Shown: piece by piece, positions 1 through 64,000 of the stretch
Layout of the letters: each line of letters opens with the position of its first letter
How positions within the stretch are numbered: position 1 is the stretch's first letter
Virus record (IMG/VR): IMGVR_UViG_3300021197_001995
Location: 1 to 64,000 of that record
Strand: one strand, 5' to 3'
Origin: a virus
Length of the DNA: 64,000 nucleotides
Program-made: the position numbers and the translations under genes
Notes under the pieces: generated by a model
Databases searched by the model: none
What the model saw: only the letters and a program-made list of their open reading frames with translations
Told to the model about the DNA's origin: nothing

Positions 1-149
1 CCGGTAATACCACAAAAAAGAAAGGCTGGAAAACGATGAAATTGAGAAACTTAAATCCAAAGGCAGGAAATGCTTTTCTAGCCACACACAACTGCGAAAG
101 CCCGGTCCCAAAATGGAAAGCAAGATACTGGTCCTGTAGAGCTTGGTAA
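1..149 (+). CDS. 3' end of a small basic protein (partial)
   Basis: The frame is open from the window edge (codons from base 3) to TAA at 147-149, giving 48 residues of a C-terminus. It is rich in Lys, Trp and Arg and ends WSCRAW. The next two genes are also short, lysine-rich proteins with Trp/Gly/Lys C-termini, and the spacing to the next ATG is one base, so this is probably another member of the same cluster. The N-terminus lies outside the window, so presence of the shared N-terminal helix cannot be checked. Function unknown. Confidence 0.55.
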   Translation, partial: GNTTKKKGWKTMKLRNLNPKAGNAFLATHNCESPVPKWKARYWSCRAW

Positions 150-150
150 G

Positions 151-390
151 ATGATTAAAAACTATTTAATAAAGATAATAGAAGAAGAACTTACTGCAGT
201 TTTAGACGAAAAACGCAAGAAAAGAAAAAAGAAGAAAAAGAAAAAATCATCCGGTAAAAAAGATGCATGTTACAATAAAGTAAAGTCTAGATACAAAGTC
301 TGGCCATCAGCATACGCTTCCGGCGCTCTTGTAAAATGCCGAAAAGTAGGCGCAGCAAACTGGGGAAATAAGAGTAAAAAGAAAAAATGA
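151..390 (+). CDS. Small lysine-rich protein with WPSAYASG motif; possible head-packaged protein
   Basis: 79 residues in three parts. Residues 1-20 form an amphipathic acidic helix with LIKIIEEEL and then L18-D19-E20. Residues 21-37 are almost pure Lys/Arg. Residues 45-70 hold the motif YKVWPSAYASGALVKCRK, which recurs from memory in small proteins of marine phages and algal viruses with no assigned role. The N-terminal helix aligns without gaps to that of the next gene and closely to two small proteins at 61069 and 61241. In T4, a short N-terminal peptide cut at L/I-x-E by gp21 targets internal proteins to the prohead; LDE here fits that rule. A DNA-binding internal head protein is therefore a reasonable inference, not a demonstrated function. 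The stop overlaps the next start (ATGA). Confidence 0.75.
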   Translation: MIKNYLIKIIEEELTAVLDEKRKKRKKKKKKKSSGKKDACYNKVKSRYKVWPSAYASGALVKCRKVGAANWGNKSKKKK

Positions 391-731
391 AAAATCAAGA
401 ACTTATAGAAGTCATAGAAGAAGAGCTGTCTATAGTTCTCGAAAAGCGAAAGAAGAAGCGCAAAAAAGCCGGAACAGAATCCGGTAAAGAATCTTCCTTG
501 AGAGATTGGTTCGGAAGAAAAGGTGCTAAAGGAAAAAAGAAAGGTTGGGTTGATTGTAACACTTGCCGTAAAGACAAAAAAACAGGACGCAAAAAATGCA
601 AAGCATGCGGCCGCTCATCCGGAGAAAAGAGATCAAAGTATCCATCATGCCGACCTACTCCTGGAGCGTGTTCAGAAAAAGGCCGCGGCAAGTCATGGGG
701 TAAAAAATCAAAGAAAAGAAAAAAATCTTAA
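387..731 (+). CDS. Small lysine-rich protein with two CxxC pairs (DUF5872-like); possible head-packaged protein
   Basis: 114 residues. Residues 1-19 copy the N-terminal helix of the upstream protein (LIEVIEEEL, then VLEK, so the last residue of the L-x-E cleavage rule is not met at this spot). A basic run follows, then DWFGRKGAKGKKKGWVDC, a CNTC pair, a CKAC pair, and GEKRSKYPSCRPTPGACS with a Lys-rich tail. This C-terminal pattern is familiar from small proteins in phages and large DNA viruses, which I associate with DUF5872 from memory. The two CxxC pairs could bind zinc. It is translationally coupled to the upstream gene by ATGA. A DNA- or RNA-binding structural role is inferred from composition only. 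Confidence 0.75.
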   Translation: MKNQELIEVIEEELSIVLEKRKKKRKKAGTESGKESSLRDWFGRKGAKGKKKGWVDCNTCRKDKKTGRKKCKACGRSSGEKRSKYPSCRPTPGACSEKGRGKSWGKKSKKRKKS

Positions 732-738
732 AAAACTC

Positions 739-767
739 TTGACAACTTTATAACAATAGTTTATACT
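739..767 (+). promoter_or_regulatory. Near-consensus sigma70 promoter for tilS and tRNA
   Basis: TTGACA (739-744), a 17-base spacer, then TATACT (762-767). The expected start point 6-8 bases downstream falls on or next to the tilS ATG at 774, so the transcript would have almost no 5' leader. The same pair with the same spacing occurs at 61640-61668. Confidence 0.75.
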
Positions 768-773
768 TATCTC

Positions 774-1376
774 ATGATTCGTATAATTGGCAAAATTCCA
801 AGTAATGTTGTCGTTGCTTGTTCCGGCGGTCTAGATAGTATGGCTGTCACCCATTTCCTCCAACAGGGAAGGAGAAAAGTCAGACTAGCCTATTTTAATC
901 ATGATACATCTCATTCTCAAGAAGCTCAAGATTTTGTTGAAAGCTATGCCAAAGAACAGCATTTGGATCTTTTCATCGGAAGAGTAAAAGGTACGAAAGG
1001 TAAAAGGTCTATGGAAGAGTTCTGGAGAGACGAAAGGTACAATTTTTTTAAGAGAATTCAAAGTAATTTTATTATTACTTGTCATCACCTAGACGACTGC
1101 GTTGAAACTTGGATAATGTCGTCTTTGCATGGAGAAGGTAAGTTGATTCCTTACCACCGACCCCCAAACCTCCATAGACCATTCTTAATGACGTCTAGGA
1201 GGGTCTTAAAAGACTATGTCCATAGGAAGGGTATCAAATGGATAGAGGACCCCTCAAACGCGAGATTAGAATACATGAGGAATCACGTGAGGCATTCTAT
1301 GATGCCACACATCTTAAAGATAAATCCTGGCATAAGAACCATGATTCGCAAAAAATTAATTGAAACTTATTTATAA
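774..1376 (+). CDS. tilS: Short tRNA(Ile)-lysidine synthetase, catalytic domain only
   Basis: 200 residues of the N-type ATP pyrophosphatase family. SGGLDS (17-22) is the PP-loop that binds ATP. HHLDDCVET (104-112) matches the family HHxDDQxET with Cys in place of Gln. IEDPSN (157-162) and RNHVR (169-173) are the TilS signature that separates it from other PP-loop enzymes. TilS converts C34 of a CAU-anticodon tRNA-Ile to lysidine, so that it reads AUA and is charged with Ile. Bacterial TilS proteins are usually above 300 residues; this one stops after the catalytic domain and lacks the C-terminal domains. A CAT tRNA with features of the substrate lies 24 bases downstream. The ATG at 774 sits where transcription should start, with no Shine-Dalgarno, so translation may be leaderless. 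Confidence 0.9.
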   Translation: MIRIIGKIPSNVVVACSGGLDSMAVTHFLQQGRRKVRLAYFNHDTSHSQEAQDFVESYAKEQHLDLFIGRVKGTKGKRSMEEFWRDERYNFFKRIQSNFIITCHHLDDCVETWIMSSLHGEGKLIPYHRPPNLHRPFLMTSRRVLKDYVHRKGIKWIEDPSNARLEYMRNHVRHSMMPHILKINPGIRTMIRKKLIETYL

Positions 1377-1391
1377 TTTCTGTTATAAATA
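1367..1391. repeat. AT-only inverted repeat at the tilS stop
   Basis: TTATTTATAA, six bases, then TTATAAATAG: nine of ten positions pair. The left arm covers the tilS stop codon and the right arm contains the TATAAATA octamer. It may be coincidental AT-rich pairing or a processing hairpin between the tilS message and the tRNA. Confidence 0.4.
1384..1391 (+). promoter_or_regulatory. T4-type late promoter octamer TATAAATA
   Basis: TATAAATA is the core of T4 late promoters, recognised by gp55-type sigma factors. It lies nine bases before the tRNA 5' end, so a late transcript would start almost exactly at the tRNA and continue into the Hc1-like and ClpP-like genes. A probable gp55-like gene is present at 19098. 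Octamer matches can arise by chance in AT-rich DNA. Confidence 0.5.
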
Positions 1392-1399
1392 GATAATAC

Positions 1400-1473
1400 G
1401 GGCCCATAGCTCAATTGGTTAGAGCATCTGTCTCATAAACAGAAGGTTTCTGGTTCAAGTCCAGGTGGGCCCA
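1400..1473 (+). tRNA. tRNA with CAT anticodon, probably tRNA-Ile2 (lysidine-modified)
   Basis: A complete 74-base cloverleaf. The acceptor is GGGCCCA/TGGGCCC, the D-stem GCTC/GAGC, the anticodon stem TCTGT/ACAGA with loop CTCATAA, the T-stem TCTGG/CCAGG with loop TTCAAGT, and the discriminator A. CCA is not encoded. Anticodon CAT can mean elongator Met, initiator Met or Ile2. The acceptor has C4-G69 and C5-G68, pairs I recall as TilS recognition elements on E. coli tRNA-Ile2 and absent from elongator tRNA-Met. With tilS immediately upstream, Ile2 is favoured. It is not initiator-like, because the 1-72 pair is G-C. Confidence 0.93.
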
Positions 1474-1507
1474 CAGACAGAATTAAACTTTAAAAAAGGA
1501 GAAAACA

Positions 1508-1684
1508 ATGATTGTAGAAAAGTTTAGAGAAATTTTAGAAGAGCTTGCGAAAGCAAAAGAGGATGCTCAAAAATCAGAAGAGGGCAATGCGTCTGCCGGC
1601 AGAAGGCTTAGAAAGACAGCGATGGAGATGATTAAAGAACTAAAAGAGCTTCGTTCCATCGTCTTGGAGAATTCAAAGAAGTGA
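1508..1684 (+). CDS. Small Hc1/histone H1-like basic protein
   Basis: 58 residues, starting at ATG after a strong Shine-Dalgarno (AAAAGGAG). The pattern ILEELAKAK, then EGNASAGRRLRKTAMEMIKEL and an LRS end matches the short helical Hc1-type histone H1-like proteins of chlamydiae and many marine phages (a GN-x-A-x2-R-x-R core). Such proteins bind nucleic acid through charged helices. Here it may compact phage or host DNA. The N-terminal helix loosely resembles that of the four L-x-E proteins but has no L-x-E site at the same place. The stop overlaps the GTG of the ClpP-like gene (GTGA). Confidence 0.75.
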   Translation: MIVEKFREILEELAKAKEDAQKSEEGNASAGRRLRKTAMEMIKELKELRSIVLENSKK

Positions 1685-2316
1685 GGGATTGTTTTTGGGG
1701 ATCCAAGGAGACAGAAGTAGAAGACCCGATGTCGGTACATGATTACGCTTCAGAAACAAAAGGGCATGCCTCAACCGACTTCAACGTTGTTGATTCAAGC
1801 CACAATAGAATTTACTTTTATTCTGGAGTAACGAGGCCTAAAATCTTGCAACTAAACAAATTTATTTTTAATCTAAATGTAAACATGTTATCGAAAACAG
1901 GGCCCTTAGAGTACGAGCCACCGCCTATCATGCTGCACATAAACAGTTATGGTGGATCTGTATTTGCGGGATTAGCAGCCCTAGATTACATTAGAAACTC
2001 AAAGGTACCTGTGCATACTGTTATCGACGGCTGCGCCGCATCGGCCGCAACTTTAATGTCATGTGTCGGAGCGCATCGAATGATGCACAGGAATGCATGC
2101 ATGCTAGTACATCAACTTTCCGGGGCTATGTGGGGAAAATTTCAAGAGATGGAAGATGGTATGGAGAATTCCAAGATGTTAATGGAAAAGATCAAGAACA
2201 TTTATAAAGAGCATACCAAAATACCAAAGAGAGAATTAGATAATATTCTAAAACACGATCTTTGGTGGGAAGCTGAAAAATGTCTGCAGTATGGCTTGAT
2301 AGACGAGATTATTTAA
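1681..2316 (+). CDS. ClpP-like serine protease (peptidase S14)
   Basis: 211 residues with the ClpP fold signatures: INSYGGSVFAGLA (88-100), nucleophile Ser121 in GCAASAAT, His144 in MLVHQLSG, and a likely acidic partner Asp193 in HDLWW before YGLIDEI. The triad therefore looks intact. In bacteria ClpP forms a barrel fed by Clp ATPases; phage S14 homologues act as prohead proteases or as ClpP-like degradative subunits, and the sequence does not decide which. The GTG start at 1681 overlaps the upstream stop and has GGAG eleven bases upstream. An in-frame ATG at 1729 is an alternative that keeps all motifs. The first 40 residues have no ClpP counterpart. Confidence 0.88.
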   Translation: MRDCFWGSKETEVEDPMSVHDYASETKGHASTDFNVVDSSHNRIYFYSGVTRPKILQLNKFIFNLNVNMLSKTGPLEYEPPPIMLHINSYGGSVFAGLAALDYIRNSKVPVHTVIDGCAASAATLMSCVGAHRMMHRNACMLVHQLSGAMWGKFQEMEDGMENSKMLMEKIKNIYKEHTKIPKRELDNILKHDLWWEAEKCLQYGLIDEII

Positions 2317-2317
2317 C

Positions 2318-2647
2318 ATGAGTATTTTTGATAATTTCTTAAAACCAAGTGAAAAAGAAAGAGTAAGAACATCAGATGAATCTTACGAGATCATAAGTGA
2401 AATGCTCAACGACCAAGAGATCTTTGTTGACATGTCAACGCACGTCCACTTTGTGGATACGAATGCTAGGAAAACCTATGAAAATGTTTTTAAATTTACA
2501 GTTAAACTGTTGTCTCTTGACTTCCTCAACAAAGTCTCGAAAGACCGAAGGGTGAAAAATGTTTACTTTACGGCGCGCCACTCACACCCAGGCGGAGGAG
2601 CAGACGGAATCTCTCTAAGACAAAGAATAATTGTTGAATATTATTGA
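2318..2647 (+). CDS. Uncharacterised protein, 109 aa
   Basis: The ATG is one base after the ClpP-like stop, so it is probably co-translated. I do not recognise the family. It is acidic at the N-terminus, with a beta-like stretch (EIFVDMSTHVHFVDTNARKT) and a His/Gly-rich loop HSHPGGGADG near the C-terminus. It converges with the minus-strand serine protease and overlaps its last seven bases. No terminator hairpin is visible between the two. Confidence 0.6.
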   Translation: MSIFDNFLKPSEKERVRTSDESYEIISEMLNDQEIFVDMSTHVHFVDTNARKTYENVFKFTVKLLSLDFLNKVSKDRRVKNVYFTARHSHPGGGADGISLRQRIIVEYY

Positions 2648-3387
2648 GAATTCGCTGCAATAACCTTTTTCCTAACGTTCTTCAAAAACAGCATAAATGA
2701 CTTGTGGCTGGTCATAACTGAGACGTGATGAAATTCTGGATTGGCTCCCCAGATAACACCAACTATTTCTCTTCTGCGGTTTAATACCGCAGCACCAGAA
2801 GACCCACCTATTGCAGGCGCCGTAATTATCGCTGAGGATGGGTCTATTAGACCGCTGTAAATTCCTTTAAAGATCGGCACTGTAGGTGGGTGATAGATCC
2901 CCATGGGCGCCCCCACATAAGCTAGCTCATCGCCAACTTTTGGTTCATCAGTTGAAAAATTTATTTTCTTAACATCGAGAGTGGGTACCCATAACAAGCA
3001 AAGGTCAGAATTCCCAGCCTGGTCATTATGACTAATTAAGATTGGCCAAGATTGGTGCATGTTACCTAAGTGATCTAACACTTGAATTATTTGAACTGCC
3101 TTTTGAACTGCGCTAGTATACTTGGTCTCGCAAACATGTCCCGCGGTCAGGACAGTCATTTCATTACGGAACAAATTAATGGCCATGCCACTACCAGTAG
3201 ACAAATACTGCCCAACGGGACAAAGTTTGTCGTTTGGGTCAGAACAAGAGAAGATTTCAACAGTATGAATTATTTTTACGAAACTTTTCGTCGGCATTTG
3301 TAATGCGTTACTATTTAAACTCGCGACACTGCAACTACACAGCAGCACCGCGACAATAAGAAAAAGTACTTTATTTTTTATGGTCAT
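2641..3387 (-). CDS. Secreted trypsin-like serine protease lipoprotein
   Basis: 248 residues, and the only minus-strand gene I support here. Residues 1-19 form a lipoprotein signal (KNK, a hydrophobic core, then LLCSC with lipidated Cys probably 19). The mature part has the S1/HtrA triad: TAGH (His84), NSDLCLL (Asp128) and GGSSGAAV (Ser197). It would be anchored in a membrane on the outer face of the cytoplasm. The ATG at 3387 is preferred over an upstream in-frame ATG at 3558, because the signal peptide begins there and the extra 57 residues cross the divergent promoter region. Its orientation and secretion suggest a moron-type accessory gene, for example one altering the infected cell surface. 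That role is inferred. Confidence 0.85.
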   Translation of the reverse strand: MTIKNKVLFLIVAVLLCSCSVASLNSNALQMPTKSFVKIIHTVEIFSCSDPNDKLCPVGQYLSTGSGMAINLFRNEMTVLTAGHVCETKYTSAVQKAVQIIQVLDHLGNMHQSWPILISHNDQAGNSDLCLLWVPTLDVKKINFSTDEPKVGDELAYVGAPMGIYHPPTVPIFKGIYSGLIDPSSAIITAPAIGGSSGAAVLNRRREIVGVIWGANPEFHHVSVMTSHKSFMLFLKNVRKKVIAANSQ

Positions 3388-3389
3388 AT

Positions 3390-3397
3390 TATAAATA
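3390..3397 (+). promoter_or_regulatory. T4-type late promoter octamer in the divergent intergenic region
   Basis: TATAAATA followed by CCACTAAAATAAT. The expected start point near 3404 leaves a leader of about 30 bases containing AAAAGGAG before the ATG at 3434, an arrangement typical of a real promoter. Read on the other strand the same bases give TATAAT just before the protease ATG, so the site may serve both directions. Confidence 0.5.
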
Positions 3398-3433
3398 CCA
3401 CTAAAATAATAAATTTCTGAAAAGGAGAAAACA

Positions 3434-3625
3434 ATGATTTTGTTTTTAACAGCCATTTTTACTTTGGCTTCACCGGCATTGAACCCGCCACCAGAACAAA
3501 AAACTAATAAATACTTCGAAAGCTTACAGCTGTCTAAAACACCAACCGCGATGCCCATCGAATATAAAATAGTTTACAAAAAGATGCCAACAAAAATTAT
3601 AAAAATTAATAAAAAATCTATTTAA
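3434..3625 (+). CDS. Small secreted or membrane-anchored protein, 63 aa
   Basis: A strong Shine-Dalgarno (AAAAGGAG) precedes the ATG. Residues 1-15 are hydrophobic (MILFLTAIFTLASPA) with small residues suitable for signal peptidase cleavage, followed by a Pro-rich stretch and a basic C-terminus. It lies back to back with the secreted protease, so both may act in the periplasm or membrane. A small lysis accessory or inhibitor is possible, but nothing specific supports that. Confidence 0.6.
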   Translation: MILFLTAIFTLASPALNPPPEQKTNKYFESLQLSKTPTAMPIEYKIVYKKMPTKIIKINKKSI

Positions 3626-3656
3626 TTCTGATACAATCTTAAGAAAAGGATCCATT

Positions 3657-4973
3657 TTGGCTAAAAAAACATACGTTCTAGATACAAGTGTCTATCTCAC
3701 AGACGCAAAATGCATTAACTCTTTCAAAAATAATGATATAGTTGTGCCCCTCAAAGTGCTGGAGGAAATAGACAAGCATAAAAAGAGACAAGATTCTGTC
3801 GGCTCTCAAGCTCGCGCCATCATCAGGAAGTTAGATGAACTGAGGTCCAAAGGGTCTCTGGCGAAAGGAGTCAGAATCGAAAAAGGACTTGGATTAATAA
3901 GAGTAAGTTCTTATAATCCTTTATGTCTACCGGACGATCTCGACCTTGAAGATCCAGACAACCAGATTATCGCGACCGCTTTATCTGAACAAGAAGCTGC
4001 ACTCCCATCACGAAAAGTTGTAGTGGTTTCCAGAGACATAAACATGAGAGTTAAATGCGACTCCTTGAGTTTAATGACTGAAGATTACCAAGCAGAACAA
4101 GTCGTGAAAAACTCAGAAGGCTTGTACACAGGTAGAACTGAAATTTTGGTGGATGAACAGGAAATCGACAGGTTTTATGCTGGTGAACCCATCACTATGG
4201 ATAAAAAAGAACATTACCTGTGTCCAAATCAATTTGTAATGCTGATCTCCAACAGTAATGACAAGAAAACTGCACTAGCTAGATTTGTGAATTACGATAC
4301 CCCGCTCAGGAAGATAACAAACGCCACCAGGAAGGTGTGGAACACCCTCGCACGAAACAAAGAACAACAGTTCGCGATTGAGCTTTTAATGGATCCGATG
4401 ATCCCAGTAGTTTCTCTGGTCGGTAAGGCCGGCTCGGGCAAAACCTTGCTGGCACTCGCCGCCGGCCTGGAGCAGACATTCTCCTCAGAATCAACCTATA
4501 GGAAGATAGTAGTCACTAAACCAGTAGAGCCGGTAGGTAAAGATATTGGCTTTCTGCCGGGTACCATGGAAGACAAGATGTTGCCATGGCTAGCACCAAT
4601 ACAAGATAATTTACAATTTCTCATGGGGGATGACAAAGCCACGTTAGAACTTTATATGGAAAAGGGGCAAATAGAGGTTGAAGCCATGACTTTCATCCGC
4701 GGCCGCTCGATCTCCAACGCGTTCATTGTAATAGACGAAGTTCAGAACATGACGCAGCACGAAATAAAAACAGTCTTGACAAGAGTGGGAGAAGGTACTA
4801 AAATAGTATTAACAGGTGACATTGAGCAAATTGACAATGTTTACATCGACGCGACTAATAACGGACTGTCGTATGTGGTAGAGAGATTAAAAGAACAATC
4901 GCTGACAGGACACATTACACTATTGAAAGGAGAGCGCTCAAAGGTGGCTAGCATCGCCGCGACGCTATTATAA
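3657..4973 (+). CDS. PhoH2-type protein: PIN ribonuclease domain fused to PhoH ATPase
   Basis: 438 residues. Residues 1-145 form a PIN domain with the usual acids (D9 in VLDTSV, E37/E38 in VLEEID, DPDNQ 99-103, SRD 125-127). Residues 225-438 form the PhoH ATPase, with Walker A GKAGSGKT (256-263), VVTKPVEPVG, and Walker B VIDEVQN (358-364). PhoH2 proteins elsewhere unwind and cleave RNA. Phage PhoH genes are common, but I recall most as the ATPase alone, so the PIN fusion is notable. The start is TTG at 3657 with AAAAGGA upstream; no closer ATG keeps the PIN motif. RNA turnover during infection is the likely role. Confidence 0.9.
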   Translation: MAKKTYVLDTSVYLTDAKCINSFKNNDIVVPLKVLEEIDKHKKRQDSVGSQARAIIRKLDELRSKGSLAKGVRIEKGLGLIRVSSYNPLCLPDDLDLEDPDNQIIATALSEQEAALPSRKVVVVSRDINMRVKCDSLSLMTEDYQAEQVVKNSEGLYTGRTEILVDEQEIDRFYAGEPITMDKKEHYLCPNQFVMLISNSNDKKTALARFVNYDTPLRKITNATRKVWNTLARNKEQQFAIELLMDPMIPVVSLVGKAGSGKTLLALAAGLEQTFSSESTYRKIVVTKPVEPVGKDIGFLPGTMEDKMLPWLAPIQDNLQFLMGDDKATLELYMEKGQIEVEAMTFIRGRSISNAFIVIDEVQNMTQHEIKTVLTRVGEGTKIVLTGDIEQIDNVYIDATNNGLSYVVERLKEQSLTGHITLLKGERSKVASIAATLL

Positions 4974-4974
4974 G

Positions 4975-5247
4975 ATGGACACAAACGACAAAACAAGCCT
5001 ATTGCAAGAAAAGGTACCGACAGAGAATGAACTCAAAGAAATAATAGTTAATTATGTAGGGAACAAGACAAACCCTGACTCGGAAGACATAACAGTGGAG
5101 CAGGTCATCGACGTTTTTTCTAAAGAGTTTCCCGAATTTCTCCTTGCCCTTGCCGAAGAGAACTGGGTAAACGGATATACTCAGGCACTCAACGACGTAC
5201 AGCACTTCCAGGAGTTGAAAGTGCCCGAAGAAAATGTCGAGAATTAA
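4975..5247 (+). CDS. Uncharacterised acidic protein, 90 aa
   Basis: The ATG is one base after the PhoH2 stop. It is acidic and predicted largely helical, with VEQVIDVFSKEFPEFLLALA in the middle. I recognise no family. The last 14 bases overlap the start of the metalloprotease gene, pointing to one transcript from PhoH2 onward. Confidence 0.6.
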   Translation: MDTNDKTSLLQEKVPTENELKEIIVNYVGNKTNPDSEDITVEQVIDVFSKEFPEFLLALAEENWVNGYTQALNDVQHFQELKVPEENVEN

Positions 5248-5911
5248 TTTCATAAAACAAAAAACATCTAATCATTTCACTTTTAACGGGGTGGAGGTCT
5301 TTGTTAAGGACATTCTCCCTAAAGGCGTAGAAATGAAAAACATCGTGAAAAAGCTTTTCAAGTCAGTACCTTCGTACCTGATAAGGGACTTAGACATAAT
5401 TTACGTAGGACAATTTCCAGAACTAAAAAAAAGAGACCTTAACGCTATGTATCAAGATTCTTCTATTTTCGTGACCAATGAGTGCGACTCTGAACATTCT
5501 ATGCTTGATGATTTGATACACGAGGTGGCTCACTGTGTGGAAGATAACCACGGGAACATGATTTATGGAGATGGCAAAATCGAAAAAGAGTTTCTAAATA
5601 AAAGAAAACAATTATGGTCAACTCTAAAAGATGAAGGGTATTCCGTCGAACTGACAGATTTCATGAATGTTGACTTTGACAGTCGATTTGACGAAATGTT
5701 ATACCTGCAGCTTGGATACCCAATGTTATCAGTCTATACTGTAAATTCATTTTATTCGCCTTATGCTGTAACGTCCCTAAGAGAATACTTCGCGAACGGT
5801 TTTGAAGCTTTTTTTATGAAAGAGGACATAAATAGGTTGAAAAATGTTAGTCCCCTGTTGTATAATAAGATTGTAAACCTATTAAACTTACAAAATGGAG
5901 AGACCAAATGA
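5234..5911 (+). CDS. Zincin-type metalloprotease with HEVAH motif
   Basis: 225 residues. LIHEVAH (94-100) is an HEXXH zinc and catalytic motif. SLREYFANGFEAFF (181-194) supplies a downstream Glu184 as the probable third zinc ligand, as in gluzincins. The spacing and the REYFA-F pattern recall the catalytic domain of anthrax lethal factor-like (ATLF) proteins, which is a resemblance only. There is no signal peptide, so it should act in the cytoplasm or be carried in the virion. The ATG at 5234 lies inside the preceding gene with a weak Shine-Dalgarno. Its substrate is unknown; host proteins or phage assembly proteins are both possible. Confidence 0.78.
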   Translation: MSRINFIKQKTSNHFTFNGVEVFVKDILPKGVEMKNIVKKLFKSVPSYLIRDLDIIYVGQFPELKKRDLNAMYQDSSIFVTNECDSEHSMLDDLIHEVAHCVEDNHGNMIYGDGKIEKEFLNKRKQLWSTLKDEGYSVELTDFMNVDFDSRFDEMLYLQLGYPMLSVYTVNSFYSPYAVTSLREYFANGFEAFFMKEDINRLKNVSPLLYNKIVNLLNLQNGETK

Positions 5912-6207
5912 CTTTCAACGAACAAATAGAAGTAGAAGAATCGAAAGTAACAATAACAATCAGCTGCAACATGCGAAAGTATTCTGCAGATCCGAAACTA
6001 GTATATGACAAGAACGTGGAAGACTTGATACCAGAAGACTTAAAGGGAAAGGTGTCATTGATTTCAAAGCCCACATGTAGAATTTCAAACACAGACTATC
6101 ACGACCACACTAACTTTGGCCAGTGGATCTATGAGATAAGAATGCCGCAACCCAAGATTCCAAAAACCGCACCAAAAAGAACAAGAACACCTAGAAATAA
6201 GAAATAG
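5908..6207 (+). CDS. Uncharacterised protein with basic Pro-rich tail, 99 aa
   Basis: It overlaps the metalloprotease stop by four bases (ATGA), with GGAGAG upstream. The N-terminal 80 residues look beta-rich (VTITISC, CRISN, WIYEIRM), and the last 20 are Pro/Lys/Arg-rich, suggesting nucleic-acid contact. The family is not recognised. Confidence 0.6.
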   Translation: MTFNEQIEVEESKVTITISCNMRKYSADPKLVYDKNVEDLIPEDLKGKVSLISKPTCRISNTDYHDHTNFGQWIYEIRMPQPKIPKTAPKRTRTPRNKK

Positions 6208-6208
6208 A

Positions 6209-6994
6209 ATGACAAACGAAATAAGAAGAATAAGCTTTTCAGAGTTAAAGAACTGGAAAGAGTGTCCGCACCGGCATAAACTAATTTATGTTGATAAACT
6301 CCCATACTTTTCAGGCAACGAGTACACTGCATTCGGAACTGCTATTCACGCAGTTTGCGAAGAGTTGGTTCCTGATAATTCGAGAAATGCTATGGAAATC
6401 TTTGAAACCAGCTTTTTAAAAGAATTGATTCAACTTAAAAGAGATGGTCATGAGTTAAACAAGAGCATGATAACGGACATGAGAAAACAGGCCAAGCCGA
6501 TTTGTGAACAACTGGTGCCTGCAGTAAAAGAATATTTCGGAGAGTTTGACGTCGTATCTGTAGAAGAGCCTCTATTGGAGGACATGTCAGACATAGAATC
6601 TTATGGAAAGAAATTCAAGGGATTCATTGACATGGTAATTAAGACCCCAGATGGCAAACACCACATCATTGATTGGAAGACTTGCTCGTGGGGCTGGGGT
6701 AACGATAAGAAGTCTGCTCCAATGACCACCTATCAACTAACTTACTATAAAAACTACTTTTCAAAAAAGCATAACATTGATCCAAAGGACATAGAAACTT
6801 ACTTTGTACTGTTAAAGAGGACAGCAAAGAAAGAAAACATCGAAACAGTAAAGGTAACTTCAGGCCCAAAGAAAACAACAAATGCCTTAAAAGTTCTACA
6901 GAACGCTGTTATAAATATTGAAAAAGGTATTAGCATCAAAAATCGCCTATCTTGCAAATATTGCAAGTTTCACAACACAGAGCATTGCACATGA
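6209..6994 (+). CDS. Cas4/AddB-like PD-(D/E)XK nuclease with Fe-S cysteines
   Basis: 261 residues. Active-site residues are in RecB-family order: His47 (GTAIHAV), Asp141 (GFIDMVI), Asp155 and Lys157 (IIDWKT), then a QxxxY-type motif YQLTYY (175-180). Cys19 (KECP) with Cys249, Cys252 and Cys260 makes the four-cysteine pattern that holds a 4Fe-4S cluster in Cas4 and AddB. No other CRISPR component is present, so a role in phage recombination or DNA-end processing is more likely than spacer acquisition. A TATAAATA octamer (6910-6917) lies inside its 3' end, upstream of the sugar island. The stop overlaps the first glycosyltransferase (ATGA). Confidence 0.85.
   Translation: MTNEIRRISFSELKNWKECPHRHKLIYVDKLPYFSGNEYTAFGTAIHAVCEELVPDNSRNAMEIFETSFLKELIQLKRDGHELNKSMITDMRKQAKPICEQLVPAVKEYFGEFDVVSVEEPLLEDMSDIESYGKKFKGFIDMVIKTPDGKHHIIDWKTCSWGWGNDKKSAPMTTYQLTYYKNYFSKKHNIDPKDIETYFVLLKRTAKKENIETVKVTSGPKKTTNALKVLQNAVINIEKGISIKNRLSCKYCKFHNTEHCT
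6910..6917 (+). promoter_or_regulatory. Possible late promoter octamer before the sugar island
   Basis: TATAAATA inside the nuclease gene, 74 bases before the first glycosyltransferase ATG. It is well placed to drive the island late, but it is a single octamer match inside coding sequence and may be chance. Confidence 0.25.
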
Positions 6995-8244
6995 CAGAGA
7001 AAAAGAAAATTTTAATAATCGCGGATTCACCATTAGCTCCATCGGGAGTAGGCACTCAAACCAGATACATGATCGAAGGCCTTCTAAAAACTGGAAAGTA
7101 CCAGTTCCTTTGTCTTGCGGGTGCCATCAAACATAACGACTACAGAGTACATGCTGTCTCGCCGTATGAAGAAGATTGGTTAATTAAACCAGTAGATGGT
7201 TATGGAGATCCAAACACGATTAGGGCAGTACTCAGAGATTACAAGCCTGATCTTTTGTGGTTCATGACTGATCCTAGATTTTACGTTTGGCTCTGGGGCG
7301 TAGAGAACGAAGTTAGGGTTAATTGTCCGATGGTGTATTATCACGTTTGGGATAACTACCCCTACCCGATGTACAATGAAGACTTTTATAACTCAAATGA
7401 TGTAGTGTGCACGATAAGCAAGGTAACCGATGACATTGTTCGAACCGTCGCTCCAAATGTAGAATGTGTAAGGATTCCTCATACGGTCGACACAGACATC
7501 TTCAAAAAGATGCCAAACGATTCTGAAGAAGTAAGAAAGACAATTCTTGGAGACTCCGAAGATAAGTTGATTTTCTTTTGGAATAATCGCAATGCCAGGA
7601 GGAAACAGTCGGGTACACTTATTTATTGGTTCAAGGAATTCCTGGACAAGGTTGGCTACGACAAGGCAATGCTCCTTATGCACACTGAACCGAACGATCC
7701 AAACGGCCAGGACTTGCAATCAATTGTTTCGCGATTGGGTCTATCTAAAGAGAACTTGGCGTTTTCAACTACGAAACTCCCACCACCAGGCCTGGCAAAA
7801 ATCTATGCAGCAGTTGATTGTACCATAAACATTTCAGATGCGGAAGGCTTCGGCCTAGCAACTTTGGAGTCTCTAGCTACAGAAACACCGATCATAGTTA
7901 CTATGACCGGTGGACTACAAGAGCAGGTTACAGATGGCAAAGAATGGTTTGGGTACGGCATTGACCCTTCATCAAAGTCTGTAATCGGCTCACAGGATGT
8001 ACCATACATTCACGAGGACAGAATAAATAAGGATGATTTTCTTTTAGCTTTAACTAATTTTTACCAATTAACAAAAGAGCAAAGAGACGATCTCGGCCGA
8101 AAAGGCAGGCAGCACGTGCTAGATAACTATAGCTTGGATCAATATAATCGACTATGGGAAGAAACGATAGAAAGAACAATAGAGCACCATGGTTCTTGGG
8201 AAGATAGAAAAAATTATAAAAGTTGGACAATGGAGGAGTTATGA
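6991..8244 (+). CDS. Glycosyltransferase, GT4/GT-B fold
   Basis: 417 residues. The N-terminal Rossmann half begins ILIIADSPLAPSGVGTQTRY, with the glycine loop that binds the acceptor or donor. The C-terminal half has the GT4 donor-binding block SDAEGFGLATLESLATETP (E-x7-E). It transfers a sugar from a nucleotide donor to a polysaccharide or protein. The start is ATG at 6991, which overlaps the nuclease stop; an upstream in-frame ATG at 6952 would add 13 residues from the nuclease tail and is less likely. It is the first gene of the sugar island. Confidence 0.85.
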   Translation: MTEKKKILIIADSPLAPSGVGTQTRYMIEGLLKTGKYQFLCLAGAIKHNDYRVHAVSPYEEDWLIKPVDGYGDPNTIRAVLRDYKPDLLWFMTDPRFYVWLWGVENEVRVNCPMVYYHVWDNYPYPMYNEDFYNSNDVVCTISKVTDDIVRTVAPNVECVRIPHTVDTDIFKKMPNDSEEVRKTILGDSEDKLIFFWNNRNARRKQSGTLIYWFKEFLDKVGYDKAMLLMHTEPNDPNGQDLQSIVSRLGLSKENLAFSTTKLPPPGLAKIYAAVDCTINISDAEGFGLATLESLATETPIIVTMTGGLQEQVTDGKEWFGYGIDPSSKSVIGSQDVPYIHEDRINKDDFLLALTNFYQLTKEQRDDLGRKGRQHVLDNYSLDQYNRLWEETIERTIEHHGSWEDRKNYKSWTMEEL

Positions 8245-9518
8245 AGAGGATTTTATTAGAAGCACCAATCTTAACCAGATCTGGTTACGGAGAGCACTCT
8301 AGACTAGTATTCAGATCACTTAGCACTTTGGAGGGTGTACTCGTGTGCACCAACCCTTTAAATTGGGGAGCCACTAGTTGGATGACTAAAGATTCCGAAG
8401 AAAGAACTCTGATAGAAGAATCGATCTCGAACTATCAGAGAGTAGTGACAGAGGCGAATCAACAAGGGCAAGGGCCAGCTTTCGATGCACAGGTTTTCAT
8501 CGGTATACCTAACGAATTTGAAAAGAAAGCAAGTTACTCTGTATGCATCACCGCCGGCATAGAAACAGATAGAGTATCTCCATCTTGGCTTGCACAAACT
8601 TACCGCGGCATTGACAAGATTGTAGTACCTTCTGAACATGCTAAATCCGGCTTTATAAAAACTTCATACGCAGTAGAAAACCAGAAAACACAAACATCAA
8701 CAGTGTTAGAATGTAACTGCCCAGTGGAAGTAGTACCCTATCCGGTAAAGAATGTCGAGTCTTCACAACTAGATCTAGACATAACTACTAAATTTAATTT
8801 CCTTTCAGTCGCTCTTCTCGGCGCCCGCAAAAACTTAGAGAACATGATTATATGGTTCCTGGATGAATTTGAGAACGATGATGTGGGTATGATTGTCAAA
8901 ACCGGCCACACCGGCGGATCAATAATTGATAAGTCAAGAACAAGAAAACATCTAAAATCGATAATTGAGAAAAAAGATAGAAAATGTAAAGTATATCTTT
9001 TGCATGGAGACCTGACGGAGTCTGAAGTTCACTCTCTGTATAATCGAGATGACATACATGCCTACGTCAACCTGGCTCATGGAGAAGGTTATGGACTACC
9101 TATCTTCGAAGCGGCATACTCAGGCATGCCTGTACTTGCCACCGACTGGTCCGGACATTTAGACTTTCTAACTGCACCATACAAAGAGGGCGGAAAAGAG
9201 AAAATTAAGAAATTGTTTTGTAAGGTTAATTATGATCTGAGAAAAGTACAAGACCATGCAAAATGGAAAGACATTATTGAAGAAGAAAGCTTTTGGGCCT
9301 ATCCAAGAGAATCTTCGTACAAATCACAGTTAAGGTCTATGATAAAAAATTATGGTATGTACAAGAGTTGGGCCCGCAGCTTAAAAGAGACTCTGTTAGT
9401 AACTCACAGTAGCGATAAAATAATGAACATGATGGTGGAAGCACTGGGCGTCCAACCAGAAAAACCAGAAGTTATTGACTGGATGAACATGCAGCAAGAA
9501 GTCGAAGTTATTGGATGA
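8241..9518 (+). CDS. Glycosyltransferase, GT4/GT-B fold
   Basis: 425 residues. It begins MKRILLEAPILTRSGYGEHS, with a glycine-rich loop like its upstream neighbour. The donor site is HGEGYGLPIFEAAYSGMPV, a standard GT4 E-x7-E block. The ATG at 8241 overlaps the previous stop and follows GGAGG at 8232-8236. The two adjacent GT4 enzymes diverge strongly, so they probably make different linkages in one glycan. Confidence 0.83.
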   Translation: MKRILLEAPILTRSGYGEHSRLVFRSLSTLEGVLVCTNPLNWGATSWMTKDSEERTLIEESISNYQRVVTEANQQGQGPAFDAQVFIGIPNEFEKKASYSVCITAGIETDRVSPSWLAQTYRGIDKIVVPSEHAKSGFIKTSYAVENQKTQTSTVLECNCPVEVVPYPVKNVESSQLDLDITTKFNFLSVALLGARKNLENMIIWFLDEFENDDVGMIVKTGHTGGSIIDKSRTRKHLKSIIEKKDRKCKVYLLHGDLTESEVHSLYNRDDIHAYVNLAHGEGYGLPIFEAAYSGMPVLATDWSGHLDFLTAPYKEGGKEKIKKLFCKVNYDLRKVQDHAKWKDIIEEESFWAYPRESSYKSQLRSMIKNYGMYKSWARSLKETLLVTHSSDKIMNMMVEALGVQPEKPEVIDWMNMQQEVEVIG

Positions 9519-11161
9519 AGGATCTGACATTCGTATCTGACTTCTTCCTGGAAGACGGAGTCCTAGGCGGAGCGGAGCTTTACAACCACAACTTACTACA
9601 GGAATTAAAAACCAAATACAACATCACCAGAGTAAGATCCCACCTCGTCGACGGTACCCTACTAAATGACAGAAAGAACTCTACCTTCATAGTATCAAAT
9701 TTCATGAACCTCACGGGCCCCATGAAAGAAATACTGAAATCACTAGACTACATAATACTAGAACACGACCATAAGTATGTAGCTACAAACGATCCATCTA
9801 AATTCGTAAACATGATAGCTCCACGAAGCCAGGTAATAAACCAAGAGTTTTTTCATAAGGCAAGAGCAGTTTTGTGCCAGAGTAAGATTCACGCAGAGGT
9901 GCTGCAAAAGAATCTTTTGTTAGATAGGGTTGTAAACCTTTCATGTAACTTGTGGTCAAATGAACAGCTTGAACTGCTAAATTCCTTCACAAATAGCGAA
10001 AAAAAGACAGAATATGCCTATTTGCAGTCCGGAAACCGCAACAAAGGCATGCATGCAGCAGTAAAGTTTTGTAAAGATAATCAAATTTCTGCCTATCCAA
10101 TACCTAATTTGCCTCAAAAACAGTTCTTCAAGGAGTTATCTGGGGTCGAAAAGTTGATCTTTTTTCCACAATGGCTTGAATCATTTAACCGTCTGGTCGT
10201 CGAGGCCAAGATTCTTGGTTGTAAGATCGTCACGAACAAGCTTTTGGGCGTTGCTAGCGAGAAATGGTTCCGAGAAACAAAGGCAGAGGACCTAATTGCC
10301 ACACTGAGAGAGAAGAGAAATGGGGTATTGGGTGTGATTACTACGTTTATCGAAGGTAATGAGACGAAAGAGTTGTTTATTGACCCAATAAAAGTACCAA
10401 AAATCACAATTATTACCTCACTTTACAAGGCAAGCGCATACATAGAGAATTTTATGAAAAACATAACGTCTCAAACCGTCTTTGATAAGTGTGAACTGTT
10501 GATTCTCGACGCGAATTCTCCGGACGGGGAATACGAATCGTGTATAAAAGGCTATGAAGACAGGTTTTCAAACATAAAATACACCAAACTACCAACTAGA
10601 GTTGGAGTACAAGAGACTATGAACCTTGGCATAGAGATGTCGACAGGTGAAATACTAACAATTGCAAATGTCGACGACCTGAGGTTACCAACTCAGTTAG
10701 AGGAAATGTCAAAGCTGCTAGCAGTCGATGAAGATTGCGACCTAGTATATTCAGATTGCCATGAGGTAGATCAGATAGTGTCAGATGTGTCTAATTTTAG
10801 AAGTAAAAGAATGTATGAACACTCTAGACTTGAGTTTTCCAAAGAGAACATGATAAAATGTTTACCTGGGCCAATGCCAATGTGGCGCAAATCGATACAT
10901 AAGGATTTGGGAAACTTCGACACCACTCTCAAGTACGCTGCAGATTGGGACATGTGGTTAAGAGCGGTAAGATCAGGATGCAAATTTAAAAAATTTGAAA
11001 AAGCTCTTGGTTTGTATTATAATAACCCGAAAGGTCTTTCAACTTCGCAATCCAACAGTAAAGAAAGATTCGAAGAAGAAAAATTGATCTTCAACCGAAA
11101 CAAGGACATCTTTGGCAAAAGTGTGGCCCAGACCTTTGAAGGATATTTTAATGGAAGCTAA
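9515..11161 (+). CDS. Two-domain glycosyltransferase (GT-B-like plus GT2)
   Basis: 548 residues. Residues 1-290 look like a degenerate GT-B enzyme (GGAELYNHNLL near the N-terminus; FPQWLESFNRLVVEAKILG replaces the donor E-x7-E block). From about residue 295 a GT2/GT-A domain begins (PKITIITSLYKASAYIENFM) with ILDANSPDG and the metal-binding acidic motif NVDDLR near 385. One protein could therefore add two sugars in sequence. ATGA overlaps on the 5' side and a 11-base overlap on the 3' side keep it in the operon. Confidence 0.82.
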   Translation: MKDLTFVSDFFLEDGVLGGAELYNHNLLQELKTKYNITRVRSHLVDGTLLNDRKNSTFIVSNFMNLTGPMKEILKSLDYIILEHDHKYVATNDPSKFVNMIAPRSQVINQEFFHKARAVLCQSKIHAEVLQKNLLLDRVVNLSCNLWSNEQLELLNSFTNSEKKTEYAYLQSGNRNKGMHAAVKFCKDNQISAYPIPNLPQKQFFKELSGVEKLIFFPQWLESFNRLVVEAKILGCKIVTNKLLGVASEKWFRETKAEDLIATLREKRNGVLGVITTFIEGNETKELFIDPIKVPKITIITSLYKASAYIENFMKNITSQTVFDKCELLILDANSPDGEYESCIKGYEDRFSNIKYTKLPTRVGVQETMNLGIEMSTGEILTIANVDDLRLPTQLEEMSKLLAVDEDCDLVYSDCHEVDQIVSDVSNFRSKRMYEHSRLEFSKENMIKCLPGPMPMWRKSIHKDLGNFDTTLKYAADWDMWLRAVRSGCKFKKFEKALGLYYNNPKGLSTSQSNSKERFEEEKLIFNRNKDIFGKSVAQTFEGYFNGS

Positions 11162-12173
11162 AAAATTTTTAATTATTGATTCAAGACCCTATGGATTGTT
11201 TTCAATTTTCTTGCATACTGTTGACAACATAATGTGGGCGAAAGAAAACGATTACGTCCCGGTAGTGCGTTGGGGCCCTGGCCGAACAGATGTTAACTTA
11301 AACAGACCTGGAGCCGAAAAAGCCACACAGCTAGGCAACCCTGTTCATGTTGGAGATTCTCCAAACTTTTCTACTTCAGCGAAAAATTCAGAAAAGTCTC
11401 CCTGTCTGTACGCAGATACATCCAAAGCGTTAAGTCCAACTTATTCATGCTGGGAGCATTTTTTTGAAAAGGTGTCAAGTACAAGTCTCTCGTCAGCCCT
11501 CGCCGGCACTTACGAAGAATCGGACATTTTCCAGGTTGGGTTTCATGACCTCGACCCCGCTACACTGAATGATAAATTCTTAATCTACAATTTACATAGC
11601 TACACACCACTGAACCTGTGGACCCACTGTTATTTAAACAGCGATGGCTTGTTGCAACACAGGAGGAAAGTTGGAGAAATTATTAGAGAGTCAATACACC
11701 CGACAAAACAGATCACGACCATGGTCGAGAGCTTCGCAAGAGAACATTTTTCCAATAACATGATTGGAGTACACATAAGAGGCACAGATAAAGCCTCTGA
11801 GTCGAAGATAGGCCAACGTCCAACGATTACCATAGAAGACTATCTAGCGAAGCTTAGACGCCTTATAAGCAAGAACCCTGAAGCCACTCTGTTTATTGCT
11901 TCTGATAATAACGAATCAATAAAAGTGATTTTTGAAACCTTCCCAAAGAACAAAAAAGTAGTATACACTTGTACTAGGATGTCGACATATGACTCCGTAG
12001 TACCTGTATGCTTGACTGAGGCTGCTAGCGCGCAGCTTGGCCAAGAAGCTTTGATAGATTGCCTATTGTTATCCAAGTGCGATAATTTAGTGTGCACTGA
12101 TTCCAACCTGGCCGCGGCCGCGGCATACTTCAACCCCGAGTCTAAGATAGAATTCGTAAACATAAAGGAATAA
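11151..12173 (+). CDS. Fucosyltransferase-like protein, copy 1
   Basis: 340 residues. IGVHIRGTDK (205-214) matches the GDP-fucose-binding HxRxTD block of NodZ/FUT8-type and O-fucosyltransferases. The N-terminus FLIIDSRPYGLFSIFLHT is nearly identical to the next gene, so the two are tandem paralogues. The ATG at 11151 lies inside the previous gene, with GAAGGA upstream; an earlier in-frame ATG at 11112 lacks support. GDP-mannose 4,6-dehydratase at 17380 makes the precursor of GDP-fucose, which fits. The acceptor is unknown. Confidence 0.72.
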   Translation: MEAKKFLIIDSRPYGLFSIFLHTVDNIMWAKENDYVPVVRWGPGRTDVNLNRPGAEKATQLGNPVHVGDSPNFSTSAKNSEKSPCLYADTSKALSPTYSCWEHFFEKVSSTSLSSALAGTYEESDIFQVGFHDLDPATLNDKFLIYNLHSYTPLNLWTHCYLNSDGLLQHRRKVGEIIRESIHPTKQITTMVESFAREHFSNNMIGVHIRGTDKASESKIGQRPTITIEDYLAKLRRLISKNPEATLFIASDNNESIKVIFETFPKNKKVVYTCTRMSTYDSVVPVCLTEAASAQLGQEALIDCLLLSKCDNLVCTDSNLAAAAAYFNPESKIEFVNIKE

Positions 12174-12174
12174 A

Positions 12175-13221
12175 ATGAATACAGATAATAGGTTTTTAAT
12201 AATAGATTCAAGGCCTTATGGTCTTTTTTCCATTTTTCTTCATACAATAGATAACATTAAATGGGCAAAAGACAACGGGTACATCCCTGTGGTGCGTTGG
12301 GGCCCTGGCCGCCGAGACCCTAACCACGGAAGACCGGGAGTGAGAGAATACTTCGAAACTAGCGACGCGACAGTTTTGGATAAGAACAACTTCTTAAAAG
12401 AATCAACCGCGGACTCATACAATAACACACCTGGGATGAAACACTGCCAAAACCTTTACTGGTCAAAAGAGGGATGGAACGGGTCGACCAATCCGTGGAA
12501 CTACTATTTTGAACCACTTAATCCTCACACCATCTCAGAAGCAGAAGCTTCGGAGAATGACGTAGCAGACATTTTTATGGTCGGCGAACTCGATGATAAT
12601 CTCGAAAACAAGTTTCTAATTAAAAGTGTTTGTACATATGAGCCGCTAGCTTTATGGGACATACTTGGAACTGACCTTGAGCAAGTACACAGGACAGCAG
12701 TATTCGAAGTGATAGACGACAATGTGAAGATAAGAAAAGAAACATCAGCAAAGATAGAAAACTTTTATAAGGAGCATTTTATACAAGGTCAAAGGGTTTT
12801 AGCGGTTCATGTAAGAGGAACAGATAAAAAGATGGAGTACCCTCATAAAGCTCTGCCCATTTCAGCATATTTGAATGCGATAAAATCTTATTTAGATAGT
12901 ACAAAAGAAAAAGTAAGCTTATACATCGCTTCCGACAACAATGAAGCAATAGGTGAGATAATATCAAACTTTAATAAAGAAGTAGAGAAGGTGATAGTGT
13001 ACCCGTCAGTTCGAATGCCCAAATATTTTTCCAAAGATCCAATTTGCTTAACTTCAGCAACTGGCCCGGGCCATGGAGAAGAAGTGTTAATAGAAACAAA
13101 GTTGCTCTCAAGATGCAATCACATTATTTGCACAGATTCGAATGTTGCAGCTGCAGCAATTTACATGAATCCAGAAATGACTGTAGATTACTTAAACCGG
13201 AGTTACGGCAAAAGAGGGTAG
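12175..13221 (+). CDS. Fucosyltransferase-like protein, copy 2
   Basis: 348 residues and a tandem paralogue of the preceding gene. Shared blocks include FLIIDSRPYGLFSIFLHT, VVRWGPGR, VHVRGTDK (211-218, with Arg214 the expected donor-phosphate contact) and CTDSNVAAAA near the end. The central 100 residues diverge more than the ends, which is where acceptor specificity might lie. The ATG is one base after the upstream stop. Confidence 0.72.
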   Translation: MNTDNRFLIIDSRPYGLFSIFLHTIDNIKWAKDNGYIPVVRWGPGRRDPNHGRPGVREYFETSDATVLDKNNFLKESTADSYNNTPGMKHCQNLYWSKEGWNGSTNPWNYYFEPLNPHTISEAEASENDVADIFMVGELDDNLENKFLIKSVCTYEPLALWDILGTDLEQVHRTAVFEVIDDNVKIRKETSAKIENFYKEHFIQGQRVLAVHVRGTDKKMEYPHKALPISAYLNAIKSYLDSTKEKVSLYIASDNNEAIGEIISNFNKEVEKVIVYPSVRMPKYFSKDPICLTSATGPGHGEEVLIETKLLSRCNHIICTDSNVAAAAIYMNPEMTVDYLNRSYGKRG

Positions 13222-13225
13222 CGTA

Positions 13226-13972
13226 GTGAACAAAGAAACAAAAGAAATAAGAAGAATGATCCTTGAGACTTCGCACAACGCCCAAGCAGGCCACATGCCG
13301 TCGGCAATGTCAATCGTAGAAATTGTTTATACAATCTATAAAGATATAAGAGATGAAGACGTTTTCATACTCAGCAAAGGCCATGGCTGTTTGGCATTGT
13401 ATTCGGTATTCGCAAAGATGGGAATAATTCCAAAAGAAGAATTGAATACATTTTGCAAATACGATAGCCGGCTCGGAGGACATCCTCACTCTGGAAAGAT
13501 GAAAGAGATTTATTCTTCTTCTGGCTCCCTTGGCCATGGCCTACCGATGGCTGTAGGTGTTGCATTAGCAAAAAAGATAAGCAATTGCCCGGGCAGAGTG
13601 TTTTGCTTAATCGGCGACGGGGAGTCAAACGAAGGAACAATCTGGGAATCGTTCTTATTAGCTAACAATCTCAATCTAGATAACCTGGTTTGCTTGGTGG
13701 ATGACAACAACTCACAGGCAAGATCTTTACCCATGGAAGCAATCGAAAAAAAGATAGAGCAATTCGGATGGTCTGTAAAAACGTGCAATGGTCATGATCA
13801 AAAAGAAATAAAATTAAAACTGAAGAAACAAGATAGCCCGCTGTGTCTGGTGTGTAAAACAATAAAAGGAAAAGGCTTCCGGTCAATGGAAGACAACATG
13901 TTCGCTTGGCACCATGGCCCCCCAAGCGACGATCAGCTTAAAATTTTGCTAAAGGAGCTTGAAGATGCGTAA
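13226..13972 (+). CDS. Transketolase-like N-terminal (thiamine-diphosphate-binding) subunit
   Basis: 248 residues. It carries the TPP and Mg site GDGESNEGTIWE (130-141) with NN at 161-162, plus AGH (21-23), KGHG (51-54) and LGHG (102-105), which supply catalytic and substrate-contact histidines. The GTG at 13226 follows GAGGG. Its partner half is encoded by the next gene and overlaps by eight bases. In split transketolases the two halves associate to form the active site. In a sugar island the pair might transfer a two-carbon ketol unit to a nucleotide sugar, or supply pentose phosphates; neither is proven. Confidence 0.88.
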   Translation: MNKETKEIRRMILETSHNAQAGHMPSAMSIVEIVYTIYKDIRDEDVFILSKGHGCLALYSVFAKMGIIPKEELNTFCKYDSRLGGHPHSGKMKEIYSSSGSLGHGLPMAVGVALAKKISNCPGRVFCLIGDGESNEGTIWESFLLANNLNLDNLVCLVDDNNSQARSLPMEAIEKKIEQFGWSVKTCNGHDQKEIKLKLKKQDSPLCLVCKTIKGKGFRSMEDNMFAWHHGPPSDDQLKILLKELEDA

Positions 13973-14852
13973 AAGATTTGCAGAAAATCTAATTTCTCTT
14001 GCAGAGAAAGATGATAAGCTTGTGGTTTTAATTGGAGACATAAGCCACTACCTCTTAAAAGAATTTGAAGAAAGGTACCCAGACAGGTTTTACAACACGG
14101 GTATCTGCGAGCAATCTATGGTCAGCATGGCAGCAGGGTTAGCCTCACAGGGCTTCAGACCCGTCGTGCATACCATCGCCCCGTTTTGTGTTGAACGAGC
14201 CTTTGAGCAGATAAAGATAGACTTGTGCTACCAGAACTTAGATGTGACCATAGTATCTGTTGGTTCGTCATTTGATTACGCACACCTAGGATGCACTCAT
14301 CATTGCTATGAAGACATCTCGATTTTAAGATCCTTGCCAAACATCGATTTGTTCATTCCAGGGAACTCTGACGAGTTCACTTCTTTGATGCTTTCTTCTT
14401 GGTCCAACGGCCGACCCAAGTACTTTAAATTGTCAAAAGATGAACACACTCAAGAGACGAAGGTTAAACCTTATGAGTGCCAGGTATTAAACGCGGGGAA
14501 AGCTGCAACCGCAATCTTTGTAACAGGGCATCTACTACAAGAAGTTATGAAGATCCCAAACATAAAAAACTATACAGTAGTTTATAGCCCTACAATCGAA
14601 CCATTATCTAAGAGAGCTCAGGATTTAATCGCAGAAGTAGTGAGAACGCACAGTAAGGTTGTCACTGTTGAGGAGAACTCTACCATCGGAGCTTTTGGTG
14701 ACAAAATAAATGATATAGCGATGAACTACAATCATCCGATTTTAAATAAAAAAATAGGAATACCTAGACTCTTTTGCGACAACTATGGAACTGCTACTGA
14801 ACACCGTCAAGTTTTAGGTCTAACATCATTAGAAATAGAGAAGAAATTATGA
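13965..14852 (+). CDS. Transketolase-like C-terminal (pyrimidine-binding) subunit
   Basis: 295 residues. NTGICEQSMVSMAAGLA holds the conserved Glu49 that activates the TPP aminopyrimidine ring. The second half resembles the transketolase C-terminal domain (VVTVEENSTIGAFGDKI). The ATG at 13965 has AAGGAG upstream inside the previous gene. Both halves keep their key residues, so the enzyme should be active. Length and organisation match the two-gene transketolases found in archaea and in some polysaccharide clusters. Confidence 0.87.
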   Translation: MRKRFAENLISLAEKDDKLVVLIGDISHYLLKEFEERYPDRFYNTGICEQSMVSMAAGLASQGFRPVVHTIAPFCVERAFEQIKIDLCYQNLDVTIVSVGSSFDYAHLGCTHHCYEDISILRSLPNIDLFIPGNSDEFTSLMLSSWSNGRPKYFKLSKDEHTQETKVKPYECQVLNAGKAATAIFVTGHLLQEVMKIPNIKNYTVVYSPTIEPLSKRAQDLIAEVVRTHSKVVTVEENSTIGAFGDKINDIAMNYNHPILNKKIGIPRLFCDNYGTATEHRQVLGLTSLEIEKKL

Positions 14853-15904
14853 AATACAATTACGAAGTGATAAAAGAAGAGACCACTCGCTTAATACATG
14901 CGGATAACTTTCCAGAGTTAAAAGGCAAAACAGTGATCATTACCGGCGCCAACGGCTTGATAGGTGGTTTTCTAGCGGACTTTTTATGTCACTTGAACGA
15001 TGCGCTGGATTACAAGATAAAACTACTTCTGACTTCATACAGTCCCGTAGAGAGAGCAGCCAGAGTGTCTCACTTAACTTCCAGGCCCGACGTGACCTAT
15101 TTTTCTTGGGACTGCTCACTGCCATTTGGGGAGACTCAAATCAAAGATGTCGATATAATAATTTTCTCATCTGGATACGGACAACCATCTAGGTTTTTAG
15201 AGAACAAGATAAAAACAACGATGATAAATATAATAGGAGTGAGATCTCTGATCGACCACTTTAGGAGAGAACAGGAAAACAAAGTTAAGTTTCTGTTCTT
15301 GAGTACCAGCGAAGTGTACGGCAGCCCAGATGAATATCCTACTACTGAAGAGTTCTCTGGAAGAATAGACATGTCCAACAACCGAGCGTGCTACATCATT
15401 TCTAAACTTGCTGGCGAAGTGTTGTGTAAGGAATACAATGATAGTTCCGAAGTAGAAGCTAAATCGGCAAGAGTGGCACTTACCTATGGCCCAGGCACTT
15501 CAAGATCAGACACACGCGTGCTTCAAGAATTTGTCTTCAAAGCCGTCGATGATAAGAAAATAAAGATGTTTGATGAGGGCAAGTCAATCAGAAATTATTT
15601 GTACATAACCGATTGTTGTGAGATTTTGCTAAAAATACTTTTAAGAGGAAGGGAAAGTGTTTATAATGTAGGGGGAGACACCGAGGAAATTAGCATTCAT
15701 AGTCTCGCAGAAACGATCGCCGAAAACTTTAAGGTTCCAGTAGAAAAAGGAACCAGAAAATCATCCGCAACATCAAGCGCCCCAAACAAAGTAGGTCTTT
15801 CGATGGATAGATTTCGAAGTGAATTTCCAAGCTATGGCCCTAACATAGTCGATTTAGAAACAGGGATAAAACAAACATTGAGGTGGTATAAATTACATGA
15901 TTAA
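14849..15904 (+). CDS. NAD-dependent epimerase/dehydratase (extended SDR)
   Basis: 351 residues. ITGANGLIGG (31-40) is the glycine-rich NAD-binding loop. STSEVYG supplies the catalytic Ser/Thr region and CYIISK the Tyr-x3-Lys pair. The downstream VYNVGGD and NYLYITD blocks are typical of nucleotide-sugar 4,6-dehydratases, epimerases and UDP-glucuronate decarboxylases, and the sequence does not separate these. It directly follows the transketolase pair (ATGA overlap), so the two probably work on the same sugar. It could be the epimerase/reductase that completes GDP-fucose synthesis, but it lacks features I would call diagnostic. Confidence 0.82.
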   Translation: MKYNYEVIKEETTRLIHADNFPELKGKTVIITGANGLIGGFLADFLCHLNDALDYKIKLLLTSYSPVERAARVSHLTSRPDVTYFSWDCSLPFGETQIKDVDIIIFSSGYGQPSRFLENKIKTTMINIIGVRSLIDHFRREQENKVKFLFLSTSEVYGSPDEYPTTEEFSGRIDMSNNRACYIISKLAGEVLCKEYNDSSEVEAKSARVALTYGPGTSRSDTRVLQEFVFKAVDDKKIKMFDEGKSIRNYLYITDCCEILLKILLRGRESVYNVGGDTEEISIHSLAETIAENFKVPVEKGTRKSSATSSAPNKVGLSMDRFRSEFPSYGPNIVDLETGIKQTLRWYKLHD

Positions 15905-16808
15905 AAAAATAACAATACAAGATTTCGAAAGCGCTTTTGGAGAAGAATTATCTTCTTTTGTGAAAGAGAAGATCTCCGGATTCATTTTCGAGTATGAAGA
16001 GGTGCAGGAGAGAGAGAAAGATTTTTTAGTACTAAACATTTTGAAAAGCATTTCTGCAGGCCTAAGAAAAGCCGGCCCACACCGAGAGCAAGATTGGATC
16101 CATGGTTGGGCTGAAAACCGAGATGAGGTTAAGCAGTCAATAAAACCGAAGTACTTCGGTAAGCTTCCCCATGTACGATGGAAAGGAAAGTTCATAAAAC
16201 CCATATCGGAAGACTTTGAGTACAACATGGCACAGGTTCTGCAATTTTGGCTATTCGAGAAGTACATGTCAGGGTTTACTTCTATCTACGAGTTTGGCTG
16301 CGGCACAGCTCACAATCTGCTTAGAGCAGAAGAAGTCAGTCCTGCAGCCAAACTGTACGGACTAGATTGGGCAACCTCATCTCAGGAGACGATTAGAGAA
16401 ATAAATAAATTACACGGCAAAGACATCCAAGGTCACAACTTTAACTTTTTTGAAATAGATCACAATCTTAAACTTGATGAATCCTCAGCCGTCTATACGT
16501 TTGCAGCATTGGAGCAGGTGGGAGAAGACCATACTGATTTCATAGATTATCTAATTGAGCAAAACCCATCTATTTGTTTGCACGTGGAACCAATTGCAGA
16601 GCTGCTGGATCCCGAATCTAATCTCTTAGATCATCTAAGTGTTGAATACTTCCGCGAAAGGAATTATTTAAGAAACTTTTATAACCATTTAAAAGATCTA
16701 GAGACCAGTGGTAAGATAGAAATAATTAAAGCACAAAGAAGCCAAATTGGTAGCTTTTATGTAGATGGATACTCAATCGTAGCCTGGAGGCCAAAATGCC
16801 AGAACTAA
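15897..16808 (+). CDS. Class I SAM-dependent methyltransferase
   Basis: 303 residues. The SAM-binding motif I is YEFGCGTAHN (131-140), followed by LYGLDWA as motif II. The N-terminal 125 residues are helical and unrelated to standard methyltransferase cores. Its place inside the sugar island suggests O-methylation of a sugar or of a lipid-linked intermediate. It overlaps both neighbours. Confidence 0.75.
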   Translation: MIKKITIQDFESAFGEELSSFVKEKISGFIFEYEEVQEREKDFLVLNILKSISAGLRKAGPHREQDWIHGWAENRDEVKQSIKPKYFGKLPHVRWKGKFIKPISEDFEYNMAQVLQFWLFEKYMSGFTSIYEFGCGTAHNLLRAEEVSPAAKLYGLDWATSSQETIREINKLHGKDIQGHNFNFFEIDHNLKLDESSAVYTFAALEQVGEDHTDFIDYLIEQNPSICLHVEPIAELLDPESNLLDHLSVEYFRERNYLRNFYNHLKDLETSGKIEIIKAQRSQIGSFYVDGYSIVAWRPKCQN

Positions 16809-17224
16809 TTTATTCAAAAGAAGACCCTGATCTTTTATTGTTAGCAATCAACCGCAAATCAGAAATAACATCTTCCAGGGTTGACGTTTGCCCATCAGAT
16901 GAATATATTCAAATCTGCGCAAAATCTATGCCAAAAGGAATGACGTTCAAGCCACACAAGCACAACAAACTAGAAAGAATAACCGACTACACTCAGGAAG
17001 CTTGGATAATCTTAGAAGGATCCGTTCACGCAAATTTCTGGGACGTTAATGATCAACCCATACACGAAACAGTCCTAAACTCAGGCGACTGCGCGATTGT
17101 CTTTCGAGCCGGCCACAGTTTTGAGGTCCTAGAAGAAGAAACAATTTTATACGAGGTAAAGTCTGGTCCCTATTACGGAGTAGAAAGAGACAAATCGTTT
17201 TTGGATGGTGACAATGAAGTATGA
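16796..17224 (+). CDS. Cupin-fold protein, possible sugar-nucleotide isomerase or sensor
   Basis: 142 residues. FKPHKHNKLER followed by EAWIILEGSVHANFWD and LNSGDCAIVFRAGHSFEVLEE gives the two cupin motifs with metal-ligand-type His and Glu residues. Similar small cupins (WbuC/FdtA-like) sit in O-antigen clusters, some acting as ketoisomerases on dTDP sugars. A specific reaction cannot be assigned. The start overlaps the methyltransferase end by 13 bases. Confidence 0.7.
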   Translation: MPELIYSKEDPDLLLLAINRKSEITSSRVDVCPSDEYIQICAKSMPKGMTFKPHKHNKLERITDYTQEAWIILEGSVHANFWDVNDQPIHETVLNSGDCAIVFRAGHSFEVLEEETILYEVKSGPYYGVERDKSFLDGDNEV

Positions 17225-17387
17225 GCTGTGGGACATGGTGGCATACGGCCATGACGAGCCGATGGTGCCATTTACGCTAATGGCCACAAGTGACAACTAT
17301 GAAGAAATTTATTTCAGATTCAACAAGATGGTAAAAGATAAACCATGTGTAATTTTTTTAAAAGAAAAGGAAAAAAACAATGACTAA
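17205..17387 (+). CDS. Small uncharacterised protein, 60 aa
   Basis: It overlaps the cupin stop by 20 bases and the gmd start by eight. The sequence YELWDMVAYGHDEPMVPFTL, then aromatic residues and a Lys-rich end, belongs to no family I know. The start may be 17205 or the ATG at 17214. The tight packing supports a real gene. Confidence 0.5.
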   Translation: MVTMKYELWDMVAYGHDEPMVPFTLMATSDNYEEIYFRFNKMVKDKPCVIFLKEKEKNND

Positions 17388-18363
17388 AAAGAGAGCATTA
17401 ATTACCGGCTTAGGCGGCCAAGACGGTAGTTATCTAGCAGAACACTTGCTAGAAAAAGGCTACGAAGTGCACGGAATGATCAGAAGACACTCCGTCGCAG
17501 AAAACCAAGACAGCCGAATAAGTAAAATTACCGATCAAATTGAGACATATTACGGAGACCTCTTAGATGTGCCTTCTTTGGTCAGGATTTTCAAGGAGTC
17601 TCAACCAGATGAGATTTATAACCTTGGAGCGATGTCACACGTAAGAATAAGTTTTGATGTGCCATCTTTCACAATACAAACTAACGGACTAGGGGTGCTA
17701 AACATGTTGGAGACATATAGAACGATGTCCCCAGAAGCAAGGTTTTATCAAGCTAGTTCATCAGAGATGTTTGGGAACTCTGTTGATGACGACGGGATAC
17801 AAAGATTAACAACCCCTATGACACCAGTGAGTCCTTACGGGTGCGCAAAACTGCTAGCCTACAACCTGGTGCGACATTATAGGCATGCCTACAAGTTGCA
17901 CGCGTGCAATGGTATTTTGTTTAATCACGAGTCACCAAGACGAGGTACCAATTTTGTAACTAATAAAGTGGTCAAACGCGCTGTAGAAATTAAGCTGGGA
18001 CTAAAAGATAAGCTAGAACTTGGAAACATGGATTCATTCAGAGATTGGGGCCATTCTAAGGACTATGTTAGGGCAATGAATTTAATAGTAAATCACGAAA
18101 CACCGGATGAATTTATTGTGTCGACAGGGAGAACACACTCAGTCAGGGATCTTTGCGATGTGGTTTTCAAGAAATTGGACTTGGATTATAAAAAATACGT
18201 GACACAAAATCCAAAATTTATGAGACCCGAAGAGCTTAAATATCTTAAGGGAGACTCCTCTAAAGCGCGAGATGTTTTAGGCTGGGTACCAGAATATACT
18301 TTTGAGTCAATGCTCGAAGAAATGATAGAAAATTGGAAGGAGAAATTAAGTAATGAAACTTAG
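17380..18363 (+). CDS. gmd: GDP-mannose 4,6-dehydratase
   Basis: 327 residues, close to bacterial Gmd length. It starts ALITGLGGQDGSYLAEHLLE, the characteristic GxxGQDGSYL NADP loop, and continues with MIRRHS, NLGAMSHVRISFD, SSSEMFG, Tyr-x3-Lys in YGCAKLLAY, FNHESPRRG and FRDWGHSKDYV. All are Gmd hallmarks. It converts GDP-mannose to GDP-4-keto-6-deoxymannose, the precursor of GDP-fucose, GDP-rhamnose and GDP-perosamine. The first catalytic block reads SSSEMFG as in active enzymes. It is the last gene of the island, with GGA upstream of the ATG. Confidence 0.95.
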   Translation: MTKKRALITGLGGQDGSYLAEHLLEKGYEVHGMIRRHSVAENQDSRISKITDQIETYYGDLLDVPSLVRIFKESQPDEIYNLGAMSHVRISFDVPSFTIQTNGLGVLNMLETYRTMSPEARFYQASSSEMFGNSVDDDGIQRLTTPMTPVSPYGCAKLLAYNLVRHYRHAYKLHACNGILFNHESPRRGTNFVTNKVVKRAVEIKLGLKDKLELGNMDSFRDWGHSKDYVRAMNLIVNHETPDEFIVSTGRTHSVRDLCDVVFKKLDLDYKKYVTQNPKFMRPEELKYLKGDSSKARDVLGWVPEYTFESMLEEMIENWKEKLSNET

Positions 18364-18559
18364 TAATCAAGCAATGGGAGCCATCATGATGGCGCTGCAA
18401 AAATCCCTATTAGAACAATCAGACATCACACCGGTGTTGAGGTCTTTTGAATTCAACTGTGATAACTCAGGTTCACTGACAGTAGATAATCCACCTGCTT
18501 TTTCAGTTGGAGAAGACACGTTCAACCCTGAAGTGAATAATACGTCAGGATCAGATTAA
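18353..18559 (+). CDS. Small uncharacterised protein, 68 aa
   Basis: The ATG lies in the gmd 3' end after GGAG. It has a helical N-terminus (LSNQAMGAIMMALQKSLLEQ) and a Ser/Asn/Pro-rich C-terminus. Short proteins of this sort are familiar between late-function genes of T4-like marine phages, but I cannot name a role. The stop overlaps the next ATG (TAATG). Confidence 0.55.
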   Translation: MKLSNQAMGAIMMALQKSLLEQSDITPVLRSFEFNCDNSGSLTVDNPPAFSVGEDTFNPEVNNTSGSD

Positions 18560-18813
18560 TGCCGGTATATACGTACCACTGCAACGAGTGTAAGTTTGAG
18601 TTTGAAGCACGACATTCGATGTCTTACGAATCTCAAGCTTGTAAATCTTGCGCATCACCTAATGTTACCCGGGTACCCTCAAGTTTGGGGGCCGCAAAGT
18701 CTGCAATGGGAAGTGTGCCCCAAAGACTTGGGTCGGTTGTGAAAGAATTTATTGAATCAACGAAAAAAGAAGTAGGCTCCGATAAAAAAGCCCTGAAATC
18801 GAGGGAGATGTAA
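18559..18813 (+). CDS. FmdB-type zinc-ribbon protein
   Basis: 84 residues. It starts PVYTYHCNEC with a second CxxC at 28-31 (Cys8, 11, 28, 31). This is the FmdB/CxxC small zinc-ribbon family, annotated as putative regulators. The remainder is basic and Ser-rich. It sits between the sugar island and the late sigma-like gene, so a regulatory role is plausible but not shown. Confidence 0.78.
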   Translation: MPVYTYHCNECKFEFEARHSMSYESQACKSCASPNVTRVPSSLGAAKSAMGSVPQRLGSVVKEFIESTKKEVGSDKKALKSREM

Positions 18814-18814
18814 A

Positions 18815-19120
18815 ATGTGGTTCTGGGTATTCATAGCGTCTGCAGCTTTTAATTTGTTGTTTGCGTTATATATAAGATGGCTGCTAAAGTCTGTAGCGGC
18901 GATAAACGAAGAAATAGAACAAGTATACTCTTCTGTAAGTGAGTTTTCTTCTCACTTGTCAAGTATTCACGAGATGGAAATGTTTTACGGGGATCAAACA
19001 CTTAAGGGGTTAATAGACCATGCGAGTACTCTATCAAGCCAATTGGATAATCTGGATCTGATTCTTAACGAAGGTGACAACGAAGAGGAGGTGCCCCTTG
19101 GAGACGAGACCAAAGAGTAA
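18815..19120 (+). CDS. Small single-pass membrane protein with coiled coil, 101 aa
   Basis: Residues 3-24 form one transmembrane helix (WVFIASAAFNLLFALYIRWLL), followed by a coiled-coil-like segment and an acidic tail. The ATG is one base after the FmdB-like stop. Similar one-helix proteins occur in cyanophage-like genomes without known function. The 3' end overlaps the sigma-like gene. Confidence 0.65.
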   Translation: MWFWVFIASAAFNLLFALYIRWLLKSVAAINEEIEQVYSSVSEFSSHLSSIHEMEMFYGDQTLKGLIDHASTLSSQLDNLDLILNEGDNEEEVPLGDETKE

Positions 19121-19805
19121 GAGAAGGAAGCGTACAAAAAATAATTATTTCACAAAGGTACACGAAGACGCAATTGTAAAATACGCTCTGTCCGTTAGCA
19201 GACAAGAAAAGTCTAAACTTTACATTTCTTTAATTCAACCAGCCTTCGATGAGATGGTTAATAAGATAATCTTTACCTATAAATTTAATAATTTACCGAA
19301 CATAGATTACTTAAGAGATGACTGTAAAATTTGGTTGACAACCATTCTTGACAAGTATGACCCAAACAAAGGGTCAAAGGCGTTTTCATATTTCTCTGTC
19401 GTAACCAAGAATTGGTTTATACACAAAGTAAAGCAGAATTCAAAAAAAATAAAAAGAGAGTCTTCTTATGAAACGCTCGTGCAATCAGGGGGCCCCGATT
19501 CGCTGGGCACAAAGTCTGACGTGGACGATTATGTAGAGTTGCGCGCACAGGCTGAGTTCTGGGCCCAACTTTTATGTCAAATAGACAAATGGGACACAGG
19601 TAATTTAAAGACTAGCGAGAAGCTTGTTCTCGATGCTGTAAAAGTCTTAATGCATAACATTGAAGACATCGAAATTTTCAACAAGAAAGCTGTGTACCTT
19701 TATCTTAGAGAGTTGACAGGTTTGAATACGAAACAGGTCGTAAACAATTTAAACAAGTTGAGAGAAAAATATAGGGTTTTTAAAGGAAAGTGGGATAGGG
19801 CATAA
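19098..19805 (+). CDS. Probable late-transcription sigma factor (T4 gp55-like)
   Basis: 235 residues. A basic N-terminus is followed by a sigma region 2-like helical core: YDPNKGSKAFSYFSVVTKNW and FIHKVKQNSKKIKRESS. FSYF-x3-TKNW is the pattern I associate with gp55-type phage sigma factors, which direct host RNA polymerase to TATAAATA late promoters, and such octamers are present in this window. The C-terminal half is longer than in T4 gp55. I place the start at TTG 19098 because GAGGAGG lies six bases upstream; GTG at 19074 is the alternative. Assignment rests on pattern recall and context. Confidence 0.65.
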   Translation: METRPKSKRRKRTKNNYFTKVHEDAIVKYALSVSRQEKSKLYISLIQPAFDEMVNKIIFTYKFNNLPNIDYLRDDCKIWLTTILDKYDPNKGSKAFSYFSVVTKNWFIHKVKQNSKKIKRESSYETLVQSGGPDSLGTKSDVDDYVELRAQAEFWAQLLCQIDKWDTGNLKTSEKLVLDAVKVLMHNIEDIEIFNKKAVYLYLRELTGLNTKQVVNNLNKLREKYRVFKGKWDRA

Positions 19806-19818
19806 TTTTACGTCTATG

Positions 19819-19831
19819 CTATTTAATAAAG
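19819..19831 (+). promoter_or_regulatory. CTATTTAWTA motif before tail-module gene
   Basis: CTATTTAATAAAG ends one base before the ATG at 19833. Close relatives lie before 32059 (CTATTTATTAAAG, 32032-32044) and 55247 (CTATTTATTAGTG, 55208-55220). The conserved intergenic position suggests a shared signal; its nature is unknown. Confidence 0.35.
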
Positions 19832-19832
19832 T

Positions 19833-20147
19833 ATGAAGAAACAAGATTTACAAAACTACATCGATCAAGCAACGTCTAACGTAACAGACGACAGAGCCGC
19901 GACAAAGACGCTTCTGATGAGCCTGATGAAGTTTATGCAGACCGGCGATGACCGTCACAGAGAACTTGGCTTGGTCGCTGCAAAATATCTTGAAACACTT
20001 CAAAGATCCAACGAACAGTTGGTTAAGCTAGCCGCGCTCCTTCAAAAAAACGAGAAGACCGCAGAGAACATAACAGAAGAGGATAAGCGAGAGTTGTTTG
20101 AAATGATAAATGACTCAAGCATTTCAGAAGATGACGAAAAAAACTAA
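19833..20147 (+). CDS. Uncharacterised helical protein, 104 aa
   Basis: A mostly helical, charged protein (KKQDLQNYIDQATSNV; ELGLVAAKYLETLQRSNEQL) with an acidic C-terminus. No Shine-Dalgarno is visible; the CTATTTAATAAAG motif ends one base before the ATG. As first gene of the tail module it may be a chaperone or packaging factor, but no family is recognised. Confidence 0.55.
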   Translation: MKKQDLQNYIDQATSNVTDDRAATKTLLMSLMKFMQTGDDRHRELGLVAAKYLETLQRSNEQLVKLAALLQKNEKTAENITEEDKRELFEMINDSSISEDDEKN

Positions 20148-20778
20148 TCTAGATGACATAGTAAACATTACCCTTGACGGCCGCCACCGGGATGCGATAT
20201 ATAACAACGACAACGTTCAAAATCCTGTGGATAAGATCCGCGCGATGCTGGACAAAATAAAATCGACTCATCAAAGCCTAAGGTCAGATAAAGAAGAGCT
20301 GTTCGGATACAATCTTTTTAGTAGAAGAGTTACGATGAACGAATTTGTAATGATGTACCCAGAAGACAGCGCCTTTTTTAAAGAGTTGCTAAATCACAAA
20401 AACGTCAACAAAGCAAACGCCGCGGCCCACTTTGTCGAATGTAGAATTCACATACCAGAGATAACTGGCCTTTTTCCCCTACCGGATTGGAGCATCTTAC
20501 GAGAACAAAACAAACTGTATGACGATTATGAGAATGTGTCCGCAGAAAACAACCAGAAAAAAATGAAAGAGATAGATAAGAAAATAGAAGATACAAACAA
20601 AAAACTCTTTAAAGAGATTTTAAAAATAAACTTATATCCTCGTATGTATTATTATACCGCTATCGGAGAAAGTATTGACAAAGGCGGCTTTTGTAAAGTA
20701 AAATTTACAAAATCTATGCCAACGATGGCCACCGGTTTGGTTTTAGAAATTTTAGACGACGGAGTTATAATCACTTGA
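20131..20778 (+). CDS. Putative baseplate-associated protein, 215 aa
   Basis: It begins MTKKTNLDDIVNITL; an in-frame ATG at 20110 is an alternative start, and neither has a clear Shine-Dalgarno. A helical middle with a strongly charged coiled-coil segment (ENNQKKMKEIDKKIEDTNKK) is followed by a short beta-rich end (CKVKFTKSMPTMATGLVLEI). Its position before the spike-like and giant baseplate genes suggests a hub or hub-assembly role. The function is inferred from context. Confidence 0.55.
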   Translation: MTKKTNLDDIVNITLDGRHRDAIYNNDNVQNPVDKIRAMLDKIKSTHQSLRSDKEELFGYNLFSRRVTMNEFVMMYPEDSAFFKELLNHKNVNKANAAAHFVECRIHIPEITGLFPLPDWSILREQNKLYDDYENVSAENNQKKMKEIDKKIEDTNKKLFKEILKINLYPRMYYYTAIGESIDKGGFCKVKFTKSMPTMATGLVLEILDDGVIIT

Positions 20779-20801
20779 GAGAAATAGGGAGAAATTAAGA
20801 C

Positions 20802-21842
20802 ATGTCTTCATTCAAAAAAAAAGAGAATCCATCAAAAGCTTATACCATACATTTACCTTTTGAGCAGGGATTCAACGGAAAAGGTAAGAGGAGATTAGAC
20901 GAACCCGCTCCGCTTCCGTCTCTCCGTACTGGCGATGAACTCATTACAGGCAAAGTCGACAACAACGCAAGAATTGTTCTTGGACGAGATCGCGACCCAT
21001 TCGGAGCAGGACCTAGAGGAATAAAAGAGTTTGAGTCCATAGATGAGGACTCGATCTCACAAGTGTCTGGGTATTCCGATTACATGGGCGCCGGCGCCAT
21101 AGACATCGTTGTGGGGTCTGGGGCCCCTTACCCAATGGATATGTCTAAACTTGAAAGGCCCAACAACCTACCTCCGATCTATACTACTGCGAACTCTCTT
21201 AAGCTTAAAGCCTCTTTTTTGTCTGATCAATCCGGGCATCCCGGAGTTTTAATGGACGCAGCCAGAATTTACATAACTCAAATGTCCGACATCGACGACT
21301 ACTTTGGCATAGCCAAGAGAGGATTTAAGACAGACCTGGGGCCCACATCCGCAATAATGATGAAAGCTGACAGAATACGCTTACACTCCAGAAGAGACAT
21401 TAAAATCATCGCCGGTAAAGAGTCCGGCGTCGACATTGATTCAAATGGTTATCTTATCAAGGAGAAGCCAAGAATTCACCTCATGGCGGGAAATGGCACT
21501 CTTGGTAACCAACAGCCCATTCCACTAGGTGACAACCTAGTGGAATGTATAAAATCAATATTCGAGGCTCTTCAAGACAACTTGGAGATAATGCATTCAA
21601 TTACAAAGTCTCAAGCTGAGTTGAACACTGTGGTGGAAAATAGTATAAGAGTAAACCCAGCCGGCCCAACAGCGCCAGACTTTGTCTCTCAGATCGCCGG
21701 CGTATTTAAAAAACTATCGGACATGAAAGACATATTTAGCATTTATTATTCGAAGTTCTTAAACTTGCCCGGGCAAGAATTGACATACCTGGAACCATCA
21801 TCGACCAAATACATTTTGAGCAGATATAATACCACCAACTAA
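20802..21842 (+). CDS. Putative baseplate spike/structural protein, 346 aa
   Basis: It is preceded by GGGAG. The N-terminal half is Pro/Gly-rich; the middle (MMKADRIRLHSRRDIKIIAG) shows short repeating beta strands like those of gp5/VgrG-type spikes; the C-terminal third is helical. The residues encoded over 21518-21547 coincide with a perfect 13-bp hairpin at the nucleic-acid level. T4-like virions place such a protein at the centre of the baseplate. Assignment is by pattern and gene order. Confidence 0.55.
   Translation: MSSFKKKENPSKAYTIHLPFEQGFNGKGKRRLDEPAPLPSLRTGDELITGKVDNNARIVLGRDRDPFGAGPRGIKEFESIDEDSISQVSGYSDYMGAGAIDIVVGSGAPYPMDMSKLERPNNLPPIYTTANSLKLKASFLSDQSGHPGVLMDAARIYITQMSDIDDYFGIAKRGFKTDLGPTSAIMMKADRIRLHSRRDIKIIAGKESGVDIDSNGYLIKEKPRIHLMAGNGTLGNQQPIPLGDNLVECIKSIFEALQDNLEIMHSITKSQAELNTVVENSIRVNPAGPTAPDFVSQIAGVFKKLSDMKDIFSIYYSKFLNLPGQELTYLEPSSTKYILSRYNTTN
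21518..21547. repeat. Perfect 13-bp inverted repeat with 4-base loop, inside a structural gene
   Basis: CATTCCACTAGGT, loop GACA, then the exact reverse complement. It would form a very stable RNA hairpin in the message and a cruciform-capable site in DNA. No run of T follows, so it is not an ordinary terminator. Confidence 0.9.
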
Positions 21843-21867
21843 GTAAAAGAAGGAAAAAAGATTCACA

Positions 21868-24800
21868 ATGGCTTTTAAAATAGAAATTCAACATAACTCC
21901 TCGACTCTGTCCTTTGTGCCCAGATCAGTCGGCGATGTAGGGCGCGACATTTTAGCTGTTAAAGTGGCACTGGGGCTGATAAAAGAAATAAGCAACGGTA
22001 GAGTAATTTCAGATAACTCAAACAATGAAGGTTATGAGTTCAGTCCAGAAATTCCACTAGACCGGCAGAATTGGTTTGATTGTCAAACCGGCCTCGGATC
22101 TGACCTAAAGACAGCGTGCTTGTTTGACTTGCCCTTGCAGTCCGCTATCACGACTTTCCAGATCGAAAATAGGTTTTTAATTACAAATTATTTGTTTGAG
22201 AAATACTCAACAAGAAAAATAATACAAGAGACTGTTGGTTTCCAGAGCATGCCTTCATCGGAATATCAAGCAATTGTAGAATCCGAGGTCTCTTTGTCTA
22301 TCCTTTCATACGATGAAGAGTTTGGATCCCTGGGAGAAGGGACCCTCGCAGTGCTGCATGGCTGGAGGCCACAAACCATTATTTCAAACGATGGTTATGT
22401 ACACGATAGAAATTTATTCAATTCATCAGATAAAATCGTTGACATTGTCCCTGAAGCCATCTGGCGCTTGGCTACCCGCTCGACGCGCTCTAACTTGGCC
22501 GACCGCGGCTACATTTTGCGCACCAACCCATCGAATCCCGAGTCTCGCATCGCCACGCGGCAAAACGACGCGTCTAGACTTGAAGCTTACATCGCCCAAG
22601 CACCCTCATATAAGGACTGGATAAGAGACATATCTGGAATCCGCTTCGATGAACTGATACCATACCGCGGCATAGATTATAAGGTTTCCTGGGAAAACAC
22701 AAGCATGTTAATTTCACCTTCCAGAATAGTGGTAAACCAGACAGAAGAATTTGGAGACGTCGCGCTTTTAGGGCCCACTGAATTGAGAGAAAGAATGAAC
22801 AATTTTTTCTATCCAGATCCGTTTTCTACGTCCAAGCCTTTTATTATTGACGAAAATAGAATAGGTATTTTTTACGAGACAAACTTTGAATTATCCTCAG
22901 CGGGCCCCCTGCCTACACACCAGGACGCAGAGGTGATCGAAATAGAAGATCTGGCGCTCAAGGAGGTATTGGACTTCTATAACAAGCCGAAGGTTTGGAA
23001 TTTCATCTTAGACGACGCCACATTTTTGTCGACATATGAGATAAATCATGACGAATATTCGCCAGACCATAATGGCTCATTTCCTCTTGAAATTTCAACA
23101 GAAAGGGTCCGATCATCGAAGCTTTACAAAGCATACGAATTGCAAGAGCAATTAATTCAAAATAGAATAAAAAGATTGGAAGATTCTCTGGACACTGATC
23201 AGTCAGGGCCAAGTCACCCAAGATCGTTTGCATCTCGGGAAGAATTTGAACAATCAATTTCAACCCTTATTACCAACCACAAAGCATCCATGGATGCTTT
23301 GAGATCAAAGATGCAACGCGCACTAGCAGAGGGCGTCTTTAGGAAGCAGGACTTTTGGGTCTTAACAACGCAAGATATGCTGGATAAGATGCAGGAAGGT
23401 TCGGCTCAATCGTGGCGCCAAGTATCCAGCGAAACGACGGAACCATTAATAAAATTCATAGAGTACCGTACTCCATCCTTGCGCCCGGGACACAAATATA
23501 GGGCCCTCCTAGAAATAAATCGACACAAGCTTGATCTAATAGTATACGGAGACGATCCGGAACAAGGAACAGAACTGGTCACAATGCAACAGAACCTTGC
23601 AGCAGAAGCTCGCACTTCAAACGTTAAGGTATGCGAAAATTCAGACCCAGAACAAGCTAGGAGAACTTACGAAGAGTATAAAGTACATGCTCAGAAAAAA
23701 CGAAGAGAATTCGCCCGGGCCCTCAGGGAGAAAGTACAGGAGTCTCTAGACGTTACAACTGTGGACATGGGACCCATGGGTCCATTCAATCTCAATAACG
23801 CATTCCCGGGCTTATATGGTCTTAGCGGCATCACAGACGACTATGAATATACCAGCAAAGCCCTTAAATTACTAGTCGATACTGGGTCCCCGATCTTAGA
23901 ATTAGATTTTTGGGGCGACTATGGAGTCGACACTTCCGCAGAATCACTTAACGCAATGTTGAACGATTTAAATCTTGATGAAGATAACGCTTCACCTGCA
24001 GAGGTTGAGGCAAATTTTAAAAAAGGTTTTGGTCAGATTTTGATGCCGTGGGAGGAATTTAAAAAGAGAATTCAAACAGCGTCTGAAGATCTATCAGAAG
24101 CAGCGCGCACTATAGAGAAAGAAGCAATAAAATTCATAAGAGGGAGCAACTTCAAGCCAAAAAACGAGGCTCAGCTTCTAAAAAGGGTCGTTTCTCAAAT
24201 GGAGGAACTGCTAAACAATCCCAAAGTATTGGACTCAAATGACATGCCTATCGATAAAATTCTAGAGAAGCATGCAAAAGAAAGAGTGATGATTAGGATA
24301 GGATTCAAAACATCCGTCACGACCGAAGACCTTGGACCCAAAAACGGAAAAGATATCACGAGCATCGCCTTGTTAGTTCAAGAGACAGGGTTTTTCGGTG
24401 ATCTTGGCCAAGGCCGCCCATTCGCCGAATTAGAAGTATCGTTTGACGCGTTCGATCAAGATGCGAAAGCACAACACGCTGAGCTTCAAGCTTTTGAATC
24501 ACTGTCCAGGCCTAGAACTGTAAATTATATTAGCAATGTTGGAAAGATGACAAATCCGTTTCCTTCAACTTTTAAAGGGTTTGTTAAGTCATTCTGGGAT
24601 GATAAAAGGATGTCTTGTTCTCAGTTGGGCATAGATTCTGAAAAGGGCATAGCACTTTCACTAGTAGGTAGCTACACTTCTGGTATAGCTGTAGACTTGG
24701 AAAAAGATGATGAAGGCTTGACAGAAGCGTTTAAAGATTGGGCCACGAAAAACTTTAAAGACCCAGCAATGAAGTGGGTTGACCAATCTGCTAAAAATTA

Positions 24801-27800
24801 TGAAGACTCCAAGAAGAACACTTTTGACGAAGAAGAGGCGCTTAATGCCTTTGGAAAACTTTGCACGTTGGAAGATTTGTACAAAGAATTTATAGACAAA
24901 GTAGACCTGAAATCTCTTCTATGTGATTATCTAAAGTGCATAGGTCTACCAGCCTTTGAATTTAAGCTGCCGAACCTTTACCTCCCTCCTTTTCCAAAGA
25001 TACCTATTTTAGGGTGGTACGGAGGCCTCTGGAAATTTCTGAAGAACAGATTCAAAGAGATTTTAATCAGGATACTTTGCACCTTCGTCCGTACACTGAT
25101 AGACAAATTAGCTTTTCCTTTCTGCGAAGAACAATTAGAAGAATTCATTGCCGCCGGCTCAAGTGCTACGCCTATAATGAACAAGGCCCTGGCAGATGCT
25201 TTAACAAATACAGGCATAACCAGCGGGAACAAAGAGAAGGCAAAGGACTACTTTGATGATATTTCGCAACTGACAACTGGCAGAGAACTTTGTCACCTTC
25301 TCAGAGGAAAACCTCTCGACGCAGCCGGTATGCAAATGATGCGGAGGATGGTCGAGAAAAATGGCCTATCATCAGATTTGAATACCGACGAGGCGATCGT
25401 TAACTATTTCGGTGTACTTGGCACGTACATACCTTTTGAAATTTGTGAAGAATTGGAAAATCTAAGCGCATCTTCTTCTGACTTAGGTTCCGTCGACCCA
25501 GAAGATTGTTCGGAGCTAGCCAGTTCACTAAGGGCGATAAGAAACAGGCTGCAAACTGGTGATTCAAATTTATCGAACCAAGAGGTCGAAGATGTCCTGG
25601 CGCTAGCTCAAAAAAACCTTGACGACAGGAAGGCAGAGATCGATGCACTGTCCGGATCTAACCTAGAATTTGCACTCCCAGAAGAGTTTAATGCTGGAAG
25701 CAAACATTTGATAAACACAGAGTTACCGCCCGCAATGACTACAACTATAGATCAAATAGCAAAAGGCTTGTTTTTACCAGCAAAAGCGATCTACATTTCT
25801 TGTTTATCTAGCTATGTCCCTTCATTAAAGGTACAAACGCCTTCTGTACCAACAGCTGGGGATGAAGATTATGATCAAAACAGTACCTTAACTATGGAGG
25901 CGTGTCTAGAGCAAATGCGTAGATATGCAAGATCGATCGCCGAAGAATCCGGTGAAGGTCTGAGCTTAGTTGAAACTTTAGAAGAATCAGGCTTCTTTGA
26001 GCGCGCCAAATATCACGGCCTAGGCAATTGGTCATCTATCTCGGCAGGCATAGATGTGCCTGCAGAACTTGAATTTCTAAACCCATCCAGAGACTTGAAC
26101 AATCCACGAACGAGGGTGGAAAATCAAGAAATGATCGAAGCTTTGGTGAAGATCGACATTGCAAGGACGTTGAAACTTAAACAGATAATTTCGGCATTTA
26201 CTATTTTCGAAAATTTTGGACACTATCCCGCCGGCGCTTTTGATCACTGGGTTAGAAATTTTTATGGACCGCTTACTCTGCGTCCTAGGAACAGAGATGA
26301 ACTTGTAGGGCCCAACGGAGAGTGGTCATTCGACCAGTGGTGGCGCGTCCGCCCGGGCCAAACAGGCCTTTCCAACTCTCTAGCCGACTGTTGGCATTAC
26401 TTGACCCACGCGGCTCGACTTCCCTGGCCAAGCGACGATTTTCGAACGGTTTTCCCGGGCGTAGTTAGAAACTGGGCAGTTACGAAGTCTTTAACTTCGT
26501 CTAGGTGGTGGCGCGGCTGGAAGAGAGACACGGAAGTCGGACCAGGCGGCGGCCCCGGTAACCGATTCTTCGACGAAGATCGTCTCCAGGAGATCTATCA
26601 TCCGAGCCCCGACGAGCCTGACTCTCGCGTCGACGCACTGAGTACATGGTTTAATAAAATAGATACAATAGAGTGGAATTCTTGGTTAGAGTTGATAGTA
26701 CCTGATTCTAACACTACGGAGTACGACTTGACAGCAGCTGCCCAGCACCGTCACGCGAATGCGTCTTTGTGGAGCCTCGTGCGTACAAATAACTTCAAAA
26801 TGCCAATGCTCTCAAATCAAGTTTACTCAACGTCTTTTGAAAGATCAGAATCTTTCCTCGATGACGCCATGGCTTTCTTCTATGGAGATGCAGACTCGCC
26901 CCCTAGTTGGGGAGACTATTCTGGGTATAACTTCAATCCAAGACCCGCGCGCACAAGCACATTCCGTGAGTTAAAAGGTTCTCCTTTGTTCTTGGTCGGC
27001 GGCCCGTCTGGGAAAGAGTTTTTGCCCGACCCCGAATTCGGATCTAGAATAATGACAGACATAAATCAGTTTCGAAATTCTCCCAATGCCGGCCCTCAGG
27101 GACAGGACTTGTTTTTGCCCTTGGAAAATCTGACAGATTTCCAGCGTACTTTTCCTGATAAGTTCCGGAATCACGGTTGGGACACGGCCCATGACCTTTC
27201 TTACCCAGCCGCCGAAAATGGCCCACATCTGACGGATCCTGTCGCTAACGACGATGTCTTTGTCAAGATAGTCCCACCAAATTCGAATCTGGGTATACTA
27301 TCCGCCACGAACACTCTTCTCCCAGACGGTCCCAACATTGGAAACGCCGACGGCGAGGATTATCAATATGTTGATTTGATCCTCGGACATCCATTTCAGG
27401 AATGCCGAGTTTACAGCCCAGGAGAGATCTCTCTAAACCCAGAGGACTATTCAGGTCCTGAGCTAATTAACTATCGCGAGGGCACGGGCCCCGTGGGTTT
27501 GGATCGTATTAAATGGACTGGTGATTACCTCCCTAGACAGGGACCCTTCGGCAACAGCGATGCATTTGATTCAGCTAACAATAGCGCGGTTCAGGAGAAT
27601 TTCTTTGGAACTATTAGAGATTACCAGTTTATCGGAGGTCCCAACGATGCCGAAAATTGGGAAGCTGCGCCGTCACTCGGCACTAGTCTCACCGGTCGCA
27701 TTTTCTTTCCGAAAAGTCACACTCAACTGGGCCCTGACCAGTGGTGGACGAGGAACACAAACCGGTCCGAAAGAACATGGTATGGTCATGGCAGTCAGGT

Positions 27801-30800
27801 AGGGCGCGCCACTAATCTTGCAGGGGTGATATCCGACTGGCCGGACAATCCAGCCGGTGATGCTCACCCCCATGGGCGCCAATGGGCGGCCGATCCTGCA
27901 ATGGCCGGCTTCCCTGATTTTTATTTTTTCGCGAACGAAGAGCAGCGCCACCCGGTGCCAGACCTCGGCCGTCATAAACACCATGGTCACACTATGAGAG
28001 AACTTCAAGACGACGAGACGCGATTACCATGGGAACGCATATCAGACGACCTGCGCTTCATGCACAACCAAAGAAACTCCCACTATAGAAGGATGTCAGA
28101 GCAACTATATATGAAGATTGTGCAAGAGGCTAGTTGTTATTCTATGGTTGTCGACGACATGGTAATTCCTTTTCATGACGAGTCTTCCTTGAAAGGTTTT
28201 GTAATGGACTCTCTTAAAAATAGAATCGAAATCCTAGAAGAATCTATGGTTATTTATGGCACGAAGGCTGAAGCTACGTTTACATCGGTTTTCGAAAACC
28301 TCCCGATCGAATCACCCTTCTCTGGTTTTGGAGGGGGCTCATCAGTGTCCATACTTCCTCAAAACGTTAAAGAATTGTTCACGCTTTATGAAACGGAAAG
28401 AATCTATAAACCGGGCATGCCCAAAGACGAAAATCCGGAAAATTTTCATTTGGTACATAAAAGGTACTTCTTGGACGAAGAACAGCGAGAGCGATATATT
28501 TCGTATGGAGACTTTATTAGAATAATGAGAGACCCACTCATGAGCAGCGCTGACCGCCGGGAGTTTTACTTTAAACCCATCAACCCTGTAGATGAAGCCA
28601 TATTCGACGTCGTTGCCGCAAATTTTAACTACATAGCTCCCAATGGATCAAAAAACCCCATGCCAGACGTTGTCTTGGAAGAAGTTCTTGGTCCGCTTAT
28701 ACCCGGATTCTCCCGCGTTCTGTCAAACGATCTGTTCTTTGTAGACTCACGCGCCGAAGCATTACGCTCGATCGCGCGGCCGCTGCTGAATTCCACAAAA
28801 GACATAACACACAAGCTGTTGCTGGACGACGACCGCGATGCTCTTGTGGAAATCAACCTAGACTTAGAATTGAACACGGCCGAGAATGCTAGGACCATCT
28901 ATGAGAACAACCCAATGTTACTCGAAATCGCAGGAGTCAGGATGAATAAGCTTACAACGATCATAACTGAACTACTTCAGACATTAAACAAGGGATTTTC
29001 ACATGCACTACTACCTACTGTTTCCACTATTTTCGAACTAATTTCGAGATCACACCCGTCGATGGGTTCAAATTTAAACGCGGTTTATAGTTTAATGACA
29101 AACAACAATAGGGATTCTACTCGAATAGCGTTTAAAGTTGGCCAAGGAGCCTATTCCCCGGGGATATCTTTAGTTGACTATCCCTCAAATTCCGGCAGCC
29201 AAGATAGATTTAACATCGTAGTCGACGGAGATACAAACCTTTCACAGGGAGCGAACCATAGTTTAAAAAATAGCCCCTTCGACACAAACCCTGACTATCA
29301 AAACCCTGATTCACTAGACGGCGAAAGCACAAATTTTAGAAAAATTATGAAATTTTGCGAAGTTCTACCAGAGAGATTGAGAAGGGAAGCTTCACCCGCG
29401 GGAGAAGAAAGCTTCAATAAAAGAGAAGCATTCTCTAAACTACTAACTCAGATAATTAGAGAAAATACCCTGATCCCTCGTCAGCGACAGCCGGGAGAAG
29501 CTCGGCAGGCCCCAGAAACAGATGATAATTTCCTTCAAAATCAGCTGATCCCGGCCCTAAAGGGTGAAATTTACGATGAGATCTCAGCAAACATTATGAA
29601 CATGTTATCAGATTCTGTCTCCCAATCTCCATTATTTAACGATCAGTACTCTGACGATCTAGATTCCCGAGTCTCCGGAAAAGCGATAATCACACAGACC
29701 GGTACCGGCCGCTGCATCTCAAATAGATATTCTTTAGAAGAAGCTTCGATTTTATCATTTAACGAAGCAGTCCTGGGAGACCCCAGTCAAGAAGTGATAG
29801 TGGAAATGCAAAAACCAGAAAGTTCGCCATTCAACAGGTCTATGAACAAACTGGAACCATTTGACAAAGCTATGAGAACAGTTTCAGTTAAATCTTTTAT
29901 ACGTATTTGTTTGATAGAAATGATGTTGAAGGGTGGCCTGGCCTATTCTGTTTGGGATCTCGAATCTGTTGTTGGCTCTCCGGTTTTTATAGAATACATT
30001 AAAGAACATGTACGGAAAGAGTTGGACAAAAACAAGGCAATCGCCCCGATCTGGTCAGACGTACTTCAACGTTCCACGGGAATAAACAACCAAGTGCGCG
30101 CATTAGACATAGTAGTAAGGGAAGAGCTAGTTAAGATTCCACAGTATTCTCAACAGATTTTTCACCCTAACCAGTCTCGAATGGATTATTACAATTGGTT
30201 TGCCTATGGGAGAACACTCCTGTCAAGTGACGTTTTTAGTTACGCACTGCCGGAACTTGAAAACCAGCGCAACTTTTTTCAGAAGGAAGGCCTTTTTTAC
30301 CAATTCCCGGTACCAAAAACGGTACCATCATCCGACTCACCAGTTTTTGGGTATACCCATGCTGGATCCATGGACGTTCAAAATAGGACCAGGGCGTATA
30401 GTTCATTGAGATCATTCCCCAAATCGTCAGAAAGGATTAATGCTGCCGAGGAATTAGCTCAAAACTCTTATTTCAAAGGAGATTCTAAAGCTCCCTCCGC
30501 AAAATTGTTTTTCGAGGATTATGTTAGAGTATCCGGAGAACTCGTAGCTTTCTTCGCACACAGTCCAGTATACAATCGGGACTACGAAGAAGGTCAATTT
30601 GAATGGGTGTTTACTTTTTCTGAATTTAATTATGCAATAGAGCACTTAAATAGAGCGTCAACACCCGCAAAATTAACAAGCGTACTTCAAAACTCGACAG
30701 TGAAAATCGGAAAAAGACTGTCATTGCTTCTCAACAGAGGCCTGAATTCCGATGCAGAATTCGCAGACAGTGCAATACCCGAAATAATAAGAAGAATCAC

Positions 30801-31974
30801 TGGCCCAGAAGTGACAGCTCTGTCCAAACGCGAACGCGCCTATCAACTGAGAGCAGCCAGTGGCACCGTTGACTATTATGACGATTACCGGGCCGAAGAC
30901 CCGAACACCGGCGCGCCAGCGGCAAGAGAAGACTTCCTGGTTGCAACCATACCTTTAGCATCTCATGAACAGGTGATAGACCCTTTCGACTGCCCTGAGG
31001 TTGTAGGTATTTTCGAAACAGGATTTGTACCCGACGTATCGGCGCGCCACAACGAATTTTTGCTAAAAATCTCACAAGATTTTTCTCATGATTCGGAATT
31101 CAAGGATTATTTAGAGCATCTATTTCCTGTACGTCGGTTCATGGCCATGTCCTCAATTTTTGCCACATCAGTGCTTGGAGGTTACAACAACTTGCCAACG
31201 TTAATGAAGTCAGCTAAATCCATGATTGCCATGGTAGGCCTCTCTGCGTCAACATTGCCAGCGCAGCGCGCTGGAATCTTGAATATGGATCAGGCAGATT
31301 TTGCAAAACATGTTAGAGATCAGTATCCTGGCGACCCTGATGATCCAAAGTGCTTTGATTTTCCCGGCTTAGGTAAGGAATTCTGGGAAGCTTTTTGGGA
31401 AGAAATTAAAAAATTAGTGTATTATTTTCCTTCGATTTTGTTTAGGGGTGTGGCCAACCAATTAGACCCAGCCTACAAAGAAATGCGCGCTCATTATCTG
31501 AACTGCGACATTAGAGAGTTGACTTGGTCAGGATTAAACTGGAGTTCTGACGGTAAATTTGACCTAACAAATGGCCTCCGCACAGGAACCGGCAACAATC
31601 CAAACGGAAAGTACGTCAACATTATGACCGCAGCACCAATCGATCTCATCAGCGCTTCGACCGACCTATTGTTTTACGGCCGTTGGAAGCCGCTTGAAGC
31701 CACTGTTTTGAAGACTATTTCGTATGTTTACAGTGGAATGATTCCATTTGTTGACCTGACTACATTATTCAAAATACCTTGCGATGACGTAGACATGAAT
31801 TGGAAGGACGGCAAAAAGTATGACTTTGGTAAATACGGCCGCTACGGTCACCCTGTTAGTCCTTTTACAGCATTGGCTTTATCAACTTTTCAATTACCCG
31901 CGGATAAAGACAAGCGTAAGGCCAATTGCGCGCTGGAGCCAGGAGTACTCCCGCCAGAAGATTGCGATGATTAA
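21868..31974 (+). CDS. Giant virion structural protein, 3368 aa (baseplate/tail)
   Basis: AAGGAA precedes the ATG. Residues 10-110 resemble a peptidoglycan-binding (PG_binding_1) module, with SVGDVGRDILAVKVALGL followed by SAITTFQ. Next comes a long charged helical region, a Cys-containing hydrophobic stretch near 1010-1080 (PNLYLPPFPKIPILGWYGG), and a Trp/Gly/Pro/His-rich region around 1470-2070 (FDQWWRVRPG, SSRWWRGWK) encoded by more GC-rich DNA. The C-terminal third is mixed alpha/beta and ends in a Cys/acidic tail. There is no long coiled coil of tape-measure type. Lying between the spike-like gene and gp25, it is probably a baseplate or tail-tip protein. No catalytic motif was recognised. 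Confidence 0.75.
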   Translation: MAFKIEIQHNSSTLSFVPRSVGDVGRDILAVKVALGLIKEISNGRVISDNSNNEGYEFSPEIPLDRQNWFDCQTGLGSDLKTACLFDLPLQSAITTFQIENRFLITNYLFEKYSTRKIIQETVGFQSMPSSEYQAIVESEVSLSILSYDEEFGSLGEGTLAVLHGWRPQTIISNDGYVHDRNLFNSSDKIVDIVPEAIWRLATRSTRSNLADRGYILRTNPSNPESRIATRQNDASRLEAYIAQAPSYKDWIRDISGIRFDELIPYRGIDYKVSWENTSMLISPSRIVVNQTEEFGDVALLGPTELRERMNNFFYPDPFSTSKPFIIDENRIGIFYETNFELSSAGPLPTHQDAEVIEIEDLALKEVLDFYNKPKVWNFILDDATFLSTYEINHDEYSPDHNGSFPLEISTERVRSSKLYKAYELQEQLIQNRIKRLEDSLDTDQSGPSHPRSFASREEFEQSISTLITNHKASMDALRSKMQRALAEGVFRKQDFWVLTTQDMLDKMQEGSAQSWRQVSSETTEPLIKFIEYRTPSLRPGHKYRALLEINRHKLDLIVYGDDPEQGTELVTMQQNLAAEARTSNVKVCENSDPEQARRTYEEYKVHAQKKRREFARALREKVQESLDVTTVDMGPMGPFNLNNAFPGLYGLSGITDDYEYTSKALKLLVDTGSPILELDFWGDYGVDTSAESLNAMLNDLNLDEDNASPAEVEANFKKGFGQILMPWEEFKKRIQTASEDLSEAARTIEKEAIKFIRGSNFKPKNEAQLLKRVVSQMEELLNNPKVLDSNDMPIDKILEKHAKERVMIRIGFKTSVTTEDLGPKNGKDITSIALLVQETGFFGDLGQGRPFAELEVSFDAFDQDAKAQHAELQAFESLSRPRTVNYISNVGKMTNPFPSTFKGFVKSFWDDKRMSCSQLGIDSEKGIALSLVGSYTSGIAVDLEKDDEGLTEAFKDWATKNFKDPAMKWVDQSAKNYEDSKKNTFDEEEALNAFGKLCTLEDLYKEFIDKVDLKSLLCDYLKCIGLPAFEFKLPNLYLPPFPKIPILGWYGGLWKFLKNRFKEILIRILCTFVRTLIDKLAFPFCEEQLEEFIAAGSSATPIMNKALADALTNTGITSGNKEKAKDYFDDISQLTTGRELCHLLRGKPLDAAGMQMMRRMVEKNGLSSDLNTDEAIVNYFGVLGTYIPFEICEELENLSASSSDLGSVDPEDCSELASSLRAIRNRLQTGDSNLSNQEVEDVLALAQKNLDDRKAEIDALSGSNLEFALPEEFNAGSKHLINTELPPAMTTTIDQIAKGLFLPAKAIYISCLSSYVPSLKVQTPSVPTAGDEDYDQNSTLTMEACLEQMRRYARSIAEESGEGLSLVETLEESGFFERAKYHGLGNWSSISAGIDVPAELEFLNPSRDLNNPRTRVENQEMIEALVKIDIARTLKLKQIISAFTIFENFGHYPAGAFDHWVRNFYGPLTLRPRNRDELVGPNGEWSFDQWWRVRPGQTGLSNSLADCWHYLTHAARLPWPSDDFRTVFPGVVRNWAVTKSLTSSRWWRGWKRDTEVGPGGGPGNRFFDEDRLQEIYHPSPDEPDSRVDALSTWFNKIDTIEWNSWLELIVPDSNTTEYDLTAAAQHRHANASLWSLVRTNNFKMPMLSNQVYSTSFERSESFLDDAMAFFYGDADSPPSWGDYSGYNFNPRPARTSTFRELKGSPLFLVGGPSGKEFLPDPEFGSRIMTDINQFRNSPNAGPQGQDLFLPLENLTDFQRTFPDKFRNHGWDTAHDLSYPAAENGPHLTDPVANDDVFVKIVPPNSNLGILSATNTLLPDGPNIGNADGEDYQYVDLILGHPFQECRVYSPGEISLNPEDYSGPELINYREGTGPVGLDRIKWTGDYLPRQGPFGNSDAFDSANNSAVQENFFGTIRDYQFIGGPNDAENWEAAPSLGTSLTGRIFFPKSHTQLGPDQWWTRNTNRSERTWYGHGSQVGRATNLAGVISDWPDNPAGDAHPHGRQWAADPAMAGFPDFYFFANEEQRHPVPDLGRHKHHGHTMRELQDDETRLPWERISDDLRFMHNQRNSHYRRMSEQLYMKIVQEASCYSMVVDDMVIPFHDESSLKGFVMDSLKNRIEILEESMVIYGTKAEATFTSVFENLPIESPFSGFGGGSSVSILPQNVKELFTLYETERIYKPGMPKDENPENFHLVHKRYFLDEEQRERYISYGDFIRIMRDPLMSSADRREFYFKPINPVDEAIFDVVAANFNYIAPNGSKNPMPDVVLEEVLGPLIPGFSRVLSNDLFFVDSRAEALRSIARPLLNSTKDITHKLLLDDDRDALVEINLDLELNTAENARTIYENNPMLLEIAGVRMNKLTTIITELLQTLNKGFSHALLPTVSTIFELISRSHPSMGSNLNAVYSLMTNNNRDSTRIAFKVGQGAYSPGISLVDYPSNSGSQDRFNIVVDGDTNLSQGANHSLKNSPFDTNPDYQNPDSLDGESTNFRKIMKFCEVLPERLRREASPAGEESFNKREAFSKLLTQIIRENTLIPRQRQPGEARQAPETDDNFLQNQLIPALKGEIYDEISANIMNMLSDSVSQSPLFNDQYSDDLDSRVSGKAIITQTGTGRCISNRYSLEEASILSFNEAVLGDPSQEVIVEMQKPESSPFNRSMNKLEPFDKAMRTVSVKSFIRICLIEMMLKGGLAYSVWDLESVVGSPVFIEYIKEHVRKELDKNKAIAPIWSDVLQRSTGINNQVRALDIVVREELVKIPQYSQQIFHPNQSRMDYYNWFAYGRTLLSSDVFSYALPELENQRNFFQKEGLFYQFPVPKTVPSSDSPVFGYTHAGSMDVQNRTRAYSSLRSFPKSSERINAAEELAQNSYFKGDSKAPSAKLFFEDYVRVSGELVAFFAHSPVYNRDYEEGQFEWVFTFSEFNYAIEHLNRASTPAKLTSVLQNSTVKIGKRLSLLLNRGLNSDAEFADSAIPEIIRRITGPEVTALSKRERAYQLRAASGTVDYYDDYRAEDPNTGAPAAREDFLVATIPLASHEQVIDPFDCPEVVGIFETGFVPDVSARHNEFLLKISQDFSHDSEFKDYLEHLFPVRRFMAMSSIFATSVLGGYNNLPTLMKSAKSMIAMVGLSASTLPAQRAGILNMDQADFAKHVRDQYPGDPDDPKCFDFPGLGKEFWEAFWEEIKKLVYYFPSILFRGVANQLDPAYKEMRAHYLNCDIRELTWSGLNWSSDGKFDLTNGLRTGTGNNPNGKYVNIMTAAPIDLISASTDLLFYGRWKPLEATVLKTISYVYSGMIPFVDLTTLFKIPCDDVDMNWKDGKKYDFGKYGRYGHPVSPFTALALSTFQLPADKDKRKANCALEPGVLPPEDCDD
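23280..23301. repeat. Perfect 22-bp palindrome inside the giant gene
   Basis: CAAAGCATCCA followed by its exact reverse complement TGGATGCTTTG with no loop. It is one of the two longest perfect inverted repeats I found. Confidence 0.9.
26281..28080 (+). other. GC-rich, Trp-rich segment within the giant structural gene
   Basis: Two 60-base lines counted by eye (26341-26400 and 26521-26580) are about 60% G+C, against roughly 40% nearby. The encoded residues (about 1470-2070 of the protein) are unusually rich in Trp, Gly, Pro and His. The reading frame is uninterrupted. It may be an acquired receptor-binding or enzymatic insertion. Confidence 0.55.
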
Positions 31975-32031
31975 TAATTACATTATGTCACACCACTGCT
32001 ACCAAATGATTAGAAGTTATTTTGAAATGCT

Positions 32032-32044
32032 CTATTTATTAAAG
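32032..32044 (+). promoter_or_regulatory. CTATTTATTAAAG motif before gp25-like gene
   Basis: Second copy of the CTATTTAWTA motif, 14 bases before the GTG start of the gp25-like gene, in an 84-base gap (31975-32058) that otherwise shows nothing recognisable. AGAGAGG downstream serves as Shine-Dalgarno. Confidence 0.35.
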
Positions 32045-32058
32045 AGAGGTGTTGAAAA

Positions 32059-32586
32059 GTGACTTCCGGAATAAAAGCTTTAACTGAAAAATCAAAATCA
32101 AAAAAGGCAAACTCTAAATATCAGCCGACTTTTCCACTGGATTATGATGGGAACAACGGGCCTTATAGGTCTGTTGACTCACTGGTAGAATCCCTGCAGA
32201 GAAACTTTGAGATCCTTTTGTTAACGCACCCTGGCTCTTGGCCAATGAATCCCGCCATGGGAATCGGATTGGAGTCTTATTTGTTTGAATCACACAATAC
32301 TGGAATTTTGCTAGGCCTGCAGGCAAAAATAACAAGTCAACTTGCAATGTTCCTGCCAAGTGTGCAATTAATGAAAGTAGAACTTCTATCTACTGAAGAT
32401 CAGAGGGATAGTAGCTTTATGAACGTAAGATTAATTTATTCTATACTTGGAAAGACCACAGCCAGCTCTACAACAAGTCGCGATAGTTCTGGAGACATCA
32501 ACCTAGAAACAGGGCTTCTAGATAAAGACGCGTCATCGTTCCGCGACCGCGCAACAAAGCTGCAAAGTCACATGACAGAGATATAA
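32059..32586 (+). CDS. Baseplate wedge protein, gp25-like
   Basis: 175 residues with a GTG start after AGAGAGG. The core DSLVESLQRNFEILLLTHPG, then MNPAMGIGLESYLFE, is the gp25/GPW baseplate family. It forms the inner wedge that joins baseplate to sheath and triggers contraction. The C-terminal 40 residues are Ser/Thr-rich and extra relative to T4 gp25. The following gene is gp6-like, so the conserved gp25-gp6 pairing of contractile tails is present. Confidence 0.82.
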   Translation: MTSGIKALTEKSKSKKANSKYQPTFPLDYDGNNGPYRSVDSLVESLQRNFEILLLTHPGSWPMNPAMGIGLESYLFESHNTGILLGLQAKITSQLAMFLPSVQLMKVELLSTEDQRDSSFMNVRLIYSILGKTTASSTTSRDSSGDINLETGLLDKDASSFRDRATKLQSHMTEI

Positions 32587-32612
32587 AAGAATGAAGATTG
32601 GAGAAAACTAGA

Positions 32613-34418
32613 ATGTCAAAAAACAACAAAAGAGGCTCTTCGGATACCAATTTCGCAAATGTAACGTTTGATGAGATAAAAGAAAGGCTGGTAAACAGAG
32701 CAAAAATCTACTATCCAGACACTTATAAAGATTTTAACGAATCCAGCTTCGGATCAATGATGATCGACTTAATCTCCCTTGTGGGAGAGCAATTAAACTT
32801 CTATACTCAATTTGTAGCGAATGAAAATTACATCTCATCAACTAGAACAGTTCAAGGAATGACGGCCGCGGCCAACCGTGAAGGGATACAGATCTCAAAC
32901 AACTACACTAGTGTGGGAACGGTCAACTTTTACGCGCGAATCCCGGCAGATTCAATCATGTCTGGACCGGACAAATCTTATCAATTCACGCTTCTCCGCG
33001 GCGCCATAGTCGCTAACGATTCTGGCGGAGTGTTCACGGTCTCAGAAGACGTGATAGTTGACACTAACACCGACAACATAATAGGTACAGAATATACAGA
33101 TGATGGGTCTAGAATAACATACTATGTCTACGAGATCGAAGTGCCAGTTGTATCTGGAGAAGAAAGAACATTTACTGCCGACATAGGAACTTATAGGAAA
33201 TTTTTGAAACTTGAAGTGAAAGATGACACTGTAAGTTCTATTCTGAGCGTCGTGGATTCTAACGGCAATGAATTCTTTGAGGTCCCAAACCTGAGCCACG
33301 ATGTCGTTTACAAAGAGGTGTTAGACAGGAAGAACAACGACCCAAACACGCCATCTAGGTTAGTACCGACTCCTGCCCCTAGAAGGTTTGAAGTTAGGTT
33401 TGAGGGGGATAGGACATTTTTAGTATTCGGATTCGGATCCGAGAGCACTCTCAAGGTAAAGGGGGTGGCCAACCCTAGTGATCTGGCCCTCGACAGATCA
33501 GGGAGAAGTTATGTCTCTGACACCGCATTCGATCCTTCGAAATTATTATCTAGTAATAAGTTCGGGGTATCACCACAAAACACGACCCTGACGATTGTTT
33601 ATAGATCTAACACTTCGGAAAACTCAAACGCCGCAGCTAACACAATAAAAAATGTGGTCTCCGCGGAGTTGTTATTCAACTCAGAAGAAACGCTTGATAA
33701 AGCAAAGCTGAGCCACATTAGATCTTCAATGGCCTGCACTAATCTTGAGGCTATAAATGGATCCCTGACTTTTAACTCAACTCAAGAAATTGCAGAAACC
33801 ATACGTTCCGCCAGAGGCTCCCGCGGCCGCGCTGTCACTTTGCAAGATTACACAGCTATGTGCTACACTATGCCCTCAAAATTCGGATCAGTGTACAGAG
33901 TCTCTATACTTAAAGATGACAATGACTTGAAGAGGAACTTAAACCTTTTCGCAATAAGCCAAAGCAAGGACGGATTCCTCCAGGCGCCAAGCAAGGTTTT
34001 GAAAGAAAACCTAAAAAGGTGGTTAAATGTAGGAAGGATGGTTTCAGACACAATAGATATCTTTCCTGCAACCATACTAAACCTAGGAATTTATTTCGAC
34101 GCAGTGCTGTCGAACAGAGTCAATAAAGCCACGGCACTGTCAGAGATAAGAAGTAATCTATTTTCAGAACTTAAACTTTCAACACCACAAATCGGACAGT
34201 ACTTCTCAGTGGGAGAAATTGAGAAAATACTAAACAACATGCCAATGATTTCCAGAGTCAATAACGTAAAGATTTTACTCAAAACGGGGCAGAACTATTC
34301 AGATACAAGATTCAGTGTTTCAACTAATGTTTCCCATGACGGAAGCTTAATTTATGTCCCGTCTAATTTTATTTGGGAAGTTAAGTACGAAGAAGATATA
34401 ACAGGAAAAATAGAATAA
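32613..34418 (+). CDS. Baseplate wedge protein, gp6/baseplate-J-like
   Basis: 601 residues. The N-terminus (TFDEIKERLVNRAKIYYPD; ESSFGSMMIDLISLVGEQLNFY; NENYISSTRTVQGM) has the pattern of gp6/baseplate J proteins, in which a short helical start leads to repeated beta domains. The C-terminal part (GQYFSVGEIEKILNNMP; VNNVKI) also matches. It forms the wedge ring around the hub. The ATG at 32613 has GGAG upstream; a TTG at 32598 is possible but weaker. The stop overlaps the next ATG. Confidence 0.8.
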   Translation: MSKNNKRGSSDTNFANVTFDEIKERLVNRAKIYYPDTYKDFNESSFGSMMIDLISLVGEQLNFYTQFVANENYISSTRTVQGMTAAANREGIQISNNYTSVGTVNFYARIPADSIMSGPDKSYQFTLLRGAIVANDSGGVFTVSEDVIVDTNTDNIIGTEYTDDGSRITYYVYEIEVPVVSGEERTFTADIGTYRKFLKLEVKDDTVSSILSVVDSNGNEFFEVPNLSHDVVYKEVLDRKNNDPNTPSRLVPTPAPRRFEVRFEGDRTFLVFGFGSESTLKVKGVANPSDLALDRSGRSYVSDTAFDPSKLLSSNKFGVSPQNTTLTIVYRSNTSENSNAAANTIKNVVSAELLFNSEETLDKAKLSHIRSSMACTNLEAINGSLTFNSTQEIAETIRSARGSRGRAVTLQDYTAMCYTMPSKFGSVYRVSILKDDNDLKRNLNLFAISQSKDGFLQAPSKVLKENLKRWLNVGRMVSDTIDIFPATILNLGIYFDAVLSNRVNKATALSEIRSNLFSELKLSTPQIGQYFSVGEIEKILNNMPMISRVNNVKILLKTGQNYSDTRFSVSTNVSHDGSLIYVPSNFIWEVKYEEDITGKIE

Positions 34419-36238
34419 TGTCAATTAAAAGATTTATAGCAAACAAAGATAACACAATCACGGACGCATTCAATCCCGGTAACAGAACCAGGGGCACATC
34501 GTCCAACATGGGCGCCTCGGACAGCGCGGAAATATTCTCCATTTATGCCCAAGCGAATACCAGCTCCCTCGAACGCGCACGCGCATTATTTGAATTCCCA
34601 ATCCAAGAAATCCTAACGTCAAGAAACGCAGGAAAGATCCAAGCCTCAGGGTCAGCTACTTTTAGATTAAAGATTTTCAACGTAGAGCATACGTCTACAA
34701 CTCCAGAAGACTTTAAACTCGTAGTATCTCCGCTCTTAGAACCCTGGAGCGAAGGTATCGGACTAGACATGGAAACGTATACGGACAAATATGCTTCAAA
34801 TTGGTTGTCATCCAGCCTTGCTACCGCCTGGAAATACCCGGGATCCACTCACGCGGATTCCATAAAAGAAGACTTTGCTCTTAATGCAACTAGTGAGAAT
34901 TACGAACAAACTTTCTCAACAGGCCACGAAGATTTATCTATAGATGTAACTCCGCTTGTAGAAAAATGGCTGTTACATGAAGCTGGAAACTCTATAAAGG
35001 CATCCGGATCAATACAATTAACCGGTGTCCCAACATCCGGCCACCAGATAAAGCTGTATACTTATGGGGGAGATAATCACTTGTTTCAGTTTTCGACATC
35101 ATCAGTGAACGGAGACTCACTCTCTTACGTTGAGATTGCAGCAGGAGACATACCCGCTACCAGAAACAACCTTTTGACCTCAATAAGCGCCACAAGTAAA
35201 TTTACTGGCCAGGCCGCCGCCACAGATAAAGTTATAGTAAAGCAAGTGACGAGCGGGTTTTATGGAAACACTAAGATTTCTTCTAGCGCAGGTACACCAA
35301 TAGCTGCAGTAAACTTCGCCGGCGGAACAGGAATCGTGAATTATGGTCTAGTCGCGAAGCTTTCCGGATCCGCAGAAACTGGGGCGACCAAAGCATCTTA
35401 TTACACTAAGCGTTTCTCAACCAGAAAATCAGAATTCTTCATGAAGCGCCCGGTAATAGAAGTTCAACAGTCTGTGGTCATAACAGACGACCGAGGCAAT
35501 TTAATTAAATCTTCTGTCTTGGCAGAAGAAAAAGATAATTTAAATAAAATTTATTTCTACAACTACATTAATAACTCCCTCAAGGACATACCCTCCGCGG
35601 CAATACCCAATGGACTGATCGTAAGGTTAGCCACTTCTTCAGCCGGCAGCGCGGATGTGGAATTACACGGTCCAAATACTCACGGGCGCCATGCATTGGC
35701 TACTAAGATTTCCACAGGAGTATACGAGGCCCAGTTCGGATACAGCGGCTCTGTATCAACGCTTTATGATGTTTGGCAGGTTTCAGGAAGCAACCCAGCA
35801 ATTTATACAGGTTCAGCAATGAAAGTGAATTCTTTAGCCTTTCAACAACGCAAGGGAAATCAAGATTACACAATAAATATAACCAACTTAAAACCCTCTT
35901 ACAGAGCAGACGAAGTTGAAACTTTTAGAGTGTATACTAGAAACAAAGACTGGTCACAGAATGTGTACACCAAAGCAACACAGACGGCGCCAGTAGACAC
36001 TATAAAAGAATCATTCTATAGCGTGAAGAGAGTAGCGGACAATCATGAAGTAATCTCTTACTCAACATCAAGCGCAACCGCGTATTCAAAACTATCTTAC
36101 GATGCAAGTGGTTCTTTTTTCGATTTGGATATGTCAATTCTAGAACCAAACTATTTATATGAAGTAAGCATCTTGAGCAAGCAAGATGATAGCTATGTAG
36201 AACAAAAAGAAAAGTTTAGGTTTAGAATAGATCCATGA
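34418..36238 (+). CDS. Virion structural protein with DNRLRE-like N-terminal domain
   Basis: 606 residues. It begins SIKRFIANKDNTITDAFNPG, then EFPIQEIL and FRLKIFNVEHTS, a beta-sandwich pattern I associate with DNRLRE-type domains in marine phage structural proteins. Residues 195-307 contain one copy of the repeated tail domain (GHQIKLYTY through GFYGNTKI to FAGGTG). The C-terminal part looks like Ig/FN3-type strands. It sits between the gp6-like protein and the giant fibre, so an outer-wedge or fibre-attachment role is likely. Confidence 0.65.
   Translation: MSIKRFIANKDNTITDAFNPGNRTRGTSSNMGASDSAEIFSIYAQANTSSLERARALFEFPIQEILTSRNAGKIQASGSATFRLKIFNVEHTSTTPEDFKLVVSPLLEPWSEGIGLDMETYTDKYASNWLSSSLATAWKYPGSTHADSIKEDFALNATSENYEQTFSTGHEDLSIDVTPLVEKWLLHEAGNSIKASGSIQLTGVPTSGHQIKLYTYGGDNHLFQFSTSSVNGDSLSYVEIAAGDIPATRNNLLTSISATSKFTGQAAATDKVIVKQVTSGFYGNTKISSSAGTPIAAVNFAGGTGIVNYGLVAKLSGSAETGATKASYYTKRFSTRKSEFFMKRPVIEVQQSVVITDDRGNLIKSSVLAEEKDNLNKIYFYNYINNSLKDIPSAAIPNGLIVRLATSSAGSADVELHGPNTHGRHALATKISTGVYEAQFGYSGSVSTLYDVWQVSGSNPAIYTGSAMKVNSLAFQQRKGNQDYTINITNLKPSYRADEVETFRVYTRNKDWSQNVYTKATQTAPVDTIKESFYSVKRVADNHEVISYSTSSATAYSKLSYDASGSFFDLDMSILEPNYLYEVSILSKQDDSYVEQKEKFRFRIDP
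35003..35337 (+). repeat. Repeated tail domain, copy A
   Basis: Most divergent copy: beta strands, then KVIVKQVTSGFYGNTKI and NFAGGTG. The ending matches the common pattern of LTQ, GxxGNT and FxGG. Confidence 0.55.
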
Positions 36239-39200
36239 CAGATTACAGCAAAGAAATAAGACACTTAACATCAAGAGAGAGAGAAGAGTTTTTCAAGAAG
36301 AAGAAAGTTCATTTTCACAATGAAAAGGATCGACTACTAAGTAGTGATCTTGAGAGTGATAATGAAATGAAGAAATACTCGGAATTGATCAAATCATTTA
36401 GGCCCGATGTTAAAGCAAAGCATCCTGGCACATTCTCTTTTTACGGAAGCGCAGAGCAATACTATAAAGACGCGATATATAACATACTTAATTATTATCC
36501 GTTTGATGGAACAAAAGAAGAGGTATTGAAGTGGTACCTAGAGTCACCGCAAATCGACGTCGCTCTTCTCCGGCAGTTTTGGCCAACAAGTGTCGGCCAT
36601 CTAGATTTTAAATATAGCGAATACTTGCCTTTTTATGCCGGCCCGCAGTCTATACCGGAAGCGGAGTTTTTGGGAAAATACACCAAAGGTGAAACCGCGT
36701 TAAAAATAGGGGGAGAAAAGGGGAACACTGCTGAATTTTGGCTGCAAAAAGTCGATTTCAATTCTGACACGGCGGCCCAAGAAACGATCTTTCATATAGG
36801 AACGCACCCTGGGAAGAAAAACGCGTCTGAATCGGCGAATTTCAAAGTATATCTTTCTGCGACTGCATCTGGAAATCCTTTTCATTTGACCTATAAGTCT
36901 GGTACGATAGGGGCAACAGATCTGCAGTTAAATACAAAGTCACTCACAAGACCGGCCGTCGCTGATTCTAAATGGCATCACTATGCATTCAAGATAACAG
37001 AAGAAAACACAAAATTAATAATTAAAACGTACATCGACGGCCAATTTGATGCAACAACGGAACATTCAATGGGATCAACGATGGGCACAGTTGACACCTA
37101 TATGGCTGGTGCACTCGCGGCTAACATTTCAGACACAACCGGTAATTTGTCCGGCTCATTAGACGACTTTAGATTTTGGAAAGGCGCCCGAACTGAAAAA
37201 CAAATATCTAAATTTTACGATAAAAAAGTGTACGCGTCAGACACTACTAAGTTAAACTACGACTCGCAATTGGGAGTACATTTTTCATTTAATAAAAAGC
37301 CTGTAGGTGTTAGTGATAAAGATAGTCTGGTGCTCGATTCATCCGGAAACGATGTTTTGGGTAGAATAAAAAACTACTCGACTACTTGCAGGAGGGACAC
37401 TTCTGCGATTGACCTGCACTCTGCAAGTGCAAACACAGAATCTCCCGACCCGGTTCTTGATTATGCCAATCCTCTTGTGGTGGCCTTGTCTGAAGAGTTA
37501 GAGAAGATAGGTAAATCTTATGATAAGAACAATAACAAAACCTTAAAAACCTACCTACCAGACTGGACGAAAAAAGAATCCAAAGATTCTCAGTCGCATA
37601 AAGAATTCGAGCTATTGCTTCAAATTCTGGCGACAGAATTCGATGCAATAAAAATGAAGCTCGATTCAGTAAGAAAATTAAGCGCGCCAGAGTATTCTGA
37701 AGCTTTTCACCTCTCGGACACCCAAGCAGAAGGTACAGCAAACGTCAAGATATACTCAGAGTGCGGAGATAGCATTTACTTCAACTGCGCGGACAATGAT
37801 TTGGATCATGATCTAATAGCAGGCAATGAGATCGATTTTTCAAAAAAACTCTTAGAAGATATGGGACTGGAGTTGCCGAACAACTTGCTGCTGTTTCTTG
37901 CAACGCCGGAAGAAGAAGCTCACTCTATAGTCGAAAAACAAACATTAGAAAGAAGCATCTATGAAACGCGACAATTGATGTATAAGGCTCTCGCGAACGC
38001 CTATACGTTCGCTGGTTCACGTAAGGGCGCCGAAAGCTCTTACAACTCTGTACTGAACTCTGTAGCTCTAGGTAACGAGGTCATTTCTACTAACATAATG
38101 GGCCAAAACGCAGATCTGTTTGTAACTGACGCGAAATCTGATAATATTTCTAAGGATATGAAAAGTATTTCATTCGCACAAAACCGGGATGTGACACTGT
38201 TTTTGGATAACACGCTCAGCCAAGACAGAACATTTTTAAAGGCAGACCAAGAAGAGACAGAATATACGTTTGAAGGTACTTTTATCTTTCCAACAAAATC
38301 CTCTCTAGAATACGACATTTCGTCGTCTTCAATTTTTGGATTACACCAGGTTGCTGGAACAAATGGAACCCTAACAACGTCGTCACCAGACAAGGCCAGT
38401 TTTCAGGTTTTTGTCGACAAGGAAAATGAGTCATCTTCAAGTGCAAAATTTACCTTAAAGTCAAGTTCCGGAATAATAAGCGACATAAGTACAGATCTAA
38501 TCTACAGTGTCTATGACAATCAACCATGGAACATAGCGCTTAGAATAATAAAAGAGTCAGACAGTAAATTTATGCCACAAAACGCGTCAACTGTATTCAA
38601 AGTGCAGCTTCTAGGGCACAGCTATATAGGGTCTGAGTTGGTGGAAAGTTTTAAAATAGAGTCAGAAATCACCCAGGCTCAGTTTCAAAATTTTCGACAA
38701 TCGCACAAAACTGTATTTATAGGCGCTCATAGAACAAACATAACAGGTAATCTGATAGATTCTAGTGACATCAAAGTCGTGGACTTTAACGGCTGGAAAG
38801 CTATGTTGACAGATGAGGAACTCAAATTGAGGGCCCAGAACCCTGAACGTTATGGCAGGAATCAAAGCTTTATCTCTAAGGATTTACAAAACAATAAATC
38901 AACAGCAAGAGATCTTATTTTTAGAATGTCCCCTTATGCTTTATCGGATCTAGATTCAGAAAACAAAGTTTATTTGTATGACCTTTCAGATGGCTCTGTA
39001 GAACTTAAAGAAAAATACGGAGATCTTATAGGGTCTAGGTACAACTTTAAGTCAACAGCCTTTTCTTCGGATTTGAAGAACGTAATACATCAGGAATTCA
39101 TTTCTGTTATGGAAAATACGCCCATACAGAATCTTTATGGAAAAGATGGAATTCAGATAAAATCCAACGATTTTAACAAGTTTGACGTTGACTCTCGCCC

Positions 39201-42200
39201 AGAGATAAAAATCATGTCATTTGAAAAGAGCATGTATCGATCAATCTCCAAAGAGATGATTAATTTTATTTGCGGGATATCATCATACAACAACCTCATA
39301 GGCACCCCAGTAAATAAATATAGGAAGAAGTATAAATTATTGGACCACCTGAGAGGCCAGTTCTTTGAGGGGGTCAAAAACGATAACCAGTTCGAAAGGT
39401 ACGTGAAATACTATCGATGGATTGATAAGACAATCGGTGAGTTCTTAGAGCAATTAGTACCAGCGTCCATGAGGTCAAACACTGGCATAGAAAACGTAGT
39501 GGAATCTCACACTCTTGAAAGGAATAAGTACGATCACAAAATTGTAAAGATTAACACGAAAGACTTAGACCTGTCGACTAATTTATTATCAATTAATGAG
39601 CTTTTGTATGATTGGGAACATGGTCATTATTCACCCACGGAAGCAGACCATTGTCTTTGGCATCGCGACCGCGCACCTAGAGCTACAATTAGAGAAAGTT
39701 ATCAAAAGGCCCTGACAACTGTAGTGACGGGCTCTAACCACGGCTCACACTTTAGAAACTACGCACTCCGTAACCTGGTGAAGCCGTATAAGTACGCTGC
39801 AGACAAGCAACTAGATCTAAAAGTTGGGTCAAACAGGCGCGCCAACGTAATAGAAGACCTATACAAAATCATCAACGAAGGTAAAGAGATAACTCTCAAA
39901 AGTGAAGACGTCTACGAATTCAAGAAATGTAACGATGTCTTGGATCCGAACGAGAAGAAGAAATTTACAGCAAAAGTAGATGTCTCAGGTACATCCGGCT
40001 ATCTAGACGGAGACGCAGACTTGATTTTACCTTTCAGTCTTTTTAGTTCATCCGCAGGTATCGACTTCACGGACTTCCAGCGAGGCATGATGATAACAAA
40101 CAATCATGACGACACGGCTACATTGCAGAGCCCATGGATAAGAGAGAACGTAGGAGGCATGCCTCACCGAAGAGTCAAGTTTAACAGTTTAAGTAAAGAT
40201 GCAAACGGTAAAGACAAGGATAGGCCCGAAGCATACGACATAAACAATGTCATGACTGCAGCCACCGCAACTTTCACTTTTGGGGATACTGAGTTCGATG
40301 ACACCAATAATGCTTCGATAACACTTACTGATGCTGCAGGTCTATCAAAAACTTATGTAATCCGGAATGATTATGGCGCTTCCTCTGCGCTTGAGTTTAA
40401 TGCAGGCGGCAACACGAACGCTGCAGCAGAAAATTTTATCATTCTCGTAAACAGCACCAATGGTCACAACGGAACAATTATCGCGGAGAGAACCAATGGC
40501 GCAATTACTTTGACTCAAGCTACAAAAGGACCATACGGAAATACAGCAATTGCAATCTCAAATTGGAATAACATTACAGATGTTAACGCTCCATCTAAGT
40601 TTTCTGGAGGTACCGCAACATTAAAGGTAAAGGCAAATCCTCGATCTCAATCTATGTTCCACCGAGATCTCGGAGGCGCGCGCTTCTACAACATCGCAAA
40701 CATCAAAACAGAAACATCTGGGTCTCAAACTTTAACGAGAGGAAACTACACAAAGGATTATGAAATCGTCCAAACCATGGGCCGAAACATAAATAATTCA
40801 TATTTGGTCGACATCGAAGGCGCCGGTCTTGAGGGTAATTATTCACCGTCGTCTCTCTTATCTGGAGTTGTGGACTTTTCGACAGAAAGGAACACACCTT
40901 GGCCAAGTATGTTCACGGCCTTGGCCGCCACAGCGACAGTGAAAATTACAGCAGCACCGCTCGAAGGGGAACAGATAACCATAACCTCTCTACAAGGAAC
41001 ACAAAAAACATACACAGTAGCCAACTCAGAAAATCTATCAGCCCGGAATTTTGTCAAAAGTACGTTCAAGTTAACATCTTTGAGTCTGGTATCTTGTATT
41101 AACTCTTCGCATGGTCACGATGGCGAAATTGTCGCATCTTACGACAATGACACTGAAACAATAAACCTGACCCAAAGTACTCCCGGGAAGTCCGGCAATG
41201 TATCTGTCACGCACAACTTGTCCAACACAACCGTAGTCGGATTTACAAACGGCCGCGGCGTCCAAGGAGAGGAAGTGTATGCGCCGCCTGCAAGAGCGCG
41301 AAGAGAACATGTTTTTGTTAATAGGTTTAGTCCAATTGGTACTCCGGAAACACAAGGAGTTTATGGTAGAGATAGAGTATCCGGAGAGTTCTCGATCTAT
41401 AGCACGGTTAACTACAGAAATAGAGTACACAGGGAAGTATATGACAACCTTTCACAAGAGAGATCTGAGCAATTTGGCATTAGACAAAACAGCACCACGC
41501 AGGGATCTATCCATAAGACAAACAGGAACCTTCAGAGGTTTACAGGCTCTGCAGAAACGAGCGAACTCGATTATGCTACTGCTACTTTTACTTTTGGAGA
41601 TACAGAATTTAATGATACAAACAACGCGTCAATAACCCTCATCAACGGTTCTGGGCTCTCAAAAACATATGTCATTAAGAATGATTATGGAGCTTCTGCA
41701 GCAACCGAATTTAATGCCGGCGCTAATGTCGGCGTTGCAGCGGAAAATTTCATACTCCTAGTCAACGGCGCAAACGGACACAATGGTACCATCACTGCCA
41801 CGCGCGTCGGAGGAAAAATAACCCTCACTCAGGCCCATGGTGGCCAAGAAGGAAACACAGCAATCACTGCCTCTAACTGGTCGTCTATTACGGATGTAGA
41901 CGCACCCACGGCATTCCGAGGCGGAGCGTCCCGAGGTTCTAACGCAGATAACTTCTTCGTACAGCATCAGATGCCGCAAAACGACTTCGGGTACTCTTGG
42001 ATAACAGCTTCGGCAAACGAAGATGTATATAGTTTCTTGGGCAAGAACGCTAACCATGGCCACCAGCATACATTTGAATTGTCTGGATTGCTAAAGTCTA
42101 GTCAGACAATCTCTTTCGTAGACTCTTCCCCGATCTCATCAGGCTTAGATTTTATCGGTCTGAACTCGATAGCTGAGAAAACCTTGTCTACTGACACGAA

Positions 42201-45200
42201 TTTAATTTCAACCGCGCCATCAGTGCATTTGAATAGTGTACTTTTGAACCGACAGGGTCCATATGGTTGGCCATCATGGCGCCAGATACGCGGCGGAGAC
42301 CATCCTGTAAGTCGAAAGCTTAGAAGTGACAACTTGTTTTCGATTACAACCAGAGCCACCACCGGAGGTACCAGCGTTTTCCCAGAGTCATACCCGGGCA
42401 ACAGCTTTGATCTTAGCCTCGGCACCAGCGCCGGATCGGTCTCTCGAATACCTGAATTCCCTCGTCGGCCGTATACTAATCCTAGAGAGGTATCAAATTA
42501 CAAAGAAGTTATGATCTCAAATAGGTTCAGGCCAATAAACTTTAGCATTCACTTGATGTCTGAGGATGCCTCCGTAGCCCGAGGTGCATTAAACGACATC
42601 GCTTTTATGAACTCTAGAAACACACAAGAGCTTTATCAGTCATCTTGGTTTTATGATAACTTTTTTGAATCCATAGGTGTAAGCGTTGACGGTACTAGAT
42701 CACGCCCAGAAGATTTACCAACCTTCTCTAGTAAGTTTACCATACAGAACGATTTATCAAAGTTAGCAAATCAAGAGTTGTTTGACAAAATCAGGCTAAA
42801 TGAGAGTAAATTTTACAACAACGCAAACTTGCAAAAACTTAACTTGATGATTAATAGAGTCGAAGGCGAACTGTCACTGCCCTCGATCTTGAAGGAAGTT
42901 AATTATGTGGAAAAGATTTACCCTAGGGAAGTAAACACTTTTACGTCCACCGCTCGAAACCGAAACCTATTCGACTTTTTCGGGTGGAAAACTAGTCGCG
43001 ACTCTCGATCTTTGATCCTCGACGGAAACCTAAGCTATTCTGGTTATTATGCGGTATCGGACGGTGGCATCACCAACAAGCTTTTTCCTATAATAACAAC
43101 AGCGAACCAGCAAAAGGAATTTATAAGCTCATATTTTGATAAGGTCGAATTTGTAGATTTAAATCACATAGATTCGACCGCGGACGTAGCATCCGCTGGT
43201 ATCCATATAACTTCAAGTAAGTGGGTTCTCGATGCCCGCGCGACATTCACTTCTTTGCCAACGAATGTGACTGCTTCTTATTTTACAAGTGGGTCCACCT
43301 GGATGTCGACAAGAACACAAGGGACCAGAGGAGAGGGTATTTTGCAGAACGATTATAGTATCTTCGCTTTGGGTATAAATAATCTTTACGGCGCGCCCCC
43401 AATCTCTCCATTATATAACAGAAGAATGCCACAATCGTATCAAGACAATGAATATTTGTCAGGAGAAAGTCTGTGGAGCATGGGAATTGATCATAAAATC
43501 GGGCCTTTCTATGACGAATACAAAGAATTTTCAAAAGAGTCCAGGATTGTAGGTCAGCAGTACTCTCTGGTTCCAGAATTTACCATGAGTAGATATACGG
43601 AAGATCTATTAAACACTCTAGCAGACAACAACAGTAATTTCGAGCAAGAGATTGAAAATATAGGAGATTTCTTGCAAGTAACAGGGACGACTTATCACAC
43701 GTCCTCACAAGAATTTGAGATCGGTTCAAAGTTTTTCAAGACATACTCAACTAGTGATTTTTTAAAGTACTTCGCAGACTTTGATAGAAACACTCAAAGT
43801 AACGAATTCGAGTTGAGCCCTTTCAGGCTGAACCTTAGGTGCAAGGCCGTAAAAAGATTCTTGCCATACAGAGGGTTTTATCCGGCCGAGCGAGCAGTGC
43901 AACTTTCAGAGATCTTCGCAAGGTGTTATTTGGACGATAGTTCTTACACTTATGAGGAAACACCGGGCGCCCTGAACTTGATTTCTACTTCTGCCAAGAT
44001 AAAGAATCTTCTAGACCTTAAAATACAAAATTCACGCGCCCAAGCGACTAAATTGCTTTTCGGCCCGGGCGTATTGTTCAACTCGATAAAAACCGGAATC
44101 GCGGTGGATTATCCTATTTTTTCATCGTCTAACGGGTCTTTCGACGCAAACATTATAAATTGGAGCACGCAAAATAACTACGTACCGCTCAACGACTTCT
44201 CGCAGATAAGCGCAGGCTCGATAACTTGCGTAACAGGGTCATTAGTAAACTCAACGACTGACTCTGGAATCCCAAGAATTAAGGGATCGGTCTCTAGGAG
44301 GGTTACATTTGACGACTTCCTGGAACCTCATAAAATGTTCGGCGAAAAAATATATGATAACGAACCACATCCAAGCGCCAGTTTATACTACGGCTCCAGT
44401 CTGCACTTTAGGACTCTTGAGCGTCCATTCACCTTTGGCGGATTAAATAGAGATGATACGAAGCGTTACAATGGAGTATCGTTTAATAACACTACTGCAT
44501 CTTTTTATAGGTCAATGAGGCCCTATTCTGCTGCAGCAAATAACTTCGCCTCTGAGGCAGTAGATTTCTTTTTAGAAAAAGGGGAACTTCAAACCCTAAT
44601 GTCTGACCCGGTAGAGCCTCTGTTGACAGAAAATGTTCCGTACACCATGAGAGTGTATTTGTTTAATAATCAAATCTCAATGTATGACAGGCACTCGGCC
44701 TTCGGGCCCCCGGTGCACGACGGAGACATAAACTTCACCACCTATTCTGTCACAACCTATCCGGTCGCCGCCATAGCTGCCCAGGGAAAGATAGATTTCA
44801 GCGACTTTGTGGGTATTGATGCCGAAAGTGCACTGCACAATTTGCAACTTACCTTGACAAGTACGTCCGGACTCTCAAAAACGTATAAATTTAACGGCGG
44901 TACCGCCGGTACGCAAGCGCTCGGCTCGATAAACTTCAGCCATTATGCTGAAGCCCTCGGCGCCGACAATGTATTTGACACAACAACAGTAACAATGAAG
45001 TCAACTTCCGGAAGCACAGTTAAAACTTATGTGTTTACAAGCACCTCTAGTGATGGTGCAACTGGAACCGTCAACGGCAGTTCACAGGTTATAGTGCAGA
45101 CAGATGGAATAGTAAAGTTGTCTGACACTGTAGCCCAGCTAGAAGCCGCCATAGCTCATTCGAATGGTCACAATGGAAAGATCTTGACGTCATACAACTC

Positions 45201-47613
45201 GTCAACGGAAATTCTTTCTCTTACTCAGTCCCACGTTGGCAGTAATAGTACCGCCATCTCAGGAACAGGCAACATTGTTGCTGGAAAGGCTGAACCTAGC
45301 GGCTTCACAGGAGGATCATCTGGCCAAGAAGCGACAGGTTTCTTTGATGGATCAACCGTGCTTGTCGCAATGAACGGTCAAAACATTTTAGGAATAGCTC
45401 AACAATTGGTCATAGCCATTAACCATTCAAATGGCCACGGAAACACCCTCGCAGTCAGCCATTCCGGCAACGGTGGTGTCTTTTACATAACACAAGCAAC
45501 AGCAGGTTCAGCCGGCAACAAAACCATCACCGCAACTGGTGCGCTAAGTTCAAGAGTCTCGGGTCTAGTTGGAGGTGCCAACGCAACCACTGCACCTAAC
45601 CAGTTCTTGACACCTTCTAGCGCCACGAGGACTAACTCACATGGGTTTTTGCCTTATGTGCCACCATTTTTAGACCCCCAAACGTTCCCCTTTGCGGAGA
45701 TTTCGTTCACACCCACGGCAACTAGAACATATAGTGTCCCAGAAATAATCGAAGCTTCGACAATAACTTACAATAATGGCATACCGACATCAACAGCCGC
45801 CGGCAGCACTAATTATCAGAACTCCATGAACTTGTCTGCCAGCTTAGATCTCCGCGGCTCCGCTATTTTGAGGAGCGATAATGTGTCTTATAGGAGGCTT
45901 TCAAGCCCAAATAGTCGGGGCACCCTGACTGAGATGGTAAGAGACCCTGAATACGATCGCCCAAGGTGGATAATCCAGACAAAGTGGGAAGCTCCAGTTT
46001 TAGATTTTTCAAGCGCTGAAGTCAAAGCTCTAAAACTTAATGACAACACAGTCGCGACCGTTACAGGCTCTCCGTGGAAGCTAAGGTCGCAAGATAATTA
46101 CTATGAAGAAAAAGCACAATCATCAGTACCATATCTGACATCTTCTACTGGTATGTGGCACCAGTCAGGTTCTATCCCATCAGTCGACCAGGGATACTTC
46201 TTAGCTATATCTGGACCTCCTAACGAATCTACGACACAGGGAAACCTAGCCCGAAAGCTTGGATTTGTAAAAGACAACGCTGACAGTGATCAAAACGCGG
46301 CATTCGACCCTGATTCCGTAAAGAAGTTGGGGGTTATTGCAAAGGACAAGGAGGTCTGTGAAGCTGTAGTCGCAATTCCGTTCTTTAGCTCTGGCGATAA
46401 TACTGACATAGAGTTCTTTGAACTCAACGCAGCCGAATTACAAAAAGCCGGCCAGGCGAATACGGCCGCTCAAGAGAGACATGTGCAATTGCTGCACGAA
46501 AGGTCGGTAGCAGACCATGAAATACTTAAAGATAGCTATAAGGAGTTTTACGACAACCCGTCTAGCCCAACTGGAAGATTTAACATAGCATACCAACTTA
46601 GGATGATGGATAAGTTTATTCTCCCTCCTCATTTAGACTTTGTGAACAACCCCAGGATAAAGCCACACCTACAGTTTTTCTTTCAGTTCAAGGCAAAAAT
46701 AACACAAACTCAACTTAAGGATCTGTGGCAGAACGTTTATCCAGACTCGGATGTTGGCATTTTCAAGGCTCAACATTCTAGTATACGGCCAACCCAAGAG
46801 CAAGTGGAAAATTTTATAGAGACTTCTGATGTGGAGTTTTTATCCACCTATTTGGATGTCGATCCAATGATCGACTTTAAACAAATAGCCTCAAGTTTTC
46901 AAACGCCTGAAGACTTTATTGGAAACAAAGTTAGGTGGTTAATTTTTAAGGTAAAATACCGCGCAATGTCAGATTACACAGACCTAAAATTAAAGTCTCT
47001 GACCCCGTCCGGTGTTGTGGCAGACGTTTTACAGAGGAACGGACTAGTGGTTCGTAACGATAAAGTCCGCGCCGGCAAAGCTATTCAATTTAACTGGCCA
47101 TATGACTTCTTTTCTATTGTGGAATCTGCACAAATAGAAAGTAAAGTCGACTATTATTCAAAATTCGAAGTGGGCCAAACAGGTGCAGAATCTCCGTCGT
47201 CACAAGTGCAATCATTTGAAATGGTGACCTCAGAAGACGCTGTAGAAGAGTACACCACGCATGCTTCGGCCTACACATCTGCGGCCGCCTCTGGTGGTAC
47301 AGCCGGCGGTCAGTCGTCAACTCAGTATTATTCTCTGGTTGGATCAACAGAAGCGACAGAGGGTCTAGTTATACGACAGTTAATAAAATCAGACGAAGTC
47401 AATGCACCAAGCCCTGCAAACGTATATACGTTTACCGTGGACACAGGATATACAATGAAAACTAATTCAGAATCTATTTATGTTAACGGGGTATTGCAAG
47501 CAGAAGGTGCATCGAACGATTACACTATCAGTGGGAACACAATAACCTTCACTGAGAACATAGAAAATTCTTCCTCAATTTACATGACTTATTTGAAGCA
47601 GAAGAATAGCTAG
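36235..47613 (+). CDS. Giant tail-fibre/baseplate protein, 3792 aa, with LamG-like and repeated domains
   Basis: It starts at an ATGA overlap. Residues 1-140 are helical. Residues 150-330 form a LamG-like concanavalin fold (AEFWLQKVDF, WHHYAFKITE, YIDGQFDATTEH, LDDFRFWKGAR). A second LamG-like region lies near 670-885 (YTFEGTFIFPTK to DFNGWKAMLTDEELKLR). At least five copies of the ~100-residue GH-x-G/LTQ domain lie at about 1340-1460, 1560-1675, 1780-1900 and 2850-3120. The extreme C-terminus (SIYVNGVLQAEGASNDYTIS) is a known phage fibre end motif. LamG and such repeats commonly bind glycans, so this is the best candidate receptor-binding protein of the window. Confidence 0.8.
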   Translation: MTDYSKEIRHLTSREREEFFKKKKVHFHNEKDRLLSSDLESDNEMKKYSELIKSFRPDVKAKHPGTFSFYGSAEQYYKDAIYNILNYYPFDGTKEEVLKWYLESPQIDVALLRQFWPTSVGHLDFKYSEYLPFYAGPQSIPEAEFLGKYTKGETALKIGGEKGNTAEFWLQKVDFNSDTAAQETIFHIGTHPGKKNASESANFKVYLSATASGNPFHLTYKSGTIGATDLQLNTKSLTRPAVADSKWHHYAFKITEENTKLIIKTYIDGQFDATTEHSMGSTMGTVDTYMAGALAANISDTTGNLSGSLDDFRFWKGARTEKQISKFYDKKVYASDTTKLNYDSQLGVHFSFNKKPVGVSDKDSLVLDSSGNDVLGRIKNYSTTCRRDTSAIDLHSASANTESPDPVLDYANPLVVALSEELEKIGKSYDKNNNKTLKTYLPDWTKKESKDSQSHKEFELLLQILATEFDAIKMKLDSVRKLSAPEYSEAFHLSDTQAEGTANVKIYSECGDSIYFNCADNDLDHDLIAGNEIDFSKKLLEDMGLELPNNLLLFLATPEEEAHSIVEKQTLERSIYETRQLMYKALANAYTFAGSRKGAESSYNSVLNSVALGNEVISTNIMGQNADLFVTDAKSDNISKDMKSISFAQNRDVTLFLDNTLSQDRTFLKADQEETEYTFEGTFIFPTKSSLEYDISSSSIFGLHQVAGTNGTLTTSSPDKASFQVFVDKENESSSSAKFTLKSSSGIISDISTDLIYSVYDNQPWNIALRIIKESDSKFMPQNASTVFKVQLLGHSYIGSELVESFKIESEITQAQFQNFRQSHKTVFIGAHRTNITGNLIDSSDIKVVDFNGWKAMLTDEELKLRAQNPERYGRNQSFISKDLQNNKSTARDLIFRMSPYALSDLDSENKVYLYDLSDGSVELKEKYGDLIGSRYNFKSTAFSSDLKNVIHQEFISVMENTPIQNLYGKDGIQIKSNDFNKFDVDSRPEIKIMSFEKSMYRSISKEMINFICGISSYNNLIGTPVNKYRKKYKLLDHLRGQFFEGVKNDNQFERYVKYYRWIDKTIGEFLEQLVPASMRSNTGIENVVESHTLERNKYDHKIVKINTKDLDLSTNLLSINELLYDWEHGHYSPTEADHCLWHRDRAPRATIRESYQKALTTVVTGSNHGSHFRNYALRNLVKPYKYAADKQLDLKVGSNRRANVIEDLYKIINEGKEITLKSEDVYEFKKCNDVLDPNEKKKFTAKVDVSGTSGYLDGDADLILPFSLFSSSAGIDFTDFQRGMMITNNHDDTATLQSPWIRENVGGMPHRRVKFNSLSKDANGKDKDRPEAYDINNVMTAATATFTFGDTEFDDTNNASITLTDAAGLSKTYVIRNDYGASSALEFNAGGNTNAAAENFIILVNSTNGHNGTIIAERTNGAITLTQATKGPYGNTAIAISNWNNITDVNAPSKFSGGTATLKVKANPRSQSMFHRDLGGARFYNIANIKTETSGSQTLTRGNYTKDYEIVQTMGRNINNSYLVDIEGAGLEGNYSPSSLLSGVVDFSTERNTPWPSMFTALAATATVKITAAPLEGEQITITSLQGTQKTYTVANSENLSARNFVKSTFKLTSLSLVSCINSSHGHDGEIVASYDNDTETINLTQSTPGKSGNVSVTHNLSNTTVVGFTNGRGVQGEEVYAPPARARREHVFVNRFSPIGTPETQGVYGRDRVSGEFSIYSTVNYRNRVHREVYDNLSQERSEQFGIRQNSTTQGSIHKTNRNLQRFTGSAETSELDYATATFTFGDTEFNDTNNASITLINGSGLSKTYVIKNDYGASAATEFNAGANVGVAAENFILLVNGANGHNGTITATRVGGKITLTQAHGGQEGNTAITASNWSSITDVDAPTAFRGGASRGSNADNFFVQHQMPQNDFGYSWITASANEDVYSFLGKNANHGHQHTFELSGLLKSSQTISFVDSSPISSGLDFIGLNSIAEKTLSTDTNLISTAPSVHLNSVLLNRQGPYGWPSWRQIRGGDHPVSRKLRSDNLFSITTRATTGGTSVFPESYPGNSFDLSLGTSAGSVSRIPEFPRRPYTNPREVSNYKEVMISNRFRPINFSIHLMSEDASVARGALNDIAFMNSRNTQELYQSSWFYDNFFESIGVSVDGTRSRPEDLPTFSSKFTIQNDLSKLANQELFDKIRLNESKFYNNANLQKLNLMINRVEGELSLPSILKEVNYVEKIYPREVNTFTSTARNRNLFDFFGWKTSRDSRSLILDGNLSYSGYYAVSDGGITNKLFPIITTANQQKEFISSYFDKVEFVDLNHIDSTADVASAGIHITSSKWVLDARATFTSLPTNVTASYFTSGSTWMSTRTQGTRGEGILQNDYSIFALGINNLYGAPPISPLYNRRMPQSYQDNEYLSGESLWSMGIDHKIGPFYDEYKEFSKESRIVGQQYSLVPEFTMSRYTEDLLNTLADNNSNFEQEIENIGDFLQVTGTTYHTSSQEFEIGSKFFKTYSTSDFLKYFADFDRNTQSNEFELSPFRLNLRCKAVKRFLPYRGFYPAERAVQLSEIFARCYLDDSSYTYEETPGALNLISTSAKIKNLLDLKIQNSRAQATKLLFGPGVLFNSIKTGIAVDYPIFSSSNGSFDANIINWSTQNNYVPLNDFSQISAGSITCVTGSLVNSTTDSGIPRIKGSVSRRVTFDDFLEPHKMFGEKIYDNEPHPSASLYYGSSLHFRTLERPFTFGGLNRDDTKRYNGVSFNNTTASFYRSMRPYSAAANNFASEAVDFFLEKGELQTLMSDPVEPLLTENVPYTMRVYLFNNQISMYDRHSAFGPPVHDGDINFTTYSVTTYPVAAIAAQGKIDFSDFVGIDAESALHNLQLTLTSTSGLSKTYKFNGGTAGTQALGSINFSHYAEALGADNVFDTTTVTMKSTSGSTVKTYVFTSTSSDGATGTVNGSSQVIVQTDGIVKLSDTVAQLEAAIAHSNGHNGKILTSYNSSTEILSLTQSHVGSNSTAISGTGNIVAGKAEPSGFTGGSSGQEATGFFDGSTVLVAMNGQNILGIAQQLVIAINHSNGHGNTLAVSHSGNGGVFYITQATAGSAGNKTITATGALSSRVSGLVGGANATTAPNQFLTPSSATRTNSHGFLPYVPPFLDPQTFPFAEISFTPTATRTYSVPEIIEASTITYNNGIPTSTAAGSTNYQNSMNLSASLDLRGSAILRSDNVSYRRLSSPNSRGTLTEMVRDPEYDRPRWIIQTKWEAPVLDFSSAEVKALKLNDNTVATVTGSPWKLRSQDNYYEEKAQSSVPYLTSSTGMWHQSGSIPSVDQGYFLAISGPPNESTTQGNLARKLGFVKDNADSDQNAAFDPDSVKKLGVIAKDKEVCEAVVAIPFFSSGDNTDIEFFELNAAELQKAGQANTAAQERHVQLLHERSVADHEILKDSYKEFYDNPSSPTGRFNIAYQLRMMDKFILPPHLDFVNNPRIKPHLQFFFQFKAKITQTQLKDLWQNVYPDSDVGIFKAQHSSIRPTQEQVENFIETSDVEFLSTYLDVDPMIDFKQIASSFQTPEDFIGNKVRWLIFKVKYRAMSDYTDLKLKSLTPSGVVADVLQRNGLVVRNDKVRAGKAIQFNWPYDFFSIVESAQIESKVDYYSKFEVGQTGAESPSSQVQSFEMVTSEDAVEEYTTHASAYTSAAASGGTAGGQSSTQYYSLVGSTEATEGLVIRQLIKSDEVNAPSPANVYTFTVDTGYTMKTNSESIYVNGVLQAEGASNDYTISGNTITFTENIENSSSIYMTYLKQKNS
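40258..40617 (+). repeat. Repeated tail domain, copy B
   Basis: Begins ATFTFGDTEFDDTNNASITL and ends FSGGTA; core NGHNGTI, ITLTQATKGPYGNTAI. Closest to copy D: the proteins are highly similar, while many codons differ at the third base. Confidence 0.8.
40921..41256 (+). repeat. Repeated tail domain, copy C
   Basis: ATVKITAAPLEGEQITI to VVGFTNGRG, with core HGHDGEI and INLTQSTPGKSGNVSV. Confidence 0.7.
41575..41932 (+). repeat. Repeated tail domain, copy D
   Basis: ATFTFGDTEFNDTNNASITL to FRGGAS, with core NGHNGTI and ITLTQAHGGQEGNTAI. It is a recent-looking paralogue of copy B at protein level. Confidence 0.8.
44790..45590 (+). repeat. Repeated tail domain, partial copy plus two full copies (E-G)
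   Basis: A truncated half-copy (LQLTLTSTSGLSKTYKF) is followed by a copy with NGHNGKI and LSLTQSHVGSNSTAI, ending FTGGSS, and one with NGHGNTL and ITQATAGSAGNKTI, ending LVGGAN. The truncated unit directly before a full one suggests incomplete duplication. Confidence 0.7.
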
Positions 47614-47632
47614 AAAAGGAGACTGACAAAAA

Positions 47633-48466
47633 ATGGCATTTTTTGATCAAAAAGAAGAAGTGATGGACGTCGAGTTGACGCAATTTGGTAAAAATTGTTT
47701 GGCGAGGGGGGTGTTTAAGCCTGCCTATTATCAGTTCTTTGATGATGACATTTTATATAACTCAAGAAACGGAGGGTTTTCTGAGCACCAAAACGATTCA
47801 GAGGTGAGAATCTTGACAGAGACACCGAAATTGAAGACTCTGCACTTAACTTATTCTGTTAAAGAGCAATATAAAGTAGATGATCAATTGATTGTGGATC
47901 GTCTAAAACCTAGGTTTATGCCGCTTCGTCAAAACGTAGATCCGGACTTGCAAAGCAAAATCTTAATTTACCCAATGGCCGAACAAGAAGTTTCGTCCAA
48001 CGAATATCCGAGATTTTCAGTGGTATCAAATGATGCACCATTTACGCAAGCGACCATAACCTTCCTGACGTCATCACAAGTCATAAGAAAAGTTCCTCAG
48101 ATACAAGTAAATCCAAAATTTACAATAAGTAGGAGCAATTCTAACTCCATGCAAGAAAGGATAACAGAGGAAGACCACTATGATCTTATGTCTAACGAAA
48201 TAACTTTTTCAGATAACTCAAAAATAATTAAGACAGAAGAAAATTTTTTAATAGATCTGGAAGAGATAGGGTCTTTCCATGGCCTAGACAATTTTGAAGT
48301 AGAAATTTATGAAGTGCTGCAGAACGACGACCGTGAATTTCTATTGAGGATCGATGACCGGGACCAAATCAACACTCGATTCGAGATCAAAACAGATTCA
48401 GATGTCGAAGGCCTCAAAACCCAAAACGCGAAGCAAACAAATTATAGAAAAAGAGGGGAGGTTTAA
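47633..48466 (+). CDS. Structural protein with MAFFD/LTxxG N-terminal motif, 277 aa
   Basis: AAGGAG lies eleven bases before the ATG. The N-terminus MAFFDQKEEVMDVELTQFGK followed by LARGVFKP and FFDDDILY matches the first 40 residues of the protein at 55247 (MAFLD, LTDIGRKRLAAG, ALGDEEINY). The two are paralogous in this region only. This short motif is frequent in marine phage structural proteins. The remainder is beta-rich. Role unknown; a tail or fibre adaptor is plausible. Confidence 0.68.
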   Translation: MAFFDQKEEVMDVELTQFGKNCLARGVFKPAYYQFFDDDILYNSRNGGFSEHQNDSEVRILTETPKLKTLHLTYSVKEQYKVDDQLIVDRLKPRFMPLRQNVDPDLQSKILIYPMAEQEVSSNEYPRFSVVSNDAPFTQATITFLTSSQVIRKVPQIQVNPKFTISRSNSNSMQERITEEDHYDLMSNEITFSDNSKIIKTEENFLIDLEEIGSFHGLDNFEVEIYEVLQNDDREFLLRIDDRDQINTRFEIKTDSDVEGLKTQNAKQTNYRKRGEV

Positions 48467-48472
48467 AATCAG

Positions 48473-51400
48473 ATGGCAGAAACAGAAAATGACCCTGCGA
48501 CCTTAGATAACCAAAGGCAGGATGTCTATCCCGTATTAAAAACTAATCGCATCTTGTTGAGCCAACCCTCTTCTGGCGCACCCTCGTTAAAAATCCGCAT
48601 AGATTATTCCCTGAACCTTAAAAGGCCCCACTACAGCGGCACGGACGAGATAGTCTCTTTCATGAACAGTCCCGAAGGACGTAGAGACACTAAAGTAACC
48701 TTTTTAGTTGTAGATCAAAGAAGTGAATCTTTAGTAGCCGATCTAACAAATCCTTCAACCGTACGAAATACGTTGATGAACGCAACATCAGACGAGAGGT
48801 TCATACGTATTGTAAGAACAAACGGATATCAAAGAGTACCGCTCCGCGAGGCCTTGCTCCAGAACGCAGACCAGAGAAATTACACCACCGCAACCGAAAC
48901 GCGCCATGGGACACATTACGAGACTTATAGTACGCTAGAGTTTGAATACAATTTGAGTGACACTCTACAGGCCAACACCGATCTTTTTGATAATGATGGT
49001 TCACCCGCAGCGCTCTCTAGGCTTCACTTGCTAGGCTTTATAGAGACTCCTTTCATGACAGCCAATCAAACGCCGCCACCCGGAGTGGCAGAAGAATTGA
49101 TAACTATACCATTAACTGAATTAACTTATGATCTTTTGTTAAATCAATCATCGGACTACGTGACCGGCCGAACACTTTTGCGCCCACCGGTACAGAGAGA
49201 GATCTTTTACGTACAAGACGAGGATCCAAACTATTCAAGGATAAATCTTCGCCCATACTCTGGTCCGGCACATTATCACGGCCCATCGCTCCCAGCGCCC
49301 TCTGGGTATGTTGGTTGGATGGCTGGGCACATGTCCGACGCTATGGGTCCAAAGTTATCTGTGAGGTCAGTTCCAAATCACAAAGTGTTGGTTGACGCAC
49401 CGCCATGGAACTCTCAACCAATGTTGCCGGCCATTGGCCAACCGGGCATCACTGGGGAGACAGGCGGTCACCTTGAAGATTTTGTAAAGTCGATACTTAC
49501 AGAAAAACAGATTAATAACCCCGCCCAGCGAACAGCGGCTATGTTGCAAGCATCCATCTCAGCAGCTACAAGGAGCAGTCGAGCTTCTTTTGTTGAGCCT
49601 TGGTCTCGAAGACACACTTGGATAACGATGGATCAAAATGAAGACGACGACAATCTGGATAGTAGCTATAATAGCATAATCGGAGTTAAATTCCTGGAGA
49701 TTTTAGAACATCACTCCCCTTTTGGTGCCCTAATTTCTCACTTTAAGCGTATAGTAACAGAAGAAAGAGATCAACAAAGGCCTGATTTAATATTAGCTAA
49801 AACGATGCTAGAGAGATTCATGCAAAACAGTAGAATATTGGAAATGTCTATAATCAGAAGAAGATTGGACCAAAGACCCTACAACAATAATGATCAGGAC
49901 ACTAAAACTTACAACGACTTCGAAGAAAACCAAAAGAACAAAATCATAGTGCAAACGTATGACATGCCCGGCCAACCCGCTGATGCCATTTTCAAAACAG
50001 TTTTCCCAACGCGTTGGCATGCGTCTGAAATAGAAGAAGTTAGAATGGATTTTCAACCACCGGCCGCCACTCGACGCGGCCGCCAGGCGGTTTTGTCAGC
50101 TCGAGCCCTAACCTCTAATAGTTATGTCGAACTCGCCGACCTGTATTCCACGAGATCATTCTTGATTAGAGATTACGAACTGTTTTATAACCTAGATTAT
50201 GGCAAATACACATACGATATAGAAATGATAATATTAGATGGATCTAAATCACTAATAGATTCATTTACTCAAAACCTGCGAGACTCATCCCGTAGGTTGG
50301 AGGGTTTAATAGTCTCACTATCATCTCCGGTAATCCGTGACGAGGTCGGACGCCCAACAACCGGATATTATGATTATCACAGTAGGAAGTTTCACGAAGT
50401 CCCAGAAGAACTGCGAAATAACACTCGCCAAGCGGTCTTCGATTTGATCACTCATTCTCGCCACAGTATGGCTCTAATGACAGGCATCGACCCGTTCTCT
50501 TCAGACGACATTGTCAACATTGTAGCTGCAGCAGACCCGGGCCTGCCAACAACAACCCTCGATGGGTTGAATTATCTAATAACAGAATCAGAAAGGACAC
50601 TAAGTTCCTTGGAAAAAATTTTACAGGATACTTTTCTGGAATCTGCAGAAGCCGCTAGTAATAATACTGAGGAGGTTTATGTCCCAAACGCCACTGGAAA
50701 CGCCGCGCCTATCGTGCATGTAAGGTGCAACACTGGGGTTGTTCATGACGCATCTGATACATTGAAGATGTGTGCTGACTATGGTATTATCTCTAATCGA
50801 TTAGGGGACGACTCTCTGGGAAGGTTTATTCAATCGGCGCGCCTGCAGTCAGCTTCTGAGACCTTGAGAGAGGTACTTGAGAATTCCGACCTGGATCGTC
50901 CATCTCTCCCCGGGCAAGGCTATTCCGGCACCGCGCCAAGCTTGCAAAGAGTAGAAAACATGCTCCCAGACCTAATCGCCGCGGACGATAACTTTTTTAT
51001 GCCTATCGAATTCACAGTGCCAGAAGGAATACGAATAGAGGTCATACCTTCCGCGCCGATGCAGTTTACGAGGGAAAACCCGAGACTGGCATCAGACAGT
51101 TCGTCCAGCGCCAACGCTTACGCAACCACGTCGCAATCTAGAATCTCTATGAATAACCTAGGCCAATCCGCTCGCCGTAAGGCTCTCTCTTTTGGTTCAA
51201 GTGTTCCAGCCGGCCTCAACAAGCGATCGATAATTAAGATACGAAAAATAGATTTCGATTCCATGACGCCGGACCTTCGATCAGTGAAGGAGGCTAAAAT
51301 ACTAACAATGATGCAAGAAGACTCACATGTCATCGGCGCCGCCCTTAAATCGTCAGCCTTTGACGCCAGATTCCTATCCTCAACTGTGGGTGGTATGTCA

Positions 51401-51973
51401 AGCACATTTTCTGGATTCGACATTTCATCATCAAGCCGCGACATTACCGAAGCCGCGCTTAAGAGCGTGGCGATTGATTCGTCTCTTCTTTCAACCGGCT
51501 TAAAATCTGCGATAATGGATACTGCATTGGACGCAGAAACAGAAGATGACTTTCTGAGAAAGGTAGATGAAAACTATAAGGAACTCCTCGCAATAAAAAA
51601 CAATTTGAAAGGTCTATACACAGCGTTTAACAGATTAGTGTCTCTGACAAAGATTAGCTTACCAGCAGGCTTTGATAGAGAAAGATCGAAGAATTTGTTC
51701 GAAAATGGACCAGACACAAACTTTAAAAAGTCAGACTTGGAGATAGCACAATCACCTTTTAAACGCAAAGGAGCAAAGTTTGTAGAGTTTTCAGAGACGG
51801 GAGATGCCAAGATGTATGATTCAGTCACTGCATTAAAGAGAATCTCGGCTCTCCAAGGCGCGCCAACTATGAACGGAGAGATAAAAATGGTCAAACTATT
51901 TAAACTAGAACAAGTCGGAGCAAGAGATAACATACCAGGAGTAAACAATGCTTTGATGATGGAGTTGAACTAG
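48473..51973 (+). CDS. Large virion structural protein, 1166 aa
   Basis: It begins six bases after the previous gene; the GGGGAGG Shine-Dalgarno is somewhat distant. The N-terminal half is beta-rich, with a Pro/Gly/His-rich loop near 260-310 (GPAHYHGPSLPAPSGYVGWM). The C-terminal third is helical with Ser/Ala-rich repeats (SSAFDARFLSSTVGG; KSVAIDSSLLSTGLKSAIMD). No enzymatic motif is visible. Position in the tail module makes it a probable fibre or baseplate-periphery protein. Confidence 0.65.
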   Translation: MAETENDPATLDNQRQDVYPVLKTNRILLSQPSSGAPSLKIRIDYSLNLKRPHYSGTDEIVSFMNSPEGRRDTKVTFLVVDQRSESLVADLTNPSTVRNTLMNATSDERFIRIVRTNGYQRVPLREALLQNADQRNYTTATETRHGTHYETYSTLEFEYNLSDTLQANTDLFDNDGSPAALSRLHLLGFIETPFMTANQTPPPGVAEELITIPLTELTYDLLLNQSSDYVTGRTLLRPPVQREIFYVQDEDPNYSRINLRPYSGPAHYHGPSLPAPSGYVGWMAGHMSDAMGPKLSVRSVPNHKVLVDAPPWNSQPMLPAIGQPGITGETGGHLEDFVKSILTEKQINNPAQRTAAMLQASISAATRSSRASFVEPWSRRHTWITMDQNEDDDNLDSSYNSIIGVKFLEILEHHSPFGALISHFKRIVTEERDQQRPDLILAKTMLERFMQNSRILEMSIIRRRLDQRPYNNNDQDTKTYNDFEENQKNKIIVQTYDMPGQPADAIFKTVFPTRWHASEIEEVRMDFQPPAATRRGRQAVLSARALTSNSYVELADLYSTRSFLIRDYELFYNLDYGKYTYDIEMIILDGSKSLIDSFTQNLRDSSRRLEGLIVSLSSPVIRDEVGRPTTGYYDYHSRKFHEVPEELRNNTRQAVFDLITHSRHSMALMTGIDPFSSDDIVNIVAAADPGLPTTTLDGLNYLITESERTLSSLEKILQDTFLESAEAASNNTEEVYVPNATGNAAPIVHVRCNTGVVHDASDTLKMCADYGIISNRLGDDSLGRFIQSARLQSASETLREVLENSDLDRPSLPGQGYSGTAPSLQRVENMLPDLIAADDNFFMPIEFTVPEGIRIEVIPSAPMQFTRENPRLASDSSSSANAYATTSQSRISMNNLGQSARRKALSFGSSVPAGLNKRSIIKIRKIDFDSMTPDLRSVKEAKILTMMQEDSHVIGAALKSSAFDARFLSSTVGGMSSTFSGFDISSSSRDITEAALKSVAIDSSLLSTGLKSAIMDTALDAETEDDFLRKVDENYKELLAIKNNLKGLYTAFNRLVSLTKISLPAGFDRERSKNLFENGPDTNFKKSDLEIAQSPFKRKGAKFVEFSETGDAKMYDSVTALKRISALQGAPTMNGEIKMVKLFKLEQVGARDNIPGVNNALMMELN

Positions 51974-51976
51974 CAA

Positions 51977-54900
51977 ATGACTGAAGAATATAAAGATTTA
52001 TGCATAGAGATCCCTGACAATACCACTGACATCGCCGCGGCCAATGCTCCAACCGCACCATGGCGCCCGATGGAGTCAGCGGGTTATAGTGCTGCAGACT
52101 CACTAAGAGATCCTGCATCTGATTTTGAAGAAGCTGTCACTAGAAGAGAAATAGACAGAGGCTTAATACAGATTGGAAAGAGAGAAATAAAAATGTACCC
52201 ACAGCAGTTTGTGTATAATTTTCCGGAGTTTAATGCGCTCCCAAACCGCAGGTATTATCAGGTAGGCTTAAATAAACCATTCCTTCAGTCTACCGGTCTG
52301 ACAGTCCGACAGCCTCCATCGATGAATCCTGCAGATTACAAATCGACAGAGTCAATAAAAAATGTAATAAACCTGCAAGACCCTCTTAGATTTGTTTCGG
52401 GAAAAGTCTTTTCAGAGATCTCTGGCCGCAGACACATCCAAGTCGAACAAGAACAGTCACGGTTCTCAATCTTGAACAACAAAGCCCTGCCCAGCTTGGG
52501 CCGGCCAAATGAAGGAGACGAAGGAACCTATCCCCTTGCTGGCGAGCAAGACCCAGAGTTAGCTATCTATATCCCAATGCCCAACCGGGCCAACGCCGAC
52601 TGGGATTATGATGATTATACCCATTTTGCTTCTGTTGAGGTGACATGCCATCTCGAAGCACAGAGATATTACAGGCTGGAAGTGACACCGAATCAGGTAA
52701 ATTTTGCTGATTCTGAACCTCTTCAAGCCGGCCGCGAATACTTAAAAACATTAATACCATCCGAAGACAAGATCTTCGAAGACACACGATTCAAGACGCA
52801 TGCTGCGTTTCACAAGTCCGAGCTTGACCACATGGAAACGTTCCCGAAATTTTATGCGGAAGCCAAGGTTGTGACACCACTTCGCGATTCTCCTGCAGAG
52901 CAGAGATATGCTCACACGCAACCATTGTCAGAAAGACAAAGCGGCTATTATCAAGTGGAAAGCCCTGAGCGCAAAAACCTTAAAAACATATATGAAGGAT
53001 TTTTAAGTTCTTCTATCGCTCATGACGAAAGCTTCAGGAACAGGCTTATCAGCCAAGGCTATCGAGCAGACATCGTGTTGTACGATGCGGAGACATATGA
53101 CGACTGCGCGGAACAGGCAGTAGTGGAGAAATACCCTGCAAGTGAAATAGAGTTGATTGGGCGACTAAACAACCTTATTTTTTCAAACATAGAAGAAGAA
53201 GAGCCAGGAGATAGGAAGCGGTGGATAGACGTCAATTCTGATGGTTTTGTGGAACTTTCGTTTAGAATGCCAAACCCAGAAGAGTCTAATTGGGCACGCC
53301 ACTTCAAGGATAATTACGCAGACATTCCCTTCTTAACCATGTTGGACAACCTGCACAGCCGCAGACTACCAGACTCTCCGCCTATTTATGATACCTTGTA
53401 CGCGTACAATTTGGAAATGAGCGTGCTAGATGATCAATCTCCGAACGAGCAAGATGATTTCTACAGGGCCCCAGACCTAGAAAACCCATATTACAGCCCC
53501 AACGAAAAAACAGTATTTGAATACCGCCCAAGAAAAGTTGATCACGTCTTTACATACATGCGCGAATGGCTTTCATCTATCCTTCCGCGCAATCAATCTG
53601 CCGCCGGTCGCCGCGTCGCCCTGAATGATTATTTTTCCAAAAAAGGTTTCCCTCTTCTTTTTGATCGATCCGAAAGTACTTTTAGCGCGCCTGGAAGATC
53701 AGTACTGGCCAGGCGCCTACGTGAATCCCCCATGCACGCCCTCGCCGACCTTGATGGTTCTATGTATCCCTCTCGCTCTAACAACTTCACTTTCAATAAT
53801 TCAGCGATGCATCCTAGAAAGATCTTCACAGAAGAGTCGTGCCCGTCTGAAATTTTAGCATTCAGGGTGGAGAAGATTAATACGTTTTCCGGCCAGGTTT
53901 TAAAAGAATTCTATTTTTTTAATAACCCTGAAACGACCGACTTTACGTTCATTGACAATGAAGTCTCTATAGGGGGTAAATACAAGTATAACATTTACGC
54001 CATCAACCTCGTCGCCGGCGTAAAGTACCAGTACTCGAATCCGTCCACAGATAACTCCGGTCTCGCCCGCGTCATTCAAGACACAGGCAGGATCAATCCA
54101 GACATAGAGTTTAAACTTAAGATCTTTCCTCATCACAAGATTGTAGAAACGCCCTATTTTTCTCAAGATGTTACATTTGTGGATCTGCCCCCTGTTCACC
54201 CTAGCGTTAGTCTCCATAAGATGACATCCGGCGCCAATACGGATACCTCGTTCAGATATTTGTTTTCTCCGAGAATTGACCACACCGCAGAGGTGCCAAT
54301 ATCACTAAGATCAGGGGACCAAGAATTAATTTCAAGTATGATCCAAGCCCAATCTTCTGTTTCAATTTCTGATTTAGAACCAGGCGCGGTGAGATATTCT
54401 TCTGACACAAAACCTACTCACTATGAAATGTTTGTTCTAGACGAGGCGCCAATTGGATATAGCGATTTTCAAAACGCCGATTATTATGAAACTACGGCCG
54501 ACGCTCCGTATTTTAACTTCATAGCACCAGAAAATCAAGACAGATACCTTGTTTTCAGAACAAGGGATCTCGGGGGTATCTCCAACCCGGGCCCAATGTT
54601 TAGGTTCAGGTTCAACAAATACGGCGACGGATCATACCACGAATTTGAAATTTACGAGCCGGTCGACACATCAGCACTGGATCCGCTTACGTGCGAACGG
54701 TACTTGAGTATAAGGCCATCGTCGATCCAATCTTCATACGATTTCGGTCTCGGACAACAACCAAGTCAGGATGATCTAAGGATCCTCCTGGGCACTGCTC
54801 CTGAAATAGATTCTGTTTCTATTGGCCTGGCACCAGAACAATCATCAATTTGGGGAAAGAGATACAAAATAAGGTTGAAATCGAGAGCGACAGGAAGGAT

Positions 54901-55132
54901 GATTGACTTTAACTTTGATTACGAATTGTCCAGAAGGCCTAGTGATTCGTCATCAGGATCCCGCTCAGCAAGCCTCGATGCACACTGCGCGGTACAAACA
55001 ATAGAGAAAAACGAGAATATAGAACAGAGCTATGTATCTTCCAGACAAGCAATCGTAGAGCGTTCCTCTCAGCCGGCTAGTCAGCCCGGCCCAAGAGAGG
55101 GCCCTAACGGGCCCGGCAACGATGATTACTGA
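51977..55132 (+). CDS. Large virion structural protein, 1051 aa
   Basis: The start is three bases after the upstream stop. It contains several beta-sandwich-like segments; the part near 615-680 (ILAFRVEKINTFSGQVLKEF, then YKYNIYAINLVAGVKYQYS) has FN3-like spacing. The C-terminal tail is Ser/Pro/Gly-rich and disordered. At the DNA level the tail contains a GGGCCC-TAAC-GGGCCC hairpin at 55099-55114, with no T-run after it. No other homology is recognised; probably a second fibre or fibre-linker protein. Confidence 0.65.
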   Translation: MTEEYKDLCIEIPDNTTDIAAANAPTAPWRPMESAGYSAADSLRDPASDFEEAVTRREIDRGLIQIGKREIKMYPQQFVYNFPEFNALPNRRYYQVGLNKPFLQSTGLTVRQPPSMNPADYKSTESIKNVINLQDPLRFVSGKVFSEISGRRHIQVEQEQSRFSILNNKALPSLGRPNEGDEGTYPLAGEQDPELAIYIPMPNRANADWDYDDYTHFASVEVTCHLEAQRYYRLEVTPNQVNFADSEPLQAGREYLKTLIPSEDKIFEDTRFKTHAAFHKSELDHMETFPKFYAEAKVVTPLRDSPAEQRYAHTQPLSERQSGYYQVESPERKNLKNIYEGFLSSSIAHDESFRNRLISQGYRADIVLYDAETYDDCAEQAVVEKYPASEIELIGRLNNLIFSNIEEEEPGDRKRWIDVNSDGFVELSFRMPNPEESNWARHFKDNYADIPFLTMLDNLHSRRLPDSPPIYDTLYAYNLEMSVLDDQSPNEQDDFYRAPDLENPYYSPNEKTVFEYRPRKVDHVFTYMREWLSSILPRNQSAAGRRVALNDYFSKKGFPLLFDRSESTFSAPGRSVLARRLRESPMHALADLDGSMYPSRSNNFTFNNSAMHPRKIFTEESCPSEILAFRVEKINTFSGQVLKEFYFFNNPETTDFTFIDNEVSIGGKYKYNIYAINLVAGVKYQYSNPSTDNSGLARVIQDTGRINPDIEFKLKIFPHHKIVETPYFSQDVTFVDLPPVHPSVSLHKMTSGANTDTSFRYLFSPRIDHTAEVPISLRSGDQELISSMIQAQSSVSISDLEPGAVRYSSDTKPTHYEMFVLDEAPIGYSDFQNADYYETTADAPYFNFIAPENQDRYLVFRTRDLGGISNPGPMFRFRFNKYGDGSYHEFEIYEPVDTSALDPLTCERYLSIRPSSIQSSYDFGLGQQPSQDDLRILLGTAPEIDSVSIGLAPEQSSIWGKRYKIRLKSRATGRMIDFNFDYELSRRPSDSSSGSRSASLDAHCAVQTIEKNENIEQSYVSSRQAIVERSSQPASQPGPREGPNGPGNDDY

Positions 55133-55246
55133 ACATGAGTCAGATACTTTGTAATAATTTAGCAAATAAAAGATCACAAATATAAGAGAATTATTATTTA
55201 TAAAACACTATTTATTAGTGATTTTACATAACAAAAGGAGCACAAA
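55133..55246 (+). promoter_or_regulatory. AT-rich intergenic region with TATAAAA and CTATTTATTA
   Basis: A 114-base gap, the longest in the tail module. It holds TATAAAACACTATT (55199-55212), close to the T4 late consensus TATAAATACTATT with one insertion, and a small CACTA-TTTAT-TAGTG inverted repeat (55206-55220). AAAAGGAG precedes the next ATG. A late promoter for the 55247-59002 genes is likely. Confidence 0.45.
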
Positions 55247-56293
55247 ATGGCATTTTTGGACAACTCAGGAGACATTATTCTAGACGCAGTACTCACTGAC
55301 ATCGGGAGAAAGCGTCTCGCAGCAGGAAGATTTAACATCTATAAGTTCGCCTTAGGGGATGAAGAGATCAACTATGAATTGTGGAATTCCAACGACGCCA
55401 GGGGTACAGCCTTTTATGATTTAGAAATACTTCAGACTCCCATTTTGGAGGCTTTTACTAGCGATCAATCTCTTATGAAATCTAGGTTAGTTACTTTTTC
55501 TAGAACTGATCATCTTTACATGCCAATCTTCAAGGTGAACAACAAAAGTGTTGATCAGTTTAACTACAACAGTCCTATCGTCAATACAGATAACCAGTTC
55601 TACATAGTGGCAGATCAACTGACTCACACTATCAACGACACAAACCCGGTCGCCGATGCGCCATCCGGCTGGATCTACGGCGTCCCGGGGCAAAATCATG
55701 TAAACCCGACCAAATGCATCGCGATTGATCAAGGCATAGACTCTGCTGCCGGCGGCCGCAACATAACGACATCAATGGATGAAGAACTCCTAGAGACAGC
55801 GTTCATCGTAAAAGTAGACAACAGACTTTTGTCGATGGCCACAGTCTCTGGCCAAGGCAATGAGGCCGCCAACACAGTAATTCGAACACCACAATATTTG
55901 GATGATGATTATGTTGCTTCTTATTATTTCGTCCGCGGACAAGTACAAGGCGCAATCAAAAACCAACCAGGTGGCAACGGTCCCAACTTCCGTAACCGCA
56001 GCGCGATAATGCCAGGCATGTCGGCCGTGGAACAGTCAAGGGCTGAAGGTTTTGAAATGTTTCTGGGCCCATTAGGTAGGACTTTGCAGATCTGCCCAGT
56101 TGTGAAAACTGAACTACAGCATGGCACATCCGTCTTTGAAGAGCTCGGAGCCCTGAGTTCTACAGATTTGACGTACAAGACTGTTGGAGACATTACCAAC
56201 CACTACTACATAGACACTACAATAACAGTACAAGGTATGACGACTGGGTATTCCATCGACATACCGGTAAAAATAATAAAAGGAAAATTTTGA
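55247..56293 (+). CDS. Structural protein with MAFLD/LTDIG N-terminal motif, 348 aa
   Basis: AAAAGGAG precedes the ATG. MAFLDNSGDIILDAVLTDIG, then RLAAGRFNIYKFALGDEEIN, is a widespread N-terminal motif of marine phage structural proteins and is shared with the gene at 47633. The rest is beta-rich, with STDLTYKTVGDITNHYYID near the C-terminus. It heads a three-gene block with its own intergenic promoter region. The exact virion position is unknown. Confidence 0.72.
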   Translation: MAFLDNSGDIILDAVLTDIGRKRLAAGRFNIYKFALGDEEINYELWNSNDARGTAFYDLEILQTPILEAFTSDQSLMKSRLVTFSRTDHLYMPIFKVNNKSVDQFNYNSPIVNTDNQFYIVADQLTHTINDTNPVADAPSGWIYGVPGQNHVNPTKCIAIDQGIDSAAGGRNITTSMDEELLETAFIVKVDNRLLSMATVSGQGNEAANTVIRTPQYLDDDYVASYYFVRGQVQGAIKNQPGGNGPNFRNRSAIMPGMSAVEQSRAEGFEMFLGPLGRTLQICPVVKTELQHGTSVFEELGALSSTDLTYKTVGDITNHYYIDTTITVQGMTTGYSIDIPVKIIKGKF

Positions 56294-56315
56294 TAATTCA
56301 ATTTAGGAGAAACCA

Positions 56316-57794
56316 ATGAGCGCGATTTCATTTAAAACTTTAACACAAGACGACGTCACAACGTCTAGAACTTTACTGCACGAATCAATACCAATAACCG
56401 GAACACTAGTGTCGGGAACCTATGAGACGTCTTCAGTGACGTCAAGGGGCCTGAACGTGAAAACATTCTCCCATGGAATGTTTCAGTCGGTTTACGATTA
56501 TCCGTATGCCTCGTCTTCGGCAAACCACATCTTTGACCTGACCGTGGGATGTAGCACCGGATCCTATTCGGCTTCAGGTTCCATCGAAGCATTAAACAAA
56601 GAATCCGCCGCCCAGGTATCAAAGAAGGTAAACATGTACAACCAAATGGCCCAGATACTTGTGGGTTATGATACTAACGGAAACATCAGAAGATTCGATC
56701 GAGACGGCGACTATGGCACGACTACCGATAAGATGGACGACATGGTTTTTATGAATTTTTCTAGGCTCTTAGTAAAAGATGAAATAAAGAAGGGCTCCTT
56801 CGAACTTAAGCTCGGTACTAATCCGGCTTGGGAAAAGGGACAGTCCCAAGAGCTTGTAACAATTACAGATGCATCTGCCACTACTAGCTATAGAGCTAAC
56901 TCCCCCGCCGGCGAATATGGTTTTCTTAAGAAATCTGGAGTCAATAATGATGTTGCAGCCACTGCTACTGTTACGATTTCAGCCTTCGGTAATTTAGCTA
57001 CTACCGGCGACAAGATTGTGTTCCACACTACCGACGGCACTGCGATCACTGCATCGGTAGCCGCCTCCACTACCGCCACAGACACTAACATCGTGACCTT
57101 CGTTGCTGCAGGAAATAACAACACTACCGCTGCCAACTTGGCTTCCTGCTTGAATGCCAATAGTAAGATTACAGCTACAGCCAACAACGCCGTCGTCACA
57201 ATCACCCAGGCACCTGGGTTTACAGGTAACGGAGCCATAACATTGACCGATGCCGGCTCAGCTGGGATGACTAAAACGGATTTTACTGGTGGGATTACAG
57301 CCACTATCGGATTGATTTATTATCAAGCTGGTATAGTGGCACTTACAGCTAGCGCTGTCGGCACCGCCGCGGCCCGCCCGGGCGAAACAGTAGATGTTCA
57401 ACTAATGCCTGGGGATGGCGCCTCCGTAGCTGCAGGAACTAGCATAACGCTTCTCAGATCTGGATCCATGGATTCTTTTTCGGACGGAGTTAGAAATAGG
57501 ATCCACAACATAAAGTTCAACAATACGACAGAACTTAACTCAACGATTTACTTCTGCAGAGCAAACAAGGGCGAATTCAACTACAGTTCAAACCCAACTT
57601 ATCTTACGGGAAGTAAAATAAGAGTAAAAGAAGACCCGGGCACAAACGAGTACAAAAACATGCCAATGTCTTACGTCACAACGGTGGGTTTATATTCTCC
57701 AGATAACGAACTTCTGGCAGTTGCGAAGCTATCAGAACCAGTAAAGAAGACTCCAATAAATGAGTTGAACCTGAGAGTTAGATTGGATTATTAA
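56316..57794 (+). CDS. Structural protein with one repeated tail domain, 492 aa
   Basis: TTAGGAG precedes the ATG. Residues 1-180 are unique (VSKKVNMYNQMAQILVGYD). Residues 213-328 are a copy of the repeated domain (ATVTISAFGNLATTGDK to TDFTGG). The C-terminal 45 residues (MSYVTTVGLYSPDNELLAVA; VRLDY) align with the end of the next protein (YISKIGIYDKHKNLIAIA; IGLDF), so the two genes are paralogues at their ends. A pair of related fibre or neck subunits is a reasonable inference. Confidence 0.68.
   Translation: MSAISFKTLTQDDVTTSRTLLHESIPITGTLVSGTYETSSVTSRGLNVKTFSHGMFQSVYDYPYASSSANHIFDLTVGCSTGSYSASGSIEALNKESAAQVSKKVNMYNQMAQILVGYDTNGNIRRFDRDGDYGTTTDKMDDMVFMNFSRLLVKDEIKKGSFELKLGTNPAWEKGQSQELVTITDASATTSYRANSPAGEYGFLKKSGVNNDVAATATVTISAFGNLATTGDKIVFHTTDGTAITASVAASTTATDTNIVTFVAAGNNNTTAANLASCLNANSKITATANNAVVTITQAPGFTGNGAITLTDAGSAGMTKTDFTGGITATIGLIYYQAGIVALTASAVGTAAARPGETVDVQLMPGDGASVAAGTSITLLRSGSMDSFSDGVRNRIHNIKFNNTTELNSTIYFCRANKGEFNYSSNPTYLTGSKIRVKEDPGTNEYKNMPMSYVTTVGLYSPDNELLAVAKLSEPVKKTPINELNLRVRLDY
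56955..57300 (+). repeat. Repeated tail domain, copy H
   Basis: VAATATVTISAFGN to FTGGIT, with VVTITQAPGFTGNGAI. It shows that the same domain occurs outside the giant fibre. Confidence 0.7.
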
Positions 57795-57796
57795 AA

Positions 57797-59002
57797 ATGA
57801 CCTTCAAAAGATTTCGAGCGAAAGACATAGTAATGAATACTATTGTAACAAAGCCAGAAATCAATTTTTTGGTCAGCAATGGAAAAGTACATTATCAATT
57901 CGAGCGCTCACAAGCTGGAAACTTTTCAAACAATGTAAAACACATACCCTCCGGACACATAAGTCTTTTAGAAAGTAACATCAACCGGCCGTCCGATTCA
58001 TTGATTTATCCCTTTATCGAGAAGTCTAGCACCAGATATGCGTGGAAAACTATAAGTACTAGCAGGTTTGATGACAATGCACAGTTCTTGTATGGGGATA
58101 CCCTGACAGGCTCGTATCCAGATAGTGCTACTTTAAGTAGGATCTACATACCATCAGGCCAAGAATTCAGTACGGATGTGGGAACTGCCACCGAGGTTTC
58201 TGCCCACGGAAACAAGAAATATATCCGAGCGCTCAAGAACAGCATAAATTCTCAAGAAAATTTAGGTTACGGGATCTCTTATGGTGACCTCGGAACAAAA
58301 GCCGCGAATCTTATTTGTGTGCCTGGCATCTTTTATGGATCTCAAATAGCAAGAGGGACCATTGAATTAGAACACTATGTCACGGGCACTTTAACATCTA
58401 AAGCAACCGACAAGTTTTCCGACGGCCGTCTAATACAGGTCTCCGGAGCTGCTGACTACAATGATAAACAAGTGGGATTGGCGGTATACAACCAGGGCAT
58501 GTTGGTGTTGACCGGATCCTGGGATCTGCATGCTCACTCGCCAGAGAACTTTCTGGCTCCATCTAGTAGCTCTACACCAAAATGGATAAATTTTGGCACC
58601 GGCACTCCACAAGTCGGAACTCAGCTAGCTCACGTATCTCCTACTGGGTCAACATACTTGGTTAAGTTTAAGGGTGTCAACAAGATACCAACGATAACCA
58701 TGTACGCTTATTCTCAAATGGCAGAGGATAATTTTTCAAGTAATCCGACGTTTACGACGACTGTATCCTCAACCGTGGATAACGTACGAACTGATGCCTA
58801 TCATGAAACCCCCCAGAACATTGCCTCAATTAACAAATCTCCTTATGCAGATCATGAAGAGCATTTCGAAAACACGACCTATATTTCTAAGATAGGAATC
58901 TACGACAAACATAAAAACCTTATAGCAATTGCCTCGCTGGCCAACCCTGTTAGGAAAACCGAAAAGAGAGACTTCCTGTTTAAGATAGGCCTAGATTTCT
59001 AG
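57797..59002 (+). CDS. Structural protein paralogous to the upstream gene, 401 aa
   Basis: It starts two bases after the upstream stop with little Shine-Dalgarno. It shares the C-terminal block of the preceding protein and the DxNAxF-type spacing in the middle, but lacks the repeated domain. That fits a duplication followed by domain insertion in the upstream copy, or loss here. The stop overlaps the GTG of the next gene. Confidence 0.65.
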   Translation: MTFKRFRAKDIVMNTIVTKPEINFLVSNGKVHYQFERSQAGNFSNNVKHIPSGHISLLESNINRPSDSLIYPFIEKSSTRYAWKTISTSRFDDNAQFLYGDTLTGSYPDSATLSRIYIPSGQEFSTDVGTATEVSAHGNKKYIRALKNSINSQENLGYGISYGDLGTKAANLICVPGIFYGSQIARGTIELEHYVTGTLTSKATDKFSDGRLIQVSGAADYNDKQVGLAVYNQGMLVLTGSWDLHAHSPENFLAPSSSSTPKWINFGTGTPQVGTQLAHVSPTGSTYLVKFKGVNKIPTITMYAYSQMAEDNFSSNPTFTTTVSSTVDNVRTDAYHETPQNIASINKSPYADHEEHFENTTYISKIGIYDKHKNLIAIASLANPVRKTEKRDFLFKIGLDF

Positions 59003-59649
59003 TGGACTCCAAGCTGAGAAAACGAAAAATGAAGTTCTTGGCTCTAAAGATAACATCTCTAAAGTCAGAACTCGAAGCCTCAAACGGAATACTTAGAGAC
59101 GCCGCGGCCGAAGTGGAAAAGATGTTCAGCGAGAAGTATGACCCACCAAAAAAAGAAAAACCTGAAGAAGAAAAAGAACTAAAAAAAGTGCCTCCAAAAC
59201 AGGCGCGCCCTGAAAGCGAAGAAGAGCAAGGCGATGAAGAGTCACTTGAGATAAAAAAAGAAGAAAAACACCCAGAGGTAAAAAAGCTGTTCAGAAAAAT
59301 CTCAACCAAAATACACCCTGATAAGCTAGAAGACCTCAAAGATGGACCGGAGAAAGATAAGAAAACTCAACTGTATCAAAAAGCAAGGCTAGCCCTAGAA
59401 GAAAACGACCTGCTGACACTGTCAGAAGTAGCCCTAGAATTAGACTTGGAGATTCCAGAGATAACAGAAGAAGTAATAAAAGAAGCAGAAGAAAAGATTT
59501 CTTCTATAAAGAGAGAGATAGATGGTGTAAAATCTACAATTGTATGGCACTGGTTTTTCGCCGAAGGAAAGGAAAAGAAAGATGAGATTTTAAAAATCTT
59601 ATTTAAAAAAATGTATGAACAAAGAAAAAACAAAAATCCTAGGACTTGA
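59002..59649 (+). CDS. J-domain-like protein, 215 aa
   Basis: GTG start at 59002 overlaps the previous stop. A coiled-coil N-terminus and a highly charged linker (46-90) lead to VKKLFRKISTKIHPDK (93-108), whose HPD at 105-107 preceded by basic helix II residues is the J-domain hallmark. HPD stimulates Hsp70 ATPase, so this protein may recruit host DnaK, for example to assemble the very large tail proteins encoded just upstream. The C-terminal part is helical and ends in a basic tail. The short domain makes this probable rather than certain. Confidence 0.7.
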   Translation: MDSKLRKRKMKFLALKITSLKSELEASNGILRDAAAEVEKMFSEKYDPPKKEKPEEEKELKKVPPKQARPESEEEQGDEESLEIKKEEKHPEVKKLFRKISTKIHPDKLEDLKDGPEKDKKTQLYQKARLALEENDLLTLSEVALELDLEIPEITEEVIKEAEEKISSIKREIDGVKSTIVWHWFFAEGKEKKDEILKILFKKMYEQRKNKNPRT

Positions 59650-60166
59650 TATCTCAACATCGATCACCGGTGCGACAGTCCTCCGAGATGGAAAGATAAT
59701 AGAAAGTATCTACTGGGACACGAGAAATAAAAAATACTTCCCTACTCTCTACGAGAAGGCAATGCTTATAAAGCAAAACCTTCTAGACATCCGGTCACAA
59801 CACGAGATAAGTGAAATTTTTATAGAACAGTCACTCCAATCTTTTCGTTCAGGATTCTCGTCAGCAAAAACTTTGTCGACATTATCCAGATTTAATGGTA
59901 TAGTATCTTGGTTGTGTTTTGAAAATTTCCAAATCCAACCACAGATGATCGGAGCTAGCTCTGCTAGAAAGAAAGCCGGCGTAGAAATCAAGAGAGGAGA
60001 AAATTCCAAAGAAAAAGTTCTTCAGTTTGTTCTTGACAATTTCCCCCAAATTGAGATACAATATACAAAGCATGGAAATCCAAAACCAGGAATGTATGAC
60101 CTATGCGACAGTATTATAATAGCACTCGCGGGAGACAAAGTTGTCGGAGAAACTAAAATTACTTAA
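59615..60166 (+). CDS. RuvC-like Holliday-junction resolvase
   Basis: 183 residues. The acidic active-site set of the RNase H fold is present: Asp12 (LGLDIS), Glu71 (IFIEQS), and Asp162/Asp165 (YDLCDSI). SFRSGFSSAKTLSTLSRFNG and KKAGV are also RuvC-like. It resolves branched DNA, a job done in T4 by the unrelated gp49. It begins 35 bases inside the J-domain gene. Confidence 0.85.
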   Translation: MNKEKTKILGLDISTSITGATVLRDGKIIESIYWDTRNKKYFPTLYEKAMLIKQNLLDIRSQHEISEIFIEQSLQSFRSGFSSAKTLSTLSRFNGIVSWLCFENFQIQPQMIGASSARKKAGVEIKRGENSKEKVLQFVLDNFPQIEIQYTKHGNPKPGMYDLCDSIIIALAGDKVVGETKIT

Positions 60167-61058
60167 AAGGGCCCTTGGCCACTGCTGGACCAACGAAGAA
60201 GAACATCAGTTTCACTGCCCTAAGTGCAACCACCACAAATTAAAGCTCTCAGTAAACATCGACAAAGGAGTCTTCAAATGCTGGATTTGTGAGTACTCAG
60301 GGACTAAAATTTCCCCACTCATTCGCAGGTTTGCCCCATCCTACTATGCAGACTGGCGCTTGCTTGAGGGCGAGGTCGACCTGGACAAGTACGACACTAT
60401 CTTTGCAGAGCAAGAAGAACTACCACCTCAGGTAATCGATTTACCAGAGAACTTCCAAACGCTTACAGGCAAAAAGACAAGAGTAAAGCGAAAAGCACTT
60501 AACTATCTTTACTCTAGAGGATTTACAGACACGGACATCCTGGCTTGGAAAATAGGCTTTTGTGATTTTGGAGAATACCAAGACAGGGTAATCGTTCCAT
60601 CTTTCGACGTTCAGGGAAACTTAAACTTCTTTATTGCTAGATCTTATACGGATGACTGGATGAAATACAAGAACCCAAAAGTAAGCAAGGACATTATCTT
60701 TAATGGATTGAACGTTGACTGGGATAGCGACATAGTGTTAGTGGAGGGTGTGTTCGATGCAATGAAGTGCAGAAACGCAATTCCTTTACTTGGCTCAACA
60801 CTTCGGGAAAACTCAATCCTATTCCAGAAAATCTGTGAAAGAAAACCAAATGTCTACCTGGCTCTCGACGATGACGTGAAAGACAAAGAGTTCGGAATCG
60901 CGAAGAGGTTAAGAGAATACGGAATAAATGCCATGTCGATCAAGATTACGCCATACGCAGACATCGGAGAAATGCCAGTAGAAATTGTAGAAGAACGGAA
61001 ACAAAATGCTGACATTGTTTCCGATTTAGACTATTTACATTACAAACTTGACTTTTAG
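60141..61058 (+). CDS. DNA primase with CHC2 zinc finger and Toprim domain (T4 gp61 role)
   Basis: 305 residues. FHCPKC and FKCWIC give Cys26, 29, 47 and 50 for zinc. Toprim motifs are VLVEGVFDAMK (E202) and ALDDD (243-245). It makes RNA primers for lagging-strand synthesis, working with a helicase not in this window. TTG start at 60141 has GGGAG upstream; the gene overlaps the resolvase by 26 bases. At about 300 residues it is close to phage primases without a helicase domain. Confidence 0.9.
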   Translation: MSEKLKLLKRALGHCWTNEEEHQFHCPKCNHHKLKLSVNIDKGVFKCWICEYSGTKISPLIRRFAPSYYADWRLLEGEVDLDKYDTIFAEQEELPPQVIDLPENFQTLTGKKTRVKRKALNYLYSRGFTDTDILAWKIGFCDFGEYQDRVIVPSFDVQGNLNFFIARSYTDDWMKYKNPKVSKDIIFNGLNVDWDSDIVLVEGVFDAMKCRNAIPLLGSTLRENSILFQKICERKPNVYLALDDDVKDKEFGIAKRLREYGINAMSIKITPYADIGEMPVEIVEERKQNADIVSDLDYLHYKLDF

Positions 61059-61068
61059 GAGCACAATA

Positions 61069-61239
61069 ATGGAACTTACAAAAAGAAGACTAAAGGAAAT
61101 CATCGCAGAAGAGATGAACCACTTAGCAGAAACAGGTGACCTCAACATGATCACCGAATCAGAAAAGAAAGCATTCGCTATCATTCTTGAGAAACTTACA
61201 CCAACTCAACTAGAGGACCTCGGCCTCAAGAGAGTTTGA
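61069..61239 (+). CDS. Small protein with the shared N-terminal helix, 56 aa
   Basis: AGGAG precedes the ATG at 61069; an upstream in-frame ATG at 61048 is inside the primase and less likely. MELTKRRLKEIIAEEMNHLAE ends in L19-A20-E21, aligning with the N-termini at 151, 387 and 61241. The rest is a single helical segment (ESEKKAFAIILEKLTPTQLE). A processed head protein is inferred. Confidence 0.7.
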   Translation: MELTKRRLKEIIAEEMNHLAETGDLNMITESEKKAFAIILEKLTPTQLEDLGLKRV

Positions 61240-61240
61240 T

Positions 61241-61624
61241 ATGAAAAGGTCAGAACTTATCAAAATTATAAAAGAAGAGGCAAACCGTGTTTTAAAGGAA
61301 CAGAATACGGAGGCCACAATCCCCGGCGCGCCCGAGGGCATCACTGCAAGCTGGCTGCACTCACAACTGATTCAGATACAGCAAGCTTTGTCAGAGGACA
61401 GCCCTGTATTTGGTCAAATTTTATCTTTAGTCAGTGCAGTTGCCCCAGAAGAAGGCACGCCAGATGAAGAAAACGCCATCAGGAACGCTGATGGTAAAGT
61501 TTCAAGTTTCGCTAGAAAATCTTCAACGAATAGCACTCATTTCCGCCCAGCCGGCGACCGCCGCAGGCCCGAGCCAGGAACCAATGCAGATGGTTACACC
61601 GCACTAAAGAGAGATAGAGAATAA
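61241..61624 (+). CDS. Protein with the shared N-terminal helix and disordered basic tail, 127 aa
   Basis: It starts one base after the previous stop. MKRSELIKIIKEEANRVLKE ends in L18-K19-E20. The middle is helical (QLIQIQQALSEDSPVFGQIL), and the C-terminal 40 residues are Arg/Lys/Pro-rich and disordered. With the preceding gene it forms a second pair of L-x-E proteins. No catalytic motif. Confidence 0.72.
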   Translation: MKRSELIKIIKEEANRVLKEQNTEATIPGAPEGITASWLHSQLIQIQQALSEDSPVFGQILSLVSAVAPEEGTPDEENAIRNADGKVSSFARKSSTNSTHFRPAGDRRRPEPGTNADGYTALKRDRE

Positions 61625-61639
61625 GGGTCAAATAAACAC

Positions 61640-61668
61640 TTGACACTCCTACCGAACCCTGCTATACT
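61640..61668 (+). promoter_or_regulatory. Near-consensus sigma70 promoter for the SbcD-SbcC gene
   Basis: TTGACA (61640-61645), 17 bases, TATACT (61663-61668), identical in both hexamers and spacing to the promoter at 739. Start point near 61675; GGAG five bases before the ATG at 61699. Confidence 0.8.
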
Positions 61669-61698
61669 TAGAGCATAACAATTATTCATGGAGAATAG

Positions 61699-64000
61699 AT
61701 GAGATTTGCTCACATTGCGGATACACACATCCGAAACTTAAAATATCATTTTGAATACAAAGACGTATTTCAACAACTTTATAAATCGCTAAAAGAAGAG
61801 AAGGTGGATTACATTATCCACTGCGGAGACATCGCACACACCAAGACACAAATCTCACCAGAGTTTGTAGACATGTGTAGGGATTTCTTTCAGAACCTCG
61901 CGGCCATTGCACCGACCTATATTATTTTAGGTAATCACGACGGCAACCTTCGCAACGGCTCTAGACAAGACGCTCTTTCGCCAATTGCAAAGGCAATCAA
62001 TGACCCAAACCTCATCCTGCTAAAGAACGCCGGCGAAACAAAAATCAATGATAAGTTTTGTCTAAACGTTTTATCTGTGTTTGATGAAGAAAACTGGACG
62101 GAACCAACAGATTACAGCCTAGTTAACATAGCGTTATATCACGGCGCTATTGATAAATCTAAGACAGACCAGAACTGGACACTAGGCGGCGACCACAGTA
62201 TCGAAATTTTTGAAGAGTTTGACTTTGCTTTTCTTGGAGATATTCACAAAACACAACAACTAGATAAAGAAGGGAGAGTTTGGTATGCTGGTTCTACCGT
62301 TCAACAAAATTTTGGTGAGTCACTGGATAAAGGTTACCTCCTATGGGATATTGAAGATAGAAATAGCTTTACCAACAGGCTCATTACCTTTGACAATCCA
62401 AAGCCTTTCGTTACTCTTGCCTTAACCAAGAATGGAAACCTACCCAGACAAAGACCCCCTGAAGGTGCACGTCTGAGAATCGTATCGGTCGACAACGTGT
62501 CTCTGGACAAAGTTCGCAAGGCTGTCGATATAGTTAAGTATCGATACAAGCCTGAGTCAGTAACGTACCTCAACAGAGCAGCTGGTAAGCAGATTCAAGT
62601 GGCTGCACCGGAGGGGTTGCAAAAACAGGATCTTCGCGACCTCAAGACTCAGGAGACTCTCATGGCTGAGTATCTAAAGGAGTTCGACGCCACCGATGAA
62701 GTTTTGGAAAAGGTTTACAATCTAAACAAAGAATACAACAAACAAATAGAAGAGAACGAGGACGTCATGAGGAACGTCAACTGGTCTCTGCAAAGTTTAG
62801 AGTGGGATAACCTTTTTAATTACGGAGAGGGTAATTCAATAGACTTTACAAAATTAGAAGGTATTGTTGGTATCTTCGGAAAGAACTACTCAGGCAAGTC
62901 TTCCATTGTGGACACTCTTCTTTATTCTATGTACAACTCTACTTCGAAGTCTATTCGTAAGAACTTGAACATTATTAATCAGAACAGAGATAGTTGCATC
63001 GCCACAGCGACAATAAAGGTTGACGATACTGATTACATCATAGAAAGAAAGTCGGATAAGTATACTAAGAGGCTGAAGGGAGTAGAGACTCAGGAAGCTA
63101 CCACCGACCTTGAGTTCTATGCCAAGGACATGGTTGGCAATCACACCGGCTTAAACGGCACCTCACGGCAAGACACAGACAAGAACGTTAGAAAGTACTT
63201 CGGAACTCTTCCTGACTTCCTAGCGACGTCTATGGCCTCTCAGTTAGACTCGCTATCTTTCATAAATGAAGGTTCAACAAAGCGAAAAGAATTTCTAGCT
63301 AAGTTCTTGGATTTGGAAATCTTCGATAAGAAGTTCAAAATGGCCAAAGAAGCTTCCGCCGAAACAAAGGCAGCACTGCGCAGACACGAAGATATTGATT
63401 TTGAAACTCAGATAAAATCCATAAAATCAGAAATCGCGAAGAGTGAATTTGCCATAGAGGGGAACAAGGCTGTTTGTGTCTCGCTGAAGGAAGTCGCCCG
63501 CGAAACGACACAAGAACTCCACGAAATACAGACAAAGATAGAATCCGTCCCTGCAGAAATCATCGACCCGGTACTCACATCACGAAAAATCGAGATCAAA
63601 GAAAGAGCAATCCTTCAAACCGCGGCAAGAAAAACTGCAGCCCAAAAGAACTTACTGGAGAACGAAGGAAAATTTGAGAAAATTGAACAGTTTTTATCTG
63701 CGTTCCAGATAGGTTCTTACGAAGAAAAGAAGATCTTGATCGATAAAAATTCTGAAAAGCTCGACAGTCTACTGTCGGAGCTAAAGAGGGAAAGCGAATC
63801 CAAAGCCTCAAATAAATTAAAAGAAAAGCTTTTGTCCCAAGTACCCTGCGGTTCCGAATTCCCGACTTGTAAATTTATTAAGGATGCACACCAAGCAGTA
63901 GAGCTGGTTCAGATTGCCGAGAACTCGATGAGGGGAATCTCTAAAGAGATTAACGACTTGGGTATAAAAATTGAAGATCTAGATCCAATAAAGACGAATA
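61699..64000 (+). CDS. Fused SbcD nuclease-SbcC ATPase (T4 gp47-gp46 like), partial
   Basis: An uninterrupted frame of 767 codons to the window end. Residues 1-230 are an SbcD/Mre11 phosphoesterase: ADTHIRN (D8, H10), HCGDIAHT, LGNHDG, YHGAI and GDIHKT. From about 350 an SbcC/Rad50 ATPase begins; Walker A GIFGKNYSGKS is at 391-401. A coiled coil follows, with C717 and C724 (PCGSEFPTCKF) probably serving as the hook. The C-terminal Walker B and signature motif lie beyond the window. In T4 the nuclease and ATPase are separate genes; here they are one polypeptide, with no stop or restart between. It processes DNA ends for recombination-dependent replication. Confidence 0.9.
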   Translation, partial: MRFAHIADTHIRNLKYHFEYKDVFQQLYKSLKEEKVDYIIHCGDIAHTKTQISPEFVDMCRDFFQNLAAIAPTYIILGNHDGNLRNGSRQDALSPIAKAINDPNLILLKNAGETKINDKFCLNVLSVFDEENWTEPTDYSLVNIALYHGAIDKSKTDQNWTLGGDHSIEIFEEFDFAFLGDIHKTQQLDKEGRVWYAGSTVQQNFGESLDKGYLLWDIEDRNSFTNRLITFDNPKPFVTLALTKNGNLPRQRPPEGARLRIVSVDNVSLDKVRKAVDIVKYRYKPESVTYLNRAAGKQIQVAAPEGLQKQDLRDLKTQETLMAEYLKEFDATDEVLEKVYNLNKEYNKQIEENEDVMRNVNWSLQSLEWDNLFNYGEGNSIDFTKLEGIVGIFGKNYSGKSSIVDTLLYSMYNSTSKSIRKNLNIINQNRDSCIATATIKVDDTDYIIERKSDKYTKRLKGVETQEATTDLEFYAKDMVGNHTGLNGTSRQDTDKNVRKYFGTLPDFLATSMASQLDSLSFINEGSTKRKEFLAKFLDLEIFDKKFKMAKEASAETKAALRRHEDIDFETQIKSIKSEIAKSEFAIEGNKAVCVSLKEVARETTQELHEIQTKIESVPAEIIDPVLTSRKIEIKERAILQTAARKTAAQKNLLENEGKFEKIEQFLSAFQIGSYEEKKILIDKNSEKLDSLLSELKRESESKASNKLKEKLLSQVPCGSEFPTCKFIKDAHQAVELVQIAENSMRGISKEINDLGIKIEDLDPIKTN

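What the first reader, a model, noticed from the sequence alone, without database searches (positions are those of the whole stretch)
739..1473. A self-contained phage lysidine system: short TilS beside a CAU tRNA
A TilS catalytic domain with intact PP-loop and TilS signature lies 24 bases before a complete tRNA of anticodon CAT. The acceptor pairs C4-G69 and C5-G68 agree with what I recall of TilS substrate determinants. The simplest reading is that the phage carries its own AUA-decoding tRNA and the enzyme that creates its identity, which would help where the host reads AUA poorly. The enzyme keeps only the catalytic domain, so it may recognise its tRNA in a reduced way. The many ATA codons in the window are compatible with this.
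Basis: partly seen in the sequence, partly recalled or inferred. Interest (0 to 1): 0.8.

Follow-up and report, generated by a model that had tools for sequence, protein, structure and literature searches.

The report
Phage lysidine enzyme paired with tRNA-Ile2
A large uncultured phage carries, as one small transcription unit, a tRNA for the isoleucine codon AUA and a stripped-down version of the bacterial enzyme that would make that tRNA read AUA as isoleucine; the pair is kept together across a whole lineage of related phages.

Summary
Window 774-1376 encodes a 200-aa TilS catalytic domain (NCBIfam TilS_N, 127 bits, cut-off 93.6); an intact CAU tRNA lies at 1400-1473. A classifier built here from 46 bacterial CAU tRNAs (46/46 correct, leave-one-out) puts it with Ile2 by 52 bits over elongator Met; its best E. 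coli match is annotated tRNA-Ile. All 26 closest viral loci carry the pair in the same order, 25 with a gap of 10-26 nt. All 84 viral relatives examined are 189-214 aa without C-terminal domains, while the 80 nearest bacterial TilS are 288-607 aa; the viral proteins form one clade with invariant catalytic residues. New here: a near-consensus sigma-70 promoter ends 6 nt before the tilS start codon, so the mRNA should be leaderless; this spacing recurs in 10 of 20 non-redundant loci (0.02 expected). Phage TilS (PA5oct/MIJ3, RsoM2USA) and a lysidine-bearing phage tRNA were already reported, so this is a new variant of a known kind: a catalytic-domain-only viral TilS linked to its presumed substrate. 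That the enzyme works without tRNA-binding domains, and that the host reads AUA poorly, is untested.

The parts
739..767 (+). sigma-70-type promoter TTGACA-17-TATACT (11 of 12); -10 box ends 6 nt before the tilS ATG, so a leaderless mRNA is expected
   Evidence: same spacing in L005, L007, L010-L013, L016, L017, L022
774..1376 (+). tilS, 200 aa, catalytic (PP-loop) domain only
822..839 (+). PP-loop SGGLDS (residues 17-22)
   Evidence: S17, G18, G19, D21, S22 invariant
1377..1399 (+). 23-base spacer between tilS stop and tRNA; only a weak 9/12 promoter-like match overlaps it
1400..1473 (+). tRNA with anticodon CAU, Ile2 type (C4-G69, C5-G68, U12-A23, A73); no encoded CCA
1434..1436 (+). anticodon CAU; C1434 is position 34, the predicted lysidine site

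Best explanation
A phage AUA-decoding module. Host-type sigma-70 RNA polymerase starts at or next to the A of the tilS start codon (inferred from the promoter) and makes one transcript carrying a leaderless tilS reading frame and, 23 nt beyond its stop codon, a tRNA-Ile2 (arrangement shown; co-transcription inferred). RNases P and Z cut the tRNA out and the host adds CCA and t6A37 (inferred). The 200-aa enzyme uses ATP and lysine to turn C34 into lysidine (inferred from invariant catalytic residues and fold). The tRNA, which while unmodified would accept Met, then becomes an Ile acceptor that reads AUA. With the phage's other four tRNAs, all for A-ending codons (AAA, GGA, CCA, AGA), it supplements translation of phage genes. 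The enzyme lacks the C-terminal domains with which bacterial TilS contacts the tRNA stems, so it probably recognises mostly the anticodon arm.
For: TilS_N above curated cut-off. Asp21, Arg88, His104, Asp108, Glu111, Arg169, Asn170 and Arg173 invariant in 84 viral sequences and in 79-80 of 80 bacterial ones. AlphaFold model pLDDT 95, best PDB match Aquifex TilS with TM 0.83 over the query. tRNA scores Ile2 71.2, Met 19.3, fMet 1.7 bits, and still Ile2 by 16 bits with the acceptor stem left out. Best E. coli match is tRNA-Ile between mug and nfeF, anticodon CAU. All 26 closest viral loci keep the tRNA downstream of tilS, 25 with a gap of 10-26 nt, although neighbouring genes are inserted or lost on both sides. 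Five tRNAs in the genome, all for A-ending codons; AUA 20 per 1000 codons. Published identity elements for TilS (C4-G69, C5-G68; PMC12514573) and IleRS (A73, C4-G69, U12-A23; PMC9976931) are present; the minor IleRS pair C29-G41 is U-A here.
Against: No activity is shown. Characterised TilS enzymes use one or two C-terminal domains to contact tRNA (PMC12514573), so a catalytic domain alone may be inactive or need a partner. The window tRNA keeps the determinants of full-length enzymes, so host TilS could do the work, as suggested for vibriophage tRNA-CAU (PMC13191261). Major capsid and DNA polymerase genes avoid AUA, so AUA supply does not obviously serve the most expressed genes. Host unknown.
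Confidence: 0.82

Rival explanations
1. Host TilS modifies the phage tRNA-Ile2; the phage protein is an accelerator or backup that matters only when host TilS is limiting, for example after host shut-off.
For: The window tRNA keeps C4-G69 and C5-G68, which full-length TilS reads (PMC12514573). A vibriophage tRNA-CAU carries lysidine, apparently made by the host (PMC13191261).
Against: The gene is kept intact in every relative with all catalytic residues invariant and stays next to the tRNA; this fits a backup role too, so it only argues against an idle gene.
Confidence: 0.3
2. The phage TilS mainly serves the host's own tRNA-Ile2 pool during infection, and the adjacent tRNA is a coincidental neighbour.
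For: In PA5oct and several distant relatives tilS is not next to a CAU tRNA.
Against: Adjacency in 25 of the 26 closest loci despite gene turnover around it, and adjacent CAU tRNAs in further clades (L032, L064, L077, L080). Unlinked cases examined often carry an Ile2-like tRNA elsewhere (PA5oct second 'Met' tRNA).
Confidence: 0.1
3. The tRNA is an elongator tRNA-Met and the PP-loop protein modifies something else (a TtcA- or TtuA-like enzyme).
For: ARAGORN calls it tRNA-Met (by anticodon alone), and TtuA is among the next structural matches.
Against: 52-bit margin for Ile2 over Met; TilS_N 127 bits against TtcA 23; Aquifex TilS is the best structure.
Confidence: 0.03

Closest known systems
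Bacterial TilS, type II (Aquifex aeolicus, PDB 1wy5/2e21/2e89)
   Same: Catalytic domain fold (TM 0.83) and catalytic residues; best sequence match among solved structures.
   Different: Aquifex TilS is 317 aa with a C-terminal domain; the phage protein stops after the catalytic domain (200 aa).
Bacterial TilS, type I (E. coli 1ni5, Geobacillus 3a2k)
   Same: PP-loop, HHxDDxxET-type and RN..R motifs.
   Different: Phage protein lacks both CTD1 and CTD2; CTD2 contacts the acceptor stem in type I (PMC12514573).
TilS of Pseudomonas jumbo phages PA5oct / MIJ3 (PMC6892783)
   Same: Same viral clade, about 203 aa, 36-37% identical.
   Different: Unlinked: the CAU tRNAs lie about 7-10 kb away; its role was left unknown by the authors.
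TilS ORF84 of Ralstonia jumbo phage RsoM2USA (PMC8504454)
   Same: Phage-encoded lysidine synthetase annotation.
   Different: 349 aa by the paper, not a catalytic-domain-only protein; not among the matches.
Vibriophage tRNA-CAU carrying lysidine (reviewed in PMC13191261)
   Same: A phage tRNA-CAU lysidinylated in infected cells.
   Different: Modification attributed to host enzymes; here the phage carries the enzyme gene beside the tRNA.

Membership tests
TilS (tRNA-Ile lysidine synthetase) | N-terminal PP-loop domain above curated model cut-off | tested here: met
   TIGR02432 127.4 bits, cut-off 93.6
TilS (tRNA-Ile lysidine synthetase) | Catalytic residues aligned with Aquifex Asp36, Arg113, Asp137, Glu140, Arg205 (roles from memory) | tested here: met
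   Asp21, Arg88, Asp108, Glu111, Arg173 invariant in 84 viral and 80 bacterial sequences
TilS type I / type II | One (type II) or two (type I) C-terminal tRNA-binding domains | tested here: not met
   No C-terminal TilS domain in any of 48 viral members; lengths 189-214 aa in 84 loci against 288-607 in 80 bacteria and open frames of 283 aa or more for full-profile matches in a sample of a reduced-genome bacterial phylum. Hence filed as a catalytic-domain-only viral variant, not as type I or II
TilS (tRNA-Ile lysidine synthetase) | Lysidine formation on tRNA-Ile2 | not testable with these tools
   needs an in vitro assay or mass spectrometry
tRNA-Ile2 (CAU) | Intact cloverleaf with CAU anticodon | tested here: met
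   73.3 bits against RF00005
tRNA-Ile2 (CAU) | Groups with Ile2, not with elongator or initiator Met | tested here: met
   71.2 / 19.3 / 1.7 bits; 88% identical at compared positions to the nearest Ile2, 68% to the nearest Met
tRNA-Ile2 (CAU) | C4-G69 and C5-G68 | tested here: met
   present; 13 of 15 bacterial Ile2 and 0 of 20 Met references have C4C5
tRNA-Ile2 (CAU) | Charged with isoleucine, reads AUA | not testable with these tools
   needs experiment

The most novel reading that the evidence does not exclude
A separate virus-only class of TilS that has dropped all tRNA-binding domains and recognises its substrate through the catalytic domain, a virus-specific C-terminal tail (invariant N184, G186 and K193, plus W84 and H43) and the anticodon arm, with specificity helped by making enzyme and tRNA from one leaderless transcript. 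In distant relatives the acceptor pairs 4-69 and 5-68 are no longer fixed, as expected if this enzyme does not read them.
Probability: 0.35. Interest if true: 0.7.

Novelty: new variant of a known kind. Interest (0 to 1): 0.52.

Why it matters
Characterised TilS enzymes are described as using C-terminal domains to contact tRNA-Ile2 and tell it from tRNA-Met. A conserved viral family that keeps only the 200-aa catalytic domain, next to its likely substrate, makes the question of the minimal lysidine synthetase directly testable. It would also show phages carrying not just a tRNA but the enzyme that fixes its amino-acid identity, and it offers a small enzyme-tRNA pair for work on AUA decoding.

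Tried and rejected
Elongator or initiator Met: rejected by classification. TtcA/TtuA/QueC identity: far weaker scores. A chance neighbour: rejected by conservation with gene turnover around the pair. Truncated pseudogene: rejected, because all 84 viral proteins have about the same length and invariant catalytic residues. A reduced TilS taken from a reduced-genome bacterium: none seen among the 80 nearest bacterial sequences or in full-profile matches of a phylum sample centred on a Saccharibacteria genome, and the viral sequences form one clade. Host identification: capsid relatives are Flavobacterium, Microcystis, Rhodothermus and cyanobacterial phages at 31-52% identity and the polymerase points elsewhere, so no host is claimed; the canonical TTGACA/TATAAT promoters argue weakly against a Bacteroidetes host (general knowledge). 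Two family scans failed on my own wrong coordinates and were repeated. A paper search for 'type III TilS' gave only unrelated papers.

Full report
What is there. ORF 774-1376 on the + strand encodes 200 aa. It matches NCBIfam TIGR02432 (TilS N-terminal domain) at 127.4 bits against a cut-off of 93.6, over residues 12-178, almost the whole protein; TtcA reaches only 23 bits. The tRNA at 1400-1473 has anticodon CAU and scores 73.3 bits in Rfam. The window is part of a 159,041-base virus record with portal, capsid, sheath and polymerase genes.

Which CAU tRNA. Bacterial CAU tRNAs were gathered by pattern from bacterial genomes, from the flanks of bacterial tilS loci and from annotated E. coli records. 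Unsupervised clustering of 46 distinct sequences gave three groups, each holding one annotated E. coli type. Position profiles of these groups classify 46/46 correctly when each is left out. The window tRNA scores 71.2 (Ile2), 19.3 (Met), 1.7 (fMet); without the acceptor stem it still favours Ile2 by 16 bits. C4-C5 occurs in 13 of 15 Ile2 and in none of 20 Met references. The labels rest on the clustering plus E. coli annotation, not on independent charging data.

The enzyme family. A search of IMG/VR with a family alignment kept the best 80 of 471 viral loci. With the PA5oct and huge-phage copies and the window, all 84 proteins read here are 189-214 aa (one runs off its contig). The 80 nearest bacterial TilS are 288-607 aa, and full-profile matches in a sample of a reduced-genome bacterial phylum have open frames of 283 aa or more. 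The bacterial sample was drawn with motifs of the viral alignment, so a catalytic-domain-only bacterial TilS elsewhere is not excluded. A tree puts 46 viral sequences on one side of a branch with 99% SH-aLRT support (quick method). Residues aligned with the Aquifex catalytic residues are invariant (their roles are from memory). The AlphaFold model is confident (pLDDT 95) and closest to Aquifex TilS. Residues invariant in the viruses but not in bacteria are H43, W84, P126, N184, G186 and K193.

Linkage. In the 26 closest loci the CAU tRNA follows tilS on the same strand with a gap of 10-26 nt, except L009, where a 184-aa ORF lies between. About seven of these 26 are near-duplicates. The loci belong to one viral lineage: a ClpP-like protease and PhoH follow in nearly all, so they are not independent events, but genes come and go on either side while the pair stays. 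In more distant members the tRNA is adjacent in several clades and elsewhere in the genome in others. PA5oct has three CAU tRNAs about 7-10 kb from tilS; its second scores as Ile2 (54.5 against 34.4).

Transcription. TTGACA-17-TATACT lies at 739-767, ending 6 nt before the ATG. A promoter of at least 10/12 at exactly this spacing occurs in 10 of 20 non-redundant loci including the window; shuffled upstream sequences give 0.024 on average, at most 2. The phage has 29 sites of at least 11/12 on the + strand against 3 on the - strand and 0-2 in simulated sequence, so many are probably real promoters, and most of the others have a leader. No Shine-Dalgarno-like motif precedes tilS in the window, while 50 of 86 ATG-first genes have one. 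A leaderless start is therefore expected but not shown. Relatives without the promoter may rely on upstream genes.

Codon use. AUA is 930 of 2773 Ile codons (33.5%, 20 per 1000), slightly below what the base composition of four-fold sites predicts (0.338 against 0.388 on the genes tested). The major capsid (2/32) and DNA polymerase (5/67) genes avoid it; the largest ORFs at 21868, 36235 and 48473 use it at 39-49%. All five tRNAs of the genome read A-ending codons. This fits codon supplementation but does not show need.

What is known. TilS in jumbo phages MIJ3/PA5oct was reported in 2019 with unknown role (PMC6892783) and a larger one in RsoM2USA in 2021 (PMC8504454). A vibriophage tRNA-CAU carries lysidine (PMC13191261). 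TilS types I and II are defined by C-terminal domains, and C4-G69/C5-G68 are the E. coli identity elements (PMC12514573). I found no report of a catalytic-domain-only viral TilS clade, of its conserved linkage to tRNA-Ile2, or of the leaderless unit; the held library is open-access only.

Verdict.

Noticed in passing
window 739-767; L005, L007, L010-L013, L016, L017, L022 upstream of tilS: Near-consensus sigma-70 promoter with the -10 box ending exactly 6 nt before the start codon: a conserved leaderless-mRNA geometry in phages that otherwise often use Shine-Dalgarno sites.
   Followed up: yes
G000 whole record, + strand (29 sites): 29 promoter matches of at least 11/12 on the coding strand against 3 on the other; a few others also sit 4-6 nt before a start codon (sites at 115396, 123583, 129772, 136129).
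   Followed up: partly
L006:3384-3693 and L007:494-804: tmRNA genes with tag peptides ANDDIEIFEDFALAA and ANDDVENFEDFALAA a few kb upstream of tilS in two relatives; none found in the window's own record.
   Followed up: no
window 21868-31974 and 36235-47613: Two giant ORFs (3368 and 3792 aa) with high AUA use (39-45% of Ile codons), in contrast to capsid and polymerase genes.
   Followed up: partly
window 6952-18363: Run of glycosyltransferase-like genes and a nucleotide-sugar epimerase (one gene matches the FUT8-type fucosyltransferase domain) between PhoH and the giant ORFs.
   Followed up: no
L064: A relative with about 25 tRNA genes within 10 kb around tilS, including three CAU tRNAs.
   Followed up: no
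L176 (genome G005, in which Saccharibacteria locus L115 lies): Bacterial Ile2-type CAU tRNA with G4-C69, G5-C68 instead of C4-G69, C5-G68, in a genome with a short TilS of about 288 aa.
   Followed up: no
window 151-731: Two lysine-rich small ORFs upstream of tilS, conserved in several relatives but at varying distance.
   Followed up: no
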